Assembly (NCBI RefSeq): GCF_035474595.1
Contig: NZ_DATIND010000064.1
Span: forward strand, 1-64,000
DNA: 64,000 nt
Origin: Longimicrobium sp.
GTDB taxonomy: Bacteria; Gemmatimonadota; Gemmatimonadetes; Longimicrobiales; Longimicrobiaceae
Reading direction: 5' to 3'
Below are positions 1-64,000 of this stretch, one piece after another. Below the pieces are notes generated by a model. That model did no database searches. It worked only from the letters and a program-made list of their open reading frames with translations, and was not told the DNA's origin. How positions within the stretch are numbered: position 1 is the stretch's first letter; every line of letters begins with the position of its first letter. Both the position numbers and the translations under genes were made by a program.

Positions 1-125
1 GCGGCGTGGTGGGGCTCATCGGGATCCCGCTCTACACCGACTACATCGTGCCGCTCCAGGCCACCGCCATCCTCCTGCTGGTCTCGGGGGTCGGCGCCGT
101 CGTCCTCGCCAAGCGGAAGGTCTGA
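1..125 (+). CDS. nuoJ: NADH-quinone oxidoreductase subunit J, C-terminal end (partial)
   Basis: Only the last 40 codons are in the window, read in frame from base 3 to the TGA at 123-125. They encode a short loop (YTDYIVPLQ) and a final hydrophobic helix ending VVLAKRKV, the usual end of the NuoJ membrane subunit of complex I. NuoJ is an inner-membrane subunit near the quinone site. The stop lies 6 bases before nuoK, which fits a nuo operon running left to right. The upstream nuo genes lie outside the window. Confidence 0.85.
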   Translation, partial: GVVGLIGIPLYTDYIVPLQATAILLLVSGVGAVVLAKRKV

Positions 126-131
126 AGCCGG

Positions 132-437
132 ATGAACGAGATCCCGTTGGCCTATTCGCTGGGCCTCTCCGCCATCCTCTTCGCCATCGGCGTGGCCGGG
201 GTGGTGGTGCGGCGCAACGCCATCGTGCTCTTCATGTGCGTGGAGCTGATGCTGAACGCCGTGAACCTGGCGTTCGTGGCGCTCAGCCCCTACGCCGGGG
301 TGAAGGGCCAGGTCATCGTCTTCTTCGTGATCGCCGTCGCGGCCGCCGAGGCGGCCGTGGGGCTGGCGATCATGATCGCCGTCTTCCGCCATCGCGAGAG
401 CATGGACGTGAAGAACTTCAGCCTGCTCAGGTGGTAG
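132..437 (+). CDS. nuoK: NADH-quinone oxidoreductase subunit K
   Basis: This 101-residue protein has three hydrophobic helices, the standard size and layout of NuoK (the MrpC-like subunit of complex I). The family's buried acidic residues are visible in helix 2 ([11 protein letters not shown]) and helix 3 ([10 protein letters not shown]); these glutamates belong to the proton path. The protein acts in the inner membrane during NADH:quinone electron transfer. The gene sits 6 bases after nuoJ and 8 bases before nuoL. Confidence 0.96.
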
Positions 438-445
438 GGCACACG

Positions 446-2878
446 ATGCTCCTTCTTCAGGAAGCGGCGCACGGCGCCACGGCGGCAGCTACCGGCGGCA
501 GCGGCTTCACGCCGGTGCTCCCCTGGCTGATCGTCGCGCTCCCGCTGCTCGGGTTCGTGCTGAACGGACTGCTCTCGGTCACCGCCGCGCGGCGCGCGCT
601 GCCCAGGCTGCCGCCGGTGGGCGACCCGCACTACGACCACGCGCACGACGACCACGGCGTGGCCGTCACGCATGCGCCGGTGCCCGCCCCCGTCGCCGTG
701 GGCGCGGGGATGCCGAGCGAGCAGGAGTCGCACGACTCCGGCGCCATCGCCCACCCCGTCGACGCCGCGCACGCGGAGATGCACGACGCGGACGTCACCC
801 TCGTCCACGGCGCGCACGGGCACGCGGTCCACGACGCGGACGACACCCTCGTCCACCCGCACGACGCGCACGGGCACGACGCGCACGACCACGGGCCCGC
901 GGGGCCCAGGCCGTTCACGCACACCCTGCCGTCGCTCATCGCGCCGGGGGTGCTGATCGGCTCGTTCGTGGTCGCCGTGCTGAACTTCCTGGCCATGCGG
1001 GGGGCGGACGAAGCGCACCGCACGGCCATCCACCAGCTGTGGAGCTGGATCCCCGCCGGCTCGCTGCAGGTGAACGCGGCGCTGCAGCTCGATCCGCTCT
1101 CCATGCTGATGACGCTGGTCATCACCGGCGTGGGGTCGCTGATCCACATCTTCTCCATCGGCTACATGAAGGAGGACCCCGGGTACCCGCGCTACATGGC
1201 GTACCTGAACCTCTTCGTGTTCTTCATGCTGATCCTGGTGCTGGGCTCGTCGTACCCCGTGATGTTCGTGGGCTGGGAGGGCGTGGGCCTGTGCTCGTAC
1301 CTGCTGATCGGCTTCTGGTTCACCGAGAAGGCCAACGCCGACGCGGGGAAGAAGGCGTTCATCGTCAACCGCATCGGCGACTTCGGCTTCCTCATCGCCA
1401 TGTTCCTGCTCTTCTGGAACGTGAAGGCGCTGGACTTCGCCACGGTGAACGAGAACCTGCTGCACAACGCGCTGCCCTACGGCGGCGTGGTGATCACCTG
1501 GATCGCCCTCTTCTTCTTCCTGGGCGCGGCGGGGAAGAGCGCGCAGATCCCGCTCTACATCTGGCTCCCCGACGCCATGGCCGGCCCCACGCCCGTCTCG
1601 GCGCTGATCCACGCGGCCACCATGGTCACGGCGGGCGTGTACCTGGTAGCCCGCTCGGCGGTCATCTACACGATGGCGCCCTCGGCCTCGCTGGTCGTCG
1701 CCCTGGTGGGCGCGCTGACGGCGATCTTCGCGGCGTCGATCGGCCTGAAGCAGTGGGACATCAAGAAGGTGCTCGCCTATTCGACGGTGAGCCAGCTCGG
1801 CTTCATGTTCGCCGCCGTGGGGATGGGCGCGTACGTGGCCGGCGTGTTCCACCTGATGACGCACGCCTTCTTCAAGGCCTGCCTCTTCCTGGGCTCGGGC
1901 GCGGTCATCCACGCGATGCACGCGGCGCTGCACAGCACGCACAACCCCGCCGACGCGCAGGACATGCGCAACATGGGGGGACTCAGGAAGTACCTGCCGA
2001 TCACCTTCATCACCATGGGCGTGTCCACGCTGGCCATCGCCGGGGTGCCGCCCTTCGCCGGGTTCTTCTCGAAGGACGAGATCATCGGCGCGGCGTGGCT
2101 GGGGGCCGAGGGCGCGTCGCACCTGTCGACGGCGTCGCTCTTCGGGATCGAGGGGCGCTACTGGATGGGGTTCATCGGCGGCACGCTCTCGATCGCCGCG
2201 TTCATGACGGCCTTCTACATGGGCCGCATGATGATCTACACCTTCTTCGGCGCCAACCGGACCGGCGACGAGGAGCGGAAGCATCTCCATGAGGGCGACT
2301 GGACGCTCTCGCTCCCCCTGATCGTGCTGGGCCTGCTGGCGACCGTGGGCGGGCTGCTGAACGTGGAGACCGGGACGCCGCTGGTGAAGGCGTTCGACTT
2401 CGGGCAGGGCGAGGCGCTGCACCACTGGCTGCACCCCGCGCTGGCCGGGGCGGACGACGTGATCGCGCAGAACGTGGGGAACCTTCCCGAGCCGGGGCAC
2501 GCCGCGTGGCCGATCCTCCTCGCCGTCGCCATCGGCCTGGGCGGGCTGGCCGTGGCCTGGGTGCTGCTGGCGCGCAGGCGGCTGGGGACGGCCGACACGC
2601 AGCCGGCGTACGACAACGCCGCCGAGCGCGTGCTGTACAACAAGTGGTACGTGGACGAGTTCTACGACCGCGTGGTCGTGCGCCCGGTGCGCGGGGTGTC
2701 GCGCGCCTTCGCGCGCTTCGACATGGGCGTGATCGACTGGACGGTGGACCTGTTCGGGCGTCTGTCGCAGATGTTCGGCATCGCCTTCGGGCGGCTCCAG
2801 ACGGGGCAGCTCAACACCTACGCCTTCGTGCTGGTGGTGGGCGTGGTGATCGTGCTCGGCGCCTTCGTGGCCCTGTGA
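446..2878 (+). CDS. nuoL: NADH-quinone oxidoreductase subunit L with a His/Asp-rich insert
   Basis: This is the antiporter-like proton-pumping subunit of complex I. It is 810 residues long against roughly 610-650 in most bacteria. The conserved core is clear: VGWEGVGLCSYLLIGFW, the lysine-bearing helix with GKSAQIPLYIWLPDAM, and a long C-terminal amphipathic region ending in a membrane helix. Much of the extra length lies between helices 1 and 2, at about residues 58-155 (bases 617-910). That stretch holds more than 20 His and many Asp residues, with a partly repeated HDAD.TLVH unit. ATG 446 was chosen because the MLLLQ start leads directly into helix 1. The insert is probably periplasmic or loop-exposed, and its role is unknown. 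Confidence 0.95.
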   Translation: MLLLQEAAHGATAAATGGSGFTPVLPWLIVALPLLGFVLNGLLSVTAARRALPRLPPVGDPHYDHAHDDHGVAVTHAPVPAPVAVGAGMPSEQESHDSGAIAHPVDAAHAEMHDADVTLVHGAHGHAVHDADDTLVHPHDAHGHDAHDHGPAGPRPFTHTLPSLIAPGVLIGSFVVAVLNFLAMRGADEAHRTAIHQLWSWIPAGSLQVNAALQLDPLSMLMTLVITGVGSLIHIFSIGYMKEDPGYPRYMAYLNLFVFFMLILVLGSSYPVMFVGWEGVGLCSYLLIGFWFTEKANADAGKKAFIVNRIGDFGFLIAMFLLFWNVKALDFATVNENLLHNALPYGGVVITWIALFFFLGAAGKSAQIPLYIWLPDAMAGPTPVSALIHAATMVTAGVYLVARSAVIYTMAPSASLVVALVGALTAIFAASIGLKQWDIKKVLAYSTVSQLGFMFAAVGMGAYVAGVFHLMTHAFFKACLFLGSGAVIHAMHAALHSTHNPADAQDMRNMGGLRKYLPITFITMGVSTLAIAGVPPFAGFFSKDEIIGAAWLGAEGASHLSTASLFGIEGRYWMGFIGGTLSIAAFMTAFYMGRMMIYTFFGANRTGDEERKHLHEGDWTLSLPLIVLGLLATVGGLLNVETGTPLVKAFDFGQGEALHHWLHPALAGADDVIAQNVGNLPEPGHAAWPILLAVAIGLGGLAVAWVLLARRRLGTADTQPAYDNAAERVLYNKWYVDEFYDRVVVRPVRGVSRAFARFDMGVIDWTVDLFGRLSQMFGIAFGRLQTGQLNTYAFVLVVGVVIVLGAFVAL

Positions 2879-2895
2879 CCGCGGACTGACGAAAA

Positions 2896-4506
2896 GTGGA
2901 AGCCTTCTACCATAGCCACTGGATCCTCACCCTCCTGATCTTCTTCCCGCTGGCGGGCGCCCTGGCGGTGTTCCTGGCGGGCGAGGAGAACGCGCGCGAG
3001 ATCGCGCTGGGCGTGGGGATCATCGAGTTCCTGGTCTCGGTGCCGCTCTTCTGGACCTTCCAGCCGGCCGCGCGCTGCGACGTGCAGGGGTTCCCCGCCG
3101 GCGGCCCGGCGTTCCAGAACTGCGTGGACGCCCCCTGGCTCGGCAGCTGGGGGATCCACTACCAGCTGGGGCTGGACGGGATCAGCCTGTTCATGGTGCT
3201 GCTGACCACGCTCCTGCTGCCGCTGATGGTCCTCGGCTCGTGGACCTACATCCGCGACCGCAGGCGCGGCTTCTACGCCTCCCTCCTCGCGCTGACGGCG
3301 GGCGTGGTGGGCGTGTTCGTGGCCCTGGACATGTTCCTGTTCTACGTGTTCTGGGAGATCATGCTGATCCCGATGTACTTCATGATCGGGATCTGGGGCG
3401 GCAAGGAGCGCGTGTACGCGGCGGTGAAGTTCTTCCTCTTCACCACCGTGGGCTCGCTGCTGATGCTGGTGGCCATCCTCTGGCTCTACTGGCACTACGC
3501 CGGCCTGCACCCGGGCGAGCCCAGCTTCAGCTACTTCGCCTTCCTGCAGGTGCCCATGACGGCGGGGCAGCAGCGGCTGCTGTTCCTGGCGTTCGCGCTG
3601 GCCTTCGCCATCAAGGTGCCCATCTTCCCCTTCCACACCTGGCTCCCGCACGCGCACGTGCAGGCGCCCACGGCGGGCTCGGTGGTGCTGGCGGGGGTGC
3701 TGCTGAAGATGGGAACGTACGGCTTCATCCGCTTCGCGCTCCCGCTCTTTCCCAACGTGGCGGCCGGGTACGCCACGGGGAGGTCGGCGGTGATCCTGGG
3801 GCTCATCGGCATCATCTACACGGCCATGGTGGCCGCCGTGCAGCCCAACGCCAAGCGGCTGGTCGCCTACACCTCCGTGGCCCACCTGGGCTTCGTGATC
3901 CTGGGGATCTTCGCCTTCAACCTGCAGGGGATGCAGGGTGCGCTGCTGGTGATGATCGGGCACGGTCTGTCGACGCCGATGCTCTTCTTCCTGCTGGGGA
4001 TGCTGTACGAGCGGCGCCACAGCTACGAGATCGACGATTTCGGCGGGCTGGCCGCCTCGCTCCCGCTCTTCGCCACGCTGCTGGTGTTCGCGGGGATGGC
4101 GTCGGTCGGGCTGCCGACCACGGCCGGCTTCACCAGCGAGTTCCTGGTGCTGCTGGGCGCCTTCGAGCGCTTCCCCGTCTTCACCCTGATCGCCGCGACG
4201 GGGGTGATCTTCGCCGCGTACTACATGCTGCCGATGGTGCAGAAGCTGGTGTTCAACCGGCTGGACCGCCCGGCCAACCGCCTGATTCCGGACCTGAACG
4301 GCCGCGAGCTGGCCATTCTCCTTCCGCTGGTGGCGCTGATCCTGTGGATCGGCTTCTACCCCAGGCCGGTGCTGGACCGGATGGAGCCGGCGGCCACCGG
4401 GGTGCTGACCGCGGTGCACCAGAACCGCCTGGTTCCCGACTTCGCCGCGCCGCAGGGCGAGGCGACGGGCGGGGTGGCGCTCGGCGGCGGGGAGGGCGCG
4501 CGATGA
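2896..4506 (+). CDS. nuoM: NADH-quinone oxidoreductase subunit M
   Basis: This 536-residue antiporter-like complex I subunit is of normal length. The conserved stretches are ALDMFLFYVFWEIMLIPMY (with the functional Glu), AIKVPIFPFHTWLPHAHVQ (with the helix-7 Lys) and AYTSVAHLGFVILG. It pumps protons in the inner membrane. The start is GTG 2896; no good Shine-Dalgarno sequence is visible, so translation may depend on coupling to nuoL, which ends 17 bases earlier. The stop overlaps the nuoN start (ATGA). Confidence 0.95.
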   Translation: MEAFYHSHWILTLLIFFPLAGALAVFLAGEENAREIALGVGIIEFLVSVPLFWTFQPAARCDVQGFPAGGPAFQNCVDAPWLGSWGIHYQLGLDGISLFMVLLTTLLLPLMVLGSWTYIRDRRRGFYASLLALTAGVVGVFVALDMFLFYVFWEIMLIPMYFMIGIWGGKERVYAAVKFFLFTTVGSLLMLVAILWLYWHYAGLHPGEPSFSYFAFLQVPMTAGQQRLLFLAFALAFAIKVPIFPFHTWLPHAHVQAPTAGSVVLAGVLLKMGTYGFIRFALPLFPNVAAGYATGRSAVILGLIGIIYTAMVAAVQPNAKRLVAYTSVAHLGFVILGIFAFNLQGMQGALLVMIGHGLSTPMLFFLLGMLYERRHSYEIDDFGGLAASLPLFATLLVFAGMASVGLPTTAGFTSEFLVLLGAFERFPVFTLIAATGVIFAAYYMLPMVQKLVFNRLDRPANRLIPDLNGRELAILLPLVALILWIGFYPRPVLDRMEPAATGVLTAVHQNRLVPDFAAPQGEATGGVALGGGEGAR

Positions 4507-6068
4507 ACGCCGTGCTCGACCTGACCCGCACGGGCGGCTACACGCTGGCGCTGCTGCCGGAGATCGTGCTCTGCGCCTGGGCCATGCTGGTGCTGATCGT
4601 GGACGTGGCGCAGAAGGGGAACCGCTCCCAGGCCAGCCGCCCGTCCATCGGCTGGCTGGCGCTGGTGGGGATCGTGGTGACGGCGGTCGCCACGGGGGCG
4701 CTGTGGAACGTGACCGCCACCGCCGGGCCGGCCATGATGTCGGTGGACCGCTTCCGCGTGTTCATCGACCTGGTGATCCTGGGCTCGGCGGCGCTGGCGC
4801 TGCTGATGGCGCAGGGGTACCTGGACCGGCGCGGCATCAACCGCGGCGAGTTCCAGGCGCTGGTGATGTTCAGCACCGCCGGGATGCTGCTGATGGCGGG
4901 CGCGCGCGACCTGCTGATGGTGTTCATCGGCCTGGAGCTGCTTTCCATCCCCATCTACTGCCTGGTGGGCTTCGACCGGCTGGACGAGCGCAGCGTGGAG
5001 GGGGCGCTGAAGTACTTCCTGCTGGGCGCCTTCTCCAGCGCCTTCTTCCTCTTCGGCATCGCGCTGACCTGGGGGGCCACGGGAACCACCGACATCCCCC
5101 TGATGGGGCAGCTGATCCTGGGGCGCACGGTGGAGGTGTCGCCCATGCTGCTGGCGGGGATGGCCATGCTGATGGTGGGCTTCGGCTTCAAGGTGGCCGC
5201 CATGCCCTTCCACATGTGGACGCCCGACGCCTACGACGGCGCGCCCACGCCGGTGACGTCGCTGATGTCCACCGGGGTGAAGGCGGCGGCGTTCGCCAGC
5301 TTCATCCGCGTGTTCGTGATCGGGTTCGGCGGGGCGCCGGAGCACTGGCAGGCGATCGGGTTCTGGATCGCCATCGTGACCATGGCGGGCGCCAACCTGA
5401 TCGCGATGACCGAGGGAAGCCTGAAGCGGATGCTGGCGTACTCGTCGATCGCGCATGCCGGCTACCTCCTGGTCGCCCTCCTCTCCAACTCGGCCGACGG
5501 GGCGGCGGCGTTCCTCTTCTACCTCCTGGTCTACACGCTGATGACGGCGGGGGCGTTCGCGCTCCTGATCGCCAACTCGCGCGAGGCCACCGGCGAGGAG
5601 CGGGTGTCGCTGGAGGACTGGGCCGGGTTCGCGCGCGAGAAGCCGCTGCTGGCCGGCTTGTTCTCCATCTTCCTCCTCTCCCTGGCCGGCTTTCCGCTGA
5701 CCGCGGGGTTCCTGGGGAAGCTGTACATCCTGCGCGCGGCCATCGCCAGCGGGCTGACGCCGCTGGCGGTGGTGCTGGTGCTGACCTCGCTGCTCAGCTA
5801 CTTCTACTACCTGCGCGTGATCGTGGTGATGTACATGCAGCCGGCGCGGGTGGCCGGCGAGCACCGCGCCGCGCGCCTCCCCGGGCCGGCGATGGCGGCG
5901 GTGGGCGTCGCGGCGGCGCTGGTGGTGCTCCTCTTCTTCGCGGGCGGCTGGCCGCTGCGGTGGGCCGAGCGGAGCGCCAACTCGCTCTGGCCGGCGGAGT
6001 GGCAGCAGCCCGCGGCCGGTGCAGCGCCGGCGGCGGACGCGCCGGGCGGGGTGCCGCGGACGCTGTAG
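4503..6068 (+). CDS. nuoN: NADH-quinone oxidoreductase subunit N
   Basis: This 521-residue third antiporter-like subunit of complex I is usually the last gene of the nuo operon. Typical motifs are LLMVFIGLELLSIPIYCLVGF (with the conserved Glu), FKVAAMPFHMWTPDAYDGAP (with the Lys and the conserved HMWTPD) and MLAYSSIAHAGYLL. ATG 4503 overlaps the nuoM TGA, indicating translational coupling. No nuo gene follows, so the operon probably ends here. The C-terminal 30 residues are Ala/Pro-rich and poorly conserved in appearance. Confidence 0.95.
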   Translation: MNAVLDLTRTGGYTLALLPEIVLCAWAMLVLIVDVAQKGNRSQASRPSIGWLALVGIVVTAVATGALWNVTATAGPAMMSVDRFRVFIDLVILGSAALALLMAQGYLDRRGINRGEFQALVMFSTAGMLLMAGARDLLMVFIGLELLSIPIYCLVGFDRLDERSVEGALKYFLLGAFSSAFFLFGIALTWGATGTTDIPLMGQLILGRTVEVSPMLLAGMAMLMVGFGFKVAAMPFHMWTPDAYDGAPTPVTSLMSTGVKAAAFASFIRVFVIGFGGAPEHWQAIGFWIAIVTMAGANLIAMTEGSLKRMLAYSSIAHAGYLLVALLSNSADGAAAFLFYLLVYTLMTAGAFALLIANSREATGEERVSLEDWAGFAREKPLLAGLFSIFLLSLAGFPLTAGFLGKLYILRAAIASGLTPLAVVLVLTSLLSYFYYLRVIVVMYMQPARVAGEHRAARLPGPAMAAVGVAAALVVLLFFAGGWPLRWAERSANSLWPAEWQQPAAGAAPAADAPGGVPRTL

Positions 6069-6206
6069 CCGCGGGGGAAGGACGGAGGGAAGACGGGAGT
6101 GACGGGCCCGGCGCCGGCGCGCCGGGCCTTGCGTTTCGCATGGCGATTGCACACCATCCCGCGGCAGGGCGGCGGGTCACGAGCGGCGGACACCGGAGCG
6201 CGCAAG

Positions 6207-7328
6207 ATGGACGGGCCTGAGGAGGACGGGAAGGAACGCGGCGAAGCCGAGCGCCCGCGGATCGTGGAGCGCCCCGCGGAGCCCGGGGGCGAGGCCCCCG
6301 CGGACGAGCCGAAGCGGCGCGGGCTGTTCGGCGTGACGCCGCGGCGCGCGGCGGCCGGGCTGGGCGCGGCCGCGGCCGCCGCCTACGCGGTGTACCTGCT
6401 GGGCGCCGGGCGCGGCCGCCGCCGCCCGGTGACCGAGCTGCCCAACGCGCTGGGGATGCGGCTGGACTACGTGCCCTGGGGCGACGTGCACTACGCCTAC
6501 TACGCCCGCGAGGGGCACGGGCGGCCGCTGGTGCTGCTGCACTCCATCAACGCCGTGGCCAGCGCGCACGAGATGCGGCCGCTGGCGCGCGCCTTCCTGC
6601 GCGACCGCGAGCGCCCGGTGTACGCGCTGGAGTGGATCGGCTTCGGGCACAGCGACCGGCCCGAGATCGCCTACACGCCCGACGTGCTGGAAGACCAGCT
6701 GGAGCACTTCCTGGAGCGGGTGCTGCGGCCGGCGGGGGGCGCGGATGTGATCGGGCTGTCGCTGGGCGCCACGTACGCGGCCGAGGTGGCGCGGCGGCGG
6801 CCGGACCTGGTGCGCTCGCTCGTCGCCATCGAGCCCGCGGGGCTGGGCGACGAGCCGGCCGAGATCGGACGCGGGTGGGCGCGACTCCTGTTCACCCTGC
6901 CGGGCGTGCAGCGGGCGTTCTACGACCGGCTGACGACCCCCGAGGCGCTGACCCGGTTCGCGCGCGAGAACCTGTTCACTCCCGACTTCGGGGTGCCGGA
7001 CGAGTACGTGAACTTCGCCTCGGAGACGGCGCGGGCCGAGGGGGCGCCGCACCCGCTGGACGACTTCCTGAGCGGGCGCATGTTCCCCGAGGAGGCGCTG
7101 GAAACCTACCGGCGCCTGCGCCAGCCGCTGCTGGTGATCCACGGGAACGTGGAGAACCGGCGGATGGAAAGCTACACGCGGGTGCCGGAGCTGGAGGGGC
7201 GCGCCAACGTGAGCGTGGTTTCGCTCCCCACCGGCGCCATGCCGCACTGGGAGCGCGCCCGCGAGGTGGTGGCGCGCATCCGCGACTTCCTGGACGCGCA
7301 GGAGGGGCAGCGCCGCGCGGCGGAGTAG
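6207..7328 (+). CDS. Alpha/beta hydrolase fold protein, membrane-anchored
   Basis: This 373-residue protein starts with about 50 charged residues, then one Ala-rich hydrophobic helix (AAAGLGAAAAAAYAVYLLGA), then a hydrolase domain. The nucleophile elbow GLSLGATYAAEVA gives the Ser, and a conserved His lies near the end in MPHWERA. The fold is shared by esterases, lipases and haloperoxidase-like enzymes, and the substrate cannot be told from sequence. ATG 6207 was preferred over an in-frame upstream start at 6099, because the upstream stretch is GC-rich filler after nuoN. The position after nuoN is probably unrelated to complex I. Confidence 0.85.
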   Translation: MDGPEEDGKERGEAERPRIVERPAEPGGEAPADEPKRRGLFGVTPRRAAAGLGAAAAAAYAVYLLGAGRGRRRPVTELPNALGMRLDYVPWGDVHYAYYAREGHGRPLVLLHSINAVASAHEMRPLARAFLRDRERPVYALEWIGFGHSDRPEIAYTPDVLEDQLEHFLERVLRPAGGADVIGLSLGATYAAEVARRRPDLVRSLVAIEPAGLGDEPAEIGRGWARLLFTLPGVQRAFYDRLTTPEALTRFARENLFTPDFGVPDEYVNFASETARAEGAPHPLDDFLSGRMFPEEALETYRRLRQPLLVIHGNVENRRMESYTRVPELEGRANVSVVSLPTGAMPHWERAREVVARIRDFLDAQEGQRRAAE

Positions 7329-7466
7329 GTTTGGGGCTCGGAAGGATACCGCACCCGGCCGGTCCGCGCTGGACCGGCAGCCGGGGTGCGGCAGGCCGAT
7401 GAACTTGCCTCCGCGGCGGATTCGACCCGCGCGGAGCGACGACGGACCCCCCGAAGGAGTGGAGCG

Positions 7467-7814
7467 ATGACGAGAGCGGGACGAATCGCCGGGTGCGGGA
7501 TGGTGCTGGCCGCCGTCGTGGCCGGGGGGTGCAAGCGCGGGGGCGACGACGACCGGGCGAGCGGACCGCCGGTGCAGATCGACAGCGCGAACAACCAGCC
7601 GATGGACGGCGTCAGCGACGAGCAGCTGAAGCAGCAGGCGCAGGCGCTGACGCCCGAGCAGGCCGCCGCCGCCGGGATGGTGGACACCACCACCCACATC
7701 GAGGACCTGGGTGGCCAGGACAGCACCCCCGCCGGCGCGGCGAACAACGACACCGCGACGAAGGCCGCCGGCGCCACCACCGGCACCCCGCCCGCCTCCG
7801 CGACGAAGCCGTAG
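7467..7814 (+). CDS. Small secreted lipoprotein, Ala/Thr-rich
   Basis: This 115-residue protein has a lipoprotein signal peptide (MTRAGRIAGCGMVLAAVVAGGC) with the lipobox at VAGGC. The mature part is low-complexity, rich in Asp, Gln, Thr and Ala. A strong GAAGGAG ribosome site lies 9 bases upstream of the ATG, which decides this start against the frame that opens at 7386. No enzymatic domain was recognised. Several similar short lipoproteins occur in the window, for example at 49694. It is followed by a strong terminator. Confidence 0.8.
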   Translation: MTRAGRIAGCGMVLAAVVAGGCKRGGDDDRASGPPVQIDSANNQPMDGVSDEQLKQQAQALTPEQAAAAGMVDTTTHIEDLGGQDSTPAGAANNDTATKAAGATTGTPPASATKP

Positions 7815-7836
7815 CGCTCGTCATCGACGATCGCAG

Positions 7837-7873
7837 ATCCCCCTCGCCCGAACGCCGGGCGAGGGGGATTTTC
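7837..7873 (+). terminator. Rho-independent terminator after the lipoprotein gene
   Basis: A 14-bp perfect stem (arms 7837-7850 and 7856-7869, five-base loop AACGC) is followed by TTTCC. It lies 23 bases after the stop of the lipoprotein gene. Confidence 0.85.
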
Positions 7874-7933
7874 CTTGATGGCGCTACATCGCAGACGTCA
7901 TTCTGAGGCCCCCGAAGCTGGCGGCCTGAAAGA

Positions 7934-8036
7934 AAGTTCCGGGCGCAGCCGATCACCGGCGACTGAAGAAGTCGCAGCAACAACTACGGGAAGCCTCGCA
8001 AACGGCGCGAGGCTGGTCCGCTCACTCCGCGGCATT
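7934..8036 (+). repeat. Dispersed intergenic repeat A, copy 1
   Basis: This element of about 100 bp reads CACCGGCGACTGAAG..GTCGCAGCAACAACTACGGGAAGCCTCGC and so on, with two small hairpins (GCGACT..AGTCGC and CCTCGC..GCGAGG). Related copies lie at 18777, 41935, 50224 (inverted) and 56099 (inverted), always between genes. Here it lies in the 527-base gap between the lipoprotein and etfB and is followed directly by repeat D. Confidence 0.8.
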
Positions 8037-8038
8037 CT

Positions 8039-8190
8039 TGCGTGAGGGATGCGCGCCCGGAGGGCCGGGAAACCGCCGCGCCCGCGGGGATGCTGGGGGA
8101 TTGCCGGGATGTGGGGCGCGGCGGGGGCCCGGCGCGGTTGGGCACAGTCGTACCGTGCCCTACCGCGCGCGCAGCCCGGCCCGGAGCGCA
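8039..8190 (+). repeat. Dispersed intergenic repeat D, copy 1
   Basis: This element starts GCGTGAGGGATGCGCGCCCG. It contains a CGGCGCGGTTGG..ACAGTCGTA and CCTACCGCGCGCGCAGCCCGG segment that is nearly the same as 61755-61925. The shared inner part can fold around GTCGTAC. It holds no plausible gene and fills the gap upstream of the etf promoter. Confidence 0.75.
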
Positions 8191-8260
8191 GCGGAGGGAC
8201 ACGCCCGCACCCGGCGGTTGCAGATTGGGCTAAATCCGTTGCCGAACGCTCGTTCGAGCC

Positions 8261-8288
8261 TTGCACGATTCTTCGCGGGCGCTAGAAT
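8261..8288 (+). promoter_or_regulatory. Sigma-70-type promoter for etfBA
   Basis: TTGCAC (8261-8266) and TAGAAT (8283-8288) are separated by 16 bases and lie about 54 bases before the etfB ATG. It is the only AT-rich patch in the area and is correctly oriented. Confidence 0.7.
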
Positions 8289-8341
8289 TCCCGGCTCCGG
8301 AGCCCCGGCGGGCGCCGGTTGCACCAATCCGAACCAGGGAG

Positions 8342-9094
8342 ATGCGCGTGAAGAGCATCGTGTGCGTAAAGCGCGTCCCGGACACCGAGGCGCGCATTCG
8401 CATTGCCGGCGACGGGAGCAGCATCGACCCGTCGGGCGTGAAGTTCGTGCTGAACCCGTACGACGAGTTCGCCGTCGAGGCGGCGCTGAAGCACAAGGAG
8501 GCCGCGGGGCAGGGCGAGGTGACGGTGATGAGCGTGGGCGACGCCGCGAGCGCCGAGACGCTGCGCACCGCGCTGGCCATGGGCGCCGACAGCGCCGTGC
8601 TGCTGAAGGCCGACCGCACCCCCGAGGGCCTCGCCGCCGCGAAGGCGCTGGCCGCCGGCATCCAGGGGCGCGAGTACGACCTGGTGCTGTTCGGGATGAA
8701 GGCCATCGACGACGACCTGCAGGCGGTGGGCCCCATGGTGGCCGAGCTGCTGGGGATCCCCGTCGCCAGCGCCGTGACCGAGTTCTCCATCGCCGACGGC
8801 AAGGTGACGGCGCACCGCGAGATCGAGGGCGGCGCCGAGGTGGTGGAGCTGCGCATGCCCTGCGCGATCACCCTCACCAAGGGCGCGTACGAGCCGCGCT
8901 ACGCGTCGCTGAAGGGGATCATGGCGGCCAAGAAGAAGCCGCTGGAAGAGAAGCCCGCCCAGGTGGACGCGCCCGCGGCGCCTGCGGCGCTCTCGTATCC
9001 GCCCGAGCGCCAGGCCGGCCGCATCGTGGGCGAGGGCCCCGACGCGGTGCCGGAGCTGCTGCGCCTGCTGCGCCAGGAAGCCAAAGTGATCTAG
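8342..9094 (+). CDS. etfB: Electron transfer flavoprotein beta subunit
   Basis: This 250-residue EtfB binds AMP and pairs with EtfA to carry electrons from acyl-CoA and related dehydrogenases to the quinone pool. Family signatures are the start MRVKSIVCVKRVPDTEA, the VLNPYDEFAVEAAL segment, and the C-terminal MPCAITLTKGAYEPRYASLKGIMAAKKKP. ATG 8342 follows GGGAG and is preferred over the in-frame ATG at 8261, which coincides with the promoter -35 box. It forms an operon with etfA 122 bases downstream. Confidence 0.96.
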   Translation: MRVKSIVCVKRVPDTEARIRIAGDGSSIDPSGVKFVLNPYDEFAVEAALKHKEAAGQGEVTVMSVGDAASAETLRTALAMGADSAVLLKADRTPEGLAAAKALAAGIQGREYDLVLFGMKAIDDDLQAVGPMVAELLGIPVASAVTEFSIADGKVTAHREIEGGAEVVELRMPCAITLTKGAYEPRYASLKGIMAAKKKPLEEKPAQVDAPAAPAALSYPPERQAGRIVGEGPDAVPELLRLLRQEAKVI

Positions 9095-9100
9095 GGGACT

Positions 9101-9197
9101 GAGGGACGGGTTACAGGGGACAGGGGACAGGGACGGCCTGCGAGAGGCTCCCTCCCCGCGGTTCCCTGTCCCCTGTTCCCTGTCCCCTGTCCCCTAA
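9101..9197 (+). repeat. GGGACAGG-type inverted minisatellite between etfB and etfA (family F)
   Basis: Tandem CAGGGGA/CAGGGA units on the left (9101-9135) are mirrored by CCCTGTCCCCTG units on the right (9163-9197), so the transcript can form a long imperfect hairpin. A one-armed relative lies at 62878-62908. It lies inside the etf operon and may stabilise or attenuate the mRNA. Confidence 0.75.
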
Positions 9198-9216
9198 AAG
9201 ACAGAGGCAGATCCAT

Positions 9217-10200
9217 ATGCCAGGCATTTTTGCGTTCGCGGAGTCGCGAGACGGCGAGCTGCGCAAGGTGGCGCAGGAGGTGGTGACGGCGGCCCGGAAG
9301 CTGGCCGACGCCGCCGGCACCGAGGTGCACGCGGTGGCGCTGGGCGGCTCCGGCCTGCAGGCCGCCGCCGCCGAGCTGGGGAAGTACGGCGCCGACAAGG
9401 TGTTCGTGGGCGAGTCCGGCGCCTTCGACCGGTACTCGCCCGAGGGGTTCACGACCGTGATCGTGAACTTCATCCGGGAGCACGGGTGCGACGCGGCGCT
9501 CTTCCCCGCCAGCGCGCTGGGGAAGGACCTGGCGCCGCGGGTGGCCGCGCGCCTGGGGGTGGAGTACCTGAGCGACGCCACGGCGCTGGACGCCGAGGGC
9601 GCCACCATCACCGTCACCCGGCCGCGCTACGCCGGCAAGGTGTTCAGCAGGGCGGCGGTCACGTCGAAGCCGGCGGTGATCTCGGTGCGCCCCAACTCGT
9701 TCCAGGCGGCGGAGAACGCGAAGGCAGGCTCCGTCGAGACGCTGAACGTCGATCTCGGCTCGGCCGACTTCGGTGCGGTGGTGAAGGAGATCAAGGCCGC
9801 CGCGGGGGAGAAGCTGGACGTGTCGGAGGCGCCGATCGTGATCAGCGGCGGGCGCGGGCTGCAGGACCCGGCCAACTTCAAGCTGCTGGAGGAGCTGGCC
9901 GAGGCGTTCGGCGGGCGCGCCGCGGTCGGCGCGTCGCGCGCGGTGGTGGACGCCGGGTGGCGGCCACACGGCGACCAGGTGGGGCAGACGGGGAAGACGG
10001 TGGCGCCCACGCTCTACATCGCCGTCGGCATCAGTGGAGCCATCCAGCACCTGGCCGGGATGCGCACCAGCCGCTACATCGTGGCCATCAACAAGGACCC
10101 CGAGGCGCCGATCTTCAAGGTGGCCGACTACGGGATCGTGGGCGACCTGTTCCAGATCCTCCCACGCATGACGGAAGAGGTGAAGAAGCTGATGAGCTGA
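9217..10200 (+). CDS. etfA: Electron transfer flavoprotein alpha subunit
   Basis: This 327-residue EtfA carries the FAD of the ETF heterodimer. The C-terminal FAD-binding domain is unmistakable: GASRAVVDAGW, QVGQTGKTVAPTLYIAVGIS, GAIQHLAGM and INKDPEAPIFKVADYGIVGD. It receives electrons from dehydrogenases and passes them to ETF:quinone oxidoreductase. The start ATG 9217 has AGAGG upstream. It is cotranscribed with etfB. Confidence 0.96.
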   Translation: MPGIFAFAESRDGELRKVAQEVVTAARKLADAAGTEVHAVALGGSGLQAAAAELGKYGADKVFVGESGAFDRYSPEGFTTVIVNFIREHGCDAALFPASALGKDLAPRVAARLGVEYLSDATALDAEGATITVTRPRYAGKVFSRAAVTSKPAVISVRPNSFQAAENAKAGSVETLNVDLGSADFGAVVKEIKAAAGEKLDVSEAPIVISGGRGLQDPANFKLLEELAEAFGGRAAVGASRAVVDAGWRPHGDQVGQTGKTVAPTLYIAVGISGAIQHLAGMRTSRYIVAINKDPEAPIFKVADYGIVGDLFQILPRMTEEVKKLMS

Positions 10201-10236
10201 GGCGGCAACGCCTCGGATCGTCGGGAGACGCGCGCT

Positions 10237-10278
10237 GAGGGCGCCGGCTGCGAGGCCGGCGCCCTCCGCGCATTTTCC
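10237..10278 (+). terminator. Terminator after etfA
   Basis: A perfect 12-bp stem (GAGGGCGCCGGC / GCCGGCGCCCTC, loop TGCGAG) is followed by CGCGCATTTTCC. A nearly identical hairpin with the same loop core recurs at 12267-12298, so this is a re-used terminator sequence. Confidence 0.75.
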
Positions 10279-10302
10279 CCGGACGGATTTCACCGCGTCT
10301 CC

Positions 10303-10380
10303 GCCGCCTCGCGCCCTCCCCCCGCGCCGGAGGGCGCGATCCCTCCCGTTCCGGGAGGAGGTGGCTCCCCGCCATCTCCG
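10303..10380 (+). repeat. GC-rich hairpin repeat H, copy 1
   Basis: It contains GCGCCCTCC..CGGAGGGCGC and CTCCCGTTCCGGGAGG palindromes. The same text in reverse orientation lies at 63146-63214, and a diverged copy lies at 62930-62995. It lies between etfA and the P450 gene, which converge here. Confidence 0.7.
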
Positions 10381-10458
10381 CGCGTTTCCAGTCCTCCGTT
10401 TCCTCCGCGTGATGCCCTCTGTTGAGAAGGTCGAGGAAGCGCTCTGGGTTCGTCGAGA

Positions 10459-11664
10459 TCAGAAGACCACGGGCAGTTCGCGCAGGCCGCGGAGGAACAC
10501 GTGCCGCCGCCAGCGCAGGGTGTCCGCGAGGACGGCGAGACGCAGCTGCGGCGCGCGCGTCAGGAGCGCCGGGAGGGCGATCTGCGCCTCGAGCCGCGCC
10601 AGCGGGGCACCCAGGCAGTAGTGCGCGCCGATGCCGAAGCCCAGGTGGCGGTTGGGCTCGCGCGACAGGGCCAGCACGTCGGGGTCGGGGAACTGTGCGG
10701 AATCGCGGTTGGCCGAGCCGATCGCTCCCAGCACCAGCTCGCCGCGCCGGACGCGGACTCCCGCGATCTCCACCTCTTCCCGCGCGTACCGCTCCGTCGC
10801 CAGCTCGACCGGGCTGGTGAAGCGGATCAGCTCCTCCACCGCCGGGCGCGCCAGCTCCGGATCGTGGCGGAGCCGCTCGCGCTCCGTGCGGTTCTGCAGC
10901 AGCGCGAGGACGCCGCCGGCGATCAGGTTCACCGTGGTCTCGTGGCCTGCGGCCAGGAGGAGGAAGACCATCCCCAGCAGCTCGTCCTCGCTCAGCCGGT
11001 CGCCTTCCGCCTCGGCGTGCACCAGCGCGCTCACCAGGTCGTCGCGCGGCTCGGCGCGGCGCGCGGCGAACAGCGTGCGGAGATACCGGAAGAGCGCGCG
11101 GACCGCGGGGAGCACCGCGATGGCCCGGATGTCCGGCGTCCCCGAGACGATGCGGCTGGACCAGGCGTGGAAGCGCGCACGGTCCTCCGCGGGAACGCCC
11201 AGCAGCTCGGCGATGATGGTGAGCGGGAGCGGAAGCGCGAGTTGCCGCACCAGCTCGCCGGGGCGATCGCGCAGCGCCGCGTCCAGCAGTTCGTCCACCA
11301 GCTTCTCGATCCGCGGCCTGAGCCCGTCCACCAGGCGCGGGGTGAACGACTTCTGCACGAGCGCGCGCAGGCGCGTGTGGTCCGGCGCGTCCAGGTCCAG
11401 CATGTTGCGCGTCAGCGGGCGCAGGAACGGCGGCAGCCACGGCCCGCCGCCCCGCCCGCCGGGGCCGCGGACGCGGGACGGATCCTTGGCGAAGCGCCCG
11501 TCGCGCAGCAGCGCGGCGACGTCTGCGTAGCGCGAGACGAGCCAGGCCGCTCGCCGCCAGCCGAGCCGCACCCGGTGGCATGGCGCCTCGTCGCGCAGCC
11601 GCGCGTAGGCCGGGTAGGGATCGGCCTTGAACGACGGGCTGGCGAGGTCGATCCGGAACGGCAT
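10459..11664 (-). CDS. Cytochrome P450
   Basis: This 401-residue soluble bacterial P450 of CYP107-like character is a monooxygenase that needs an external ferredoxin or reductase. Diagnostic motifs are the I-helix LLLAAGHETTVNLI (oxygen activation), K-helix EELIR (ExxR), and haem loop FGIGAHYCLGAPLARLE with the axial Cys. Also present is the N-terminal DAPDHTRLRALVQKSFTPR segment. ATG 11664 (MPFRIDL) is taken as the start; an in-frame TTG lies 24 bases upstream. It stands alone with no redox partner adjacent, and the substrate is unknown. Confidence 0.93.
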   Translation of the reverse strand: MPFRIDLASPSFKADPYPAYARLRDEAPCHRVRLGWRRAAWLVSRYADVAALLRDGRFAKDPSRVRGPGGRGGGPWLPPFLRPLTRNMLDLDAPDHTRLRALVQKSFTPRLVDGLRPRIEKLVDELLDAALRDRPGELVRQLALPLPLTIIAELLGVPAEDRARFHAWSSRIVSGTPDIRAIAVLPAVRALFRYLRTLFAARRAEPRDDLVSALVHAEAEGDRLSEDELLGMVFLLLAAGHETTVNLIAGGVLALLQNRTERERLRHDPELARPAVEELIRFTSPVELATERYAREEVEIAGVRVRRGELVLGAIGSANRDSAQFPDPDVLALSREPNRHLGFGIGAHYCLGAPLARLEAQIALPALLTRAPQLRLAVLADTLRWRRHVFLRGLRELPVVF

Positions 11665-11688
11665 GGGAGCGCGGGGGTTCGGGGGCAA

Positions 11689-12060
11689 GTGGCGTGGAGC
11701 GATCGTCCCGCGGCCCTACGCGCCGTCGCGCCGCGGGGTTGCGCAGCTCTGCGCGCGGTGGGGGATGGGGCAGCAGTCGCGCGCCTGAACCTGTCCTGCT
11801 CTGGCCTGTTTCCTGCAAATATCAGGGGCAGATGGCTTGAGCCATCTCTGTAACTATGCGCCTGAAGCGCTGTTTCCCCGCGGTTCCCAACGGGGAAGGT
11901 CGGCTCGGCAGCGTGGCGCTTAACTCGAAGGTTCGGTGACATAGAGGTCTGCGGTTTTCCGAGTCGACGCCTCGGGCCTCCCAGCAAGCTCATGATGCTG
12001 GGAGGCGTGTGTCCATGACCCCGCTTCCCGGCTCCGGAGGCGGGGATTCTCGTCTTCGGT
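11689..12060. other. Intergenic region with several small hairpins, no gene seen
   Basis: No convincing coding region was found. It holds AGATGGCTTGAGCCATCT at about 11830-11847, GCCTCCCAGC..GCTGGGAGGC at about 11977-12008, and CCCCGC..GCGGGG at about 12019-12044, just ahead of the 52-residue peptide gene. The string of hairpins could be a structured leader or a small RNA, but no known family was recognised. Confidence 0.35.
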
Positions 12061-12081
12061 CACCGAAAGGAGGCAGTGGTG

Positions 12082-12240
12082 ATGCGGGGACGCAGCTTCT
12101 GGAGAGAGCTCGGGATCGCGATTCTGGCAACGCTTATCGCCGCGATGCTGATTCGGTTCTTCACGGGCGATGAGAAATCCGAGACGGTGTTCAAGGTCGA
12201 GTTCCGTAGAGCACCGGTTTCCGCGGGCCATAGCCCCTGA
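12082..12240 (+). CDS. 52-residue single-span membrane peptide
   Basis: It starts MRGRSFWRELGIAILATLI and runs on through AAMLIRFFTGD to a charged tail. It has a short basic N-terminus, one 17-residue hydrophobic span, and a 25-residue hydrophilic C-terminus. The ribosome site AAAGGAGG 9 bases before the ATG is one of the best in the window and is the main reason to believe this gene. The function is unknown; topology suggests N-in, C-out. A terminator hairpin follows 26 bases after the stop. Confidence 0.6.
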   Translation: MRGRSFWRELGIAILATLIAAMLIRFFTGDEKSETVFKVEFRRAPVSAGHSP

Positions 12241-12266
12241 TCGCGAGTTGCAGGGAGCAGACGCGC

Positions 12267-12298
12267 GGAGGGCGCCGGTTGCGAGGCCGGCGCCCTCC
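12267..12298 (+). terminator. Terminator hairpin between converging small genes
   Basis: A perfect 12-bp stem has arms 12267-12278 and 12287-12298. It can serve both the + strand 52-residue peptide and the - strand Cys-rich peptide. The sequence is almost the same as the hairpin after etfA. Confidence 0.65.
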
Positions 12299-12331
12299 GT
12301 TCGTCTGTCCCATGGCCAGCGTGGCCGCCGC

Positions 12332-12634
12332 TCAGCAGAACCTGCAGCTGTAGAAGGCCGGCGGCTGCGAGACGTAGCCGCACCCGCCGCACGCAGTCTG
12401 GCAGGTGCCGAGGCACGACACGGCGCAGGTGTTGTAGCACGACGCGTTGCAGGTGCCGCACGTGTTCAGGCAGGTGTTCGCGCAGGTCTGGATGCAGGTG
12501 TCGTCACAGGTCACCCCGCACGAGCGCAGGCTCTCGAACTGGTTGGCGTGCACGGTGCCGGCGGTGCCTTCCCGCGGCATGGTTGCGAACGACTCGACTG
12601 CGAGGGACTCGAGCGCCAGCCTGATCTTGCCCAT
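12332..12634 (-). CDS. Cys-rich ribosomal peptide precursor with pinensin-like leader (TCxx repeats)
   Basis: This 100-residue peptide has an N-terminal leader (IRLALESLAVESFAT) with the LxLExLxVESF pattern seen in pinensin-type leaders of FCB bacteria. It is followed by a core with 15 Cys. From residue 38 the core is built on a four-residue period, almost every Cys preceded by Thr or Ser (VTC, DTC, QTC, NTC...). GGGAGG lies 6 bases upstream of the ATG. A close relative lies at 55126. Such Thr/Ser-Cys pairs could form lanthionines, disulfides or a metal-binding array; no modifying enzyme is adjacent. Confidence 0.75.
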   Translation of the reverse strand: MGKIRLALESLAVESFATMPREGTAGTVHANQFESLRSCGVTCDDTCIQTCANTCLNTCGTCNASCYNTCAVSCLGTCQTACGGCGYVSQPPAFYSCRFC

Positions 12635-12828
12635 GATGCCTCCCCGTGGACCGCGTGTACGGAGCCCGGCGGGCGGCGCGCCCATGGCGTGTGCGGCACG
12701 GCGCCGAGAGTTGCGGCGCGGCCGGCGGGCGACGCTTTCGCAATGTGCCTGCGGCATCAGAAGGGGACAAGGAAACACTTCGCAGTCATTGGCTTATGTG
12801 AGCACCTTATCACTACTCCCAAACATGG

Positions 12829-12869
12829 TTGCTTGCAATTACGTTTGCATGCAATTACGATTGCAAGCA
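12829..12869. repeat. 41-bp inverted repeat, left copy, flanking the ATPase gene
   Basis: The sequence begins TTGCTTGCAATTACG and ends ACGATTGCAAGCA, and is itself nearly palindromic around TGCATGCA. Its reverse complement matches about 34 of 41 positions of 14430-14470. It ends at the ATPase start codon, so it is either an operator or a terminal repeat of a mobile unit. Confidence 0.7.
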
Positions 12870-14383
12870 TGGATTCAGATACCTTTCCGCCGCTTCTGGT
12901 AGACCGCGAGCGTGAACGTGACGAGCTCTCGTCTCTGCTCCGCCGTGGACGGCCCGCGCTCGCGCTGCTGACGGGGCGGCGGAGGGTGGGAAAGACGTAC
13001 CTCCTCTCCCACGTCTTCCCGCCCGAAGAGCTGTTCCTGTACACGGCGGCGCAGACCACGCCGGAGTTGAACCGGCAGCAGCTGATTACCGACCTCGCGG
13101 CATGGTCGGGCGGGGCGGTGCGAATCGAGGAGTACCCCACTTGGCGCACGGTCTTCCGGCTCATGGCGGACGTAGCCGAGAGACGCGCGGCGGGTGATCC
13201 GGTGCGCCCCACCGTGGTCGTCCTTGACGAGTTCCAGTACCTCGCGGACGGCGACCGGGGAGTTGCCGCGGTCGCATCCGAGCTGAACGCGGTATGGGAG
13301 CAGGTCGAACGGGGAAAGCCACGCCTCCCGTTCCTGATCGTCCTGGCCGGCTCGGCAGTGGCGACGATGGAAGCGCTGGCCGGTGGCGGCGCGCCCCTGT
13401 ACGGGCGGTTCGCGTGGCACCAGAAGCTTCAGCCGTTCACGTACTGGCACGCGGCCGAGCTCGCGCCGTTCGCACGTCCGCGCGACCGTGCGCTGCTCTA
13501 CGGAGTGTTCGGCGGCACGCCGCGTTACCTCGCGGCGGTGGACCCGGCGCGCACGGTTGGAGAGAACGCCGCGGACCAGCTGCTTTCTCCGCGTGGCGAG
13601 GTGCGCCTGCTGGTGGAAACCGCGCTTGACCAGGAAGAGGGACTGCGTGAGGTGTCCAGGTACCGTGCGATCCTGCGCGCGGTGGCGGACGGGTGCACCG
13701 AGCGCAACGAGGTCGCCCAGCGTGCGGGGCTGGCGAACGACCACGGCCTGCGTGCGAAGCTGGCAACGCTGGTCGAGCTTGGATACCTGGAGGAGCGGCG
13801 CAACATCGACGCGAAGCCGAACCAGGCGGTACGCTATTCCATTGCCGACGCGGCGTTTCGATTCTACCACCGCTTCGTGGCGCCGAATGCCTCGGTTCTG
13901 GAACGCTACCCGGCCGCGCAGGTGTGGGAGACGGCCGTCGCGCCGCACCTGGACGCCTACATGGGCCTGGAGTTCGAGCGCATCGCCACCCAGGCGTATG
14001 ACCGCCGGTCACCGGGCATGGGACTGGCCATGGTAGAGCGATGGGGACAGTGGGAGGGGGTGGACCGGGGGCGGCGGTCGCTGGAGGTCGACATCGTCGC
14101 TCCGCTGACCGATGGGCGCGTGATGACCGGCGCCGTGAAGTGGGACGCCGCTCCCATCGGTGCGGGCGTGCACCACGGGCATCTGGAGATGCTCCGCCGG
14201 GCGGCGGAAGCAGGGCGCGCGTGGGCGCACTCGGCGCTTGAGCCGGAGGCGCCGATCTTCTATGTCGCTGCCGGCGGCTTCAGCGCGGCGTTCCGGGAGG
14301 AGGCGGGAGCGAGTGCGCATCCCGTGATCCTCTGGACGATTGAGGACGTGTACGCGCCTCCCGTTCCGGACGGCTCTGGATAA
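12869..14383 (+). CDS. Archaeal-type P-loop ATPase (PF01637/DUF234-like)
   Basis: This 504-residue protein begins with an AAA-like STAND-type ATPase domain: Walker A LLTGRRRVGKTYL at about residue 32 and Walker B PTVVVLDEFQYLA at about 115. The C-terminal half contains a winged-helix segment and a nuclease-like DUF234 region (YMGLEFERIATQAY... LEVDIVAP). Members are common in archaea and sporadic in bacteria, suggesting horizontal spread; function is unclear. The ATG has no Shine-Dalgarno because the 41-bp repeat occupies that place. Base usage is less GC3-extreme than in neighbours. It is flanked by inverted repeats, which supports transfer as a unit. Confidence 0.85.
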   Translation: MDSDTFPPLLVDRERERDELSSLLRRGRPALALLTGRRRVGKTYLLSHVFPPEELFLYTAAQTTPELNRQQLITDLAAWSGGAVRIEEYPTWRTVFRLMADVAERRAAGDPVRPTVVVLDEFQYLADGDRGVAAVASELNAVWEQVERGKPRLPFLIVLAGSAVATMEALAGGGAPLYGRFAWHQKLQPFTYWHAAELAPFARPRDRALLYGVFGGTPRYLAAVDPARTVGENAADQLLSPRGEVRLLVETALDQEEGLREVSRYRAILRAVADGCTERNEVAQRAGLANDHGLRAKLATLVELGYLEERRNIDAKPNQAVRYSIADAAFRFYHRFVAPNASVLERYPAAQVWETAVAPHLDAYMGLEFERIATQAYDRRSPGMGLAMVERWGQWEGVDRGRRSLEVDIVAPLTDGRVMTGAVKWDAAPIGAGVHHGHLEMLRRAAEAGRAWAHSALEPEAPIFYVAAGGFSAAFREEAGASAHPVILWTIEDVYAPPVPDGSG

Positions 14384-14429
14384 AGAACGCCGGAAGCGAA
14401 ACTCGCGCCGGGCGGCGAGTCGCTAGTCC

Positions 14430-14470
14430 TTGCTTGCAATCGTAACTGCATGCAAATGTGATTGCAGGCA
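14430..14470. repeat. 41-bp inverted repeat, right copy
   Basis: It begins TTGCTTGCAATCGTAACTGC and ends GATTGCAGGCA, and is the inverted partner of 12829-12869. It lies 47 bases after the ATPase stop. Confidence 0.7.
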
Positions 14471-14526
14471 GGCGCGTCCACCGTCTCCGGCAGGGCGTCC
14501 GGCTCGCGCAAGCGACGCCGGCTGCT

Positions 14527-14534
14527 TATCTTCC
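14527..14534 (+). promoter_or_regulatory. Possible -10 box (TATCTTCC) for the downstream operon
   Basis: TATCTTCC is one of several AT-rich TATxTT-CC boxes found upstream of genes in this window. No convincing -35 is present. It would start a transcript for the anchored protein at 14612 and the genes after it. Confidence 0.3.
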
Positions 14535-14611
14535 GCCGACCCACGCCCGCCCGGCACGCCCTTCGGACCCGACGCAGATTGGCGAACACCTCCGCTCTCC
14601 GTGCACCCTGG

Positions 14612-15067
14612 ATGGCGCCCGCCGCGCTGGCGATCGCCCTCGTGTCGCTCGCCATCAACGGCGTGCTGCTGCACAGGCTCAGCCGGCCCGAGCGGACGCT
14701 GGCGCCCGCGCTGGACCGAGTGGCCGAGCGCCTGCGGAACTCCGACGCCGCCATCAAGTACACGGTCCGCATCCCCGCGGGCACGCCGGTCAGCTTCGAC
14801 ATCCCCATCGACCAGCGCTACGTGATCAACCTGCGCACCTCGCTCCCCATCAACACCGACGTGCGGGTCCCGTTCAACACGCCCTTCGGAAACCGGGTGG
14901 TCACCATCCCCGTACACGCCAGCGTCCCGCTGCGCCAGGACATTCCCGTGCACCTGGTGGACACCTTCCACCTGCGCACGCAGACGGGCGCCGAGTACGT
15001 GGTGCCGCTGGAGATCAAGCTGAAGGACCTGCCGATGGATGCACTCCGCCACGCGCTGGCGCCATGA
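14612..15067 (+). CDS. Signal-anchored periplasmic protein of unknown function
   Basis: This 151-residue protein has one N-terminal hydrophobic helix (APAALAIALVSLAINGVLL), a short coiled segment, then about 100 residues of beta-type sequence. The beta part has regular alternations such as VRIPAGTPVSFDIPI and NTDVRVPFNTPF and VHASVPLRQDIPV. The pattern resembles small conserved proteins predicted to be exposed outside the membrane, but I recognise no family. ATG 14612 was chosen at the helix; an earlier in-frame ATG at 14462 overlaps the inverted repeat. The stop overlaps an ATG of the next frame. Confidence 0.65.
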   Translation: MAPAALAIALVSLAINGVLLHRLSRPERTLAPALDRVAERLRNSDAAIKYTVRIPAGTPVSFDIPIDQRYVINLRTSLPINTDVRVPFNTPFGNRVVTIPVHASVPLRQDIPVHLVDTFHLRTQTGAEYVVPLEIKLKDLPMDALRHALAP

Positions 15068-15108
15068 GAGTACGGAAGCACGGGAGCACGGGAGTACGAT
15101 CCGGGGCG

Positions 15109-15783
15109 ATGGCGCGCGTCCGCCGCCTGCTCGCGTTGGGCGCGGCGATGGCGGGGACCTCCGCGTGCCACACCAAGGACGCGCCGCCGGCGCCGCCCGC
15201 GCGGGCGGATGCGGGGCCGGCGCGGGCCGCCGTGCCGGCGTGGAGCTCCAACCCGCTGGCGGGCGAGGCGCTGACGGGGGCGGGCGATTCGATGGTGATC
15301 GAGACGGGGCCGCACACCATCCTCTGGCCCGCGAGCGCGCAGGAGCTGGCGCCGCCGTACACCATCCGCGCCACCTTCACCAAGCACCGCGGTCGGCTGC
15401 ACGAGGGATACGGGATCCTGTTCGGCGGCAGCGGGCTGCAGGGGCCCGAGTCCGGCCAGGTGTACAGCTACCTCCTGGTCCGAGGGGACGGGAGCTTCCT
15501 GGTGAAGCGGCGGCAGGGGCTGGAGACCCCGGTGGTGCGCGACTGGACGCAGAACCCCGTCATCCGCCGCGACGTGGACGAGCAGGGGCGCCCCAACGAG
15601 CTGGAGGTGGCGGTGACGGACAGCGTGACCGTCTTCCGCGTGAACGGCGCCGAGATGGCGCGCGTGCCCTCGGCCGAGCTGTCGGTGCGCGGGATCGCGG
15701 GGGTGCGGACGTCGCACGAGTGCCTGCTGGTGGTGCGCGATTTCCGCGTGGAGCCGGGCGCCGCGGACGGAGCGGCCCGGTGA
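15109..15783 (+). CDS. Lipoprotein with a DUF1080-like (concanavalin-fold) domain
   Basis: This 224-residue protein has a lipoprotein signal (LLALGAAMAGTSAC) and a Pro/Ala linker. The single beta-sandwich domain contains the YTIRATFTKHRGRLHEGYGILFGG and YSYLLVRGDGSFLVKRR segments, typical of laminin-G/3-keto-disaccharide-hydrolase-like proteins. It may bind glycans or other surface ligands. ATG 15109 follows GGGGC; an upstream in-frame ATG at 15064 would begin with octamer-repeat sequence and is less likely. The TGA overlaps the GTG start of the HD-GYP regulator. Confidence 0.75.
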   Translation: MARVRRLLALGAAMAGTSACHTKDAPPAPPARADAGPARAAVPAWSSNPLAGEALTGAGDSMVIETGPHTILWPASAQELAPPYTIRATFTKHRGRLHEGYGILFGGSGLQGPESGQVYSYLLVRGDGSFLVKRRQGLETPVVRDWTQNPVIRRDVDEQGRPNELEVAVTDSVTVFRVNGAEMARVPSAELSVRGIAGVRTSHECLLVVRDFRVEPGAADGAAR

Positions 15784-16838
15784 CGGCTCCTCCAGCGCGC
15801 ATCCTGGTGGCCGACGACGACGCGGCCATCCGCAAGGCGCTGCGCCTGATCTTGGCCGCCTACGACGTGCGCGAGGCGGGCGACGGCGCCGAGGCGCTGG
15901 CCATCTTCGAGGACGGCGGCGCCGACCTGGTCCTCAGCGACCTGCAGATGCCGGCGATGACGGGGCTGGAGCTGCTGCGCCGCGTGAAGGCGGTGGACGA
16001 CACCGCGGCGTTCATCATCCTCACCGGCGCGGGAACGGTGGAGAACGCCGTGCAGGCGCTGCGGCTGCAGGCCGACGACTACCTGGTGAAGCCCTTCAAC
16101 GTGGACGAGGTGCTGCTGGCGTGCGCGCGCGCGCTGGAGCACCGCCGCCTGGTGCGCGAGAACCGCGGCTACCAGCAGCACCTGGAGGACCGCGTGGGCG
16201 AGCAGGCGCGGCAGATCGAGAGCCTGCTGGTGGACGCCCTGCGCTCGCTGGCGACGGCCATCGACACGCGCGACGACTACACCGGCGGCCACGTGGAGCG
16301 TGTGGCCCGCTACGCCGCGGCGACCGGCGCCGAGCTGGGGCTGCGGGGCGACGAGCTGCGGGCGCTCTGGATCGGCGCGCTGCTGCACGACGTGGGGAAG
16401 ATCGGGGTGAGCGACGCCATCCTGCGCAAGCCGGGCGCGCTGACGCCGGGCGAGTACGACGAGATGAAGCGCCATCCCGAGATCGGCGCGCGGGTGATGG
16501 CCAGCAGCTCGTTCCTGCGCCCGGGGCTGCCCGCGGTGCTGCACCACCAGGAGTGGTGGAACGGCGCGGGCTACCCCGCCGGCCTGAGCGGCGAGGCCAT
16601 CTCGCTGCACGGGCGCATCGTGGCGGTGGTGGACTGCTACGACGCCATCGTGACCGCCCGCCCCTACCGCGGCGCCGCCAGCGACGAGGCCGCCTTCACC
16701 GAGCTGCGCGCCTGCGCGGGGACGCAGTTCGATCCCCAGGTGGTCGAAGCCTTCATCCGCGCCGCCGAGCGCGGCTTCCCGCAGGACCCCGCCACCCCCG
16801 TCCTCCCCGAGCGCACCCCGGCCGCGGCGTCGTCATAA
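15780..16838 (+). CDS. Response regulator with HD-GYP output domain
   Basis: This 352-residue protein has an N-terminal receiver domain (DDD near residue 12, phospho-acceptor Asp in LVLSDLQMPAMTG, Lys in DDYLVKPF), a short coiled linker, then an HD-GYP domain. In the latter the HD metal site is LLHDVGKIGV, and HHQEWWNGAGYPAGL is the GYP motif. Family members hydrolyse cyclic di-GMP, linking a phosphorelay to second-messenger level in the cytoplasm. The start GTG 15780 overlaps the preceding lipoprotein stop, implying coupling. No partner kinase is adjacent. Confidence 0.92.
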   Translation: MTAPPARILVADDDAAIRKALRLILAAYDVREAGDGAEALAIFEDGGADLVLSDLQMPAMTGLELLRRVKAVDDTAAFIILTGAGTVENAVQALRLQADDYLVKPFNVDEVLLACARALEHRRLVRENRGYQQHLEDRVGEQARQIESLLVDALRSLATAIDTRDDYTGGHVERVARYAAATGAELGLRGDELRALWIGALLHDVGKIGVSDAILRKPGALTPGEYDEMKRHPEIGARVMASSSFLRPGLPAVLHHQEWWNGAGYPAGLSGEAISLHGRIVAVVDCYDAIVTARPYRGAASDEAAFTELRACAGTQFDPQVVEAFIRAAERGFPQDPATPVLPERTPAAASS

Positions 16839-16875
16839 GTGCACCCCTGTCGTGCGACTGAACACGCGTGCCGGA

Positions 16876-16903
16876 TTGACCTCCGTGCGGGCAGCTTTAT
16901 ATT
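16876..16903 (+). promoter_or_regulatory. Promoter of the toxin-antitoxin pair
   Basis: TTGACC (16876-16881), a 16-base spacer, and TATATT (16898-16903) form a near-consensus promoter 38 bases before the antitoxin ATG. The direct repeat TTCCATTT.GGTTCCATTT just downstream (16903-16921) is a likely autoregulatory operator. Confidence 0.75.
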
Positions 16904-16941
16904 TCCATTTTGGTTCCATTTCGCAACCATTCAGAGGTTCC

Positions 16942-17184
16942 ATGGCCACGCTCACCTTGAAGGGTGTACCCGACGAATTGCTCGAGCGCCTTCGAGTTCG
17001 CGCGCAGATGCATCGGCGCAGCCTGAACAGCGAGGCACTCGTTGCGCTGGAGAAGTCTCTGGGACCCGCGCGTATCGATCCCGAGGCGTTCCTCGCGCGG
17101 ATCCGCCGTGATCGCGAAGAAATGCACGGCACGCCGCTCACACCGGAGATGATCGAGAAGGCCATCGCCGAGGGACGGCCGTGA
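16942..17184 (+). CDS. FitA-type ribbon-helix-helix antitoxin
   Basis: This 80-residue protein has an N-terminal ribbon-helix-helix (MATLTLKGVPDELLERLRVRA then RRSLNSEALVALE), which is the FitA/VapB pattern. It has a C-terminal tail that would clamp the partner PIN toxin. Such proteins neutralise the toxin and repress their own promoter. ATG 16942 follows AGAGG and is preferred to the in-frame ATG 16852, which precedes the promoter. The stop overlaps the toxin start. Confidence 0.85.
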   Translation: MATLTLKGVPDELLERLRVRAQMHRRSLNSEALVALEKSLGPARIDPEAFLARIRRDREEMHGTPLTPEMIEKAIAEGRP

Positions 17185-17582
17185 TTGTCGCTGACACGAA
17201 TCTGATCGCGTATCTCTTCATTCCCAGTGTTTTCACGGCCGACGCCGAGGCCGTCTTTCGGAAAGACCCGGAATGGTGCGCGCCGGCCCTGTGGCGAAGC
17301 GAGTTCCGGAACGTCCTGTGGCTTCAAATCCGGTCGGGAGGATTCACGCTCGACCGGGCGATGCGGGCGATGGAGAATGCCGAAACCCTGCTGGGCGGGC
17401 GAGAATACAATGTCGAATCGGCGGGCGTTCTGGCGCTCTCGGCCGCCTCCGGTGTTTCTCCCTACGATTGTGAATTCGTGATCGTGGCCCAGGAAACCGG
17501 CCGCACGCTCGTTACCGCCGATCGGAAGGTACTCGCCGCGTTTCCCCAGGTCGCGATGAGCTTGACCGGGTTCGCGAGCTGA
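17181..17582 (+). CDS. PIN-domain ribonuclease toxin (VapC/FitB type)
   Basis: This 133-residue PIN domain protein has the acidic metal-binding residues in place: Asp5 in VADTNL, Glu in LWRSEFRNVL, Asp in GVSPYDCEFV, and Asp in LVTADRKVL. VapC toxins are Mg-dependent RNases that usually cut tRNA or rRNA. GTG 17181 overlaps the antitoxin TGA by four bases, the usual coupled arrangement. The last base of its stop is the first base of the phosphatase start. Confidence 0.88.
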   Translation: MIVADTNLIAYLFIPSVFTADAEAVFRKDPEWCAPALWRSEFRNVLWLQIRSGGFTLDRAMRAMENAETLLGGREYNVESAGVLALSAASGVSPYDCEFVIVAQETGRTLVTADRKVLAAFPQVAMSLTGFAS

Positions 17583-18388
17583 TGCGGAACGTCTCGGAGT
17601 ACGACGCCGACCTGGACCTTGCCATCCGCGCGATCCGGGCGGCGGGGGAGGCGATCCTGCCGGCGTTCCGGAGCGGGCAGGAGGTGCGCTACAAGGGGCC
17701 CGACCAGCCGGTGACCGACGCGGACCTGGAGGCGGACCGCATTCTCCACGAGATGCTGCTGGGCGCGCGGCCGGAGTACGGCTGGCTCTCGGAGGAGACG
17801 AAGGACTCGCCCGCGCGGCTGGCGAAGGAGCGGCTCTGGGTGGTCGATCCCATCGACGGGACCAACTCGTTCGTGCAGGGGATCGCGGAGTTCGGGATCA
17901 GCGTGGCGCTGGTGGACCGCGGCGCGCCCGTGATCGGCCTCGTCTTCAACCCTGCGACCGACGAACTGTACCACGCCGCGGCGGGCGGCGGCGCGTTCCT
18001 GAACGGCGCGCCGATCCGCGTTTCCACGACGGACGAGCGGGCGGAGATGCGCACGCTCATCGGCTCGCGCTGGGAGATCCGGCGCGGCGAGCTGGCCCAC
18101 TTCACCGCGCCGTGGCGGGTGTCGCCGCTCGGGAGCACGGCGTACAAGATGGCGAAGGTGGCCGATGGCACCGCCGACGTCTTCGTCTCGTCCGGGCCCA
18201 AGAACGAGTGGGACGTGGCCGGCGCCGCGGTGATCGTCGTCGAGGCGGGAGGCCGCGTCAGTGGGCCCACCGGCGAGCCCTTCCGCTACAACCAGCCGGA
18301 CCCCGCATGGCGCGGCGTCGTGGCCAGCAACGGGCTGCTGCACGACGCCGTTCTCGCGATGAACCCGTCCCACCTGCCGGACCGCTGA
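17582..18388 (+). CDS. Inositol monophosphatase / bisphosphate nucleotidase family protein
   Basis: This 268-residue Mg-dependent sugar-phosphate phosphatase carries the family motifs LWVVDPIDGTNSFVQG (metal-binding Asp pair) and EWDVAGAAVIVVEAGG, and an upstream Glu pair in WLSEETKDS. Relatives include SuhB, CysQ and histidinol-phosphatase HisN-like enzymes; which substrate applies here is open. The start overlaps the vapC-like stop by one base (TGATG), although function is unrelated to the toxin-antitoxin pair. Confidence 0.88.
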   Translation: MRNVSEYDADLDLAIRAIRAAGEAILPAFRSGQEVRYKGPDQPVTDADLEADRILHEMLLGARPEYGWLSEETKDSPARLAKERLWVVDPIDGTNSFVQGIAEFGISVALVDRGAPVIGLVFNPATDELYHAAAGGGAFLNGAPIRVSTTDERAEMRTLIGSRWEIRRGELAHFTAPWRVSPLGSTAYKMAKVADGTADVFVSSGPKNEWDVAGAAVIVVEAGGRVSGPTGEPFRYNQPDPAWRGVVASNGLLHDAVLAMNPSHLPDR

Positions 18389-18465
18389 CCCGCCGCGAAA
18401 CCGCCGCCGCCACACCCGCGTAATCCTGAGCAGGGCCACACGGGGTTTTTTCGCGAGAGGTGGCG

Positions 18466-18597
18466 ATGTTCGAGATCCTGGAGCTGGTCGGCGCGTTGTT
18501 CGAGCTGCTGGAGCTGATCGATGGCGTTGGGCGGCTGATCGAAGGCGGCGTACGGCTCGCGGGGCGTCTCCTCGGAAGCGGCTCGGACGCCGGATAG
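18466..18597 (+). CDS. 43-residue amphipathic small protein
   Basis: It begins MFEILELVGALFELLELIDG and continues with a Gly/Arg/Leu-rich segment. Nearly all of it can form one amphipathic helix with Leu/Ile/Val on one face and Glu, then Arg, on the other. GAGAGG lies 5 bases before the ATG, and a hairpin terminator follows 50 bases after the stop. The function is unknown; membrane-surface binding or self-association is plausible. Confidence 0.45.
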   Translation: MFEILELVGALFELLELIDGVGRLIEGGVRLAGRLLGSGSDAG

Positions 18598-18647
18598 TGG
18601 GGCATCGTCGGTGCGGTTGGATTCGATCTCCAATCTCCATCTCCCAT

Positions 18648-18683
18648 AGCCGTTCCGCCGTGACAACCGGCGGGGCGGCTTTC
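18648..18683 (+). terminator. Terminator after the 43-residue ORF
   Basis: A 13-bp stem with two G-U pairs has arms 18648-18660 and 18668-18680, a seven-base loop, and a following TTTC. Confidence 0.65.
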
Positions 18684-18776
18684 GTGCTTTCCCCGAATCA
18701 CGTGCTCCCCGGCGATAGATGCTTCAGCCTGCAGGTCATTGTGCGGGGACGGATTGTGGAGTCGGCCTCAGCTTCG

Positions 18777-18856
18777 TCACCGGCGGCTGAAGCCGCAGCA
18801 ACAACCACGGGAAGCCTCGCAAACTGCGCGAGGCTGATCCGCTCATCCGCGGCATC
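18777..18856 (+). repeat. Dispersed intergenic repeat A, copy 2
   Basis: It shares CACCGGCGGCTGAAG..CGCAGCAACAACCACGGGAAGCCTCGCAAACTGC with the other copies and ends at GCTCATCCGCGGCAT. It lies 5 bases past the end of the serine hydrolase gene, which is read from the other strand. Confidence 0.8.
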
Positions 18857-18861
18857 GGCGC

Positions 18862-19899
18862 TCAACACCGAGATACTGCGTTGAGCGCTTCCGTCGCCAT
18901 CCACTCCACCTGCGGCACGTCCTCGCCGTTCGAGAGCGCGACTACGGTGACGGGTGCGGGGCCGTCGCGCAGGTGGCATGCGCTCGCGGAGGCGCCGGGA
19001 CCCGCGCCGGTGTGGCCGTACACGGGGCCGGGGACGGCGCCGATGTCGACCTGGAGGCCCAGCCCGTAGCCCGCCCGCGCCACCGGACGTCCGGGCACCG
19101 GCCCGAGCACGACCGGCTTCCGCATCTCCGCCGCGAGTGCCGGCGGAAGGAAATCGTCCCCAAGGAGCGCGTGGTAGAAGCGCGCGACCTCCTCCGCGGT
19201 CGAGGCCACCACGCCCGTCGCGATCCACGCGGGGTCGTACCGGCCTGCCACCGGCACGGGCTCGCCATCTCCGAGATAGCGGCTCGGCCCGAATGCCAGC
19301 CCGTCCAGCTCGGCCGCATGCTCCACGACGGAGGTGCGGCGCAGCCCGAGCGGCTGGAGCACCTCGGCATCGAGGACCCGCGCGAGGGTGGCGGACCGCG
19401 CCGCCTCGAGCACGCGGCGGACGAGCATGTATCCCACGTTCGAGTACGCCCACGAGGTGCCGGGCGCGAAGAGGGGCACGCAACTGCCGGTGCGGCGCAG
19501 GAATTCGGCGTCGCTCCACGGCTTCGATCCCCGACGCACGGCCGCGTGGTATTCCGGCAGCGCGCCGTAGTCTCCCAACCCGCTCGTGTGCTGCAGCAGG
19601 TGCCGGAGCGTGACCGAATCCGGCAGCGGCACCGCGGGAATCCATCGTCCAGCTGGCGCATCCAGCTCCAGCTCGCCGGCCGCGACCAGCCGGAGTGCCG
19701 CCGCGGCGATGAAAGACTTGGTGAGGCTGTACACGAGGAACCGCGCGTCGGCAGAGAACGCCGGCGACACGCCCGGGCGCGAGACGACCGCAGTCTCCAT
19801 CGCACCGCCTGCCAGCACCGCGACCGCGGCGGCTGACGCACCGTCCGGCCCCGCGTGCTCCTCCATCGCCCGCGACGCGGCTTCGATCCATCCATGCAT
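18862..19899 (-). CDS. Serine hydrolase, class C beta-lactamase / penicillin-binding-protein family
   Basis: This 345-residue protein has the SxxK catalytic pair as Ser58-Leu-Thr-Lys61 in VYSLTKSF, a YSN motif (WAYSNVGYML), and an HTG triad near the end (VYGHTGAGPG). HTG replaces the KTG of true beta-lactamases. This is the pattern of esterases and D-aminopeptidase-like enzymes of PF00144. No clear signal peptide is present, so it may be cytoplasmic. ATG 19899 (MHGWIEAAS) was chosen because the upstream in-frame extension runs through the octamer repeat at 19950. Confidence 0.88.
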   Translation of the reverse strand: MHGWIEAASRAMEEHAGPDGASAAAVAVLAGGAMETAVVSRPGVSPAFSADARFLVYSLTKSFIAAAALRLVAAGELELDAPAGRWIPAVPLPDSVTLRHLLQHTSGLGDYGALPEYHAAVRRGSKPWSDAEFLRRTGSCVPLFAPGTSWAYSNVGYMLVRRVLEAARSATLARVLDAEVLQPLGLRRTSVVEHAAELDGLAFGPSRYLGDGEPVPVAGRYDPAWIATGVVASTAEEVARFYHALLGDDFLPPALAAEMRKPVVLGPVPGRPVARAGYGLGLQVDIGAVPGPVYGHTGAGPGASASACHLRDGPAPVTVVALSNGEDVPQVEWMATEALNAVSRC

Positions 19900-19949
19900 C
19901 TCGTCAACTCTTCCGTCCAGCGAGAAACGATCTCCCCATCGCCATCCCT

Positions 19950-19980
19950 CCGCACTCACGCACTTTCGCACTCCCGCACC
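19950..19980. repeat. Octamer repeat E (CGCACTnn), short copy
   Basis: CGCACTCA, CGCACTTT, CGCACTCC and CGCACC follow one another. The same 8-base period recurs at 61927-62012, 63248-63346, 32170-32190 and, diverged, 15066-15098. Confidence 0.65.
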
Positions 19981-20027
19981 TCCGGCTACACTCCCCGGCA
20001 GACCCACACCGACGCCGAAAGGGAGCC

Positions 20028-20327
20028 ATGTTCGTGCTGCTGCTGAAGTACATCAAGCCCATCGAGGAGATCGAGCGCGTCCGCCCCGCCCACCGCGCCT
20101 ACCTGGACGGCCTGTACGCGCAGGGAAAGCTGATCGTCAGCGGGCCGCGCGAACCGCAGACCGGGGGCGTCATCTTCGCCAACGTGCCGAACGAGGTCGA
20201 GGCGATGAAGATGATCGTGGACGACCCGTACTTCACCGAGAAGGTGGCCGACTACGAGCTGGTCCGCTTCACCCCCACGAAGAACGATCCCCGCTTCCAG
20301 CCCTTCCTCGACGGCGCCGGCAGCTGA
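20028..20327 (+). CDS. YciI-family protein
   Basis: This 99-residue alpha/beta ferredoxin-like protein begins MFVLLLKYIKPIEEIERVRPAHRAYLDG. It has the conserved His of the family (RPAHRAYL) and the late Asp-Pro (DDPYF) before the final strand. YciI-like domains are found as stand-alone proteins of uncertain enzymatic role, some linked to small-molecule breakdown. AAAGGGAG lies just before the ATG. It ends 7 bases before the next gene and probably shares a transcript with it. Confidence 0.85.
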   Translation: MFVLLLKYIKPIEEIERVRPAHRAYLDGLYAQGKLIVSGPREPQTGGVIFANVPNEVEAMKMIVDDPYFTEKVADYELVRFTPTKNDPRFQPFLDGAGS

Positions 20328-20334
20328 CCCCGCC

Positions 20335-21087
20335 GTGGCCCACCTTGCCGAAGTGCGGCTGCGGCGCGAGCGGGTGCCGTCGTTCGAGCGCTACCCCTTC
20401 TCGCTCGCGGCGGTGCGCGGGCTGGACCGGCTGGAGCTGCACCCCCGCGTGACCTACTTCGTGGGCGAGAACGGCAGCGGCAAGAGCACGCTGCTCGAGG
20501 CGCTGGCCGTGTCGCTCGGCTTCAACGCCGAGGGCGGCTCGCTGGGCGAGCTGGACTTTTCCTCGCGCGCCAGCCATTCGGAGCTGAACGAGTACCTGGA
20601 GCCGCGCCCGTCGCGCCTGCGCTACGGATTCTTCCTGCGCGCCGAGAGCGTGTTCAACCTGGCCACCGAGATCGAGCGGGTGGACCGCGAGGACTGGGCG
20701 AGGGCGCTGCCGAAGAAGACGATCGACTACTTCGGCGGGCGCTCGCTGCACGAGCAGTCGCACGGCGAGAGCTTCCTGGCCATCTTCCAGCACAAGCTGC
20801 ACGGCGGGATGCTGGTGCTGATGGACGAGCCCGAGGCCGCGCTCAGCCCCATCCGCCAGATGAGCTTCCTCTCGCTGCTGCACCAGCACGTGCGCAGCGG
20901 CGCGCAGTTCGTCATCGCCACGCACTCGCCCATCGTGCTGGCGTACCCCGACGCGTGGATCTACCAGTTCGACGACCAGGGCGTGCGCCGCACGGAGTAC
21001 GAGGAGACGGAGCACTACCAGGTGTACCGCGACTTCCTGCAGAACCGCCAGCTCAGCCTGCGCGTGCTGCTGAACGAGGAGGGGTGA
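20335..21087 (+). CDS. AAA/ABC-type ATPase
   Basis: This 250-residue stand-alone ATPase has Walker A GENGSGKST (about residue 44), an ABC-like signature (EQSHGES), Walker B MLVLMDEPEAALS and the H-loop IATHSPIVLAYP. The layout matches small predicted ATPases of the AAA_21/AAA_15 kind rather than a transporter subunit, since no membrane partner is adjacent. The start is GTG 20335. Possible roles include DNA repair or defence, but nothing here decides. Confidence 0.85.
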   Translation: MAHLAEVRLRRERVPSFERYPFSLAAVRGLDRLELHPRVTYFVGENGSGKSTLLEALAVSLGFNAEGGSLGELDFSSRASHSELNEYLEPRPSRLRYGFFLRAESVFNLATEIERVDREDWARALPKKTIDYFGGRSLHEQSHGESFLAIFQHKLHGGMLVLMDEPEAALSPIRQMSFLSLLHQHVRSGAQFVIATHSPIVLAYPDAWIYQFDDQGVRRTEYEETEHYQVYRDFLQNRQLSLRVLLNEEG

Positions 21088-21092
21088 GAGCT

Positions 21093-21215
21093 GCGCATCC
21101 GCCGCGCGGGGGCGGAGGAAAGGGTAGGGGAGAGCGAAGATTCGAAGAGGAATAGGAAGCGAGGGAAAGATTGAGAAGGATTGGGAGAGGTCGAGGAGGA
21201 TTCGGATCGATGTCG
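21093..21215 (+). repeat. Purine-rich low-complexity tract
   Basis: A run of degenerate GGAAGAGG / GGATTGAGA units is almost free of pyrimidines on the + strand. No gene lies in it. It separates the ATPase stop from repeat C. Confidence 0.5.
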
Positions 21216-21224
21216 GGGGAAAAA

Positions 21225-21290
21225 TGCGACTGAAGTCGCGGCTACGACGGCACGCAGTCCGCCTTCGCGCCGCCTTCGCGGACTTCAGTT
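21225..21290 (+). repeat. Dispersed repeat C, copy 1
   Basis: GCGACTGAAGTCGC is a perfect 14-base palindrome, followed by GGCTACGACGGCACGCAGTCC and a GTCCGCCTTCGC..GCGGAC fold. The same text, reversed, lies at 32485-32540. Confidence 0.7.
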
Positions 21291-21323
21291 CGGAGTGGGG
21301 ATGTTTCGGCGCGTCCCGGGGAT

Positions 21324-21701
21324 CTACGAATCGGATTCCAGCAGCTTGCGGAGCCATTCGGGCGGCTGCATGCCGGCCGAGCGGTAGATCTTCTCCACCA
21401 CCTGCAGCATCACCGCGATTCCCTCCGAGCGCTGCGGCTCGGGAATGCCTTCCAGCATCATCTCCAGCGCGATGCGGGCGCTGTACGTGTTCGGGCCGAT
21501 GCCGCGGCTGTGGCGCACGTACCAGTCGCGCATCTTGGTCTGCGTGCTGGCGCGCGGCGAGATGGAGGTGTCCAGCGCCTTGGAGAGGCCGGTGGGCGTC
21601 ATCCCCACGGCACGCGCGACCGGGCGCAGGCCGTCGCGGTCCACCGCGGACCGGAGCGCCTGCCGGACGATCTCCAGCGGAACCGGGCGGCGCGCCGTCA
21701 T
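21324..21701 (-). CDS. Small helix-turn-helix protein
   Basis: This 125-residue protein has an N-terminal HTH (IVRQALRSAVDRDGLRPVARAVGMTPTGLSKAL), where the GLRPVARAVGMTPTGLS segment is a classic two-helix DNA-binding unit. A C-terminal helical part follows (ISPRASTQTKMRDWYV... EGIAVMLQVVEKIY). It is divergent from the export operon and may regulate it, or may simply be a neighbour. ATG 21701 is used; another ATG lies two codons upstream. Confidence 0.65.
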   Translation of the reverse strand: MTARRPVPLEIVRQALRSAVDRDGLRPVARAVGMTPTGLSKALDTSISPRASTQTKMRDWYVRHSRGIGPNTYSARIALEMMLEGIPEPQRSEGIAVMLQVVEKIYRSAGMQPPEWLRKLLESDS

Positions 21702-21779
21702 GGGCACACCGCCGCCGCCGGAGCCTCTCCGGCCCGTCTACCACGTCTACGAACGATTCGCTTACACTGGGCAGACTAG

Positions 21780-21833
21780 CGGTCCGGGCTGCCTTCTGCA
21801 AGCGCGTGGCGATTCGCGCCCGCCGCCGGACCG
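21780..21833. promoter_or_regulatory. Possible activator-binding inverted repeat upstream of the sigma-54 promoter
   Basis: CGGTCCGG (21780-21787) and CCGGACCG (21826-21833) are perfect 8-bp arms 38 bases apart. They lie about 145-200 bases before the -24 box, a usual distance for enhancer-like sites. The site identity is inferred only. Confidence 0.3.
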
Positions 21834-21976
21834 TCCACCTCTCGCTGGAGCGGGGCGGCGGCGGTAGACGCGGGGCTCTATCCCCGGCCCATCGGCTCTA
21901 CGACGGACGGAGGCCGCAAAACGTCGCGGATGGGAGAAAGTGCGGCGGGACAAAAGGTTACGAGAAACGGCGCGCC

Positions 21977-21992
21977 CGGCACGTGCGTTGCC
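21977..21992 (+). promoter_or_regulatory. Sigma-54 (-24/-12) promoter of the NHLM operon
   Basis: CGGCACG-TGCG-TTGCC matches the consensus TGGCACGN4TTGCA, with the invariant GG (21978-21979) and GC (21990-21991) exactly 10 bases apart. The predicted transcript would begin near 22003, about 40 bases before the first gene. A sigma-54 activator is encoded in the same cluster at 35295. Confidence 0.7.
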
Positions 21993-22041
21993 GATCCGAT
22001 CACGCCGTGCGGTTTGTGTTCGCCTGCGCCATGGGGGAGCC

Positions 22042-23190
22042 ATGGAGGGCACCATCCCCGCCACCGACCCCGCGTCCGCCGACGGACGCCGGTGGCACGC
22101 GCTCCACGGACAGGGCGGCGACGACCCGGGCGCCTTTACCCGCGGGCCGCTGTCGGAAACGCTGCGGCTGCTGGAGCCGCACCTCGCGCCCGAGTTGGTG
22201 GGCGGCGCGGCGCTCTCGGCGCTTGAGGCGGCGCTCGCGCTGGTTCCCGCGGCGGTGACCGACGAGCTGTACCTGGAGTGCCGCCTGGGGCCGGGCGAGC
22301 CGCGCGTGGACACGGTGCTGCACGTGAAGGGCCCGGGGCGCGACATCCTGGCGGGGGTGAACCACGCCATCCCCCTCCCGCCGCCGCTGGGCGACCACCC
22401 GGCCTGGGCTCGGCTGCGGCGCTTCTGCGGAGAGTGGGCGGACCCGCGCTCCATTTTCCACACGGCGGTGGGCTCGCTCTGGGTGGAGCTGGACCTGGAC
22501 GACGCGCCCGGGGGGCTGGAGCCGGGGATCTTCGTGGACCTCTCCTGGCTCTCGGCCCGCGGCGCCGGCCCCGCCGAGTGGACCGCGTACGCCGCCAGCG
22601 CCGCCGCGCGCCTGGCGGGGCGGGCGCCGGCGCCGGGAACCATCCGCGCGGTGCGGCGCTGCGTGGAGGCGCTCCCCCCCGGCGCCGCCATGACCTACGC
22701 CGGCTTCTTCCCCGGGCGCGGCGAGGGCGCCATCCGCGTGTGCGCGTCGGGGGTCGGCGCCGCCACGCTGCGGGGCTACCTGCGCCGCGCGGGGTGGCGC
22801 GGCGACCCGGGCCCGGTGCTGGCCGCGCTGGGCGACGCCGACCCGGGGCCGGTGCCCGGATACGTGCACCTGGACGCGCACGACGGCGGGCCGGGGCCGC
22901 GGCTGGGGGTGGAGGTGCCGTTCCAGCGCCGCGCCCAGCTGGAGGGGCACATCCGCGAGGCGGAGTGGCTGCGGTCGCTCTCCTCGGTGGCGCCGGAGAA
23001 GGCCGGGGCGCTGGGCCGCTGGCCCGGATGGTCCAACGCCGTGCTTCCGCACCAGCCCTGGCGCAGCCTGCTGGTGCGCCGGGTGAACCACGTGAAGCTG
23101 CTGTTCCACGAGGGGTGCGCGCCCCAGGCCAAGGCCTACCTGGCCGCGCGCCACTCCGCACGCGCCAACCGCAAGGAGGAGGAGGGCTGA
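22042..23190 (+). CDS. Unknown protein opening the NHLM export operon
   Basis: This 382-residue protein is not of a family I recognise, and it has no membrane span or signal peptide. It is rich in Trp, His and Gly. Notable conserved-looking segments are DELYLECRLGPGEPRVDTVLHVKG, GIFVDLSWL, RRCVEALPPGAAMTYAGFFPGR, and a C-terminal RRVNHVKLLFHEG..PQAKAYLA. GGGGGAG precedes ATG 22042. It sits first in the operon, 2 bases before a precursor peptide gene, so it may act on that peptide (modification, escort or immunity). It is a leading candidate for a new maturation factor, but no reaction can be named. Confidence 0.75.
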   Translation: MEGTIPATDPASADGRRWHALHGQGGDDPGAFTRGPLSETLRLLEPHLAPELVGGAALSALEAALALVPAAVTDELYLECRLGPGEPRVDTVLHVKGPGRDILAGVNHAIPLPPPLGDHPAWARLRRFCGEWADPRSIFHTAVGSLWVELDLDDAPGGLEPGIFVDLSWLSARGAGPAEWTAYAASAAARLAGRAPAPGTIRAVRRCVEALPPGAAMTYAGFFPGRGEGAIRVCASGVGAATLRGYLRRAGWRGDPGPVLAALGDADPGPVPGYVHLDAHDGGPGPRLGVEVPFQRRAQLEGHIREAEWLRSLSSVAPEKAGALGRWPGWSNAVLPHQPWRSLLVRRVNHVKLLFHEGCAPQAKAYLAARHSARANRKEEEG

Positions 23191-23192
23191 GC

Positions 23193-23369
23193 ATGGAGGA
23201 CCGCATCCGGATTCCCGGCAGCATCGCCGGCACGCGCGACGAGCTGGACCTCGACGAGCTGGACCAGGTGGCCGGCGGGCTGGACCGCGCCTGGGTTCCC
23301 GCCGAGCCCCGCCGCGACGCACCCATCCCCCTGGCCGCGGCTCCGTCCGCCCCCTCGGCGGGAAGCTGA
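23193..23369 (+). CDS. Double-glycine precursor peptide without Cys
   Basis: This 58-residue peptide has the leader segment TRDELDLDELDQVAGG, with Gly28-Gly29 as the expected C39 cleavage site. It has a 29-residue core beginning LDRAWVPAEPRRD and ending in Ala/Pro/Ser. The core has no Cys and little Ser/Thr until the end, so lanthionine chemistry is unlikely. It lies 2 bases after the unknown gene and is probably coupled to it (GGAGGAGGAGG lies across the junction). Confidence 0.7.
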   Translation: MEDRIRIPGSIAGTRDELDLDELDQVAGGLDRAWVPAEPRRDAPIPLAAAPSAPSAGS

Positions 23370-23732
23370 CGCCGGCGCGGGCCCGATGATCGACCAAGCT
23401 TCGCGGCTGACTCCGTCGCGGGCCCCACGATCACACGGACTCGCGTTGGAGATTCGGACACGGAGGATGGGCATCGGCTCCGCGCCCGCCGGGCCCGCCC
23501 GTGAGACATTTCGGCCGGTTGGGGGATGGAGGGATGCGCGAGCGAATGGAGCCGGGGCTCTACTCGATGGGGCCCGGGCTCCATCGCCGTCTGTCCAGCG
23601 GAGAGGACGGCGCTGGAAACGGTTGCGGTGAACGGATTTGCATCGCCCCCGCGGGAGGCGTGGCGGGGAACGCTCGTTGCCCCGCTCCAACCCTTACCCG
23701 CGGTTCCCCGCACCCCAGCCGGAGACGACCCC
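23370..23732 (+). other. Gap inside the NHLM operon
   Basis: This 363-base stretch contains no confident gene. An open frame from ATG 23534 has a GGAGG nearby, but it runs on as an out-of-frame shadow of the NHLP gene. No terminator or repeat family member was recognised. Confidence 0.4.
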
Positions 23733-24062
23733 ATGGCCCATTCGCCCGGACCCGCAGGTCCGCACCCCGAGCCGCGCTGGGACCAGGTGGCCGCGCGCGC
23801 GGCGCACGACGCCGACTTCCGGCGCGCGCTGCTGCACGACCCCGCCCGCGCGCTCCGCGAAACGCTGGGGATCACCCTGCCGGCCGGGTACCGGGTGCGC
23901 TTCGTCGAGCGCCCGCGCGACGTGGACGCGCTGGTGGTGCTTCCCGACCCCGAGCGCGACGAGCTGACCGACGAGGAGCTGGACGAGGCGGCCGGCGGCG
24001 ACGGCACCTGGAGCGATCCGCTGAACCCGCCCCCGCCTCCGCCCCCGCCGACGGATCCCTGA
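23733..24062 (+). CDS. NHLP leader peptide with a polyproline core
   Basis: This 109-residue precursor has a long N-terminal leader that resembles the alpha subunit of nitrile hydratase (DADFRRALLHDPARALRETLGITLPAGYRVRFVE then VVLPDP). This is the signature of NHLP-family peptides. It ends DELTDEELDEAAGG (Gly88-Gly89). The core is only 20 residues, DGTWSDPL then Asn, eight consecutive Pro, and TDP. CGGAG lies upstream of the ATG. It is 4 bases before the TolC gene, so the exporter is its likely route. Confidence 0.85.
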   Translation: MAHSPGPAGPHPEPRWDQVAARAAHDADFRRALLHDPARALRETLGITLPAGYRVRFVERPRDVDALVVLPDPERDELTDEELDEAAGGDGTWSDPLNPPPPPPPPTDP

Positions 24063-24066
24063 GCCC

Positions 24067-25620
24067 ATGCGCGGGGTGGCACTCGGCTGGAGGTGCGCGG
24101 CCCTGGCCGCGGCGCTCTGCGCGGCGGCCGGGGCCGCGTGCGCCCAGACCCCGTCTCCCGGCAACGCACCCGCGCCGGGGCTGACGCTGGCGCAGGCGCT
24201 GGCCAGCGCGACGGAGCGCTCGGGCGGCGTGCGGCAGGCGCGCGAGCAGCTGTCGGCCGCGCGGGGCGGGGCGCTGGCGGCGTCGGGCGCGTTCGACCCC
24301 ACGGTGACCTCGTTCGTCACCAGCACGCGCGACAACCAGCTGCGCTGGAGCGGCGCCGGGGCCGACGCGGTGCAGCCGTCGCGCGCGCTGGGGGTGCGGT
24401 ACGGGGTGGCGCTGGAGCGGCAGTTCCGCTCCGGCCTGGTCGTGTCCCCCGGCATCGAGGCCACGCGCAAGGAGTTCTCGCCCGACGCCACGGGGCGCAA
24501 CAGCACCGCGTCCGCCAGCCTGGTGGTGGGGATGCCGCTGCTGCGCGGCGCGGGCGGGCAGCTGGCCGCGCCGGAGCGGGCGGCGGGGGCGCTGGCCGGC
24601 GCCGCGCGGGCGGACCTGATGCACGCCGCGTCCGTCGGCGCGCTGGAGGCGGCGCGGGCGTACTGGGCCTACGCCGCCGCGGCCGAGCGGCTGGAGGTGC
24701 AGCGGCAGGCCGAGGAGCGCTCGCGGCGGCTGGTGGAGCAGACGCGCATCCTGGTTTCGGCGCAGGAGCGGGCGCAGGCGGACCTGAACCCCCTCCTCGC
24801 CGCGCTGGCATCGCGGCAGGCGGCGCGCTCGGCGGCGGAGCAGGACCTGGCCGAGGCGCGGCGCACGCTGGGGCTGGCGATGGGGGTGGACGGCGATTCC
24901 ATCGCCCTCCTTCCCCTGCCGTCGACCCCGCTCCCGGTGGGCGGCCCGGGCGCGCCGCTGGCGGCGGACGCGCTGGTGGCGCAGGCGGTCGCCCGGCGGA
25001 TGGACCTGGCCGCGGCGCGGCAGGCGGCCGGCGCGCAGCGGGTGCTGGCCGACGCGGCGCAGGCGGGCACGCGGCCGCGGCTGGACCTGCAGCTGTCGGT
25101 GGGCTACACCGGCGCGGTGCCGGGCGAGTCGTGGTCGTCGCTGGTGACCCCCTTCTACCGCGACCTGAACACCTGGAGCGCGTCGCTGGAGGTGAGCTGG
25201 CAGGCCGCGCTGCGCAACGCCACCGCGGCGGGGACGGCGGCGCAGACGCGCGCGGTGCAGCGCCAGGGCGAGGTGGCGGCGCAGGAGCTGGAGCGCGAGA
25301 TCCGCTCGGGGGTGGCGGTGGCCGCCCAGGCGCTGCGCCACGGCCAGGCCGAGCTGGAGCGCGCCGATGAGGCGGTGACGCTGTCGCGCACCTCGGTGGA
25401 GAACGAGGAGCGCAAGTTCCAGCTGGGGATGAGCACGCTCTTCGACATCATCCAGTCGGAAGACGCGCTGACGTCGGCGCTGCTGTCGCGCATCTCGGCG
25501 CAGGAGCGCTTCGCCGACGCGCGCGCCCGGCTGGCGTACGAGACCGGCGCGCTGGTGCGCGACGAGGACGGGCGCCCCGTGGCGGCCCCCTCCGCCGTCG
25601 CCTTCTCCCCGTCTCCCTGA
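24067..25620 (+). CDS. TolC-like outer-membrane efflux protein
   Basis: This 517-residue protein has a signal peptide (ALAAALCAAAGAACAQ) followed by the two repeated helical segments of the OEP family: an LTLAQALASATERSGGVRQAREQL opening and long Ala/Glu/Arg helices. A late QLGMSTLFDIIQSEDALT motif resembles TolC. It forms the trimeric outer-membrane channel for a type I-like exporter with the HlyD and ABC proteins that follow. It starts 4 bases after the NHLP stop, inside the operon. Confidence 0.9.
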   Translation: MRGVALGWRCAALAAALCAAAGAACAQTPSPGNAPAPGLTLAQALASATERSGGVRQAREQLSAARGGALAASGAFDPTVTSFVTSTRDNQLRWSGAGADAVQPSRALGVRYGVALERQFRSGLVVSPGIEATRKEFSPDATGRNSTASASLVVGMPLLRGAGGQLAAPERAAGALAGAARADLMHAASVGALEAARAYWAYAAAAERLEVQRQAEERSRRLVEQTRILVSAQERAQADLNPLLAALASRQAARSAAEQDLAEARRTLGLAMGVDGDSIALLPLPSTPLPVGGPGAPLAADALVAQAVARRMDLAAARQAAGAQRVLADAAQAGTRPRLDLQLSVGYTGAVPGESWSSLVTPFYRDLNTWSASLEVSWQAALRNATAAGTAAQTRAVQRQGEVAAQELEREIRSGVAVAAQALRHGQAELERADEAVTLSRTSVENEERKFQLGMSTLFDIIQSEDALTSALLSRISAQERFADARARLAYETGALVRDEDGRPVAAPSAVAFSPSP

Positions 25621-25633
25621 AGATCGGAAGCCG

Positions 25634-26893
25634 ATGGCCGACAGCATCTTCCGCAAGGTGTCGCTGGACCGCCTGGCCAGCCCCGAGCAGCTCGACCAGG
25701 CCATGCAGGCCACCACCCCCGGCGGGTGGCTGGCGCTGGGCGCGCTCGGGCTTCTGCTGGCGGTGGCCGTGTTCTGGGGGATGACGGGAACGGTGCCGGA
25801 GAAGATCCCCGGGCAGGGGATCCTGGTGAAGAGCGGGGGGATCTTCGAGGTGGTGCCGCTGGAGGGCGGGCGGGTGACCGACGTGTCGGTGAACGTGGGC
25901 GACGTGGTGAACGAGGGGCAGACCATCGCCCGGGTGGCGCAGCCCGACCTGCAGGACAAGCTCACCGAGGCCCGCAACCATCTGGAGGACCTGCGCCTGT
26001 CGGAGCAGCGCACCGGCGAGTCCGGCGCGCGCGAGCTGCAGGTGCAGGCGGCGTACGCGGCCGAGCAGCGCGGCAACCTGCAGGCGGGGATCCGCGCCAA
26101 CGAGCAGACGCTGCAGCTGCTGCAGCAGAAGATGGAGAGCCAGGAGCGGCTGGTGCGCGACGGCCTGATCACCCGGCAGACGCTGCTCTCCACGCGGCAG
26201 GAATACCAGAACGTGCAGGAGCAGATCCGCCAGGCGCAGAGCCAGCTGAAGCAGGTGGACGCCGACCAGGTGGCGGTGCGGCAGAAGCGCGACGCCGAGG
26301 CGCTCACCGGCCGCCTGGGCGTGGAAGAGGCCGAGCGCGACGTGCACCGGCTGGAGGCCGAGCTGGAGCGCACCTCGTCCGTCGTCACCCCCTACACCGG
26401 GCGCATCGTGGAGGTGATGGCCGAGCAGGGGCACGTGGTGGAGCGCGGCAAGCCCATCGTGCGCATCGACCCCGTGGGCCGCGCGGTGAAGGACCTGGAG
26501 GCCGTCGTCTACGTCCCCAGCGACGCGGGGAAGAAGATCCGGCCGGGGATGCGCATCCAGATCGCCCCCAGCACCGTGCGCGAGGAGGAGTACGGGCTGA
26601 TGATCGGCACGGTCACCTACGTCTCGGACTTTCCCGCCTCGCCCGAGGGGATGGGGCGGGTGCTGAAAAACGACGCGCTGGCGCAGTCGCTGGCCGGCAC
26701 CGGCACGCCGTACGAGGTGCACGCCGACCTGATCCCCGACCCGCGCACCATCAGCCACTACCGCTGGTCCAGCCCCGCCGGCCCGCCGGTGGAGGTGCGC
26801 AGCGGCACCCTCTGCCGCGCGCAGGTCACGCTCCGCGAGACGCGGCCGGTGGAGCTGGTGCTCCCCATCTTCCGCCGCCTGGTGGGGGGATGA
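25634..26893 (+). CDS. NHLM system secretion protein (HlyD-family adaptor)
   Basis: This 419-residue membrane-fusion protein has the family's N-terminal signature IFRKVSLDRLASPEQLDQAM, a single inner-membrane span at about residues 34-52, and a lipoyl-like half (VVPLEGGRVTDVSVNVGDVV). A long coiled-coil hairpin (about 110-230) follows, then the second lipoyl half (TPYTGRIVEVMAEQGHVVERGKP). It bridges the ABC exporters to TolC. The gene is 13 bases after tolC. It is followed by a 138-base gap holding an inverted repeat before the ABC gene. Confidence 0.93.
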   Translation: MADSIFRKVSLDRLASPEQLDQAMQATTPGGWLALGALGLLLAVAVFWGMTGTVPEKIPGQGILVKSGGIFEVVPLEGGRVTDVSVNVGDVVNEGQTIARVAQPDLQDKLTEARNHLEDLRLSEQRTGESGARELQVQAAYAAEQRGNLQAGIRANEQTLQLLQQKMESQERLVRDGLITRQTLLSTRQEYQNVQEQIRQAQSQLKQVDADQVAVRQKRDAEALTGRLGVEEAERDVHRLEAELERTSSVVTPYTGRIVEVMAEQGHVVERGKPIVRIDPVGRAVKDLEAVVYVPSDAGKKIRPGMRIQIAPSTVREEEYGLMIGTVTYVSDFPASPEGMGRVLKNDALAQSLAGTGTPYEVHADLIPDPRTISHYRWSSPAGPPVEVRSGTLCRAQVTLRETRPVELVLPIFRRLVGG

Positions 26894-26940
26894 GCTTTCT
26901 CCGAATCCCCACCGCCCGGGTGAGACCCGGCATCGCATGG

Positions 26941-27006
26941 GCTCTCGCGGAGGGCACGGAGGACACGGATTCCGTTCGCCGTGACCTCGGTGCCTTCCGT
27001 GAGAGC
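26941..27006 (+). repeat. Long imperfect hairpin in the export operon (family G)
   Basis: GCTCTCGCGGAGGGCACGG on the left pairs with the reverse complement of the right arm (CCTCGGTGCCTTCCGTGAGAGC) over 22 bases with 3 mismatches. It lies between the HlyD and ABC genes and could lower downstream expression or end part of the transcripts. Confidence 0.65.
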
Positions 27007-27031
27007 TCCGCCGTTCCCGTCGGGGGGACGG

Positions 27032-29284
27032 ATGTCTGAGGCCGCGCCCGTCGCCCTCGCGCCCGCGGAGGAGCCGCGCGGGTTCCGGCCGCGCGACGTG
27101 CTGCGCGTGCTGCGTCGCCCCGCCGGGCCGTCGCGGGTGCGCGTGCCCACCATCCTGCAGCTCGAGGCGGTGGAGTGCGGCGCGGCCACGCTGGCCATGG
27201 TGCTGGCCGCGTACGGGCGCTGGGTGCCGCTGGAGGAGATGCGCGTGGCCTGCGGCGTGTCGCGCGACGGCAGCAAGGCCAGCAACATGGTGAAGGCCGC
27301 GCGCCGCTACGGGCTGGACGCCCGGGGGTTCAAGAAGGAGCCGGCGCAGCTGCGCGAGCTGGCCCCGCCCATGATCCTGCACTGGAACTTCAACCACTTC
27401 GTGGTGCTGGAGGGGTTCCGCAAGGGACGGGCGCACATCGTGGACCCGTCCACCGGCCCGCGCCGCGTGACCACCGAGGAGCTGGACCAGGCCTTCACCG
27501 GCGTGGTGCTCACCTTCGGGCGCGGCGAGGCGTTCGCGCGCGGCGGGGCGCTTCCCGGGGTGGTGGCGTCGCTGCGCGGGCGCCTCGTCGGCGCGGGGCC
27601 GGCCTTGGCGTTCGCGGTGCTGGCGGGGATCGCGCTCGTGGTCCCCGGCCTGGTCGCCCCCGCCTTCTCGCGCGTGTTCGTGGACCAGGTGATGGTGAAG
27701 GGGCTGCGCGGGTGGACCACGCCGCTCCTGGCCGCCATGGTGGTGGCGGGGCTGGTGATGGCCACGATCACCTGGATGCAGCAGACGCAGCTCCTGCGGC
27801 TGGAGACGCGGCTGGCTCTGGGGAGCTCGGGGCGCTTCCTGTGGCACGTGCTGCGGCTGCCGGTGAGCTTCTTCACCCAGCGCTTCGCGGGCGAGATCGG
27901 GTCGCGCGTGGGGGTGAACGACCGCGTGGCGCAGCTCCTCTCGGGCGAGCTGGCCACCACCATGCTGTCGCTGCTGGTGATCGCCTTCTACGCCGCGGTG
28001 ATGGTGCAGTACGACCTGGTGCTCACCGGGATCGGGGTGGCCGTGGCGGCGCTTAACGTGGGGGCGCTGCGCTGGGTGTCGCGCCGCCGCGTGGACATCT
28101 CGCAGCGGCTGCAGCAGGACCGCGGCAAGCTGATGGGCGTGGCCATGGGCGGGCTGCAGACCATCGAGACGCTGAAGGCCACCGGCTCGGAGGCCTTCTT
28201 CTTCACCCGCTGGGCCGGGCAGCAGGCCAAGGTGGTGAACGCGCAGCAGCAGCTGGCGCTGTACACGCATCTCCTCTCCGTCGTCCCCCCCTTCCTGCTG
28301 GCCACGAACACCGCGCTGCTGGTGGGGATCGGCGGGCTGCGGGTGATGGACGGCCGGCTGAGCATGGGGATGCTGGTGGCGCTGCAGGCGCTGCTCATCG
28401 CCTTCGTCACCCCCGTCAATCGGCTGGTGGACCTCGGCGGGACGCTGCAGGAGGTGAAGGGGGGCCTCGCCCGGCTGGACGACGTGCTGAACGCCACGCC
28501 CGACCCGCTGGCCGGCGCCTTCGCCGCGGTGCAGACCGACGGCGAGGCGGAGGACCCGCCGCGGCTGGAGGGGCGGCTGGAGCTGCGCGGCATCAGCTTC
28601 GGCTACAGCCCGCTGGAGCCGCCGCTGATCGAGGACTTCTCGCTGGCGCTGGAGCCGGGGCGCCGCGTGGCGCTGGTCGGCGGGTCGGGGAGCGGGAAGT
28701 CGACCATCGCCCGCCTCGTCTGCGGACTGCACGAGCCGTGGACCGGCGAGGTGGTGCTGGACGGGCGCGCCCGCGCCGCCGTCCCCCCCGCCTCGGTCGC
28801 CGCGTCGCTGGCCTTCGTGGACCAGGACGTGTTCCTCTTCGCGGGGACGGTGCGCGACAACCTGGCGCTCTGGGACCCCGGCGTGCCCGAGGCCGACCTG
28901 GTGCGCGCGGCCCGCGACGCCAGCATCCACGAGGAGATCACGGCGCGCCCCGGCGGCTACCACGCGCGGGTGGAGGAGGGGGGACGCAACTTCAGCGGCG
29001 GCCAGCGCCAGCGGCTGGAGATCGCCCGCGCCCTGGTGGGCAACCCGTCGCTCCTCGTGCTGGACGAGGCGACCAGCGCGCTCGATCCCCCGACGGAAGC
29101 CGCGGTGGACGACGCGCTCCGCCGCCGCGGCTGCGCCTGCGTGATCGTGGCCCACCGCCTGAGCACCATCCGCGACGCGGACGAGATCATCGTCCTCGAG
29201 CGGGGCAAGGTCGTAGAGCGGGGGACGCACGACGAACTCTACGCGGCGGGCGGCGTGTACCGCGCGCTGATCGAGGCCGAATGA
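27032..29284 (+). CDS. NHLM exporter with C39 peptidase, permease and ATPase domains
   Basis: This 750-residue protein is the main processing exporter. The N-terminal C39 protease has Gln43, Cys49 (VECGAATLAM), His122 (WNFNHFVVLEGF) and Asp138 (VDPSTGPRRV), a complete catalytic set that cleaves after Gly-Gly leaders. A six-helix ABC membrane domain follows at about residues 180-480. The ATPase then has Walker A VALVGGSGSGKST, signature NFSGGQRQRLEIARAL and Walker B LLVLDEATSALD. It matches the NHLM ABC1 type. GGGGGGA precedes ATG 27032. The stop overlaps the next start. Confidence 0.93.
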   Translation: MSEAAPVALAPAEEPRGFRPRDVLRVLRRPAGPSRVRVPTILQLEAVECGAATLAMVLAAYGRWVPLEEMRVACGVSRDGSKASNMVKAARRYGLDARGFKKEPAQLRELAPPMILHWNFNHFVVLEGFRKGRAHIVDPSTGPRRVTTEELDQAFTGVVLTFGRGEAFARGGALPGVVASLRGRLVGAGPALAFAVLAGIALVVPGLVAPAFSRVFVDQVMVKGLRGWTTPLLAAMVVAGLVMATITWMQQTQLLRLETRLALGSSGRFLWHVLRLPVSFFTQRFAGEIGSRVGVNDRVAQLLSGELATTMLSLLVIAFYAAVMVQYDLVLTGIGVAVAALNVGALRWVSRRRVDISQRLQQDRGKLMGVAMGGLQTIETLKATGSEAFFFTRWAGQQAKVVNAQQQLALYTHLLSVVPPFLLATNTALLVGIGGLRVMDGRLSMGMLVALQALLIAFVTPVNRLVDLGGTLQEVKGGLARLDDVLNATPDPLAGAFAAVQTDGEAEDPPRLEGRLELRGISFGYSPLEPPLIEDFSLALEPGRRVALVGGSGSGKSTIARLVCGLHEPWTGEVVLDGRARAAVPPASVAASLAFVDQDVFLFAGTVRDNLALWDPGVPEADLVRAARDASIHEEITARPGGYHARVEEGGRNFSGGQRQRLEIARALVGNPSLLVLDEATSALDPPTEAAVDDALRRRGCACVIVAHRLSTIRDADEIIVLERGKVVERGTHDELYAAGGVYRALIEAE

Positions 29285-32166
29285 GCGCCCCCGCCCTCCG
29301 CTCGCTCTTCGCGGCGCACGGCGCGCCCGTCACCCCCGCGGGGCCGTTCCTGCTCGGTGGGGACACGGGGTGGCTGGTGGCTCAGGGGCATGTGGACGTG
29401 TTCGCGGTGCGGGTGGCGGAGGGCGAGCCCACCGGCGCGCGCCGCCACCTGGTGCGCGTGGAGTCCGGCGGCGCGCTCCTGGGCGTGGGCGAGGCCGCGG
29501 GGGCGCATGGGATGGGATTGCTCGCGGCTCCGGCGGTGAACGCGCGCCTCCTCGCGCTTCCGCAGGCGCGGCTGCGCGACGCGGCCGGCGGCGGGGAGCG
29601 GGACGCGGCGGCCGCGGCGGTGGAGGGGTGGGCGGCGGCGCTCTGCACGGGGATCGCGCGCGACGTGGTTCCCCGGCGCTCGGAGGACCTGGCGGAGGGG
29701 ATGGCCATCACCCTTCCCGCCGGGGCCACGGTGCGTCCGGTGGGCGTCGTCTGGCTGCGGCACCGCGAGGGGAGCACCGACCTGCTGGGCGACGCCACCC
29801 TCCGCCTCTCCGGCGACGTCCCCGTTCCCATCGCCGCGCCGGCGTGGGTGACTGCGGAGGCGGAGGCGCGGGTGGCCGCCGAGGCCATGCCGGAGCCGGC
29901 CGAGGCGTGGCGGGGGATGGCGCGGCTGCACGGCCTGGTGCTGGGCGCCGCCGCCGAGCTGGCGGCCCGCGAGGAGACCGCCGACCGCGACCGGCTGCGG
30001 CGCCGCGCCGCGCTGGACCGCTCGGTGCTCGCGCGGGCCACGGGGCGCCTCGCCTCGGTCATCGAGACGCGCCGCGCCGCCGGCGGGATGCGGATGCGCG
30101 CAGCGGACGACGACGAGGACGCGCTCTTCGCCTCGTGCCGCCTGGTGGCCGAGGCGCAGGGGATCGCGGTGCGCCCGCCGCCCGCCGCCACGGAGATGAA
30201 GCTGGCCTCCATCGCCCGCGCCTCGGGCTTCCAGACGCGCACGGTGATGCTGCGCGACGACTGGTGGCGGCGCGACAGCGGGCCGATGCTGGCCTTCCTG
30301 GACGCGGAGAAGCGCTTCGTCGCCCTCCTTCCCGTGCGCGGGCGCAGCTACGTGCTCTGCGACCCGGTGGAGCGCGCCCGCACGCCGGTGGACGGCAAGG
30401 TGGCGGGAACGCTGACCCCCTTCGCCTACGCCTTCTACCGCCCGTTCGATCCCGGCCCGGTGGGAATCGGGGGGCTGCTCCGCTTCGGCATCCGCGGGTG
30501 CGGGCGCGACGTGACGACGCTGCTGCTGGTCGGCTTCGCGGGCGGCGCGCTGGCGATGGCGCCGCCGATCGCCACGGGGCTCCTGTTCAACTCCGTGATC
30601 CCCGGTGCCGAGCGGGCGCAGCTGGCGCAGCTCACCGCCGTCCTCCTGGCCGTGGCCGTGGCGGCCGCGCTGTTCCAGCTCACCCGCGCGGTGGCGCTGA
30701 CGCGCATCGAGGGGAAGGCGGGCGCCGCGGTGCAGGCCGCCGTGTGGGACCGGCTGCTATCGCTGCCGCCCGGCTTCTTCCGCGCGCGCGCCGCGGGCGA
30801 CCTGGCATCGAGAGCGATGGGGGTGGACTCCATCCGCGAGGCGCTGTCGGGGGCGACGGCCACGGCGCTGCTGGGGCTGGTCTTCTCCACCTTCAACTTC
30901 GCCCTCCTCTTCCACTACAGCGGGCGGCTGGCGGGGTGGGCCACGCTGATGGCGGGGATCCTGGTTGCCGCGACCATCGCCAGCAGCTTCGTGCAGCTGC
31001 GGCGGCAGCGGGTGCTGAGCCGGCTGCAGGCGGAGATCGAGGGGGTGGTGCTGCAGCTGCTCACGGGCATCGCCAAGCTGCGCGCCGCCGCGGCCGAGGC
31101 GCGCGCCTTCGGGCTGTGGGCCGAGCGCTTCGCCGAGCAGCGGCGGCTGCGCTACGCTGTGCGCCGCGCGGCGGGCGGGCTGGCCAGCTTCAACGCCGCC
31201 TTCCCGGTCCTGGCGCAGGCGGTGATCTTCGCCGCCGCGGCGGCCGTGGTGGGCGGGGACCACGGGATGAAGACGGGAGATTTCCTGGCGTTCATGGCGG
31301 CGTTCGGCGCCTTCACCGGGGCGCTGCTCACCACCAGCCAGGCGGTGACCAACGCGCTGGCCGCCGTGCCGCAGTACGAGATCGCCCGCCCCATCCTGGA
31401 AGCCGAGCCGGAGACCGACCTGGGCCGCGCCGACCCCGGCGTGCTCACCGGGCAGGTGTCCATGCAGCACCTCTTCTTCCGCTACTCGGTGGACGGCGGG
31501 TACGTGCTGAACGACCTGTCCCTGAACGCCGAGGCGGGCGAGTTCGTGGCGCTCGTCGGGCCGTCGGGATCGGGGAAGTCCACGCTGCTGCGGCTGCTGC
31601 TGGGCTTCGAGCAGCCCGAGTCGGGGTCCATCTTCTTCGACGGGCAGGAGCTGGGCGGGCTGGACCTGCTGGCGCTGCGCCGGCAGATCGGCGTGGTGCT
31701 GCAGAACGGGCGATTGATGCCGGGTGACCTGTTCTCCAACATCGTGGGCTCCACCGGCGCGCTGCTGGAGGACGCGTGGGAGGCCGCGCGGATGAGCGGG
31801 CTGGACGGCGACATCAAGGCCATGCCCATGGGGATGCACACGGTGGTGAGCGAGGGCGGAAGCACGCTCTCCGGTGGCCAGCGGCAGCGGCTGATGATCG
31901 CCCGCGCCATCGTCACCCGCCCGCGCATCCTCCTCTTCGACGAGGCCACCAGCGCGCTGGACAACCGCACGCAGGCCATCGTGGCCGACTCGCTGGCGGG
32001 GCTGCGCTCCACGCGCCTGGTGATCGCCCACCGCCTGAGCACCGTAATCCACGCCGACCGCATCTGCGTCATCCAGAAGGGAACCGTGGTGCAGTCGGGA
32101 AGATACGAGGAGCTGATGGAGGTGGACGGCCCGTTCCGGGAGCTGGCGAGGCGGCAGATCGCTTGA
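29281..32166 (+). CDS. NHLM second ABC protein (permease/ATPase)
   Basis: This 961-residue protein matches the NHLM ABC2 type. A long N-terminal region (about 400 residues) holds a degenerate, probably non-catalytic peptidase-like segment near residues 290-370 (AEAQGIAVRPPP... LLPVRGRSYVLCDP). ABC membrane helices follow, then an ATPase with VALVGPSGSGKST (about 758), LSGGQRQRLMIARAI and ILLFDEATSALD. It is thought to pair with ABC1 for peptide export; the division of labour is not known. ATG 29281 overlaps the ABC1 TGA. Confidence 0.9.
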   Translation: MSAPALRSLFAAHGAPVTPAGPFLLGGDTGWLVAQGHVDVFAVRVAEGEPTGARRHLVRVESGGALLGVGEAAGAHGMGLLAAPAVNARLLALPQARLRDAAGGGERDAAAAAVEGWAAALCTGIARDVVPRRSEDLAEGMAITLPAGATVRPVGVVWLRHREGSTDLLGDATLRLSGDVPVPIAAPAWVTAEAEARVAAEAMPEPAEAWRGMARLHGLVLGAAAELAAREETADRDRLRRRAALDRSVLARATGRLASVIETRRAAGGMRMRAADDDEDALFASCRLVAEAQGIAVRPPPAATEMKLASIARASGFQTRTVMLRDDWWRRDSGPMLAFLDAEKRFVALLPVRGRSYVLCDPVERARTPVDGKVAGTLTPFAYAFYRPFDPGPVGIGGLLRFGIRGCGRDVTTLLLVGFAGGALAMAPPIATGLLFNSVIPGAERAQLAQLTAVLLAVAVAAALFQLTRAVALTRIEGKAGAAVQAAVWDRLLSLPPGFFRARAAGDLASRAMGVDSIREALSGATATALLGLVFSTFNFALLFHYSGRLAGWATLMAGILVAATIASSFVQLRRQRVLSRLQAEIEGVVLQLLTGIAKLRAAAAEARAFGLWAERFAEQRRLRYAVRRAAGGLASFNAAFPVLAQAVIFAAAAAVVGGDHGMKTGDFLAFMAAFGAFTGALLTTSQAVTNALAAVPQYEIARPILEAEPETDLGRADPGVLTGQVSMQHLFFRYSVDGGYVLNDLSLNAEAGEFVALVGPSGSGKSTLLRLLLGFEQPESGSIFFDGQELGGLDLLALRRQIGVVLQNGRLMPGDLFSNIVGSTGALLEDAWEAARMSGLDGDIKAMPMGMHTVVSEGGSTLSGGQRQRLMIARAIVTRPRILLFDEATSALDNRTQAIVADSLAGLRSTRLVIAHRLSTVIHADRICVIQKGTVVQSGRYEELMEVDGPFRELARRQIA

Positions 32167-32169
32167 CGG

Positions 32170-32190
32170 AAGTGCGAGAGTGCGAGAGTG
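32170..32190. repeat. Octamer repeat E, short copy
   Basis: AAGTGCGAGAGTGCGAGAGTGG is two and a half copies of the octamer, reading in the opposite orientation to the one at 63248. It lies just after the ABC2 stop. Confidence 0.5.
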
Positions 32191-32238
32191 GATGATCCCG
32201 ACTGCGCCGGGGCTGGTCATCGGCGGTCATCCCGACGG

Positions 32239-32360
32239 GACGTCATCCTGAGGCCGGCCACGACGTAATCCGCCTCCGCGCAACAGGTTGCAGGCCGAAG
32301 GATCCATAGCCTGTCCCGCACGTCGGCCGGCGGTTCGCACTGAATCCTCCGAATTGTGCG
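32239..32360 (+). repeat. Dispersed repeat B, copy 1
   Basis: It begins GACGTCATCCTGAGGCCGGCCAC and contains GGTTGCAGGCCGAAGGATCCATA. It is closely related to 40490, 41831 (inverted), 50397 and 50520 (inverted). With repeat C at 32485 it fills the 444-base gap between ABC2 and the binding-protein gene. Confidence 0.75.
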
Positions 32361-32484
32361 ATGCGTAGAGCGCATGACGAGCATGCCGCGATCGCCGCAG
32401 CGATGCTTGTCGGAACGATGAGATGCGCCCGCCGCGATCGCCGGACGCGCGGATGCGGGATGGACCGCACGGATGGCGGGGCAG

Positions 32485-32540
32485 GGAAGTCCGCGAAGGC
32501 GGACTGCGTGCCGTTGTAGCCGCGACCTCGGTCGCATCTT
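32485..32540 (-). repeat. Dispersed repeat C, copy 2
   Basis: GAAGTCCGCGAAGGCGGACTGCGTGCCGTTG.. is the reverse complement of the element at 21225-21290. Confidence 0.7.
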
Positions 32541-32610
32541 CCACATCGACGACGAATCCCGCACGCCCGGGTCTCCCCGGGCCGCGGCTCGCGCCAACGA
32601 GGCGGTCACG

Positions 32611-33831
32611 ATGCCTGGATTCCGCTGGACCCGGAGCGCCACCGCCGCCGCGATCTTCGCGGCGGCGGTGGCGGCGCAGGCGTGCGGCGGCGGCGCGGAC
32701 CCGGCGGCCGAGCGCCTCCGCCGCGCCGAGAGCGGCAGGGGCGAGATCGTCATCGGCGCGGCGTGGCCGTGGGCCGCGCGCAGCAAGCTGCTCTACAAGC
32801 AGGGGCTGGACATGGCCGCCGCCGAGGTGAACGCGAAGGGCGGCGTGCTGGGCCGGCAGATCCGCATCGTTTCCGCCGACGACCACGAATCGGTGGACGA
32901 CGGCCGGCTCGTGGCCCAGCGCTTCGCCGAGAACCCCGACGTGGTCGCCGTCATCGGCCATCTCCAGTCGTACGTCACCATCCCCGCCGCCCCCATCTAC
33001 GACCTGGCCGGCGTGGTCCTCCTCGCCCCGGCCGCGACCGACCCGGAGCTGACGCAGGGGCACTTCTCGCACGTCTTCCGCGGCACCTTCAGCGACCTGG
33101 CCGCGGGCGCGCAGCTGGCCGACTACGCGCACGCCCGCGGCTACCGCAGCGTGGCCATCTACTACGTCCGCAACCCCTACGGCCGCTCGCTGGCCAACGC
33201 GTTCGAGGAGCACGCCGCCGAGCTGGGGATCCGCATCGCCGCGCGGCAGAGCTACGACCCCAACACCGTTCCCGGCGCCCCCGCGCTGGGCCCGCTGCTG
33301 GACGACTGGAAGCAGCTGGGCTTCGACGCCATCCTCCTGGCCGGCGAGACGCCGCACGCGGCCACCTTCCTGACCGAGGCGCGCCGCCACGGCATCACCG
33401 CGCCCGTGCTGGGCGGCGACGCGCTGGGCGTGCCCGACCTCCTGGCCGCCGGCCCCGCCGCGGAGGGAACGGTGATCGTGGCCGCCTTCCACCCCGACGC
33501 GCCGAACCCGCAGGTGCGGCGCTTCTCCGGCGCCTTCCGCGCGCGCTACGGCCAGCCCCCCGACGCCGCGGCCGCGCTGGGGTACGACGCCGTGCACCTC
33601 CTGGCCGACGCCATCGGCCGCGCGCACAGCACCGCGCCGGACCGTGTCGCCCGCGCGCTGCACGAGACGCGCGGGTGGACCGGCGTCACCGGCCCCTTCA
33701 CCTTCGACGCGTCGGGCGACCTGCCCACCAAGCCCATCACCACCATCACCGTGCGCGGCGGGCGCTTCGAGTACCTGGGCGGCGCCAGCCCCGCGTCTCC
33801 CGGGATGGTGGCGTCGCGGGGGCGGCGATGA
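32611..33831 (+). CDS. Branched-chain-amino-acid-type periplasmic binding lipoprotein
   Basis: This 406-residue type-1 periplasmic binding protein has a lipoprotein signal ending AAAVAAQAC. Conserved ligand-domain segments are GAAWPWAARSKLLYKQGLDMAAAEVNAKGG, VAVIGHLQSYVTIPAAPIY, YYVRNPYGRSLANAFEE and GYDAVHLLADAI. Such proteins feed Liv-type importers or act as sensors. No permease or ATPase of that importer type is nearby, so a sensing role in this peptide locus is possible. ATG 32611 was chosen at the signal peptide. The stop overlaps the next gene. Confidence 0.85.
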   Translation: MPGFRWTRSATAAAIFAAAVAAQACGGGADPAAERLRRAESGRGEIVIGAAWPWAARSKLLYKQGLDMAAAEVNAKGGVLGRQIRIVSADDHESVDDGRLVAQRFAENPDVVAVIGHLQSYVTIPAAPIYDLAGVVLLAPAATDPELTQGHFSHVFRGTFSDLAAGAQLADYAHARGYRSVAIYYVRNPYGRSLANAFEEHAAELGIRIAARQSYDPNTVPGAPALGPLLDDWKQLGFDAILLAGETPHAATFLTEARRHGITAPVLGGDALGVPDLLAAGPAAEGTVIVAAFHPDAPNPQVRRFSGAFRARYGQPPDAAAALGYDAVHLLADAIGRAHSTAPDRVARALHETRGWTGVTGPFTFDASGDLPTKPITTITVRGGRFEYLGGASPASPGMVASRGRR

Positions 33832-35033
33832 GCACGCGGGCGGACGCCCCTGCGCGCGGCCGGGCCTTCCGCGCCGAGGTCCTGCGCCGGCACGGCGCCG
33901 GCCCGGCGGAGGTCGCCGAGCTGCTGGCGTACACCGCCGTGGAGCTGCGCCGCCCGCCGCGCCCCCCCGCGCTCCCGCTGGACGACGAGCCGTTCGCCGA
34001 TGCGTGGGCGGGGTACGCGGCCGAGGCGGAGGCGCGCGGCGCGTGGAACGTGCTGCGCGAGCGGCTGCCGCAGCTGCGTTTTCCCATCGCCCAGGGGATG
34101 TGCGAGACGGACGAGTACCGCGCCGCCACCCGCCGCGGCCTCGCCCCGCCGGAGGGCCCCGGCGTGGAGCTGGCGCGGCCGGAGGCGCTGCGCCTCTTCG
34201 TCCATCCCACGCCGGCCGGACGCCTTCCCGTGCTCGCCGCCGGGTGCCGCGACGACTTCGTCACCCTGGTGCGCGCGCTGGCGCGGCAGAACGAGCCGTC
34301 GCCCGTCCCCCCGTCGATGGGCGCCCTGATGGTGGCGGGGTTCAACAACTGGGACCGCGTCGCCGCGCTGCGCCGCGCGTGGGAGGCGGAGCATCCCGGC
34401 GCGGCCGAGGGAGAGTGGAGCGCGGCGTGGCGGGAGATGATACCCCGCCGCGAGCTGTACCAGGACCGCTTCGTCCTGCTGGCCCCCGGCCCGTACAGCG
34501 GCGTGGCGGCGGGGGAGATGGGGATGGAGCCGGTGCGGTGGAACGAGCTCTCGCTCACCATCCGCCTGGAGCACGAGGCGGCGCACTACTTCAGCAAGCG
34601 CGTGCTGGGGGCCATGCGCCCCCACGCGCTCGACGAGATCGTGGCCGACTTCGCCGGGATCGCCGCGGCCGCGGGCCGGTACCGGGCAGACTGGGCCGCG
34701 CGCTTTCTGGGGGTGGAGGAGGCGCTTCCCGGCTTCCGCGCGGGCGGGCGCCTGGCCAACTACCGCGGCGCGCTGGGCGACGCGGCCTTCGCGGTGCTGG
34801 CCTCGCTCGCGCGCGCGGCGGTGGAGGCGCTGGCCGCGTTCGACGCCGCCCGGCCCCATCGGGACACCGGCGTGGCGGAACGGGGTGCTACGCTGGCGGC
34901 CCTCTTCGCGCTGCCGCTGGAGGCACTGGCCGCCCCGGACGGGGCGGCGCGGCTGCGGCGTTCGCGGGCCCGTCCGTGGCGCCGGAAGGTTGCAACGCGG
35001 ACGTTCAGCACATCTTTGCCGACGCTTCGTTGA
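33828..35033 (+). CDS. Putative HExxH zinc metalloprotein of the peptide locus
   Basis: This 401-residue cytoplasmic-looking protein contains LEHEAAHYFSKRVLG with His249-Glu250-x-x-His253, followed by Glu270 in ALDEIVADFAGI. This is the spacing expected for a gluzincin-like zinc site. Other regions (AQGMCETDEYRAATRRG, SMGALMVAGFNNWDRV, LAPGPYSGVAAGEMG) look conserved but unassigned. I recognise no named family; DUF7005-like is possible. ATG overlaps the preceding TGA. Leader trimming, core hydrolysis or regulator control are all possible roles given its position between exporter and peptides. Confidence 0.7.
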   Translation: MSTRADAPARGRAFRAEVLRRHGAGPAEVAELLAYTAVELRRPPRPPALPLDDEPFADAWAGYAAEAEARGAWNVLRERLPQLRFPIAQGMCETDEYRAATRRGLAPPEGPGVELARPEALRLFVHPTPAGRLPVLAAGCRDDFVTLVRALARQNEPSPVPPSMGALMVAGFNNWDRVAALRRAWEAEHPGAAEGEWSAAWREMIPRRELYQDRFVLLAPGPYSGVAAGEMGMEPVRWNELSLTIRLEHEAAHYFSKRVLGAMRPHALDEIVADFAGIAAAAGRYRADWAARFLGVEEALPGFRAGGRLANYRGALGDAAFAVLASLARAAVEALAAFDAARPHRDTGVAERGATLAALFALPLEALAAPDGAARLRRSRARPWRRKVATRTFSTSLPTLR

Positions 35034-35058
35034 CAGCAGGGCGACGGCGATTTATCCT
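35030..35058 (+). promoter_or_regulatory. Sigma-70-type promoter before the sigma-54 activator
   Basis: TTGACA (35030-35035), 17 bases, then TATCCT (35053-35058): a perfect -35 and good -10. The -35 overlaps the stop codon of the HExxH gene. It would drive the 54-residue ORF and the activator. Confidence 0.8.
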
Positions 35059-35127
35059 TTCCGGTCCGGGGTTGGGCGCACCACGCGCCCGCCGCCGGAT
35101 GCCGGGGTTCATTCGCGCGGAGGGCAG

Positions 35128-35292
35128 ATGACCGCCCCATCCTCTCGCCGCCGGGGATGCCACACCCCCGGTCGTACGTGCCGCCCCTCCCTTTCCGCCG
35201 CCACCGCGTGCGGCCGTGCCCGTCGTGGCGCGGTGCGCGCTGTGGCGGTTTGGTTTGCGCCGTCGGGCACCCGCGCCCCGGAGGCCGCTTGA
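35128..35292 (+). CDS. 54-residue Arg-rich small ORF ahead of the activator
   Basis: It starts MTAPSSRRRGCHTPGRTC and has a GGAGGG ribosome site 4 bases upstream. It is rich in Arg, Ala and Ser with 3 Cys, and ends at TGA 35290-35292 directly against the GTG start of the activator at 35295. The start and stop placement suggests a translationally coupled leader ORF, but GC-rich sequence often gives chance frames, so it may not be a protein of importance. Confidence 0.4.
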   Translation: MTAPSSRRRGCHTPGRTCRPSLSAATACGRARRGAVRAVAVWFAPSGTRAPEAA

Positions 35293-35294
35293 GC

Positions 35295-36512
35295 GTGCGC
35301 GGTAACGGGGTGCCCATGCCGCCCGCCGGCGCGCTGAGCGAGCTGGCGCAGGCGGTGCGCGACCGCTCGGTCGAGAGCTGGGGGGCGGCGCGCGCCGTCA
35401 CGCTCATCGGCCGCGACCCGGCGCTCATCGAGTCGCAGCGCAAGCTGCAGCGCTTCGCCGCCTCCAACGCCCCCATCCTGCTTACCGGCGAGACGGGAAC
35501 GGGGAAGGAATTGTTCGCCCGCGCGCTGTACCTGCTGGGCGCGCGCCGCGGGAAGCCGTTCATCCGTGTGAACTGCGCGCAGTACCACGACGGCAACCTG
35601 ATGGCCAGCGAGCTCTTCGGGCACAAGAAGGGGAGCTTCACCGGCGCGGTGGCGGACCACCGGGGGCTGTTCGAGGAGGCCAACGGCGGCGTGGTGTTCC
35701 TGGACGAGATCGGCGAGCTTTCGCCGCCCGCGCAGGCCATGCTCCTGCGCGCGCTGAGCGAGGGCGAGATCGTGCCCGTGGGCGGCACCAGCGTGCGCTA
35801 CGTGGACGTGCGGGTGATCGCCGCCACCAGCCGCGACCTGCGCCCCATGGTCGAGGCGGGGACCTTCCGCGAGGACCTGTTCTATCGCCTGCGCTACTTC
35901 TGGATCCACGTGCCGGCGCTGCGCGAGCGCGGGGCCGACTGGGAGCTGATCGCGGGGCACTGTCTGGCCGGGCTGGCGTGCGACGGCACCTGCAAGACGC
36001 TGGCGCGCGACGCGCGCGAGGTGCTGGGCGCGTACCACTGGCCGGGGAACGTGCGCGAGCTGAAGGGGCTCATCGACATGGGCTTCCACCTGGCCGAGGG
36101 GCGGGAGATCTGCGCGGGCGAGCTGATCCCCGCGCTGGAGGGGGGCGGGATGGTGCGCCGCATCCCCCTCGACATCTCCATCCCCATCCCCGCCCCCGAC
36201 GGAAACGGCCACGCGCCGGGCGCCGCGGGGAACGGGAAGGTGCAGGCCGGGCAGGCGGCCACGGCGGCGTACGAGCGGATGATGCGCGGCGGCGAGAGCT
36301 TCTGGGCCGTGGTGCGCGAGCCGTTCATGGAGCGCGAGATCAGCCGCGCCGACGTGCGGGCGCTGCTGCACCGCTGCCTGACGGAGACGGGCGGAAGCTA
36401 CAAGCGCCTCCTCCCGCGCATCGGCATCGACCCGGGCGACTACCTGAAGTTCATGGACTTCCTCCGCCACCACCGCCTGAAGCCCGAGGCCTACGCGCGG
36501 CACACCGAGTAG
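35295..36512 (+). CDS. Sigma-54-dependent transcriptional activator without sensory domain
   Basis: This 405-residue protein is an AAA+ domain plus a DNA-binding tail. Motifs are Walker A LLTGETGTGKELFARAL (about 65), the sigma-54 contact loop GSFTGA (residues 113-118), Walker B GGVVFLDEIGEL, and arginine-finger region DLFYRLRYFWIHVPALRER. A C-terminal Fis-like HTH (LTETGGSYKRLLPRIGIDPGDYLKFMDFL) completes it. Only about 40 residues precede the AAA+ core, so it is PspF-like and may be controlled by a partner protein or by level. The start is GTG 35295 after GGAGG; ATG 35316 is the alternative. Its likely targets are the -24/-12 promoter at 21977 and perhaps the peptide array. Confidence 0.88.
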   Translation: MRGNGVPMPPAGALSELAQAVRDRSVESWGAARAVTLIGRDPALIESQRKLQRFAASNAPILLTGETGTGKELFARALYLLGARRGKPFIRVNCAQYHDGNLMASELFGHKKGSFTGAVADHRGLFEEANGGVVFLDEIGELSPPAQAMLLRALSEGEIVPVGGTSVRYVDVRVIAATSRDLRPMVEAGTFREDLFYRLRYFWIHVPALRERGADWELIAGHCLAGLACDGTCKTLARDAREVLGAYHWPGNVRELKGLIDMGFHLAEGREICAGELIPALEGGGMVRRIPLDISIPIPAPDGNGHAPGAAGNGKVQAGQAATAAYERMMRGGESFWAVVREPFMEREISRADVRALLHRCLTETGGSYKRLLPRIGIDPGDYLKFMDFLRHHRLKPEAYARHTE

Positions 36513-36542
36513 GCGAACACCCGGCGGATCTCGATCGACCCC

Positions 36543-36581
36543 GCGGCCCCGCCCGTCCCCCTCGTGGACGGGCGGGGCCGC
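36543..36581 (+). terminator. Terminator-like hairpin after the activator
   Basis: A perfect 16-bp GC stem has arms 36543-36558 and 36566-36581 with a seven-base loop. No T-run follows, so it may be Rho-aided or only mRNA-stabilising. Confidence 0.6.
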
Positions 36582-36708
36582 CGCGTTGGTGCGTGCGCGC
36601 GGAATGGACGCCGCGCGCGACGAGTAGAGCGCTCCGTCTATTCCGTAGACACGGGCGGCGATGCAAATGTCCGAAAGCGGCCGCGCCCCAGCGCGCAAAC
36701 GACTGTGC

Positions 36709-36722
36709 TAAAAATACTTGCA
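36709..36722 (+). promoter_or_regulatory. AT-rich patch, possible promoter of the peptide array
   Basis: TAAAAATACTTGCA is the only AT-rich stretch in the 298 bases between the activator and the first peptide, about 90 bases before its ATG. TTGCA looks like a -12 element, but no GG lies at -24 spacing, so sigma-54 use is not supported. An extended -10 (TGTGCTAAAAAT) is possible. Confidence 0.3.
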
Positions 36723-36810
36723 GGCGGGCCGCGAGGGGGCATGGCTCCTGCCTTTCCCGCGTGGTGCAGGGCTCCCTGCTCCCGGTCTCCGCTTCCCCCT
36801 GGAGGGCATC

Positions 36811-36972
36811 ATGGCCGACCCGACCGCACCCCGCGCGTACGACGACGAGCTGTCGGTGGAGGAGCTGGACGGCGTGGCGGGCGGGGAGGGCACGGGCAAC
36901 ACCAACTGCGTGGCCGGGTGCGGCAACAGCAACTGCTCCGCCGGCTGCGGCCCGCTGAACCAGACGCCGTGA
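36811..36972 (+). CDS. Double-glycine Cys-core peptide 1 of 8
   Basis: This 53-residue peptide has the leader DDELSVEELDGVAGG then the core EGTGNTNCVAGCGNSNCS and so on. The core holds two NxNCxxGCG units (NTNCVAGCG and NSNCSAGCG) and ends PLNQTP. GGAGGG lies 7 bases before the ATG. It is the first of a tandem array within 2.2 kb, all in the same orientation. The cleavage site is Gly25-Gly26 by analogy with C39 substrates. Confidence 0.85.
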   Translation: MADPTAPRAYDDELSVEELDGVAGGEGTGNTNCVAGCGNSNCSAGCGPLNQTP

Positions 36973-37010
36973 CTGGCCGGGGCTGATCGGACTCTGACAG
37001 GAGAGGCAAC

Positions 37011-37175
37011 ATGGCTGATCCGTTTTCCGCGCACGCGCGCGACGGCGACGAGCTGACGGTCGACGAGCTGGAGGACGTGGCGGGCGGAGTGGAGGGGGGC
37101 AACACCAACTGCTCGGCGGGGTGCAGCAACAGCAACTGCGTGGCCGCCTGCGGCCCGCTGAACCAGACCCCCTGA
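37011..37175 (+). CDS. Double-glycine Cys-core peptide 2 of 8
   Basis: This 54-residue peptide has the leader GDELTVDELEDVAGG and the core GNTNCSAGCSNSNCVAACG followed by PLNQTP. Two positions of the usual motif are substituted: the ninth residue of unit 1 is Ser and the seventh of unit 2 is Ala. All four Cys are kept. It has an AGGAGAGG ribosome site. Confidence 0.85.
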   Translation: MADPFSAHARDGDELTVDELEDVAGGVEGGNTNCSAGCSNSNCVAACGPLNQTP

Positions 37176-37284
37176 TCTCCGCGCCGGCGAGTGGGAGGGA
37201 GCAATGCCCTCCCGCGCGCCCGGTCTTTCCGCCGGCGTGCAGGACACTCCTGCTCCGGACCGTCTTCACACGAATGGAGGCACC

Positions 37285-37446
37285 ATGGCCGATCCTGCCG
37301 GCGCGCACGCGCACGACGACGAGCTCACGGTGGAGGAGCTGGAGACCGCCGCGGGCGGCGTGGAGGGGAACAACACCAACTGCGTGGCGGGATGCGGCAA
37401 CAGCAACTGCGTGGCCAGCTGCGGGCCGCTGAACCAGACGCCGTGA
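37285..37446 (+). CDS. Double-glycine Cys-core peptide 3 of 8
   Basis: This 53-residue peptide has the leader DDELTVEELETAAGG and the core NNTNCVAGCGNSNCVASCG, ending PLNQTP. GGAGGCACC precedes the ATG, matching peptide 6 exactly in that stretch. The upstream spacer (CCTGCTCCGGACCG) also resembles those of peptides 1 and 6, showing recent duplication of gene plus spacer. Confidence 0.85.
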   Translation: MADPAGAHAHDDELTVEELETAAGGVEGNNTNCVAGCGNSNCVASCGPLNQTP

Positions 37447-37576
37447 TCCCGGGTCCGCCGCTCTCCCATCCCCTCGCGACGAGGGCGGGAGCCCGGCGGG
37501 CCGATGGGTTCGCCGGGCACCGCCGCGGCGCGACGGCCTCCGGCTCCCCGTCTTCTCCCACCGGGAAGGATGCACC

Positions 37577-37750
37577 ATGGCCAGGCCGGCTCGGGCGCGG
37601 GCGCGTGACAACGACGACGAGCTGTCGGTAGACGAGCTCGAGGTCGCCGCGGGCGGCGATCTCGATCCCGCCAACGGCGACTGCCTGGGCGGGTGCGGCA
37701 ACGCCAACTGCTTCGGCGCCTGCGGTCCCTACAACCAGGACCCGCTGTAA
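37577..37750 (+). CDS. Double-glycine Cys-core peptide 4 of 8 (most diverged)
   Basis: This 57-residue peptide is the most divergent member. It starts with an Arg-rich segment (MARPARARARDND) instead of MADP-type, the leader ends DELSVDELEVAAGG, and the core is NGDCLGGCGNANCFGACG, ending PYNQDPL. The four Cys and flanking Asn/Gly positions stay, but the hydrophobic residues differ. It may have separate target specificity. Confidence 0.83.
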   Translation: MARPARARARDNDDELSVDELEVAAGGDLDPANGDCLGGCGNANCFGACGPYNQDPL

Positions 37751-37876
37751 GGCTCCGGCGCCCGTGCCGCCCGGTCTCCGGGATACTCGGGCGATGGCCG
37801 CGCGGGCCGCGGCTGAGGGGCGTGTGAGCGGGTATCACCGTTTCCGGATCTTTCCCTTTCACGTCGGGAGGCAGGC

Positions 37877-38029
37877 ATGAGCGATCCCATTCGCGGGCGC
37901 GACGACGACGAGCTGTCGGTGGAGGAGCTGGAGAGCGCCGCGGGCGGCGTGGAAGGCAACAACACCAACTGCGTCTCGGGCTGCGGCAACACCAACTGCG
38001 TCACCGGGTGCGGGCCGCTGCCGGTCTGA
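37877..38029 (+). CDS. Double-glycine Cys-core peptide 5 of 8
   Basis: This 50-residue peptide has the leader DDDELSVEELESAAGG and the core NNTNCVSGCGNTNCVTGCG with a short tail PLPV. Ser and Thr replace the Ala inside the Cys loops. GGGAGGCAGGC precedes the ATG. Confidence 0.85.
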   Translation: MSDPIRGRDDDELSVEELESAAGGVEGNNTNCVSGCGNTNCVTGCGPLPV

Positions 38030-38166
38030 GTCCCAGGACGCGGGCAAGCGGTCGTGGCCGAACCCGTCAGGAACGGGCCGCGGCGGGTGCGCGGCCCGGC
38101 TTTCCGGCCCGGCGCGGGGTTCCCTGCTCCGGGGACCGTTCCCCTCATCTCACGTCTGGAGGCACC

Positions 38167-38337
38167 ATGGCCGACTCCATCGCACCCCGCGCCTACGACG
38201 ACGACGAGCTGTCGGTCGAAGAGCTGGACGACGTGGCGGGGGGCACCGACCCCGCGGGCAACACCAACTGCGTCTCGGGGTGCGGCAACACCAACTGCGC
38301 CGCCGGCTGCGGCCCGCTCAACAAGGATCCGCTCTAA
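38167..38337 (+). CDS. Double-glycine Cys-core peptide 6 of 8
   Basis: This 56-residue peptide has the leader DDDELSVEELDDVAGG and the core TDPAGNTNCVSGCGNTNC followed by AAGCG, with the tail PLNKDPL. It has a TGGAGGCACC ribosome site. Confidence 0.85.
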   Translation: MADSIAPRAYDDDELSVEELDDVAGGTDPAGNTNCVSGCGNTNCAAGCGPLNKDPL

Positions 38338-38558
38338 GGTCCCCGGCGCCCTCCACCGCGCCGGCCACCGGCCGGTGGAGGAGGCAGGGCGCACGGGGAA
38401 CACCATCCGGTCCCGGCCGCAGAGCCGGGAGCTCCACCCGGGTGAAGCGCGGGCGGAAACGGGAGCAGCGGGCGGGAAGATGCCGCCCGCGAGCCTCCGG
38501 TCTTCCGCCGGCGTGCAGGGTTCCGTTCTCAACCTTTCTCTTCACCCAGGGAGGCCCG

Positions 38559-38720
38559 ATGGCTGATCCTTCGGCCACGCGCGCGTTCGACGACGACGAG
38601 CTGAGCGTGGAAGAGCTCGAGAGCGCCGCGGGCGGCATCGACGGCGGCGGCAACACCAACTGCGTGGCGGGGTGCGGCAACAGCAACTGCGTGGCGGGCT
38701 GCGGCAAGCCGCCGGTCTGA
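38559..38720 (+). CDS. Double-glycine Cys-core peptide 7 of 8
   Basis: This 53-residue peptide has the leader DDDELSVEELESAAGG and a core with perfectly repeated NTNCVAGCG and NSNCVAGCG units, ending KPPV. It follows a 221-base spacer, the longest in the array. That spacer contains the GGTTCCGTTCTC-type segment seen before other members. Confidence 0.85.
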   Translation: MADPSATRAFDDDELSVEELESAAGGIDGGGNTNCVAGCGNSNCVAGCGKPPV

Positions 38721-38827
38721 CCGCACGGGAGATGGGACGGGCGGGCGGCGGCGATTCAGGTGATGCCGCTCTCCCGGACCGCGGAGCTCCACCCGCTTTC
38801 GATCCACCTCTGACGAACGGAGGCCTC

Positions 38828-38980
38828 ATGGCCGATCGACCCATCCAGCGCGACGACGACGAGCTGTCGGTGGACGAGCTGGAAGCCGCCGCGGGCGGCG
38901 CCGATCCGGGCAACACCAACTGCGTGGCCGGCTGCGGCAACAGCAACTGCGCCGCGGGGTGCGGGCCGCCGCCGGTCTGA
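38828..38980 (+). CDS. Double-glycine Cys-core peptide 8 of 8
   Basis: This 50-residue last member has the leader DDDELSVDELEAAAGG and the core GNTNCVAGCGNSNCAAGCG, ending PPPV. It has a CGGAGG ribosome site. It is followed by a CGGGATCGCTCCCGG hairpin at about 39016-39030 that could end the array transcript. Confidence 0.85.
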   Translation: MADRPIQRDDDELSVDELEAAAGGADPGNTNCVAGCGNSNCAAGCGPPPV

Positions 38981-39195
38981 CCGGGACCGCGTGGACGGTG
39001 GCAGGGCGAAGGGCCGGGATCGCTCCCGGCCCTTCGTGCGTGCGCGGCCCACGATCTCCCCCGGATGGCCGCGGAATGTCCACGCAGTCACATCCCGCCG
39101 CATCCGCGCGTTCTACGGACGAGGGTTGCGCCGGAGGCGGCGCGCCCGCACAGTTGACCGTATCCTCCCGCCCATCCCCCTTATCCCACAACGAC

Positions 39196-39825
39196 ATGCG
39201 CACACTCATCGTCCGCTCGTCCGTGCTCCTGGCCGCCGCGCTGGCGGCGCTCCCGGCCACCTCCCGCGCGCAGGCGGCGCGCGACGCCCACGGCTTCTTC
39301 ATCGGCGCGGGGGGCGGCCTGGGCCGCACCAGCGAGCCGGCCTCGGACGTGGCCAACGTGGGCTTCATGGCGCACCTGCACACGGGGTGGCGCTTCAGCC
39401 CCGCCGTGGCGCTGATGCTGGAGAGCAGCTTCAACACGGCGAACGACAAGAACGTCGATTCCGCCACGGTGATCGTCGAGGGCCCGTCCGGCAGCTCCGA
39501 GCTGCCGTCGCGGCGCGTGAAGCTGGGCACGCAGTCGCTCCTGCTGTCGCTGCAGCTGGGCACCACGCAGACGCTCTACGTGCGCCCGGGCGTGGGGTTC
39601 GCGGGGCACTCGTTCGGGAGCTACCGGCAGCGGGACGGCGACGTGCTCATCTCCCAGACGAGCCACGAGTGGGGCCCGGCCGCCAGCATCGCCGTGGGGC
39701 GCGAGCTGCCGATCCCCGGCTTTCCGCTGAACGTGGAGGCGGTGGCGCTCTACAGCCGCGGCGAGGACAGCACCCCGGCGCGCTGGTCGGCGGGGGTGCA
39801 GATCGTGCGCGAGATCCAGTTCTAG
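39196..39825 (+). CDS. Outer-membrane beta-barrel protein 1 of 3
   Basis: This 209-residue protein has a signal peptide (LLAAALAALPATSRAQA) and an OmpA/OmpW-like eight-strand barrel pattern with alternating hydrophobic residues, ending in Phe (VQIVREIQF). Segments shared with the next two genes are YVRPGVGFAGHSFGSY, EWGPAASIAVGRE, IPGFPLNVEAVALYS and RWSAGVQ. It may be a porin, a receptor or an immunity factor; the family cannot decide. Confidence 0.8.
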   Translation: MRTLIVRSSVLLAAALAALPATSRAQAARDAHGFFIGAGGGLGRTSEPASDVANVGFMAHLHTGWRFSPAVALMLESSFNTANDKNVDSATVIVEGPSGSSELPSRRVKLGTQSLLLSLQLGTTQTLYVRPGVGFAGHSFGSYRQRDGDVLISQTSHEWGPAASIAVGRELPIPGFPLNVEAVALYSRGEDSTPARWSAGVQIVREIQF

Positions 39826-39852
39826 TCCCACACAGACCCGAGAGTCCGGCAG

Positions 39853-40461
39853 ATGAAACACGCTTCGCTTCTCCCCATCCTCCTCGCGCTCGCCACGTCG
39901 GCGGCGGGGACGCATGCCGCGGCCCAGGCCGGACCATTCGTTGGAGCCGGGGTCGGCGTCGCCCGCGTGGGCGAGCCGGCTACGGACCAGTCGCGCGTGA
40001 CTCCGTCGCTGCACCTGCGCGCCGGATGGGCGCTCAGCCCCACGATGGCGCTGCTGGTGGAGGGAGGGCTGGACGGGATCGGGCGCACCCGTGTGGGGAT
40101 CCAGCCCCTCCCCGACCTGGCCGTCATCGGCGGCCCGCCGGGCATCCCCCACAACCTGCGGACGCTCTCGGTGCTCGCGTCGCTGCAGGCGGGCTCGCCG
40201 CGGACGATCTACGTGCGCCCCGGGATCGGCTTCGCGCGGCACACCTTCGCCTCGTACCGCCCGCTCCCCACGGACGGGTGGAAGCTGGAGACCGAGGGTG
40301 AGTGGGGCCCCGCGGCCGGGCTGGCCGTGGGCCGCGAGGTGAGCGTGATCCCCGGGTTTCCGCTGGGCGTGGAGGCGGTGGCGCGCTGGAGCGGCGGCGA
40401 GGACAGCAGCAGCCCGCGCTGGTCCGCCGGGGTGCAGGTGGTGCGCGACGTCCGCTTCTGA
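39853..40461 (+). CDS. Outer-membrane beta-barrel protein 2 of 3
   Basis: This 202-residue paralogue of the preceding gene has a signal peptide ending THAAAQ. It shares the segments YVRPGIGFARHTFASY, EWGPAAGLAVGRE, IPGFPLGVEAVARWS, GEDSSSPRWSAGVQ and a terminal Phe. The gene lies 27 bases downstream, so the two are probably cotranscribed. Confidence 0.8.
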   Translation: MKHASLLPILLALATSAAGTHAAAQAGPFVGAGVGVARVGEPATDQSRVTPSLHLRAGWALSPTMALLVEGGLDGIGRTRVGIQPLPDLAVIGGPPGIPHNLRTLSVLASLQAGSPRTIYVRPGIGFARHTFASYRPLPTDGWKLETEGEWGPAAGLAVGREVSVIPGFPLGVEAVARWSGGEDSSSPRWSAGVQVVRDVRF

Positions 40462-40489
40462 CAGCGGATCTGTTCCGAAAATCAGGAGA

Positions 40490-40608
40490 GACGTCATCCT
40501 GAGGCCGGCCACACCGTAGCTGCCCTGGCACGACCGGTTGCAGGCCGAAGGATCCATAGGCGAGGCCGCACGTGCGCTGCCGGTTTGCACGACCGATCCC
40601 GAATTCGA
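40490..40608 (+). repeat. Dispersed repeat B, copy 2
   Basis: GACGTCATCCTGAGGCCGGCCAC..GGTTGCAGGCCGAAGGATCCATAG.. is inserted between the second and third barrel genes. It probably separates the third from the first two. Confidence 0.75.
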
Positions 40609-40642
40609 TAGGACGACGGAACTTCTTCGCCGGAGACCGGAG

Positions 40643-41269
40643 ATGAATCGCTCTTCCACCTTCCTCGTCGCCGCCGTGCTCGCCGCGTCGGCCGTGATCG
40701 CCCCTCGCGCCGGGGCGCAGCTGAACCCGCGCGGGCCGTTCGTGGGGATCGGGGTGGGCGTGAGCGCGGTGAACAACGACGAGCTGGGGCAGCACCGCCT
40801 GGGCCCGGCGCTGCACGGGCGGGTGGGATGGGGATTCAGCCGCTCGCTGGCCGCCATGCTGGAGGTGGGCGTGCACGGCCTGGGCGACGACCGGCCGCGC
40901 AACTCCGACATCGTCGTGACCAACGAGCTCGGCGGTACGCAGGTGAACCGGCGGCCGGTGGTGCTGAACACCGTGTCGCTGCTGGCCTCGGTGCAGATCG
41001 GCGACCCGGAGCAGGTTTACGTCCGCCCGGGCGTGGGGCTGGGGCGGCACGCCTTCGCCACCTACTTCGTGGGCTCCGGCGGGGTGACGGACGCGCAGGT
41101 CAGCCACGAGGCCGGGCCCGCGGCGGGGCTGGCGCTGGGGCGCGTGTTCAATGTCGCCCAGCGCTTTCCCGTGGCGGTCGAGGGCACGGTGCTCTGGAGC
41201 CACGGCGAGGACAGCTCCGGCTCGCGCTGGGCCGCGGGCGTGCAGGTCGTTCCACAGCTGCGGTTCTGA
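40643..41269 (+). CDS. Outer-membrane beta-barrel protein 3 of 3
   Basis: This 208-residue third paralogue has a signal peptide ending APRAGAQ. It shares FVGIGVGVSAV, YVRPGVGLGRHAF, AGPAAGLALGR, GEDSSGSRWAAGVQ and terminal Phe with the other two. It is more diverged in the middle (NDELGQHRLGPALHGRVGW). The ATG at 40643 is used; an earlier ATG at 40538 lies inside repeat B. Confidence 0.8.
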   Translation: MNRSSTFLVAAVLAASAVIAPRAGAQLNPRGPFVGIGVGVSAVNNDELGQHRLGPALHGRVGWGFSRSLAAMLEVGVHGLGDDRPRNSDIVVTNELGGTQVNRRPVVLNTVSLLASVQIGDPEQVYVRPGVGLGRHAFATYFVGSGGVTDAQVSHEAGPAAGLALGRVFNVAQRFPVAVEGTVLWSHGEDSSGSRWAAGVQVVPQLRF

Positions 41270-41314
41270 ATCCGCGGCTCACACACATCGAACCGCAAGA
41301 CGATCACAGGAAAG

Positions 41315-41758
41315 ATGAAGCTCGTACCGACCCTCCGCGCCCTGGCCGGCGCGCTCTCCCTCGCCGCGCTGGCGGCGTGCTCCGACGCCACCGGCGGCAA
41401 CCGCGTGCCGGTGTCGTTCAACAACATCGGCGTTCCCCTGGCGGGGACGCCCCCGTTCACCGCGGGGAGCAGCGCGTCCGGCACCGTGACCATCTACGGC
41501 ACCTACACCTACGGCGGCTGCGACTCGCCGAAGCCCACCGCGCGCGTGGACGGCGGCGACCTGGTGTTCCGCCTGGAGCTGAAGCACGACACCGAGCACG
41601 CCTGTCCCGGCTTCATCGCCGTCTCGGGCTACCGCGCGGACATCTCCGGCCTGGCGCCGGGCACCTACCACGTGCGCGTGGAGCACGCCGGCATGGCCGC
41701 CGCCGGCGAGCCCATCGGCGACGGCGTGCGGCTGGAGCAGGACGTGACCGTGCAGTAG
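41315..41758 (+). CDS. Small lipoprotein with a single Cys pair
   Basis: This 147-residue protein has a lipoprotein signal with lipobox ALAAC. The mature part looks like a small beta-sandwich (TVTIYGTYTYGGC, YRADISGLAPGTYHVRVEHAG) with a Cys pair (YGGC and HAC). No family was recognised. It follows the barrel genes by 45 bases and may belong to the same surface group. Confidence 0.75.
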   Translation: MKLVPTLRALAGALSLAALAACSDATGGNRVPVSFNNIGVPLAGTPPFTAGSSASGTVTIYGTYTYGGCDSPKPTARVDGGDLVFRLELKHDTEHACPGFIAVSGYRADISGLAPGTYHVRVEHAGMAAAGEPIGDGVRLEQDVTVQ

Positions 41759-41830
41759 GCGCCGACCGGATCGCGAACGATGAAGCCCCTGGCCGGATTT
41801 CCGGAGCGGGGGCTTCGTCACGATGTGGGA

Positions 41831-41928
41831 GATCGACCGTGCGATCCGGCAGCGCACGTGCGACCTCGCCTGTAGATCCTTCGGCCTGCGACCGCTCGTG
41901 TGGGAGGCAACGATGGTGTGGCCGGCCC
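41831..41928 (-). repeat. Dispersed repeat B, copy 3 (inverted)
   Basis: GCACGTGCGACCTCGCCTGTAGATCCTTCGGCCTGCG is the reverse complement of the distal part of repeat B. It abuts repeat A copy 3. Confidence 0.75.
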
Positions 41929-41934
41929 GGATGG

Positions 41935-42120
41935 AAAGTTCCTGGCGCAGTCAGTCACCGGCGACTGAAGTCGCAGCAACAACTACGGGAAGCCTCGCAA
42001 ACTGCGCGAGGCTGATCCGCTCACTCCGCGGCCCCGGTGCTCACGACCGATCTCCTTTCATCCTCCATGGTCGCGTGAGTGCGGTGTTCGACTCGGGATG
42101 ACGTCTCTCTGTGCGTTTGC
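41935..42120 (+). repeat. Dispersed repeat A, copy 3 (extended)
   Basis: The core is CACCGGCGACTGAAGTCGCAGC..GCGGCC, and an extension GGATGAC..TCG matches the far ends of copies 4 and 5, which are inverted. Together with B3 it fills the 390-base gap up to the SDR gene. Confidence 0.8.
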
Positions 42121-42148
42121 AATGCACGGGTGATTGCAAGATCCGGCA

Positions 42149-42880
42149 TCAGCTGCGGCCGTAGACGGGGACGGCGGCGCCGTTGACGGGGGCGGACTCG
42201 GGGGAGGCGAGGAAGAGGACCACGCGCGCGATCTCCTCCGGCGGCGTCCACTTCGAGGCGTCGGCGTCCGGCATGGAGCGGCGGTTGGCGGGGGTGTCGA
42301 TGGTGCCGGGGAGCACGGCGTTGGCGCGGACGCCCCGGTCGCGGTACTCCTCGGCGATCGTCTCGGCCAGGACGATGAGCCCCGCCTTGCTGACCGCGTA
42401 CGCGCCGTTCCCCGCGCGCTGCTCGCGCGCCGCGCGCGAGGCCACGAACACGATCGACCCGCCGCCGCCGTCCGCCATCCGCGGGATGGCGGCGTTCGCG
42501 AGCAGGAAGCCGCTGGTGAGGTTCACCGACATCATCGCCTCCCACACGCCCAGCGAGGTATCCCCCACCTTCGCGCCGCCGTGCCACGCGCCCATCACGT
42601 GCGCCACGGCGTCCAGTCTCCCGCCCCACTGGGTCGTCTGGCGGATGGCCGAGTCGGCGCCGCGCTCGGTGGTCAGGTCCAGCATGCAGGTGGACACGCG
42701 CCCGGCGTACGCGGACTTCAGCTCGTCCAGCGCGTCCTTGCGGTCGGTGTGGTGCAGCGCCACCGAGACGCGCCACCCCGCCTCCAGGAACACGCGGGTG
42801 ACGGCGCGCCCCAGGTTTCCCGCGCCGCCGGAGATGAAGGCGACGGGCCCGCCCGCCGCCTCAGCGCCGTTCTTCGCCAT
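42149..42880 (-). CDS. Short-chain dehydrogenase/reductase
   Basis: This 243-residue Rossmann enzyme has the nucleotide motif ISGGAGNLGRAVTR, an active Ser in IVFVASRAA, and the YxxxK pair in AYAVSKAG, so it looks active. The usual TGxxxGxG is SGGAGNLG here. The substrate is unknown. The ATG overlaps the 3' end of malQ by 20 bases, so they are likely cotranscribed. Confidence 0.88.
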   Translation of the reverse strand: MAKNGAEAAGGPVAFISGGAGNLGRAVTRVFLEAGWRVSVALHHTDRKDALDELKSAYAGRVSTCMLDLTTERGADSAIRQTTQWGGRLDAVAHVMGAWHGGAKVGDTSLGVWEAMMSVNLTSGFLLANAAIPRMADGGGGSIVFVASRAAREQRAGNGAYAVSKAGLIVLAETIAEEYRDRGVRANAVLPGTIDTPANRRSMPDADASKWTPPEEIARVVLFLASPESAPVNGAAVPVYGRS

Positions 42881-44378
42881 GCAGCCTCCCGGTTCGCGCG
42901 GTGATCTCGCGCAGCCGCGACGCCCGCTCGCGCGTCAGCGACCCGTCGCGGAAGCGCCACTGCCAGTCGCCGCTCACCGACCCCGGCGTGTTCATCCGCC
43001 CCTCGCTTCCCAGCCCCAGCACGTCCTGCAGCGGGATCACCGCCAGGTCGGACCGCGACCCCAGCACCACCTCGATCATCCGCCACCCCACCTCGGCCGG
43101 GTGCGCGTCCCCCGCCAGCTCCGCCAGCGCGGCCCGCTCGCCGGCGCCCGCCTCGTCGTGCCACCATCCCAGCGCGGTGTTGTTGTCGTGCGTCCCCGTG
43201 TACGCAACGCACTCGCGCGGGTAGTTGCGGGGGAGATGGGGATTCTCCGGATCGTCCTGGCCGAAGGCGAACTGGAGGACGCGCATCCCGGGAAAGCCCA
43301 GCTCGTCGCGCAGCCGCTCGACCTCGGGGGTGATGATCCCCAGGTCCTCGGCGATGAGCGGAAGCGGCCCCAGCTCGCGCTCCACCGCGGCGAACAGGCG
43401 CGTTCCCGGGCCGGGCATCCAGCGGCCGTGCAGCGCCGTCGCCTCGTCGGCCGGCACCTCCCAGTAGCTCTCGAAGCCGCGGAAGTGGTCGATGCGCGCG
43501 ATGTCCACCATCTCCAGCGTGCGCCGGAAGCGCGCCGTCCACCAGCCGTAGCCCTGGCGCTCCAGCACGTCCCAGCGGTAGAGCGGGTTCCCCCAGCGCT
43601 GCCCGGTGGAGCTGAAGTAGTCGGGCGGCACCCCGCTGACCACGGTGGGATGGCCGCCCTCGTCCAGCGCGAAGATCTCCGGGTGCGCCCACACGTCGGC
43701 GCTGTCGTGGGCCACGAAGATGGGGATGTCGCCCACCACGAAGATGCCGCGCGAGGCGGCGTAGCGGCGCAGCTCGCCCCACTGCCGGTCGAACAGGAAC
43801 TGCGCCAGCGCGTGCCGCTCGATCTCTCCCGCCAGCTCCCCGGATGCCGCGGCGAGCGCGCCGGCGTCCCGGCGCCGCAGCGGCTCCGGCCACGCGGTCC
43901 ACGGCGCGCCGTGCACGTCGCGAAGCGCGCGGAAGAGCGTCCAGTCGTCCAGCCACCCGCGCTGCCGCTCGCGGTACTCGGCGAACCCCGCGCGCAGCCC
44001 CGGCGACGCGGAGGCGCGGAAGGCGGCGTGCGCGCGGCGCAGCAGCCCGTCCTTCCACCGCGCCGCGCCCGCGAAGTCCGCCCGCGCGGGGTCGAACGCC
44101 GGGGCGCGCGCCTCGTCCTCGTCCAGCAGCGCGTCCTCCACCAGCAGGTCGGCGGAAAGAAGGGTGACGTTCCCCGCGAAGGCGGAAAGGCCGTTGTAGG
44201 GCGAGCCGCTCTCGCCCACGGCCACCAGCGGGAGGATCTGCCAGAGCGTCTGCCCGGCCAGGGCCAGCCAGTCCACGAAGCGGTACGCGTGCGCGCCCAG
44301 GTCGCCCGTCCCCTCGCCGGGAAGCGAGGTGGGGTGCAGCAGGACGCCGCTGCGGCGCTCGCCCGTGACCCTCACCAC
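42861..44378 (-). CDS. malQ: 4-alpha-glucanotransferase (amylomaltase)
   Basis: This 505-residue GH77 enzyme transfers maltooligosaccharide segments in glycogen/maltodextrin metabolism. Family signatures are GVLLHPTSLPGEGTGDLG, the SPYNGLSAFAGN start of the substrate site, DIPIFVAHDSADVWAHPE, ARIDHFRGFESYWEVPA (with nucleophile Asp in RIDHFRG), LIAEDLGIITPEV (acid/base Glu) and GTHDNNTALGWW. The start is GTG 44378, with a second in-frame GTG one codon later. It is coupled to the SDR gene. Confidence 0.95.
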   Translation of the reverse strand: MVRVTGERRSGVLLHPTSLPGEGTGDLGAHAYRFVDWLALAGQTLWQILPLVAVGESGSPYNGLSAFAGNVTLLSADLLVEDALLDEDEARAPAFDPARADFAGAARWKDGLLRRAHAAFRASASPGLRAGFAEYRERQRGWLDDWTLFRALRDVHGAPWTAWPEPLRRRDAGALAAASGELAGEIERHALAQFLFDRQWGELRRYAASRGIFVVGDIPIFVAHDSADVWAHPEIFALDEGGHPTVVSGVPPDYFSSTGQRWGNPLYRWDVLERQGYGWWTARFRRTLEMVDIARIDHFRGFESYWEVPADEATALHGRWMPGPGTRLFAAVERELGPLPLIAEDLGIITPEVERLRDELGFPGMRVLQFAFGQDDPENPHLPRNYPRECVAYTGTHDNNTALGWWHDEAGAGERAALAELAGDAHPAEVGWRMIEVVLGSRSDLAVIPLQDVLGLGSEGRMNTPGSVSGDWQWRFRDGSLTRERASRLREITARTGRLHGEERR

Positions 44379-44765
44379 GGCGCGGCCCGCGGGAGACGTA
44401 AGGCAGGGAGGGAGATGGAGATACCGGCGCGTCGGGGCATCGTCGCTGGACGGAGTGGTCGGGCGCGTGGGGCCGCGTCGCGGGCGATCGGGAGCGGACG
44501 TCCGCGGCGGGGAACGGGGCGCGTGACCGTTGCAGAATCCGCGCCCGCCGCGGGGCTCCGTCCCGCCTCGCCGCGCGACGGAGTGCCGCGGGGCGAGCCA
44601 TGCTACGCCGCCGCTCCGCGCGCGTCCAGCCCCCGCCGGAAGGCCGCGGCGGACGGCTGTTTTCGCCCATCTTCCCGCCTCTCCAGTAAGCTGGCATGCA
44701 GCTTGTACTTGGGTCGCTCGGATGCGGGCGGGGGCCCGCGCTCAGGACGGATTCCCGGGATTGGG
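44379..44765. other. Divergent intergenic region between malQ and a histidine kinase
   Basis: This 387-base region has no confident gene. It contains AAGCTGGCATGCAGCTT (44688-44704), a 6-bp inverted repeat that could be an operator for the kinase, ahead of ATG 44766. Confidence 0.4.
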
Positions 44766-46514
44766 ATGAACGGCGGAACGGCACCCGGCGCGGCGGCGAA
44801 CGGACACGGCAACGGCCGGAGGGACGCGCGGCTCCCCGGAGAGGGCGAGGGCTCCGCGCCGGGGTCGCGCGGCGCGGGCGCGACTCCCTACCACCTGCTG
44901 GTGGAGCGCGTCCACGACTACGCCATCTCGCTGATGGACCCGCACGGCGTGATCACGCACTGGGGCGAGGGCGCCGTGCGGATGGCCGAGTACACCCCCG
45001 CCGAGGTGGTGGGCCAGCCGCTGGGCTTTCTCTACCCCGCCGGCGGCGCCGAGGACGGGAACCCCGACGGGCACCTGCGCTACGCCGCCGAGCACGGCGA
45101 GTACATCGGCGAGGGCACGCGCACCGCCCGCGACCGCGGCCCCTTCCCGGCGCGCGTGGTGCTCACCGCGCTCCACCGCGACGGCGAGCTGTTCGGCTTC
45201 AGCATGGTGGTGCAGGACCTCTCCCGCCTGCGCGCGGTGGAGGAGCAGCTGCGGCAGGCGCTGCGCGCGGCCGAGTCGGCCAACGTGGAGAAGAGCCGCT
45301 TCCTGGCCACCATGTCGCACGAGATCCGCACCCCCATCAACGCCATCCTGGGCTACGCCGACCTGCTGGACCTGGAGGTGCAGGGGCCGATGACCGAGGG
45401 CCAGCGCCAGTACCTGGAGCGCGTCCGCGCCAGCGGACGGCACCTGCTGGCGCTGGTGGAGGACGTGCTGGACTTCGCGCGGGTGGAGGCGGGGCGGCTG
45501 GCGGTGGCGCCGGCGCGGGCCTCGCTGGCGCGCACCGCCGAGGCGGCCATCGGGCTGCTGCGCCCGCAGGCCGAGGCGCAGGGGCTGCGGCTGGAGCTGG
45601 AGTGCGCCGACGAGGTGGAGTACTGGGGCGACGACACCCGGGTGCAGCAGATCCTGGTGAACCTGCTGGGCAATGCCATCAAGTTCACCGATGCGGGGGG
45701 GAGCATCCGGCTCTGCTGCGAGTGCGCCGAGCCCGACCGCGACGCCGAGCTGCACGGCCCCGGTCCGTGGACCTGCGCGCGGGTGGAGGACACCGGGATC
45801 GGCATCCCCGCGGACCGGCTGGGCGCCGTCTTCGAGCCCTTCGTGCAGGTGGACAACGCGCTCACCCGCGCGCACCAGGGAAGCGGGCTCGGCCTCGCCA
45901 TCTCCCGGCGCCTGGCGCGGCTGATGGGCGGCGACCTGACGGTGCGCAGCCGCGCGGGAAAGGGCTCCGTCTTCTCGCTCTGGCTTCCCGCCGGCGCGCC
46001 GCAGCCGCAGGCGGGCGACGGGACCGTGTCGCGCGGGCAGGGGTCGCTCACCCCGGTCGCGCAGCACCTGGCCACCTCGGCCGCGGGCGTCGTGCGCGGC
46101 TACGCCGAGCGGTTGCGCGTGGACCCGGGCACGCCCAGCGCCCGCCGCCACACCCGCTCGGAGCTGGAGGACCACCTGGTCACGCTGGTGACGGACCTGG
46201 CGCAGGTGCTGGTGGTGCTGGAGGAAGACGGGGACGACGCGCGGGGGATCGCGAAGGACGCCGACGACGTGCAGCGGCTGCTGGCCATCCGCCACGGCCG
46301 CCAGCGCTGCCGCCTGGGATGGAGCGAGGCCGAGGTGCGGCGCGAGTACGAGATCCTGGGCGAGGAGATCGAGACGTCGCTGAACGCCGCCCGCGACGTG
46401 GCCGCCAGCCGCGCGGTCGACGAGGCGCTCCCCGTCGTCCGCCGCCTGCTGAACCGCGCCGTGAGCCTCTCCATCGGCGCCTACCGCGAGGACTCGCAGC
46501 CGTCGGCCAACTGA
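44766..46514 (+). CDS. PAS-domain sensor histidine kinase with an extra C-terminal helical domain
   Basis: This 582-residue protein has a PAS fold at about residues 40-160 (VHDYAISLMDPHGVITHWG...). The HisKA phospho-acceptor is His185 (TMSHEIRTPINAILGYADL), followed by HATPase boxes N (NLLGNAIKFTD), G1 (EDTGIGIP) and G2 (GSGLGLAIS). A C-terminal helical domain follows at about 460-575. This tail (LEDHLVTLVTDLAQVL... RLGWSEAEVRREYEILGEEI) resembles RsbRD-like helical domains and is shared with the kinase at 50926. There is no membrane span and no adjacent regulator. Confidence 0.92.
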   Translation: MNGGTAPGAAANGHGNGRRDARLPGEGEGSAPGSRGAGATPYHLLVERVHDYAISLMDPHGVITHWGEGAVRMAEYTPAEVVGQPLGFLYPAGGAEDGNPDGHLRYAAEHGEYIGEGTRTARDRGPFPARVVLTALHRDGELFGFSMVVQDLSRLRAVEEQLRQALRAAESANVEKSRFLATMSHEIRTPINAILGYADLLDLEVQGPMTEGQRQYLERVRASGRHLLALVEDVLDFARVEAGRLAVAPARASLARTAEAAIGLLRPQAEAQGLRLELECADEVEYWGDDTRVQQILVNLLGNAIKFTDAGGSIRLCCECAEPDRDAELHGPGPWTCARVEDTGIGIPADRLGAVFEPFVQVDNALTRAHQGSGLGLAISRRLARLMGGDLTVRSRAGKGSVFSLWLPAGAPQPQAGDGTVSRGQGSLTPVAQHLATSAAGVVRGYAERLRVDPGTPSARRHTRSELEDHLVTLVTDLAQVLVVLEEDGDDARGIAKDADDVQRLLAIRHGRQRCRLGWSEAEVRREYEILGEEIETSLNAARDVAASRAVDEALPVVRRLLNRAVSLSIGAYREDSQPSAN

Positions 46515-46523
46515 AAAGCCGAA

Positions 46524-46602
46524 TCACACGGAGGGAACGGAGGGAACGGAGGGAACGGAGAAACTCATCTCGGGGTGAGTTCTCCGTTCCCTCTGCGTGA
46601 TC
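46524..46602. repeat. CACACGGAG(GGAACGGAG) inverted minisatellite (family G)
   Basis: Three GGAACGGAG units lie on the left, with a mirrored CTCCGTTCCCTCTGCGTGATCC on the right. It lies between the kinase stop and UPF0158, forming a long hairpin between two convergent genes. Confidence 0.75.
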
Positions 46603-46609
46603 CTGCGGT

Positions 46610-47074
46610 TCAGGATTTCTCGGCGGAGCGGTCGACGTACGGCACCAGCTCGGCGTCGATCCCCTCGCTGCGCAGCCACGCGAGCGCGTCCTCGCGGAGG
46701 CGTTCGGACTGGTACGCGAACCATTTCTCCCGGACCTCCGGGAAGCCGGCAAGCGCGTCCTTGAACGAGCGGAACGGGTGCCGGCGGTCGAGCGCGTCGA
46801 GGAGCGCGCCGCGGACCCGCGCGTCGTCCTGCATGCTCGCGAAGTCCTCCATCACCCGGAACCCCTCGTGCGACGACAGCGAAGGGATGGCGAGGTAGCG
46901 GTCGTCCTCGTCCGCGGCGATCGCCGCGCGGATCTCCTCCTCTTCCTCGAGCTCATCGTCGTCGTCCAGCCCGATCACGACGCCGGTCTCGCGGTCGAGG
47001 TACCAGCGCATCATCCCGTCGCCGCTGTCCATCGCCATCTCGAGCTCGACCCAGTCGATCCGGATCTTCGCCAT
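46610..47074 (-). CDS. UPF0158 family protein
   Basis: This 154-residue acidic protein begins MAKIRIDWVELEMAMDSGD. An extended acidic stretch (DDDDELEEEEE) and a compact helical domain (VRGALLDALDRRHPFRSFKDALAGFPEVREKWF) follow. The latter segment with the conserved FRSFKDAL is the UPF0158 signature. The function is not known. It lies 5 bases after the asparaginase stop and is likely cotranscribed. Confidence 0.85.
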   Translation of the reverse strand: MAKIRIDWVELEMAMDSGDGMMRWYLDRETGVVIGLDDDDELEEEEEIRAAIAADEDDRYLAIPSLSSHEGFRVMEDFASMQDDARVRGALLDALDRRHPFRSFKDALAGFPEVREKWFAYQSERLREDALAWLRSEGIDAELVPYVDRSAEKS

Positions 47075-47079
47075 CTCCC

Positions 47080-48084
47080 CTACTCCTCGTATCGGCCCGC
47101 CTCCACGGTGTCGCGGATGCGCTGCACGTCGCGGCCGTGCACGCCCAGCGCCAGGATCAGCTCGATGCGCGCCTGCTGCCCGGTGAGGTGGTCGGCGAAG
47201 ATGCACCCCATCTCCCGCAGCTGGTGGCCGCCACCCTCGTACGCGTAGGTATCCAGCACCCGCCCGCGCGAGGACCGCGTGGCGACGACGACGGGCTTCT
47301 CCGCGTCCATCCAGCGGCGGATGCCGGGGAGGACGGCGGGGGGAACGTTGCCGCGCCCCATCGCCTCCAGCACGATGGCGTTGGCGCCGCTGTCCAGGCT
47401 GGCCTCCACCAGCCGCGCGTCGGCCCCGGCGACGATCTTGATCAGGTCCACGGGCACGACGGGGTGCCGCGGCGCCAGCGTGGGGCGGCGGCGACTCTCG
47501 CGGTAGAAGAGGGCGCGCCCGGTGTCGGTGATCCCCAGCGGCCCCCAGTTGGGCGAGCGGAAGGTGCCCGCCTGCTCGGTGTGCGTCTTCACCACCTCGG
47601 CGCCCTGCACGATCTCCTCGTCCATCACCACCATCGTCCCGCGCCCGCGCGCCTCGGGGGCGGCGGCCACCTCGGTGGCGCTCATCAGGTTGGCCGGCCC
47701 GTCCCACGACAGCTCCGACGAATTGCGCATCGCGCCGGTGATGACCACCGGGATCTCGGCCGGGAGCGAGCGGTCCAGCAGGTACGCCGTCTCCTCGATG
47801 GTGTCGGTGCCGTGGGTGACGACCACGCCCTCCACGCCCTGCGCGAAGGCGTCCAGGATCGCCGCGCGCAGCTCCCACATCCGCTCGATGGTCATGTGCG
47901 GCCCGGGGAAGCGCCCGAACTCGCGCACCTCCAGCTGGGCCACGTGCTCGATCCCCGGCACCGCCTCCACGATCTCCTGCCCGGTGAGCTGGGGGACGGC
48001 GCCGCCGGCCTCGGCGCTCCTGCGCATGGAGATGGTGCCGCCGGTGGCCAGCAGCAGGATGCGGGGAAGGGCGCGCTCAGCCAC
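47080..48084 (-). CDS. L-asparaginase
   Basis: This 334-residue enzyme hydrolyses Asn (and often Gln) to Asp and ammonia. Both catalytic threonine motifs are intact: LATGGTISM near the N-terminus and VVTHGTDTIEETAYLL. There is no signal peptide, so it is the cytoplasmic type. The start is GTG 48084, overlapping the preceding SDR stop by 8 bases. The operon reads ferritin-like, SDR, asparaginase, UPF0158. Confidence 0.93.
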   Translation of the reverse strand: MAERALPRILLLATGGTISMRRSAEAGGAVPQLTGQEIVEAVPGIEHVAQLEVREFGRFPGPHMTIERMWELRAAILDAFAQGVEGVVVTHGTDTIEETAYLLDRSLPAEIPVVITGAMRNSSELSWDGPANLMSATEVAAAPEARGRGTMVVMDEEIVQGAEVVKTHTEQAGTFRSPNWGPLGITDTGRALFYRESRRRPTLAPRHPVVPVDLIKIVAGADARLVEASLDSGANAIVLEAMGRGNVPPAVLPGIRRWMDAEKPVVVATRSSRGRVLDTYAYEGGGHQLREMGCIFADHLTGQQARIELILALGVHGRDVQRIRDTVEAGRYEE

Positions 48085-48844
48085 AGAGCACGCTCCCGCC
48101 GTTCACGTTCAGCACCTCGCCGGTCAAGTGCCGCGCCAGCGCCGAGCAGAGGAACACGATCGGCCCCGCCACGTCCTCGGCGCTCGCCACGCGCCCCAGC
48201 GGGATCGACGCCTCGATGCGCGCGCGGCCGGCGGCCATGGGCTTCTCGACCATCTCCGTGTCGGTCCACCCTGGCGCCACGCAGTTCACCGTGATCCCCC
48301 GCGGCGCCAGCTCCACGGCCACCGACTTGGTCAGGGAGATGACGGCGCCCTTCACCGCGCCGTAGTCCGCGTGGAAGGCCTCGCCCCGCTGCCCGGCGGT
48401 GGACGAGACCAGGACGATGCGCCCGTGGGGGGTGACGAAGCGCGCCGCCAGCCGCACGGTGTGGAAGATGGAGTCCAGGTTCTGCGCCACCGTGCGCCGC
48501 CACTGCTCGTCGGTCATGTCGGCGATGGAAACCTCGTCGGGCACCCACACCCCGGCGTTCCCCACGAAGATGTCGATCCCCCCGAACTCCACCAGCGCGC
48601 GCTCGAAGAGCAGCTCCGCGCCCCACGGGGTGGAGATGTCGCCCGCCTGCGCGTAGGCCCGCCGCCCCAGCGCGCGGATCTCGGCGGCCGCGGCCTCGGC
48701 GTCGGCCTCGCGGCTCAGGAAGCCCACGCCCACGTCGGCGCCGGCCTGCGCCAGCATCAGCGCGGCGGCGCGCCCCACCCCGCGCGAGGCGCCGCTCACC
48801 ACGGCGCGCTTTCCCGTCAGTCCCAGGCTCAGGCCGGCGTCCAC
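48077..48844 (-). CDS. 3-oxoacyl-[ACP]-reductase-like short-chain dehydrogenase
   Basis: This 255-residue SDR has the dinucleotide motif VVSGASRGVGRAAALML, active Ser in VLVSSTAGQ, and YxxxK in DYGAVKGAV. It has a FabG-like end (IPLGRVASAEDVAGPIVFLCS... GEVLNVNGGSVLCG). It could act in fatty-acid or polyketide reduction or on another alcohol. GTG 48844 is used because the longer frame upstream overlaps the ferritin-like gene fully. Confidence 0.88.
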   Translation of the reverse strand: MDAGLSLGLTGKRAVVSGASRGVGRAAALMLAQAGADVGVGFLSREADAEAAAAEIRALGRRAYAQAGDISTPWGAELLFERALVEFGGIDIFVGNAGVWVPDEVSIADMTDEQWRRTVAQNLDSIFHTVRLAARFVTPHGRIVLVSSTAGQRGEAFHADYGAVKGAVISLTKSVAVELAPRGITVNCVAPGWTDTEMVEKPMAAGRARIEASIPLGRVASAEDVAGPIVFLCSALARHLTGEVLNVNGGSVLCG

Positions 48845-49236
48845 TTGCCCCCCAGCTCCGCGGCGTGGTGCCGCTCGGTGTGCAGGATCTCGCGCAGCAG
48901 CGATTCCGTCTGCGCGTCGTAGCCGCGCGCCAGCAGCGCCTCGTAGCGGGCCACCTCGGCGCGTTCGCGCAGCCGGGCCTCGATCTCCCACCCGTCCAGC
49001 CCCAGCGCGGCCGTCGTCACCCGGGCCAGGTCGCGCGGCGCGGCGCCCATCTCCATCAGCCGCGCGGTGAGCCGCGAGAGGTGGTGCTGCTCGTCGGCGT
49101 GCAGCTCGTTGAAGCGCTCGCCGAGCGCCGCGTCGCCGCGCTCCTCGGCGGCGGCCGCCAGCCCGCGGTAGAAGAGCGCGTGCTCCTTCTCCGCCGCCCG
49201 TGCGTCCTGCAGCGCGTCCGTCAGGTCTTCCGGCAT
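48829..49236 (-). CDS. Ferritin-like / rubrerythrin-type diiron protein
   Basis: This 135-residue four-helix protein has metal-ligand positions DARAAEKEHALFYRGL, FNELHADEQHHLSRL, ERAEVARYEALL and EILHTERHHAAELGGKW. The spacing fits a ferritin-like diiron centre. It may handle iron or peroxide, but the exact role is unclear. It heads the operon, with its 3' end overlapping the SDR start. Confidence 0.82.
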   Translation of the reverse strand: MPEDLTDALQDARAAEKEHALFYRGLAAAAEERGDAALGERFNELHADEQHHLSRLTARLMEMGAAPRDLARVTTAALGLDGWEIEARLRERAEVARYEALLARGYDAQTESLLREILHTERHHAAELGGKWTPA

Positions 49237-49327
49237 CTCGTGCGGCTTGTAAGATTATGGGGACTGGAGATTCGAGGCCGCGGAATTGTACGTCCCGCTT
49301 CCGTTCGGGACCAGAATCAATCGTCCG

Positions 49328-49543
49328 ATGAACCGCTGGGCCGTCTGCCTCTTCAACGCGGAAACCCGTGCTTCGCTGGAGATCCGGAAGCTTTATGAGG
49401 TGCTTTCCGACGCCGAAGCGGAGGGGATGGATTTCCTCCGGGTCATCGACGAGAGCGGGGAAGACTACCTGTATCCCCGCTCCCTGTTCGGTGAGGTGGA
49501 GATCACCGAAGAGATCAGCGACGCGCTTCGCCGCGCCTCGTGA
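49328..49543 (+). CDS. Small acidic protein of unknown function
   Basis: This 71-residue protein begins MNRWAVCLFNAETRASLEIRKLYEVL and continues EAEGMDFLRVIDESGEDYLYP. It looks like a compact alpha/beta protein and is acidic. I do not recognise a family. It is read away from the ferritin-like gene. Confidence 0.6.
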   Translation: MNRWAVCLFNAETRASLEIRKLYEVLSDAEAEGMDFLRVIDESGEDYLYPRSLFGEVEITEEISDALRRAS

Positions 49544-49693
49544 CGCCGGAAGAAGAATGACATCGCCGCCTTCGCCTCATCCGGCGGGGGCGGCTTTGCG
49601 TTGCGGCGAAGCGGGCATGTGGATTGCGCCCGGGAGCGCGGCTCGGGCGCCGCGGAGGGCGGGCCCGCGGAGGCTCAGCGCAAGGAGATGGAG

Positions 49694-50083
49694 ATGATCG
49701 GAAAGCGGGTTGCCACAACGCTGGCGGCGGTGGCGATGCTCGGCGCGGCGTGCTCGAAGCCGGGCGGCGGCGACTATCAGGGCGGCGGCACCGAGGGAAG
49801 CCCCAACGACACCACGGGAATGAACGGCGGGGCCACCAGCGGCAGCAACTCCAGCGCGCAGGACCCGAACCCCGGCAGCGCGCCCGCGCCCACCGGCAGC
49901 ACCGGCATCTCCCCCGCGCAGACGCAGGGCGGGGCGGCCGCGCCGGGCGCGGGCTCCGGCGTGCCGCCGGTGCAGGCGCCGCCGCCGTCGGCGACCGGGC
50001 CCAGCGACATCTCCACGCCCTCCGGCGGCGGCACCCCCGCGCACCTGGGCGGCACGCGCGACACCACCGGCAAGCGCCCCTGA
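49694..50083 (+). CDS. Small low-complexity lipoprotein
   Basis: This 129-residue protein has a lipoprotein signal (VATTLAAVAMLGAACSKP) and a Gly/Ser/Pro/Thr-rich mature part. The design is like that of the lipoprotein at 7467. AAGGAG lies 8 bases before ATG 49694; ATG 49688 is an alternative two codons upstream. A strong terminator follows. Confidence 0.75.
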   Translation: MIGKRVATTLAAVAMLGAACSKPGGGDYQGGGTEGSPNDTTGMNGGATSGSNSSAQDPNPGSAPAPTGSTGISPAQTQGGAAAPGAGSGVPPVQAPPPSATGPSDISTPSGGGTPAHLGGTRDTTGKRP

Positions 50084-50102
50084 TCCTTGCCGGAAAGTGA
50101 AG

Positions 50103-50140
50103 AGGCCGCGGGGGAGATCGATTCTCCTCCGCGGCCTTTT
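50103..50140 (+). terminator. Terminator after the lipoprotein
   Basis: A 14-bp stem with one mismatch (arms 50103-50116 and 50124-50137) is followed by TTT. Confidence 0.85.
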
Positions 50141-50223
50141 CGCATCGGCGTCCAACCCGATCCGGCAAAGAAGGCCTCTCATACCAGATCCGGAAAATGA
50201 GATGTTCCACGCCGCACCAGCCT

Positions 50224-50400
50224 GACGTCATCCTGAGTCGAACACCGCGCTGCGCGCGACCACGTTGGATGAAAGGGGCGTCCTCCGGAATCGGAACTCG
50301 CCGCCGAGCCGAACAGCCTCGCGCAGTTTGCGAGGCTTCCCGTAGTTGTTGCTGCGACTTTAGTCGCCGGTGAGGGGGCCAGCCCGCGAACTTTCCATTC
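50224..50400 (-). repeat. Dispersed repeat A, copy 4 (inverted, extended)
   Basis: It runs from GACGTCATCCTGAGTCGAACACCG to AACTTTCCATTC. The middle has GCCTCGCGCAGTTTGCGAGGC, the mirror of copy 3. It is the first element of a 420-base repeat cluster. Confidence 0.8.
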
Positions 50401-50478
50401 AGGCCGGTCACACCGTAATCAGGGTCTGAACAGTAGGTTGCAGGCCGAAGGATCTAGAGCCGCGGCAGCACGTGACTC
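50397..50478 (+). repeat. Dispersed repeat B, copy 4
   Basis: CAGGCCGGTCACACCGTAATC..GGTTGCAGGCCGAAGGATCTAGAGCC. It abuts copy 4 of repeat A. Confidence 0.7.
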
Positions 50479-50519
50479 GACGGGACGCGCTGATTCTTCC
50501 TCCGGACGCGGTATCAATA

Positions 50520-50640
50520 CCGAATTCGGGGATCGATCGTGCGACCCGGCAGCGCACGTGCGACCTCGCCTATAGATCCTTCGGCCTGCAACCGCTCGTG
50601 CGGGGCAACGACAGTGTGGCCGGCCTCAGGATGACGTCTC
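50520..50640 (-). repeat. Dispersed repeat B, copy 5 (inverted)
   Basis: GCACGTGCGACCTCGCC..AGATCCTTCGGCCTGCAACCGC..GGCCGGCCTCAGGATGACGTC, a full-length inverted copy. With the two elements before it, it makes up the gap between the lipoprotein and the 88-residue gene. Confidence 0.75.
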
Positions 50641-50678
50641 TCTGTGGGTCAGAGAGATGGAGGGGCAAGATGGCGAGC

Positions 50679-50945
50679 CTACTCCGGCTTCTCGCCGTCG
50701 CCGTCCTTTCCGGCGAGGCGCTGGAGATTGGTCCGCGTCTGCTCGATGACGCGGCGGGTGCGGTCGATCACCGCGCGCGTGCGGCTCAGGAGCGCATTCA
50801 CGGCGCGGTCGTGCTCGCTCCGCACGGCTTGCGTGGGCTCCGCGTTACCGCCGCGGGGGGAGGCGCCGCCCGCGCGGACCTTCTTCACCGCCTCCGCCAG
50901 CGACTCGCGGATGCGCGCGGCCTCTTCAACCGGGTCGTCCGACAT
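50679..50945 (-). CDS. 88-residue helical protein of unknown function
   Basis: It begins MSDDPVEEAARIRESLAEAV and has a long charged helix (LLSRTRAVIDRTRRVIEQTRTNLQRLAG) suited to a coiled coil. The family is unknown. The start overlaps the end of the histidine kinase gene by 20 bases, so it is likely translated from the same mRNA and may act with that kinase. Confidence 0.65.
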   Translation of the reverse strand: MSDDPVEEAARIRESLAEAVKKVRAGGASPRGGNAEPTQAVRSEHDRAVNALLSRTRAVIDRTRRVIEQTRTNLQRLAGKDGDGEKPE

Positions 50946-52836
50946 CGCCCTGCCGCTCGGCTGAGGGTGCGCCGCTCCGCGCCTCGGGCGGCGGCGAGGT
51001 GGGCTCGTCGCTGGCCGCGGCGGCGCGGTACGCCTGCATCCCCACGCGCTCGGACTGCCGCAGCAGCCGCGCCGCCACCGCGGCCGCCGCCTCGGCGCCC
51101 TCGCCGGGGGGACAGTGCGTGCGCACGGAGCTTTCCACCTCCTCGCGCAGCACCTCGAAGTCGCGCCGCAGCTCGGGCTCGGTCCACCCCAGGCGGCGGC
51201 GCTGCTCGGCGTGCAGCTCGGCCACGAAGCGCTGGATGCGGCTGCCGTCGCGCAGCAGCCGTGGCGTGTCCTCGGCCACCCCGCCCAGCACCACCATCGA
51301 CTGCGCCACGTCGGCCACCAGCGTGGCGGCGTGGTCCAGCAGGTCCACGGTGGTGGCGTCGCGCGCGCTCCGCAGCCGGGCGTCGCCGCGGATGCGGCGG
51401 ACGTACGCCTCCATTACGCCGTCCACGTGGCAGGTGAGGTCGCGCCCGGCCGCCTCGATGGCGTGCCCGCTGCGGCGCCGCGCCCGCTCGTCGCGCTCCA
51501 GGTCCACCTCGCTCTCCGGCGCCGCGGGAAGCCAGAGTGTGAAGCACGAGCCCCGGCCGGGCGACGAGCGGACCGTCACGTCGCCCCCCATCAGCCGGGA
51601 AAGGTGGCGGGCCACGGTCAGCCCCAGCCCCGCGCCCCCCTCGGTGCGCGTGTGCCCGGCGCTCCCCTGGCGGAAGGGCTCGAACATCTCGTCCAGCCGC
51701 CCGGGCTCGATCCCCACCCCCGTGTCCTCCACCTCGATGCAGGCCCACGGCCCGGGCCCGCTCACCCGCGCGCCGGGGTCCGCGCGCCCCGCCACGCCGC
51801 AGGTCACCCGCACCTGGCCGCCGCGCCCGGTGAACTTCACCGCGTTGGAAAGGAGGTGGTCCAGCACCTCGCCCACGCGCCCCACGTCGCCGACGAAGTA
51901 GCCGCGGCTGTCGCCGGGGCACTCGTTCGCCAGCGCCACCCCTTCCGCCGCGGCCGCGGTGCGGATGCGCCCCAGCGCCTCGTCCACCGCCTCGCGCACC
52001 GGGGCGCGCTCGCGGGCCACGGGCAGGCTCCCGGACTCGAGCCGCGCCAGGTCCAGCACCTGGTCCACCAGCGCCAGCAGCTGCGCGCTGGAGCCGCGGA
52101 TGCGGGCCATCTGCTCGCGCTGCTCCTCGGTCAGCGGCCCGGCGATCTCCACCTCCAGCAGGTCCACGTAGCCCAGCACCGCGTTCAGCGGCGTGCGCAT
52201 CTCGTGGCTCATGGCGGCCAGGAACTCGCTCTTGGCGCGGCTGGCCTCTTCGGCCTGGGCGCGGGCGCGCTCGGCGGCGCGGAAGAGGCGGGCGTTGTCG
52301 ATGGAGATGCCGGCGCGGCGGGCCAGGTCCTCGGCGACCGCCAGGTCCTCGTCGCCGTAGTGCTGCCCGGGTCCGCTCACGAAGGTGATGGCGCCCAGCA
52401 CGCTGCCGCGCGCCAGCATGGGCGCCACGATCACGGCGCCCATCCCCAGCGCCTGCAGCACGCGCCGGTGCTCGGAGTCGTGCGCCGCGGTGGTGAGCAT
52501 GTCCTCGCTCACGTCGGGGATCAGCTCGGCGCGGCGGGTGCGCATCACCACCGGCAGCCCCAGCGGGTCGTCGCGGTGCGGCGGCCATCCGCTCACCAGC
52601 CTGCGGGCCATGGGCTGGCGGGCGGGGTCGGGGTGCACCACGGCCACGCGGCGCATGGTGCCGTCCTCCTCCAGCAGGTCCACGATGCACCACCCGCCCA
52701 GCTGCGGCAGCGCCAGCTCGGCCACGCGCCCCAGCGTGGTCTCGTAGTCGAGCGAATCGGAGAGCACGCGGCTGGCCTCGGCGAGGTACGCCCCCGCCGG
52801 TTCCAGTGCCGCCGCCCCCCGCTCGCTCGCTCGCAT
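50926..52836 (-). CDS. GAF-domain sensor histidine kinase with RsbRD-like C-terminal domain
   Basis: This 636-residue protein has a GAF-type sensor domain at about residues 15-175. HisKA follows with the phospho-acceptor His at about residue 211 in AMSHEMRTPLNAVLGYVDL, and then an HATPase domain (LLSNAVKFTG, EDTGVGIEPG, GAGLGLTVA). The C-terminal helical domain (LLDHAATLVADVAQSMVV... RRRLGWTEPELRRDFEVL) matches the one in the kinase at 44766. ATG 52836 (MRASERG) is preferred to ATG 52908. No response regulator is nearby. Confidence 0.92.
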   Translation of the reverse strand: MRASERGAAALEPAGAYLAEASRVLSDSLDYETTLGRVAELALPQLGGWCIVDLLEEDGTMRRVAVVHPDPARQPMARRLVSGWPPHRDDPLGLPVVMRTRRAELIPDVSEDMLTTAAHDSEHRRVLQALGMGAVIVAPMLARGSVLGAITFVSGPGQHYGDEDLAVAEDLARRAGISIDNARLFRAAERARAQAEEASRAKSEFLAAMSHEMRTPLNAVLGYVDLLEVEIAGPLTEEQREQMARIRGSSAQLLALVDQVLDLARLESGSLPVARERAPVREAVDEALGRIRTAAAAEGVALANECPGDSRGYFVGDVGRVGEVLDHLLSNAVKFTGRGGQVRVTCGVAGRADPGARVSGPGPWACIEVEDTGVGIEPGRLDEMFEPFRQGSAGHTRTEGGAGLGLTVARHLSRLMGGDVTVRSSPGRGSCFTLWLPAAPESEVDLERDERARRRSGHAIEAAGRDLTCHVDGVMEAYVRRIRGDARLRSARDATTVDLLDHAATLVADVAQSMVVLGGVAEDTPRLLRDGSRIQRFVAELHAEQRRRLGWTEPELRRDFEVLREEVESSVRTHCPPGEGAEAAAAVAARLLRQSERVGMQAYRAAAASDEPTSPPPEARSGAPSAERQGDVGRPG

Positions 52837-53141
52837 CCGTGTCTCCCCGGGCACCGTGGCCCGCCCCCCCGGCGGCCATCCGCGCGACGAAAGGCAAGAC
52901 CCGTGCACGCTCCGGCGGGTGTTTTCCGGTGAGGAGCGGGATGGGTGGACGGATCCGCATCCCGCGCCGCGATGCTTCGGTCATCCTCCGGTGCGCCGGG
53001 ATCCGCCCGGACCCAGCCGGGACGGACGCGCGCAGCTTCCGCGTGACGGAATGGGCTTGAGTAGGCAGAATACTTGCTACCGCGTATATTGGCCGCCCTT
53101 CGGACGCACACGTACCCGGACCAGACGGATCGGAAGAAAAC
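52837..53141. other. Divergent promoter region between kinase and DEAD-like gene
   Basis: These 305 bases hold no gene. TATATT at 53085-53090 (just before GGCCGCCC) is a good -10 box for the + strand gene; a TTGAGT at 53057 is 22 bases away, too far for a normal -35. Confidence 0.45.
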
Positions 53142-54950
53142 ATGGCTTCGTTCAACGACCTCGGGCTTCGCGAGCCGCTGGTGATGGCGCTCGAGGAGGA
53201 GGGGATCGAGCACCCCACCGCGCTGCAGCAGGCCGCCATCCCCGTGCTGCGGCGCGAGGGGAACCTGGTGGCGCGCGCCTCCAGCGGCTCGGGGAAGACG
53301 CTCGCGTACGCGCTGGGCGTGCTGGACCGCATCGAGCCCCGCGCCTCGTCCGGCGGCGACGGCGAGGGTGAGGGCGAGGAGGGCGATGCCGGGGCGTCCG
53401 GCGAAGGGCAGGGAACGCGGGTGCTGGTGCTGGTTCCCACCGCCGAGGCGGCCGAGCACGCGGCGCTTTCCCTCGTTCCCATCGCCCATGCGGCCGACCT
53501 GGTGGTCACCGTCTCCGGGCCCGGCTGGGGCACCTCCGCGGGCGAGGCCGACGTCCTCGTCGCCACCCCCGCGCAGGTGATGGAGGCGGTCCGCACGTCC
53601 GGCGTGAAGCTCGACGCGGTCGAGGCCATCGTCATCGACGGGGCCAGCGACATCGAGGCGCTGGGCGGGTGGGAGCCGATGGAAACGCTGTTCGACAACG
53701 TGCCGCGCACCGCGCAGCGCGTGGTCATCACCACCACCTCCACCCCCGCGGTGCAGGACCTGATCGACCGCCGGGTGAAGCGCTCGGTGAAGTATCCCAC
53801 GCAGCCCGCCGTTCCCGACGCGGTGGAGGCGGCGACGACCGGCATGGTCGGCTACGTTCCCGTCAGCGAGCGCGAGAAGGTGGACACGGTCGCGCGGCTG
53901 CTGGGCGGCGCGGGGAACGGCGAGGCGCCGCCCACGCTGGTGTGCCGTACCGAGGAGCGGGCCGCGCAGGTAGCCGAGGCGCTGTCGCTGCGCGGCTTCC
54001 TGGTGGGGGATGGAGACGACGAGGACGCCGACGTGGTGGTCACCGGCTCGGCCGAGGGGCTGGACGGCGCGGGCACGGTGATCTCGTTCGACGTGCCGGG
54101 CGACGAAGAGGCGCTGCGCGCGCGCCATGGCGGCGAGCACACCGGCTTCGTGCTGGTGCAGCCGCGCGAGCTGCCGCACCTGCGCGAGATCGCGAAGCGC
54201 GCCGGCTTCGCCGCGAGCCCCGCGGGGATCACCGGCGAGCAGCACCCGGCGGCCGACGAGCTGCGCCGCTTCCGCCAGGAGATCCGCCGCGCCATCCGCG
54301 AGGAGGACGTGGGCGCGCAGATGCTGGTGCTGGAGCCGCTGTTCGAGGACTACACCGCCGCCGAGGTGGCCGCCGCCGCCGCCGCGCTGCTGCGCAAGCG
54401 CGCGCCCGTCCCCGCGGCCGAGCCGGCGCCCGCCGCCGCGCCGCGCGCCTCCGCGTCGTCCGCGGGCGCGCGCCTGCCGCTGCAGCGCGAGTCCACCTCC
54501 GGTGGGGCGCCCGCGCCGTTCACGCGCCTGTTCGTGGGCGTGGGCGAGCGCGACGGCATCCGCGCCGGCGACCTGGTGGGCGCCATCGCGGGCGAGGCCG
54601 ACATCCCCGGGAGCAGCGTGGGGAAGATCGACATCCGCGACACCTTCTCCATCGTCGAGGTGCCCGCCGACGCGGCGCAGCGGGTGATCGACGCGGTGAA
54701 CGGCACCACCATCAAGGGCCGCAGCGTGCGCGTGGACTACGACCGCGGCGGCGACCGCGCCCGCCGTCCGGGGGGCGGCACCGGCAGCACCGGCCCGCGC
54801 GGTGCGGGTCCGCGGGGCGGGGGCTTCCGCGGCGGCGGCGCGCGCGAGGGGGGCGGGCCCCCCTCCCGCGGCGGCCCGCGCGGCGGGGGCTTCGGGGGCG
54901 GCGGGGGCACGCGCCGCCCGCCCGTCCGCCGTCCTCCGCGCGACGAGTAG
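53142..54950 (+). CDS. DEAD-box-like protein with degenerate helicase motifs and DbpA RNA-binding domain
   Basis: This 602-residue protein keeps the Q-motif (GIEHPTALQQAAIP) and motif I ASSGSGKT (46-53). Motif II, DEAD in active helicases, is DGAS (166-169), the SAT motif is replaced by TTTSTP, and the HRxGRxGR motif is RARHGGEHTG. It may bind ATP but probably lacks normal unwinding. A DbpA-type RRM follows at about residues 463-535 (FTRLFVGVGERDGI... VRVDYDRGG), and then an RGG/Gly-rich tail. It may bind rRNA or ribosome intermediates as a scaffold or regulator. A -10 box lies 52 bases upstream. Confidence 0.85.
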   Translation: MASFNDLGLREPLVMALEEEGIEHPTALQQAAIPVLRREGNLVARASSGSGKTLAYALGVLDRIEPRASSGGDGEGEGEEGDAGASGEGQGTRVLVLVPTAEAAEHAALSLVPIAHAADLVVTVSGPGWGTSAGEADVLVATPAQVMEAVRTSGVKLDAVEAIVIDGASDIEALGGWEPMETLFDNVPRTAQRVVITTTSTPAVQDLIDRRVKRSVKYPTQPAVPDAVEAATTGMVGYVPVSEREKVDTVARLLGGAGNGEAPPTLVCRTEERAAQVAEALSLRGFLVGDGDDEDADVVVTGSAEGLDGAGTVISFDVPGDEEALRARHGGEHTGFVLVQPRELPHLREIAKRAGFAASPAGITGEQHPAADELRRFRQEIRRAIREEDVGAQMLVLEPLFEDYTAAEVAAAAAALLRKRAPVPAAEPAPAAAPRASASSAGARLPLQRESTSGGAPAPFTRLFVGVGERDGIRAGDLVGAIAGEADIPGSSVGKIDIRDTFSIVEVPADAAQRVIDAVNGTTIKGRSVRVDYDRGGDRARRPGGGTGSTGPRGAGPRGGGFRGGGAREGGGPPSRGGPRGGGFGGGGGTRRPPVRRPPRDE

Positions 54951-54968
54951 GTCGCGGATCGAACCGGG

Positions 54969-55011
54969 TGCGGCGACGCCCCCGCGCATGCCGCGCGGGG
55001 GCGTCGCCGCA
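54969..55011 (+). terminator. Terminator after the DEAD-like gene
   Basis: A perfect 19-bp stem (arms 54969-54987 and 54993-55011) has the loop ATGCC. It has a weak T tail but very high stability. Confidence 0.7.
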
Positions 55012-55090
55012 TCTCCATCTCCAGCGCCCGCCGGGGATTTCTGGACGTGAATCGCTCCGCCCGCTCGGGGGGAGCGGACGGAGCGTAGAA

Positions 55091-55115
55091 GGGCCGCGGC
55101 GCCGTGCCGCGGCCC
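55091..55115 (-). terminator. Terminator-like hairpin downstream of the Cys-rich peptide
   Basis: GGGCCGCGGC / GCCGCGGCCC, 10-bp arms around GCCGT, followed on the - strand by TTCTACGC. Confidence 0.55.
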
Positions 55116-55125
55116 CGCAGGGAAA

Positions 55126-55434
55126 TCACATGGGGCAGGGCGGGCAGGTGTCGTTGCAGCTGATTCCGCACGTGTCAAAGCAGGTGTTGACGCACGAGTC
55201 GCAGCTGGCCGCGCAGGTATTGGTTCCGCAGGTGTTGCACGTGCCGTTGCAGCTCGCGTCGCACGTGCCCAGGCACGACGCCACGCAGGTGTCGCAGGTG
55301 TTGCGGCAGGTGTCCGGACAGGTGTTGAACCGGGTGATGAACCCGCGCACGGTGCCGCGCTGCCCGGGCGCGTCGCTGGCGGTGCGGAAGCTTTCCACGG
55401 CCAGGTCTTCGATGCTGAGCTTCATCTTGTTCAT
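55126..55434 (-). CDS. Cys-rich precursor peptide with pinensin-like leader
   Basis: This 102-residue peptide has the leader MNKMKLSIEDLAVESFRTAS (the LxIEDLxVESF pattern) and a core with 17 Cys, mostly on a four-residue period. Nearly every Cys follows Thr or Ser (NTC, DTC, GTC, ASC). It is a sister of the peptide at 12332 and differs in using Cx2C and Cx4C breaks. GAGGAG lies 8 bases before the ATG. No modifying enzyme or exporter is adjacent. Confidence 0.78.
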   Translation of the reverse strand: MNKMKLSIEDLAVESFRTASDAPGQRGTVRGFITRFNTCPDTCRNTCDTCVASCLGTCDASCNGTCNTCGTNTCAASCDSCVNTCFDTCGISCNDTCPPCPM

Positions 55435-55722
55435 GGTCTCGCTCCTCGGGGGTAGAGTGGGCTTCACGCCGTCTGCGGCGAGCGGCGACGGACCGGTACC
55501 GGTGCCGCTGACGTGAACGATCACCCCGCCGGAGCAGGTGCGCGACCAGATTGTGACGAACCGCCGGGGCCGCAGGATGAGACGATGTGTGGGTTGACGG
55601 TGCATGCGGCGCCGCGGCGCGGGCGGGGCAGGGAAGGGGGATGAAGAGACCGGCCGCCCTCGCGACGGGATCGCGGGACGGCCGGCGAAGCGCCCCGCAG
55701 GGCGCGGACGAGAAGTTGGGGA

Positions 55723-55887
55723 TCAGTACGGCCGCGGCTTGGTGCAGCAGCGCTCCGGGTCCGACACGCTGGGGCAGATCGAGTCGCAACTCCATCCGCT
55801 CGATCCGAACCCCAGCGCCATGGCCTCGGCGCTCGCCTCGAAGGAATCGACCTTCAGCTGGTCCAGCTTCAGCGACAGCTTCTGCAT
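55723..55887 (-). CDS. Small peptide with pinensin-like leader and short Cys core
   Basis: This 54-residue peptide begins MQKLSLKLDQLKVDSFEASA, the same LxLxxLxVxSF leader, followed by a core with four Cys (GWSCDSICPSVSDPERCCTK). The core is shorter and not periodic, so it is probably a different product type. GGAGG lies 7 bases before the ATG. It lies upstream of the 55126 peptide on the same strand, 288 bases away. Confidence 0.72.
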   Translation of the reverse strand: MQKLSLKLDQLKVDSFEASAEAMALGFGSSGWSCDSICPSVSDPERCCTKPRPY

Positions 55888-56098
55888 GGTGTCCTCCGGC
55901 GGTGGGGGGGGGTGGCGCCCGGAGGCGGGGAGGGTGAGGCTCCCGCGCGGCGCCACATGCGGAAGGTGCGACGGATCGCCCCCATCCGGAGCCGGCGTGG
56001 GACGAGCGGAGGGAGATGGAGGACGAGCCGCTCGAAGCTCCCGTCAGGTGTGATACCTGATCCGGGAGATTGCTTCCATATCCGCACTGCACCTGTCC

Positions 56099-56280
56099 GA
56101 CGTCATCCTGAGTCGAACACCGCGATGCGCGTGACCACGGAGGATGAAAGGCGATCGGTCGTGAGCGCCGATGCCACGGAATGAGCGGATCAGCCTCGCG
56201 CAGTTTGCGAGGCTTCCCGTAGTTGTTGCTGCGACTTCATCAGTCGCCGGTGACCGGCTGCGCCCGGAACTTTCCATTCA
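56099..56280 (-). repeat. Dispersed repeat A, copy 5 (inverted, extended)
   Basis: It runs from GACGTCATCCTGAGTCGAACACCG to AACTTTCCATTCA. The central part GCCTCGCGCAGTTTGCGAGGC matches copy 4. It lies between the small peptide and the SRPBCC gene. Confidence 0.8.
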
Positions 56281-56329
56281 GCGCCTGCAGACGGCCACTC
56301 GGCGGCGGCGCAGCAGCGGGGGCGGGCGG

Positions 56330-57091
56330 TCACCCGGCATCGTCCGCGGATTCCCCGCCGCCGGCGAGGGGCGCGGTGGCGGCGGCCGTCTCGCCGGTCT
56401 CCAGCATCTGCCGGAAGCGGCGCAGGTCGCCGCGCACCATCTCCTTCGGCGCGTCGTGGAACACGCTGGCGATGGCGTCGCCGATCACGCCGCCGGGCGG
56501 GTCGAACTCCACGAAGTAGCGCACCTCCGTCTGCCGGCCGTCGCTTCCCGCGGGGAGGAACTGCACCCAGCCGCGGTTCGGCAGCTCCGAGCCGGGGAGC
56601 GACTCCCACGCGATCAGCTCGCCCGGGCGGTCCTCCACCACCTCGCTCTCCCACGTCCACGAGCGCCCCATCGGCCCCGTGGCGGTCCAGCGCGAGCGAA
56701 CCGGATCGAGCACGTCCACGCGCGAGATGCGGTCCATGTAGCGCGGCGCCTGCGCGAAGTCGCGCCACGCCGCGTAGGCCTCGTCCGCCGCGCGGTTCAC
56801 GGTGATCGAGGCGTTCACGCTCACCCCCGGCTCCTCCTCCGCCGCCAGCCGCCCGCGAGACGGCGCCGCGTCCGCCGTATCGACGCCGGCCGCGTCGTAG
56901 ACGAAGCAGTGGCCAGAGGCGCCGCGCGCCACCAGCCACGCGCCCGCCAGCCCCATCAGCGCGCCGCCCACGCCTCTCTGCCGCGCGCCGAGCAGCGCCA
57001 GCCCCGCGCCGCCCGCCAGCGAGACCAGGCGCTCGTTCCTGCCCACGTTCACCCGCCGGCCCAGCCGCAGCCGTTCCGCGATTTCCGCCAC
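56330..57091 (-). CDS. SRPBCC (START-like) domain protein with membrane N-terminus
   Basis: This 253-residue protein has an N-terminal segment with two short hydrophobic stretches (LVSLAGGAGLALLGARQ, ALMGLAGAWLVARG). An SRPBCC ligand-binding fold follows at about residues 90-225 (VNASITVNRAADEAYAAWRDFAQAPRYM... GWVQFLPAGSDGRQTEVRYFVEF). This two-part build is common in DUF2892/SRPBCC proteins that may bind lipids. The start is GTG 57091 with GGAGGGAG upstream. Confidence 0.82.
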   Translation of the reverse strand: MAEIAERLRLGRRVNVGRNERLVSLAGGAGLALLGARQRGVGGALMGLAGAWLVARGASGHCFVYDAAGVDTADAAPSRGRLAAEEEPGVSVNASITVNRAADEAYAAWRDFAQAPRYMDRISRVDVLDPVRSRWTATGPMGRSWTWESEVVEDRPGELIAWESLPGSELPNRGWVQFLPAGSDGRQTEVRYFVEFDPPGGVIGDAIASVFHDAPKEMVRGDLRRFRQMLETGETAAATAPLAGGGESADDAG

Positions 57092-57238
57092 GTTCGTCTC
57101 CCTCCGTAAGAGGCCCTTTTCGCTCCGTCCGGTGTGCAATCTCCGCGCCCCGTCAGGCGTCACGATCAGCGGCGCGCGCCCGGAACGCAAGCGCGGCGGA
57201 GATCGGCGAACGGATTGGATGGGGATCGAAAAGAAGGT

Positions 57239-57312
57239 CTCACACGGAGAGAACGGAGGGAGCGGAGGAACGGCGGTGCGGTTCCGCTTTCCCTCCGTTC
57301 CCTCCGTGTGAT
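57239..57312. repeat. CACACGGAG inverted minisatellite (family G)
   Basis: CACACGGAG(A)GAACGGAGGGAGCGGAG on the left is mirrored by TTCCCTCCGTTCCCTCCGTGTG on the right. It lies between ctaA, read from the - strand, and the SRPBCC gene. Confidence 0.75.
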
Positions 57313-57343
57313 CCACCGATTCGCGGAAACCGCACGAGCGGGA

Positions 57344-58387
57344 TCAACCGGCGGACGGCGCGAATTCCGGGCGCCCGGCCGCGGCGGGGACGAGGGATTC
57401 TGCGGGGGCGAGCGCGGAGGCGGCGGTGCACACCAGCACGATCCATACGGCGTCGGCCAGGAGGAGGTGGACGAGCTGCATCCACACCGGCGCCAGCATG
57501 GCCACGTTGAACACGCCGGCCATGATCTGCGCGGCGAAGAGCGCGACCAGGCGCCGCGACAGCGCCGCCGTCTCCGCGCCGGGGCGCATCCGCCGCGCCA
57601 GGACGCCGGCCAGCATCACGTACAGCGCGGTGGCGATGGCAACGATGGGGTGGACGATGCGCAGCCGCTCCAGGAAGGTGGCCGCGGCGGGAAGATCGAT
57701 CCCCACGTGCGCCTTGGGATACAGCGTGTCGCCCAGCGCGGTGATGGCGCCGGTGGTGCCCACGGCGATCGTGGCGGCGACGGCGCCCAGCATCACCCAG
57801 GCGAGCGCACCCTGCCCGCGCAGACGCGGCGCCGCGCGGCCCGACGCCAGCCACGCGGTCAGCGTCAGCGAGCCCAGGAGGAGGAAGGTGTTCACCAGGT
57901 GCAGCGCCATCATCCAGATGCGCGCGGTGGAGCGGTTGTCCGCCACCAGGTCCAGCTTCACCAGCGCCGCGCCCACCAGCGCCTCCGTCACCAGGAAGAA
58001 GAGGGAGACGGCGGCCGCGCGGCGCACCGGGCTCGCCTTCGCGTACAGCTTCCACGCGAGCCACGCCAGGGCGACGACCAGCGGCGTGTCGACCCCCGTC
58101 ATCAGCCGGTGCGTGAGCTCGATGAGGGTGTGGACGGAGGGCGACTGGGGGATGACCTGCCCGTTGCACGCCGGCCAGTGGTTGCCGCACCCCGCGCCCG
58201 AGCCCGAGGCGCGCACGAACGCGCCCCAGACGACCACGCCCACGTTCCAGGCGAGAACGCCCCACGCGTAGCGGGCAAAGCGGCGGAGAGGCTGGGATTG
58301 CTGCACGGGATGCGGAACGCGCGTTGCGTGGTCGGAGTGCACGGCCGGCGAGCGGGGACGATAAACCTCCGCGCCCGCGGCACGCAA
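57344..58387 (-). CDS. ctaA: Haem A synthase (COX15/CtaA family)
   Basis: This protein of about 347 residues has eight membrane spans. The first span leads to FVRASGSGAGCGNHWPACNGQ, with the conserved Cys-containing loop. A haem-ligand His lies in ELTHRLMTGVDTP, and paired ligands near MMALHLVNTFLLLG, LRIVHPIVAIATALYVM and WMQLVHLLLADAVW. It converts haem O to haem A for cytochrome oxidase. The listed start is a TTG; GTG codons at 58342 and 58306 are equally plausible. It is divergent from ctaB. Confidence 0.9.
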   Translation of the reverse strand: MRAAGAEVYRPRSPAVHSDHATRVPHPVQQSQPLRRFARYAWGVLAWNVGVVVWGAFVRASGSGAGCGNHWPACNGQVIPQSPSVHTLIELTHRLMTGVDTPLVVALAWLAWKLYAKASPVRRAAAVSLFFLVTEALVGAALVKLDLVADNRSTARIWMMALHLVNTFLLLGSLTLTAWLASGRAAPRLRGQGALAWVMLGAVAATIAVGTTGAITALGDTLYPKAHVGIDLPAAATFLERLRIVHPIVAIATALYVMLAGVLARRMRPGAETAALSRRLVALFAAQIMAGVFNVAMLAPVWMQLVHLLLADAVWIVLVCTAASALAPAESLVPAAAGRPEFAPSAG

Positions 58388-58505
58388 GTGCTTGGGCGCG
58401 AAGGCCTTCGCCTCCCATCCCTCCGTCGTGGGGAGATGCCCGACGGCGCGTGGGGAAGGCTACGGACGCGCGCCGCCGCGGGGTGGCGAAGGCGGTGGCG
58501 GGGGT

Positions 58506-58513
58506 TATATTTG
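58506..58513 (+). promoter_or_regulatory. TATATTTG -10/-7-type box upstream of ctaB
   Basis: TATATTTG preceded by GGGGT, 57 bases before the ctaB ATG. It fits both a sigma-70 -10 and the FCB-type TAnnTTTG box. No -35 is visible. Confidence 0.45.
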
Positions 58514-58569
58514 CCTCCTTTCAGGCGGACCGCACCCCGCGCGCCCGCCGGAACCCGTTGGTGGACCCG

Positions 58570-59625
58570 ATGCCCGATGCCATGGCGCGCTACGCGGCCG
58601 ACCCCCTGGCCGTCCGCGAGGCGCTCGAGACGCCCCTGACCACCGCCACGCACCGCGCCGGCATCGCCGCGCGCGGCGGCCGGGCGGGCGCGCGGCAGCG
58701 CGCGCGCGACTACGTGACGCTCACCAAGCCGCGGATCATCTCCCTGCTGCTGGTGACCACCTGGGCGCCGATGGTCATCGCGCTGCGCGGCCTTCCCCCG
58801 CTGTCCACCTTCCTGTGGACCATGCTGGGCGGATACCTGATGGCGGGCGGCGCGAACGCCATCAACATGTACATGGACCGCGACATCGACGCGCGGATGC
58901 CGCGCACGGCGCTGCGCCCCATCCCCAGCGGGCGGATGTCGCCGGCGCACGTGCTGGGCTTCGGCGTGACCCTGGGTGCGGCGGCGTTCGCGCTCTTCTG
59001 GGTGCTGGTAAACCCGCTGAGCGCCGTGCTGGCGCTCACGGGGCTCCTCTACTACGTGTTCATCTACACCCGCTGGCTGAAGCGCACCTCGCCGCAGAAC
59101 ATCGTGATCGGCGGGGCGGCGGGCGCGTTTCCGCCGCTGGTGGGGTGGGCGGCGGCCACGGGGCACGTGTCGCTCACCGCGGTCTACCTCTTCCTCATCG
59201 TCTTCTTCTGGACGCCGCCGCACTTCTGGGCGCTGGCGCTGGTGAAGCAGAAGGACTACGGCCGCGTGGGCGTTCCCATGGCGCCCAACGTGTGGGGCGA
59301 GCGCGAGACCATGCGGCAGATGCTGATCTACACCGCGCTGCTCATCCCCATCACCCTGGCGCCCGTGACGTACGGCGGGCTGGGGCCGGTGTACGGACTG
59401 GCGGCGGCGCTGCTGGGCGGGTGGTTCATGTGGGGGGTGGTGAAGGTGGCGCGGGCGAAGAACTTCACGCAGCCGGCGTGGGCGCTGTACCGCAGCTCGC
59501 TGCTGTACCTGGCGCTGCTCTTCGCGGCGATGGCGGTGGATGGCGTGGTGCCGCTGGGCCGCGCCGGCGCCCAGCCGGTGATCCTGCGGCACCCCGATGT
59601 GGTGGCGGCCAAGGACGCGCCATGA
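58570..59625 (+). CDS. ctaB: Protohaem IX farnesyltransferase (haem O synthase)
   Basis: This 351-residue UbiA-family prenyltransferase makes haem O in the inner membrane. The first Asp-rich motif is NMYMDRDIDARM. The YTRWLKRTSPQNIVIGGAAGAFPPLVGWAAATG stretch is typical, and the WTPPHFWALALVKQKDYGRVGVPM segment is the second active site. GTG 58561 is an alternative start three codons upstream. The ATGATG of the next gene overlaps its stop. Confidence 0.95.
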   Translation: MPDAMARYAADPLAVREALETPLTTATHRAGIAARGGRAGARQRARDYVTLTKPRIISLLLVTTWAPMVIALRGLPPLSTFLWTMLGGYLMAGGANAINMYMDRDIDARMPRTALRPIPSGRMSPAHVLGFGVTLGAAAFALFWVLVNPLSAVLALTGLLYYVFIYTRWLKRTSPQNIVIGGAAGAFPPLVGWAAATGHVSLTAVYLFLIVFFWTPPHFWALALVKQKDYGRVGVPMAPNVWGERETMRQMLIYTALLIPITLAPVTYGGLGPVYGLAAALLGGWFMWGVVKVARAKNFTQPAWALYRSSLLYLALLFAAMAVDGVVPLGRAGAQPVILRHPDVVAAKDAP

Positions 59626-59876
59626 TGCAGGACACGGTGACGGTCCACGCCTCGCACCCCGACGGCCACGAGGGCTACGTGCTGCTCCTGCGCCGGCCGG
59701 ACGCGCAGGGGCGCGTGAGCTGGCGCGAGTGGTCGTCGGACGACTACGTGGGACCGCCGCGCGAGGGCTCGTGGACCGTGGACGAGATCGAGCAGCGGCT
59801 GCAGGAGTGGGCGCGCGGCGGCTGGAAGCTGAGCGAGTCGGTCCACCTGGTCCTGAGCTGGCTCCGCGCCCCCTGA
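59622..59876 (+). CDS. 84-residue protein of unknown function after ctaB
   Basis: This short, acidic protein has a Trp-rich pattern (SWREWSSDDYVGPPREGSWTVDEIEQRL... GGWKLSESVHLVLSWL). It is overlapped by the ctaB stop and therefore coupled to it. The family is not recognised. Confidence 0.7.
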   Translation: MMQDTVTVHASHPDGHEGYVLLLRRPDAQGRVSWREWSSDDYVGPPREGSWTVDEIEQRLQEWARGGWKLSESVHLVLSWLRAP

Positions 59877-59963
59877 TCCCGCGCGGCACGGACGCCGATC
59901 AACCCGCAGCACCGTTCCCCCGCCGGCCTTCCGCGCCGGCACCTTTCCCCCGGAGTGCCCGCC

Positions 59964-60530
59964 ATGGCCGTTGCCACGGTCTCCAAGCAGCCCGCCGTTC
60001 CCGCCGAGCGCGACGACCCCCGCTGGGACGAGGCGGTGGACGAGCACCGCGCCGCGCTGGCCGCGTTCCTGAACGCCGCCGAGGCGGCGACCGACGAGGC
60101 GTGGAGCGCGCCGTGGGCGCCGGGGAAGTGGACGCGCGCGCAGATCGCCGAGCACCTGGCGCTGGCGTACGAGGCGGCGCTGCACGAGATCCGGACCGGC
60201 GAGGCGATGCGCCCGCGGCTTCCCCCCTGGCGGCAGAAGCTGCTGCGCTGGGTGCTCCTTCCCCACATCCTCTTCCACCGCACCTTCCCGCTCCGCGCCG
60301 TCTCTCCGCGCGAGATCCGGCCGCCGGAGGCCACGCGCCCGCGGCGCGAGCAGCTGCGGCGGCTGCGCGAGCTGGGCGAGCGCTTCGAGGTGGAGCTGGA
60401 CGTGGCGCGCCGGGGTGGCGGGGGCGGGATCTCGCACCCGTACTTCGGGCGGGTGGGGCCGGTGAAGGGGATGCGCTTCGTGGCCGTCCACATCGAGCAC
60501 CACACGCGGCAGATCGCGAAGGGCGAGTAG
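59964..60530 (+). CDS. DinB-like four-helix protein
   Basis: This 188-residue protein has the metal-binding His pattern of the DinB superfamily: an Arg/Glu-rich first helix with AQIAEHLALAYE and the late VAVHIEHHTRQIAKGE. Members bind a metal ion with three His and sometimes act in thiol-linked or toxin-like chemistry. ATG 59964 is preferred to GTG 59955. It lies after a hairpin CGCCGG..CCGGCG. Confidence 0.82.
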   Translation: MAVATVSKQPAVPAERDDPRWDEAVDEHRAALAAFLNAAEAATDEAWSAPWAPGKWTRAQIAEHLALAYEAALHEIRTGEAMRPRLPPWRQKLLRWVLLPHILFHRTFPLRAVSPREIRPPEATRPRREQLRRLRELGERFEVELDVARRGGGGGISHPYFGRVGPVKGMRFVAVHIEHHTRQIAKGE

Positions 60531-60546
60531 AATTCGAAAGCAGGTT

Positions 60547-60624
60547 TCACGCGGAGAAGCAGGGGAGCAGAGGAACCGCACCGGGTCCTCCGCTCCTCTG
60601 CTTCTCTCTTTCTCCCCGCGTGCG
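60547..60624. repeat. CACGCGGAG inverted minisatellite (family G)
   Basis: CACGCGGAGAAGCAGGGGAGCAG.. is mirrored by CTCCTCTGCTTCTC..CCCCGCGTG. It lies between two convergent genes. Confidence 0.7.
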
Positions 60625-60635
60625 ACCTGCCGTTT

Positions 60636-61670
60636 TCAGTGCCTGCGTCCGCGGCGGCCGCGGGGGGCGGGCGGAGGCGGCGGGGGAGGGAGCTTCGGCG
60701 CGCGGAGGGCGGTGAGCCGAGGCGTGGGCACGGGGCGCACTTCGACGGCGGGGAAGGCGACCCAGCGGGAGAGGAAGAGCGAGGTCAGCTCGCGCCAGTA
60801 GTTCGGCATCCCGGGGATCGGCGTCTCGTCGGATGGGCGCCCGGTCTCCAGCGTGACGTGGGGGACGCGCGGGAGGAGGCGCAGCACGGCGATCTCCATC
60901 CCCGCGGCGGCGTCGGTGTCGGGGAGGTAGACGTGGCCGGGGTCGTTGCTGTCGGCGCCGTACCCCTCGATCCCCACCTGCGCGGCGATCTGGTGGAAGA
61001 GCGGGAGGTCGCGCGGGGCGACCTCGTAATCGGCGGCGCGCGCGGCGGGGCGGCCCATGCGGTCCACGCGGTTGTGCCACGAGGTGAGCGTCGTCGTCGA
61101 GATCGGTCCCGGGCGCGACCGCCCCTGCTGGAAGAAGTACGCCTGCCGCTCCGGCGAGCGCCACGTCTCGCGGCGCACCGCGCGGACGCCGCGGGCGCGC
61201 AGCTCGCGCTCGAACTGCACGAGCCGCGAGGCGAAGACGGGGTCGAGCAGCTGCATCTCGCGGTGCACGCCGCGCACGCCGGGGCCGAAGGTGCTGCGCA
61301 GCACCCGCCACTCCCACTGCTCGTAGCTCTCGCCGGGAAGCGGATGCGGCATCCCCGGCACGCCCACGATGTGCGTGCCCGGCTGCGGCGTCCTGGGCTG
61401 GTAGACGGGGACGTCGAGGTACGACAGCAGCCCGAACCGCCCCGGCCCGCGCGCCCGGTACCGGCACCGCAGCTCCGAGGGCGTGGGATTGCGCCGCAGC
61501 TTCGTGATGTCGGGGATGGTGCATCCGTTCGGCGCCGGCGCGGCGGGACGGACGGCGGCGCGCGAGGTGTCCGGCGGGCCGGAGCCGTTCGGGGGCGCGG
61601 CGGCCGTCTGCGCGGCGAGCGGGGCGGCGCAGAGGAGCGGGAGGAGCGCGGCTCGAAAAACGGGCGTCAC
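60636..61670 (-). CDS. M15-like (D,D-carboxypeptidase-type) secreted peptidase
   Basis: This 344-residue protein has a signal peptide (VFRAALLPLLCAAPLAAQ) and a large domain. It shares the zinc-site layout SWHNRVDRMGRPAARAADYEV (His, Asp) and GHVYLPDTD with M15-type peptidases, which trim cell-wall peptides. The tail is Pro/Arg-rich. The start is GTG 61670. It is preceded by repeats D and E, so the longer upstream frame is rejected. Confidence 0.65.
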   Translation of the reverse strand: MTPVFRAALLPLLCAAPLAAQTAAAPPNGSGPPDTSRAAVRPAAPAPNGCTIPDITKLRRNPTPSELRCRYRARGPGRFGLLSYLDVPVYQPRTPQPGTHIVGVPGMPHPLPGESYEQWEWRVLRSTFGPGVRGVHREMQLLDPVFASRLVQFERELRARGVRAVRRETWRSPERQAYFFQQGRSRPGPISTTTLTSWHNRVDRMGRPAARAADYEVAPRDLPLFHQIAAQVGIEGYGADSNDPGHVYLPDTDAAAGMEIAVLRLLPRVPHVTLETGRPSDETPIPGMPNYWRELTSLFLSRWVAFPAVEVRPVPTPRLTALRAPKLPPPPPPPAPRGRRGRRH

Positions 61671-61754
61671 TGCGAACGTCGGGTCAGGCGGCGGTGCAGG
61701 GGAACGGGGATGGTACTCGGATCGATGGAAGAAGGTTCGCCCGGGCGAGCCCCC

Positions 61755-61925
61755 GCGTGAGGGATGCGCGCCCGAAGGGCCGGGACGCCGCCGCGCGCAG
61801 CGATGGCGAGGAGACGTATCGAGATTGGGCGCGGCGGTGGCCCGGCGCGGTTGGCAACAGTCGTATCGTTGCCTACCGCGCGCGCAGCCCGGTTTGGCGC
61901 CTCGGCGCCAAACACGCCCAAGGAA
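61755..61925 (+). repeat. Dispersed repeat D, copy 2
   Basis: GCGTGAGGGATGCGCGCCCGAAGGG.. and a matching GCGCGGTTGGCAACAGTCGT ATCGTTGCC segment are the same element as at 8039-8190. It lies upstream of the M15-like gene. Confidence 0.75.
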
Positions 61926-61926
61926 C

Positions 61927-62012
61927 CGAAGTGCGGAAGTGCGGGAGTTTGGAAGTGCGTGGGATCGCAGTGAAACCAACGCACTCACGCACTTCCGCAC
62001 TCACGCACTTCT
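61927..62012. repeat. Octamer repeat E, long copy
   Basis: GAAGTGCGGAAGTGCGGGAG.. on the left and GCACTCACGCACTTCCGCAC on the right are built from CGCACTTC / CGCACTCA octamers, and the two halves are inverted with respect to each other. It lies right before the SDR stop. Confidence 0.7.
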
Positions 62013-62802
62013 AGAACAGTCCCTGCACGAACCCGCCGTCCACCTGCAGCGTGGTGCCGGTGATGTAGCTGGCGCGGGCGGACGCCAGGAACGCGACCGC
62101 GGCGGCGAACTCCTCGGGCTCGCCCATGCGGCCCAGGGGGATGCGGCTGCCCATCTCGGCCAGGATCTCGTCCATGGGGCGCTCCTCGTTGCGGGCGCGC
62201 TCCTCGGCCAGGTCTTCGACGCGGCCGGTGCGGGTGTAGCCGGGCGCGACCACGTTGCAGAGCACGCCGAAGGGCGCCATCTCCGTTGCCATCGTCTTCA
62301 CGAACCCCCCCACCCCGGCACGCGCGGTGTTGGAAAGGATGAGCCCGGGGAGCGGCTGCTTGGCCGAGACGGAGGTGATGGCGATGAAGCGGCCCCAGCG
62401 GCGGGCCTTCATGTGCGGCGCCACCTCCTGCGCGAAGCGGATGGTGCTCATGAGGTTGAGATCGATGGCGCGCTCGAAGTCCTCGGCCGCGGTGGTCTCG
62501 AAGCGGGTGCCCGGCGGCCCGCCCGCGTTGGCCACGGCGATCTCTACGGTGCCCCAGCGGTCCACCGTCTGGTCTACGAGCGCGCGGATCTCGTCCGGGC
62601 GCGTCATGTCGGCGGGGATGGCGAGCACCTGGGTGCCGGTTTCGCGGCGGATCTCCTCGGCGGCGGCGCGCAGGCGCGGCTCGTTGCGCGCGGAGATGAC
62701 GACGCGCGCCTTCTCGCGCGCCAGCTCGCGCGCGACCGCCTTCCCCAGCCCCATGCTGCCGCCCGTGACGATGGCGACGCGGTCCCTGATCCCCAGATCC
62801 AT
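62011..62802 (-). CDS. SDR-family protein with a non-standard active site
   Basis: This 263-residue Rossmann protein has VAIVTGGSMGLGKAVARELA, an active Ser in FIAITSVSAK, and the usual C-terminal GGFVQGLF. The Tyr-x-x-x-Lys pair is replaced: where YxxxK is expected it reads GLILSNTARAGVGG. So it may bind a nucleotide but work by a changed mechanism. Similar variants occur in FabG-annotated proteins. The ATG is 62802. Confidence 0.85.
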   Translation of the reverse strand: MDLGIRDRVAIVTGGSMGLGKAVARELAREKARVVISARNEPRLRAAAEEIRRETGTQVLAIPADMTRPDEIRALVDQTVDRWGTVEIAVANAGGPPGTRFETTAAEDFERAIDLNLMSTIRFAQEVAPHMKARRWGRFIAITSVSAKQPLPGLILSNTARAGVGGFVKTMATEMAPFGVLCNVVAPGYTRTGRVEDLAEERARNEERPMDEILAEMGSRIPLGRMGEPEEFAAAVAFLASARASYITGTTLQVDGGFVQGLF

Positions 62803-62877
62803 TGCCCGATTCGTCCGTCAGGTGTGTGCGCCGGTTTGCTCGCGGGGAAGGTAGGCTGCCGCGGGCCGGGGGGAAAG

Positions 62878-62908
62878 CAGGGGACAAGGGGACAGGGAAC
62901 AGGGAGCG
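62878..62908. repeat. GGGGACA minisatellite (family F)
   Basis: CAGGGGACAAGGGGACAGGGAACAGGGAG, a one-armed relative of the 9101 element. Confidence 0.6.
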
Positions 62909-62929
62909 GACCTGGCTTGGATGGGCGTC

Positions 62930-62995
62930 CTCCGCCTCGCGCCCTCTCCGGCCGGCTCAGGCCGTCCACCTCTCCCGTACCGGGAGAGGTAGCTG
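62930..62995. repeat. GC-rich hairpin repeat H, copy 2
   Basis: GCGCCCTCTCCGGCC.. and CTCTCCCGTACCGGGAGAG, a diverged copy of 10303 and 63146. Confidence 0.55.
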
Positions 62996-63145
62996 GGCTG
63001 CATCGGTGCGCCTCGGCTGCATCTTGCCCGCCTGGCTGGTCCCCTCCGCACGCTCCGCGGGGAAGGGGAGAACTCAGCGCGGGGGACAGCACCGGAGCAC
63101 CAGGGAAGCTCGGTCGAGATGGAGTTTCGGAGGCGCGCGGATGCT

Positions 63146-63214
63146 GGAAAGCCACCTCCTCCCGGAACGGGAGGGGGTCGCGCCCTCCGGCGCGGGGGGA
63201 GGGCGCGAGGCGTC
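63146..63214 (-). repeat. GC-rich hairpin repeat H, copy 3
   Basis: GCCACCTCCTCCCGGAACGGGAGG..GCGCCCTCCGGCGCGG is the reverse complement of the 10303 element. It lies in the 615-base gap upstream of the PilS-like kinase. Confidence 0.7.
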
Positions 63215-63247
63215 CGGAGCGCGCCGCGGGTTCAGCGTGACGGAGCC

Positions 63248-63346
63248 GTACTTTCGTACTCTCGTACTTCATCCCGCACGCACTCACGCACTTCCGCACT
63301 TCATCCCCGCACTTTCGCACTCTCGCACTTTCGCACTCCCACACTT
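63248..63346. repeat. Octamer repeat E, longest copy
   Basis: Units CGCACTCA, CGCACTTC, CGCACTTT, CGCACTCT and CGCACTCC follow one another over about 100 bases, broken by CGTACTTTCGTACT variants. Confidence 0.75.
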
Positions 63347-63417
63347 ACGTTTCACCGCAACCATTTACGACGTCCCCGAACGATCCCTCCGTCTCCACCC
63401 GTGCCGGCGATGAACCG

Positions 63418-64000
63418 TTGAGGGCGCGCATCAACACGCTGCCGGAGCCGCGGCGCATCCTGTCGTGGCTGTACCTGGGGCGGCTGGCGCTGGCGGCGGG
63501 GATCTTCGTGGCCGCCGCGTGGACCTGGCGCGACGTGGCCCCGCAGACCACGCTGGCCGCCACCCTCATGCTGGTGGGCACCGCCGCCTTCACCGGCGCA
63601 TCGGCGTGGTGGACGCACCTGCAGGGGCGCACGCTGGGGCGCAGCCTGCTGTACGTGCAGGTGCTGTTCGACGCCCTGCTGGTGACCGCCGCCGTGCACC
63701 TCACCGGCGGGCGGCAGAGCAGCTTCGCGCCCATCTACATCCTGGTCATCGTCGAGGCCGCCGTCACCCTTCCCATCCTGGGCGGGCTGCTGATCGGCAT
63801 CCTGGCCAGCATCCTGTACTTCGCCGACGTGGCGTGGAGCGCGCACTCGGTGGACGCCGCCGTGTTCCTGCAGTGCGGCCTGTTCACCACCGTGGCCCTG
63901 GTCACCGGCTACCTGGGCGACCGGCTGCGGCAGACGGGAACCGCGCTGGGGCAGGTGGAGACGGAGCTGCACCAGCTGCGGCTGGACACCGACGACGTGC
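63418..64000 (+). CDS. PilS-like membrane sensor histidine kinase, N-terminal part (cut by window end)
   Basis: The 194 codons present encode up to six membrane helices (YLGRLALAAGIFVAAAW, ATLMLVGTAAFTGAS, SLLYVQVLFDALLVTAAVHL, FAPIYILVIVEAAVTLP, LLIGILASILYFAD, LFTTVALVTGYLG), then the start of a coiled-coil helix (LGQVETELHQLRLDTDDV). The TGGRQSSFAPIYILVIVEAA segment is typical of PilS/NtrB-like kinases. The start is unclear: TTG 63418 is used, overlapping a tiny ATG-AAC-CGT-TGA frame at 63410. The kinase core lies beyond the window. Confidence 0.75.
   Translation, partial: MRARINTLPEPRRILSWLYLGRLALAAGIFVAAAWTWRDVAPQTTLAATLMLVGTAAFTGASAWWTHLQGRTLGRSLLYVQVLFDALLVTAAVHLTGGRQSSFAPIYILVIVEAAVTLPILGGLLIGILASILYFADVAWSAHSVDAAVFLQCGLFTTVALVTGYLGDRLRQTGTALGQVETELHQLRLDTDDV

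Follow-up and report, generated by a model that had tools for sequence, protein, structure and literature searches.

Double-glycine peptides with paired N-x-x-C units in Longimicrobium: candidate substrates of a radical SAM enzyme encoded on another contig

The stretch of Longimicrobium sp. DNA analysed here (64,000 nucleotides, hereafter the window) contains a succession of small open reading frames whose products repeat asparagine, cysteine and glycine in a strict pattern, raising the question of how these peptides are processed and what the pattern serves. The window belongs to contig C64 of a 6.57 Mb genome.

An array of eight related precursor peptides

The tandem array of eight peptides described in the first-pass annotation was recovered in full, with 8/8 open reading frames located on the + strand between positions 36811 and 38980. 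Peptide 1 (36811..36972), which matches the array profile at 1.5e-29 in a search of its own genome, combines a leader containing DELSVEELDGVAGG with the core NTNCVAGCGNSNCSAGCG. It is followed by peptide 2 (37011..37175; core NTNCSAGCSNSNCVAACG), peptide 3 (37285..37446; NTNCVAGCGNSNCVASCG), the diverged peptide 4 (37577..37750; NGDCLGGCGNANCFGACG), peptide 5 (37877..38029; NTNCVSGCGNTNCVTGCG, tail PLPV), peptide 6 (38167..38337; NTNCVSGCGNTNCAAGCG), peptide 7 (38559..38720; NTNCVAGCGNSNCVAGCG, tail KPPV) and peptide 8 (38828..38980; NTNCVAGCGNSNCAAGCG, tail PPPV). The divergence of copy 4 and the short PPV-type tails of copies 5, 7 and 8 are as first reported; other array peptides end in PLNQTP, PYNQDPL or PLNKDPL.

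The leaders of the eight open reading frames span 24-27 residues and end in (A)AGG. A leader common to all copies had been proposed as DELSVEEL..AGG, and the sharing holds, with a consensus that is better written DEL[ST]V[ED]EL..(A)AGG; the positions invariant in 8/8 copies are D-E-L, V, E-L and A-G-G. The cores conform to N-x-[ND]-C-x-x-G-C-[GS]-N-x-N-C-x-x-[GAS]-C-G, and a short tail completes each peptide. All four cysteines are invariant, with the C-x3-C-x4-C-x3-C spacing originally noted, as are asparagine at core positions 1, 10 and 12 and glycine at positions 7 and 18 in the eight copies, and variation is greatest at positions 5, 6, 11, 14, 15 and 16. The near-invariance ascribed to the NxNCxxGCG units is thus correct overall, with exceptions in copies 2, 3 and 4: copy 4 has Asp instead of Asn at core position 3, Ser replaces the Gly after the second Cys in copy 2, and the residue preceding the fourth Cys, which is Gly in five copies, is Ala or Ser in these three. 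Of the eight 18-residue cores, seven lack aromatic residues (F, Y, W, H) and that of copy 4 has one F; radical SAM cyclophanes (triceptides), which require an aromatic residue in the cross-linked motif, were discarded as a candidate class.

Comparing synonymous with non-synonymous change, as suggested at the outset, Nei-Gojobori counts over all pairs of the eight copies yielded pN/pS values of 0.22 (leader) and 0.44 (core). The array is not a product of chance, given eight copies with ribosome-binding sites, these pN/pS values and 11 paralogues on a second contig of the same genome (C91). The invariant Asn and Cys codons are all AAC and TGC in the eight copies, a uniformity that is uninformative by itself because nearly all third positions in this genome are G or C. 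No NCBIfam or Pfam model was reached above its cut-off by the array peptides, and a contig profile search with the eight-peptide alignment returned no confirmed relative. Their best matches, both sub-threshold, were to the CTB-family and CCRG-2 double-Gly Cys-rich peptides (18.2 versus 32 and 16.1 versus 24 bits), which have a similarly short acidic leader ending in a double glycine; the leader alone aligns. To our knowledge, no NxxC duplication has been described in either family.

The adjoining NHLP export operon and its putative sigma-54 control

Genes for export and cleavage, on which the first-pass annotation was silent, adjoin the array upstream. The array lies directly downstream of a ten-gene unit in the same orientation (+ strand), and forms part of a larger unit spanning 21977-38980. 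The first gene of this operon (22042..23190) encodes a predicted aromatic prenyltransferase, and the next two encode small peptides that are putative separate substrates of the operon: a double-Gly peptide starting GGLDRAWVPAEP (23193..23369), with homologues in relatives, and an NHLP-leader peptide with a Trp/Pro-rich tail (23733..24062; TIGR03793, 57.8 bits versus a cut-off of 50.9). They are followed by a TolC-like outer membrane factor (24067..25620; PF02321, 1.8e-26), an NHLP system HlyD-type adaptor (25634..26893; TIGR03794, 350.9 bits versus 156.2), an NHLP ABC transporter with a C39 peptidase domain (26981..29284; TIGR03796, 1074.8 bits versus 853.3; PF03412, 4.8e-33) and the second permease/ATPase subunit of the NHLP ABC transporter (29281..32166; TIGR03797, 902.6 bits versus 709.4). 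The operon continues with two genes that are conserved in it, encoding a periplasmic ligand-binding protein (Peripla_BP_6; 32473..33831; PF13458, 2.7e-56) and a DUF7005 protein with an HEAAH motif (33834..35033; PF22541, 2e-120), and finishes with a sigma-54-dependent AAA+ activator (35157..36512, with a probable start near 35316; PF00158, 2.9e-61).

All three NHLP exporter models thus score above their cut-offs within the window, and the exporter is a full member of the NHLP/NHLM system (TIGR03793, 03794, 03796, 03797), with its own NHLP-leader peptide. The array peptides differ in carrying a short double-Gly leader instead of the nitrile-hydratase-like NHLP leader, and TIGR03793, which matches the neighbouring 23733-24062 peptide, gave no hit with an array peptide. 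The gene order TolC, HlyD, ABC, ABC, BP6, DUF7005 is kept in 12 other DUF7005 genomes among those sampled in the class, as far as contigs reach, the exception being G018, which lacks BP6. Given this conservation, the exporter is a regular NHLP system to which the Asn/Cys array is an addition.

Removal of the leader at a double glycine coupled to export is established for the C39-peptidase transporter family. The array peptides present the features of C39 double-Gly substrates, with an acidic E-L/L leader ending in GG in 8/8 copies and a C39 transporter nearby, and the whole genome contains only two C39 genes, those of the window transporter and of a transporter on contig C11. It is therefore very probable that the array genes encode RiPP precursors exported by the adjacent C39 transporter, and the first-pass annotation was correct in reading them as small peptides that undergo processing at an AGG site and keep a strict Asn/Cys/Gly pattern.

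The activator gene and several promoter-like sites suggest that both the arrays and the export operon could be under sigma-54 control. The sigma-54 activator lies directly after DUF7005 in six of the 12 other DUF7005 genomes; it is nearby in the opposite orientation in G228 and G332, apart in G018, and not seen in G005, G006 and G297. A strong, near-consensus sigma-54 promoter (CGGCACGTGCGTTGCC; 21977..21992, + strand) was located upstream of the export operon, and the same site precedes the homologous first operon gene in the congeneric genome G008. A candidate -24/-12 promoter (GGGCATGGCTCCTGCC; 36737..36752, + strand; p about 0.045 versus shuffles) ends 58 bp upstream of the precursor 1 start codon, copy 1 being the only array gene in the window with such a candidate. 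In addition, GG-N10-GC sites were identified 48-65 bp before seven of the 11 C91 precursors. Instances of the plain sigma-54 consensus with one mismatch allowed were at chance level in the window; the signal came only from a looser weighted score, from a constant spacing to the start codon and from sequence kept in G008, and for this reason single sigma-54 sites at the arrays are weak.

A radical SAM enzyme and sister precursors on a second contig

The search of the genome with the array profile identified on contig C91 the 11 paralogous precursors, which share the DELSVEEL..AGG leader. Their cores mostly read DNTNC-x3-C-T-x-N-x-x-C, and most of them comprise two N-x-x-C units but three cysteines, to which the window cores add a fourth Cys and the GCG units. 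The C91 precursors flank a gene encoding a radical SAM/SPASM enzyme (L009:11789-13246) together with a gene for a TPR-like partner (L009:13258-14427). The window has no maturase gene, whether within the array or near it.

The CX3CX2C motif and the SPASM cysteines of the C91 enzyme are invariant among 12 homologues, and this enzyme, encoded on a contig other than that of the window array, presents the CX3CX2C and auxiliary-cluster cysteines that are the hallmarks of ranthipeptide maturases. Neither NCBIfam nor Pfam named it above cut-off. Its closest profiles are those of Cys-rich-peptide maturases (TIGR04463, CefB, Clo7bot, geopeptide and PapB), with scores far below every named NCBIfam maturase cut-off (181 versus 525 bits for TIGR04463), and the nearest solved structure, both by profile and by the fold of an AlphaFold model of middling confidence (pLDDT 69), is the thioether-forming SCIFF maturase CteB (5wgg/5why). 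The targets of SCIFF/CteB, PapB and the other named maturases, the closest relatives of the enzyme by profile or fold, are likewise Cys-rich; they are six-Cys or C-x3-D peptides, unlike the window cores. In the literature searched, neither this family in Gemmatimonadota nor the named maturase models were found to be described, and the Antarctic-soil peptides of PMC8692599 were set aside as a different, six-Cys family.

Comparative analysis provided a link between the two contigs. In G008, a single run encompasses the prenyltransferase, the double-Gly peptide, the NHLP peptide, TolC, HlyD, both ABC subunits, BP6, DUF7005, the sigma-54 activator, a radical SAM gene and four precursors that combine double-Gly leaders and NQNC-type cores. 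The radical SAM gene, on the same strand as the operon, is 65% identical to the C91 enzyme, and together with the precursors it occupies exactly the place of the array in the window. Similarly, in G018 the two ABC subunits, DUF7005, precursors, radical SAM gene and TPR partner are found together. The gap between the sigma-54 gene and the first precursor in the window is only 298 bp long, and no remnant of a radical SAM gene was seen. On this basis, and from the layouts of G008 and G018, we interpret the window as this locus minus its maturase gene, which now lies on C91. The best reading of the window is hence as one half of a split system, the putative maturase being encoded on the other contig, since the G008 operon carries the enzyme where the window has the array.

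Co-occurrence across genomes is in agreement with this reading. The radical SAM enzyme was detected in 8/394 genomes of the class and DUF7005 in 13/394, with seven of the eight enzyme genomes among the 13; when only the family is considered (21 sampled genomes), this overlap becomes 6/7 versus 8/21 (hypergeometric p ~0.003, an association that kinship inflates). G001, G014, G015 and G237 likewise have enzyme and exporter on different contigs, so that other genomes share this separation. Among 41 relatives, the array profile picked up precursors in only three, each of which also has the radical SAM gene. Few further maturases came from surveys of the orders or phylum to which Fulvimonas, Acanthopleuribacter and Myxococcus belong.

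From the shared leader and the synteny, and with the maturase gene absent near the array, maturation of the eight window peptides by the C91 enzyme in trans appears likely. The window peptides might instead be unmodified exports of the adjacent transporter whose two disulfides form under the oxidising conditions of periplasm or medium, with the maturase serving the C91 peptides only, which would fit a window cluster without a maturase and window cores that differ from those of C91 in their fourth Cys and GCG units. This is rather improbable, however, given the leader common to window and C91 peptides, the position of the G008 enzyme at the very spot where the window array begins, and the absence of array-type peptides from the exporter-only relatives G005 and G006. 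Furthermore, with three cysteines in most C91 cores, what is conserved is not a fixed pairing of cysteines in disulfides.

The N-x-x-C unit and the predicted cross-link

The feature that is conserved was sought in precursors gathered beside enzyme homologues of at least about 45% identity, from Gemmatimonadota, Acidobacteriota (Holophagae, Acanthopleuribacter and Thermoanaerobaculum), Myxococcus, Luteibacter, Fulvimonas and Sphingomonadales; position, leader and Cys content guided the choice, which also involved some judgement. An Asn three residues before a Cys was present in 15/17 precursor loci, across four phyla, and N-x-x-C was absent from the other two of the 17. Shuffling the non-Cys residues gave a mean of 5.1 loci with Asn at -3, and 0/5000 shuffles reached 15; the result was unaffected when the window and two other rows from its own genome were omitted, with 12/14 loci against a shuffle mean of 3.6. 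Per cysteine, Asn occupied -3 in 26/53 cases and the next-best offset, -1, in 13/53. The units take many forms (NTNC, NQNC, NVIC, NLNC, NTWC, NGRC, NGNC, NIYC and NSGC), and the family cores have little in common beyond the Asn three before Cys. Their leaders also vary (double-Gly, ELEDRLEL and others), with types that track the enzyme tree loosely.

Every core in the window contains two N-x-x-C units, with two of its four Cys lacking an Asn at -3. The retention of Asn at -3 beside a radical SAM/SPASM gene suggests that an enzyme cross-links two of the four cysteines to Asn. In streptococci, the bond that the radical SAM/SPASM enzyme NxxcB makes in NxxcA runs from Cys23 to the C-beta of Asn20 (PMC8326336; PMC13361665). 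Since N-x-x-C is the cross-linked motif of NxxcA, two rings per core represent the simplest mechanism, and by this analogy an Asn-Cys thioether at N-x-x-C would be the most likely single chemistry, given maturation. The suggestion in the first-pass annotation that the four cysteines form two disulfides or bind metal is less supported, as relatives keep the Asn at -3 of Cys.

Two alternatives bear on this chemistry. The enzyme might form other links, either C-alpha sactionines or bonds from all four Cys to other acceptors (e.g. C-x3-N or C-x3-C), with Asn serving enzyme recognition. The SPASM superfamily includes both sactipeptide and ranthipeptide enzymes, the nearest enzyme models are maturases of Cys-rich targets, and C-x3-C recurs in many of the family cores. 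Enrichment is nevertheless strong for Asn at the -3 offset only, Asn at +4 being at shuffle level, and an exact chemical precedent exists for N-x-x-C (PMC8326336; PMC13361665), so that other chemistry seems unlikely. Export of metallothionein-like peptides or metallophores for metal scavenging, suggested by four Cys in an 18-residue core, is very improbable. The metallothionein possibility raised earlier is unsupported by any family model (although short peptides can escape Pfam models), the cluster showed no genes for metal transporters or receptors, and some cores of the enzyme family have only two Cys (e.g. DNTWCDEGC and RCNGRCD).

We therefore favour, with some reserve, the reading of the array as ranthipeptide-like, double-Gly RiPP precursors that would be modified in trans by the radical SAM enzyme, acquire two predicted Asn-Cys rings each and be exported by the adjacent transporter. 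The sigma-54 activator beside the array would switch on this array, the exporter operon and the C91 array, and the C91 enzyme and its TPR-like partner would bind the shared DELSVEEL leader. Within each N-x-x-C unit, the enzyme would then join the Cys to the Asn, probably from S to C-beta, so that every core would acquire two thioether rings of four residues (N1-C4 and N10-C13). Cys8 and Cys17 may remain free, form a disulfide or take part in an additional link. Cleavage after AGG would fall to the C39 domain of the NHLP-type transporter, and the peptide would leave via HlyD and TolC. The tandem array would represent a variant set of one scaffold, probably antagonists or signals, as many variants of a scaffold arguably fit antagonism or signalling better than housekeeping. 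The predicted modification corresponds to a loss of 2 Da per N-x-x-C unit.

Like the NxxC RaS-RiPPs (NxxcA/NxxcB, a streptococcal ranthipeptide), the window system pairs an N-x-x-C core unit with a radical SAM/SPASM maturase. The likeness to NxxcB is one of motif and enzyme class, and the bond is predicted. Unlike these systems, it has two units per core and arrays of eight and 11 precursors, a double-Gly leader and a C39/NHLP exporter, belongs to a Gram-negative soil phylum, and has a sigma-54 activator in place of Rgg/SHP regulation. More tentatively, and with somewhat less than even confidence, we propose that, under sigma-54 control, one radical SAM/SPASM enzyme together with one NHLP exporter from a different contig yields at least 19 peptides, most with two tandem Asn-Cys rings and extra free Cys, as a hitherto unnamed, Gram-negative and cross-phylum counterpart of the NxxC peptides. 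The reports on the N-x-x-C thioether (PMC8326336; PMC13361665) concern streptococci only, and a single ring. If correct, our proposal would define a second, widespread lineage of this thioether in Gemmatimonadota, Acidobacteriota, Myxococcota and Proteobacteria, with the motif amplified in the window genome into precursor arrays. The 19 natural cores on one leader would provide a substrate series for probing enzyme tolerance, and with the genes for exporter and maturase lying apart, genome mining by cluster would overlook the system or take it for an NHLP cluster alone.

A separate observation concerns the first gene of the export operon. Its product (22042-23190) has no family match, and its AlphaFold model (pTM 0.75) has a predicted ABBA/DMATS prenyltransferase fold, with a Foldseek match to 6zs0 (E 8.7e-8) and a VIA-align match to MpnD (Z 17.6, rmsd 3.9 over 294 residues). 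The two neighbouring peptides (23193-23369 and 23733-24062) contain Trp in their expected mature parts, and a GGL-x-R-x-[WH] motif of the former is kept in relatives. As a hypothesis distinct from the reading of the array, the operon might thus make and export a prenylated-Trp peptide.

Putative prenyltransferase and leader peptides of the NHLP export operon

The NHLP operon, which encodes the C39-peptidase exporter upstream of the precursor array, is preceded by a near-consensus predicted sigma-54 promoter (CGGCACGTGCGTTGCC, window 21977-21992). This site is also present upstream of the homologous gene in the congeneric relative G008, and no other site in the window reaches its score. An unannotated protein (22042-23190) is predicted to adopt an ABBA/DMATS aromatic prenyltransferase fold (Z 17.6) and is adjoined by two leader peptides (23193-23369 and 23733-24062), the expected mature parts of which both contain Trp (GGLDRAW.. 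and GGDGTWSDPLNPPP..). Homologues are also found in other Gemmatimonadota. A prenyl-Trp peptide, ComX-like in idea, is a possible product and export cargo of the NHLP operon.

The window also encodes a periplasmic ligand-binding protein and a DUF7005 protein with HEAAH (32473-35033); in this class, both accompany the NHLP exporter, usually together with a sigma-54 activator.

Barrel-like paralogues downstream of the array

Immediately 3' of the precursor array, three successive ORFs (38959-39825, 39853-40461 and 40538-41269; overall 38959-41269) encode paralogous outer-membrane-barrel-like proteins sharing the motifs YVRPG[VI]G and AGVQ[IV]V. These proteins are possibly connected with the array peptides, or may simply represent a duplicated family.

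Additional maturase homologues and Cys-rich ORFs

Three additional homologues of the radical SAM/SPASM maturase are encoded in the source genome, at L022 (contig C72) and L023 (contig C5). Their associated precursors have non-double-Gly leaders (e.g. LPTLELESN, GLETFDPY); NQNC and NLNC are present in the cores on contig C5, and the contig C72 core lacks N-x-x-C. Near the C72 enzyme, two more small Cys-rich ORFs on the minus strand (L022:7726-7971 and L022:8188-8517), with sequences MRKLKLDLDTLCVES.. and MKKIRLNPEALRVDS..GTVHGH..TCATNCDCTLGC, look like RiPP precursors of a different type.
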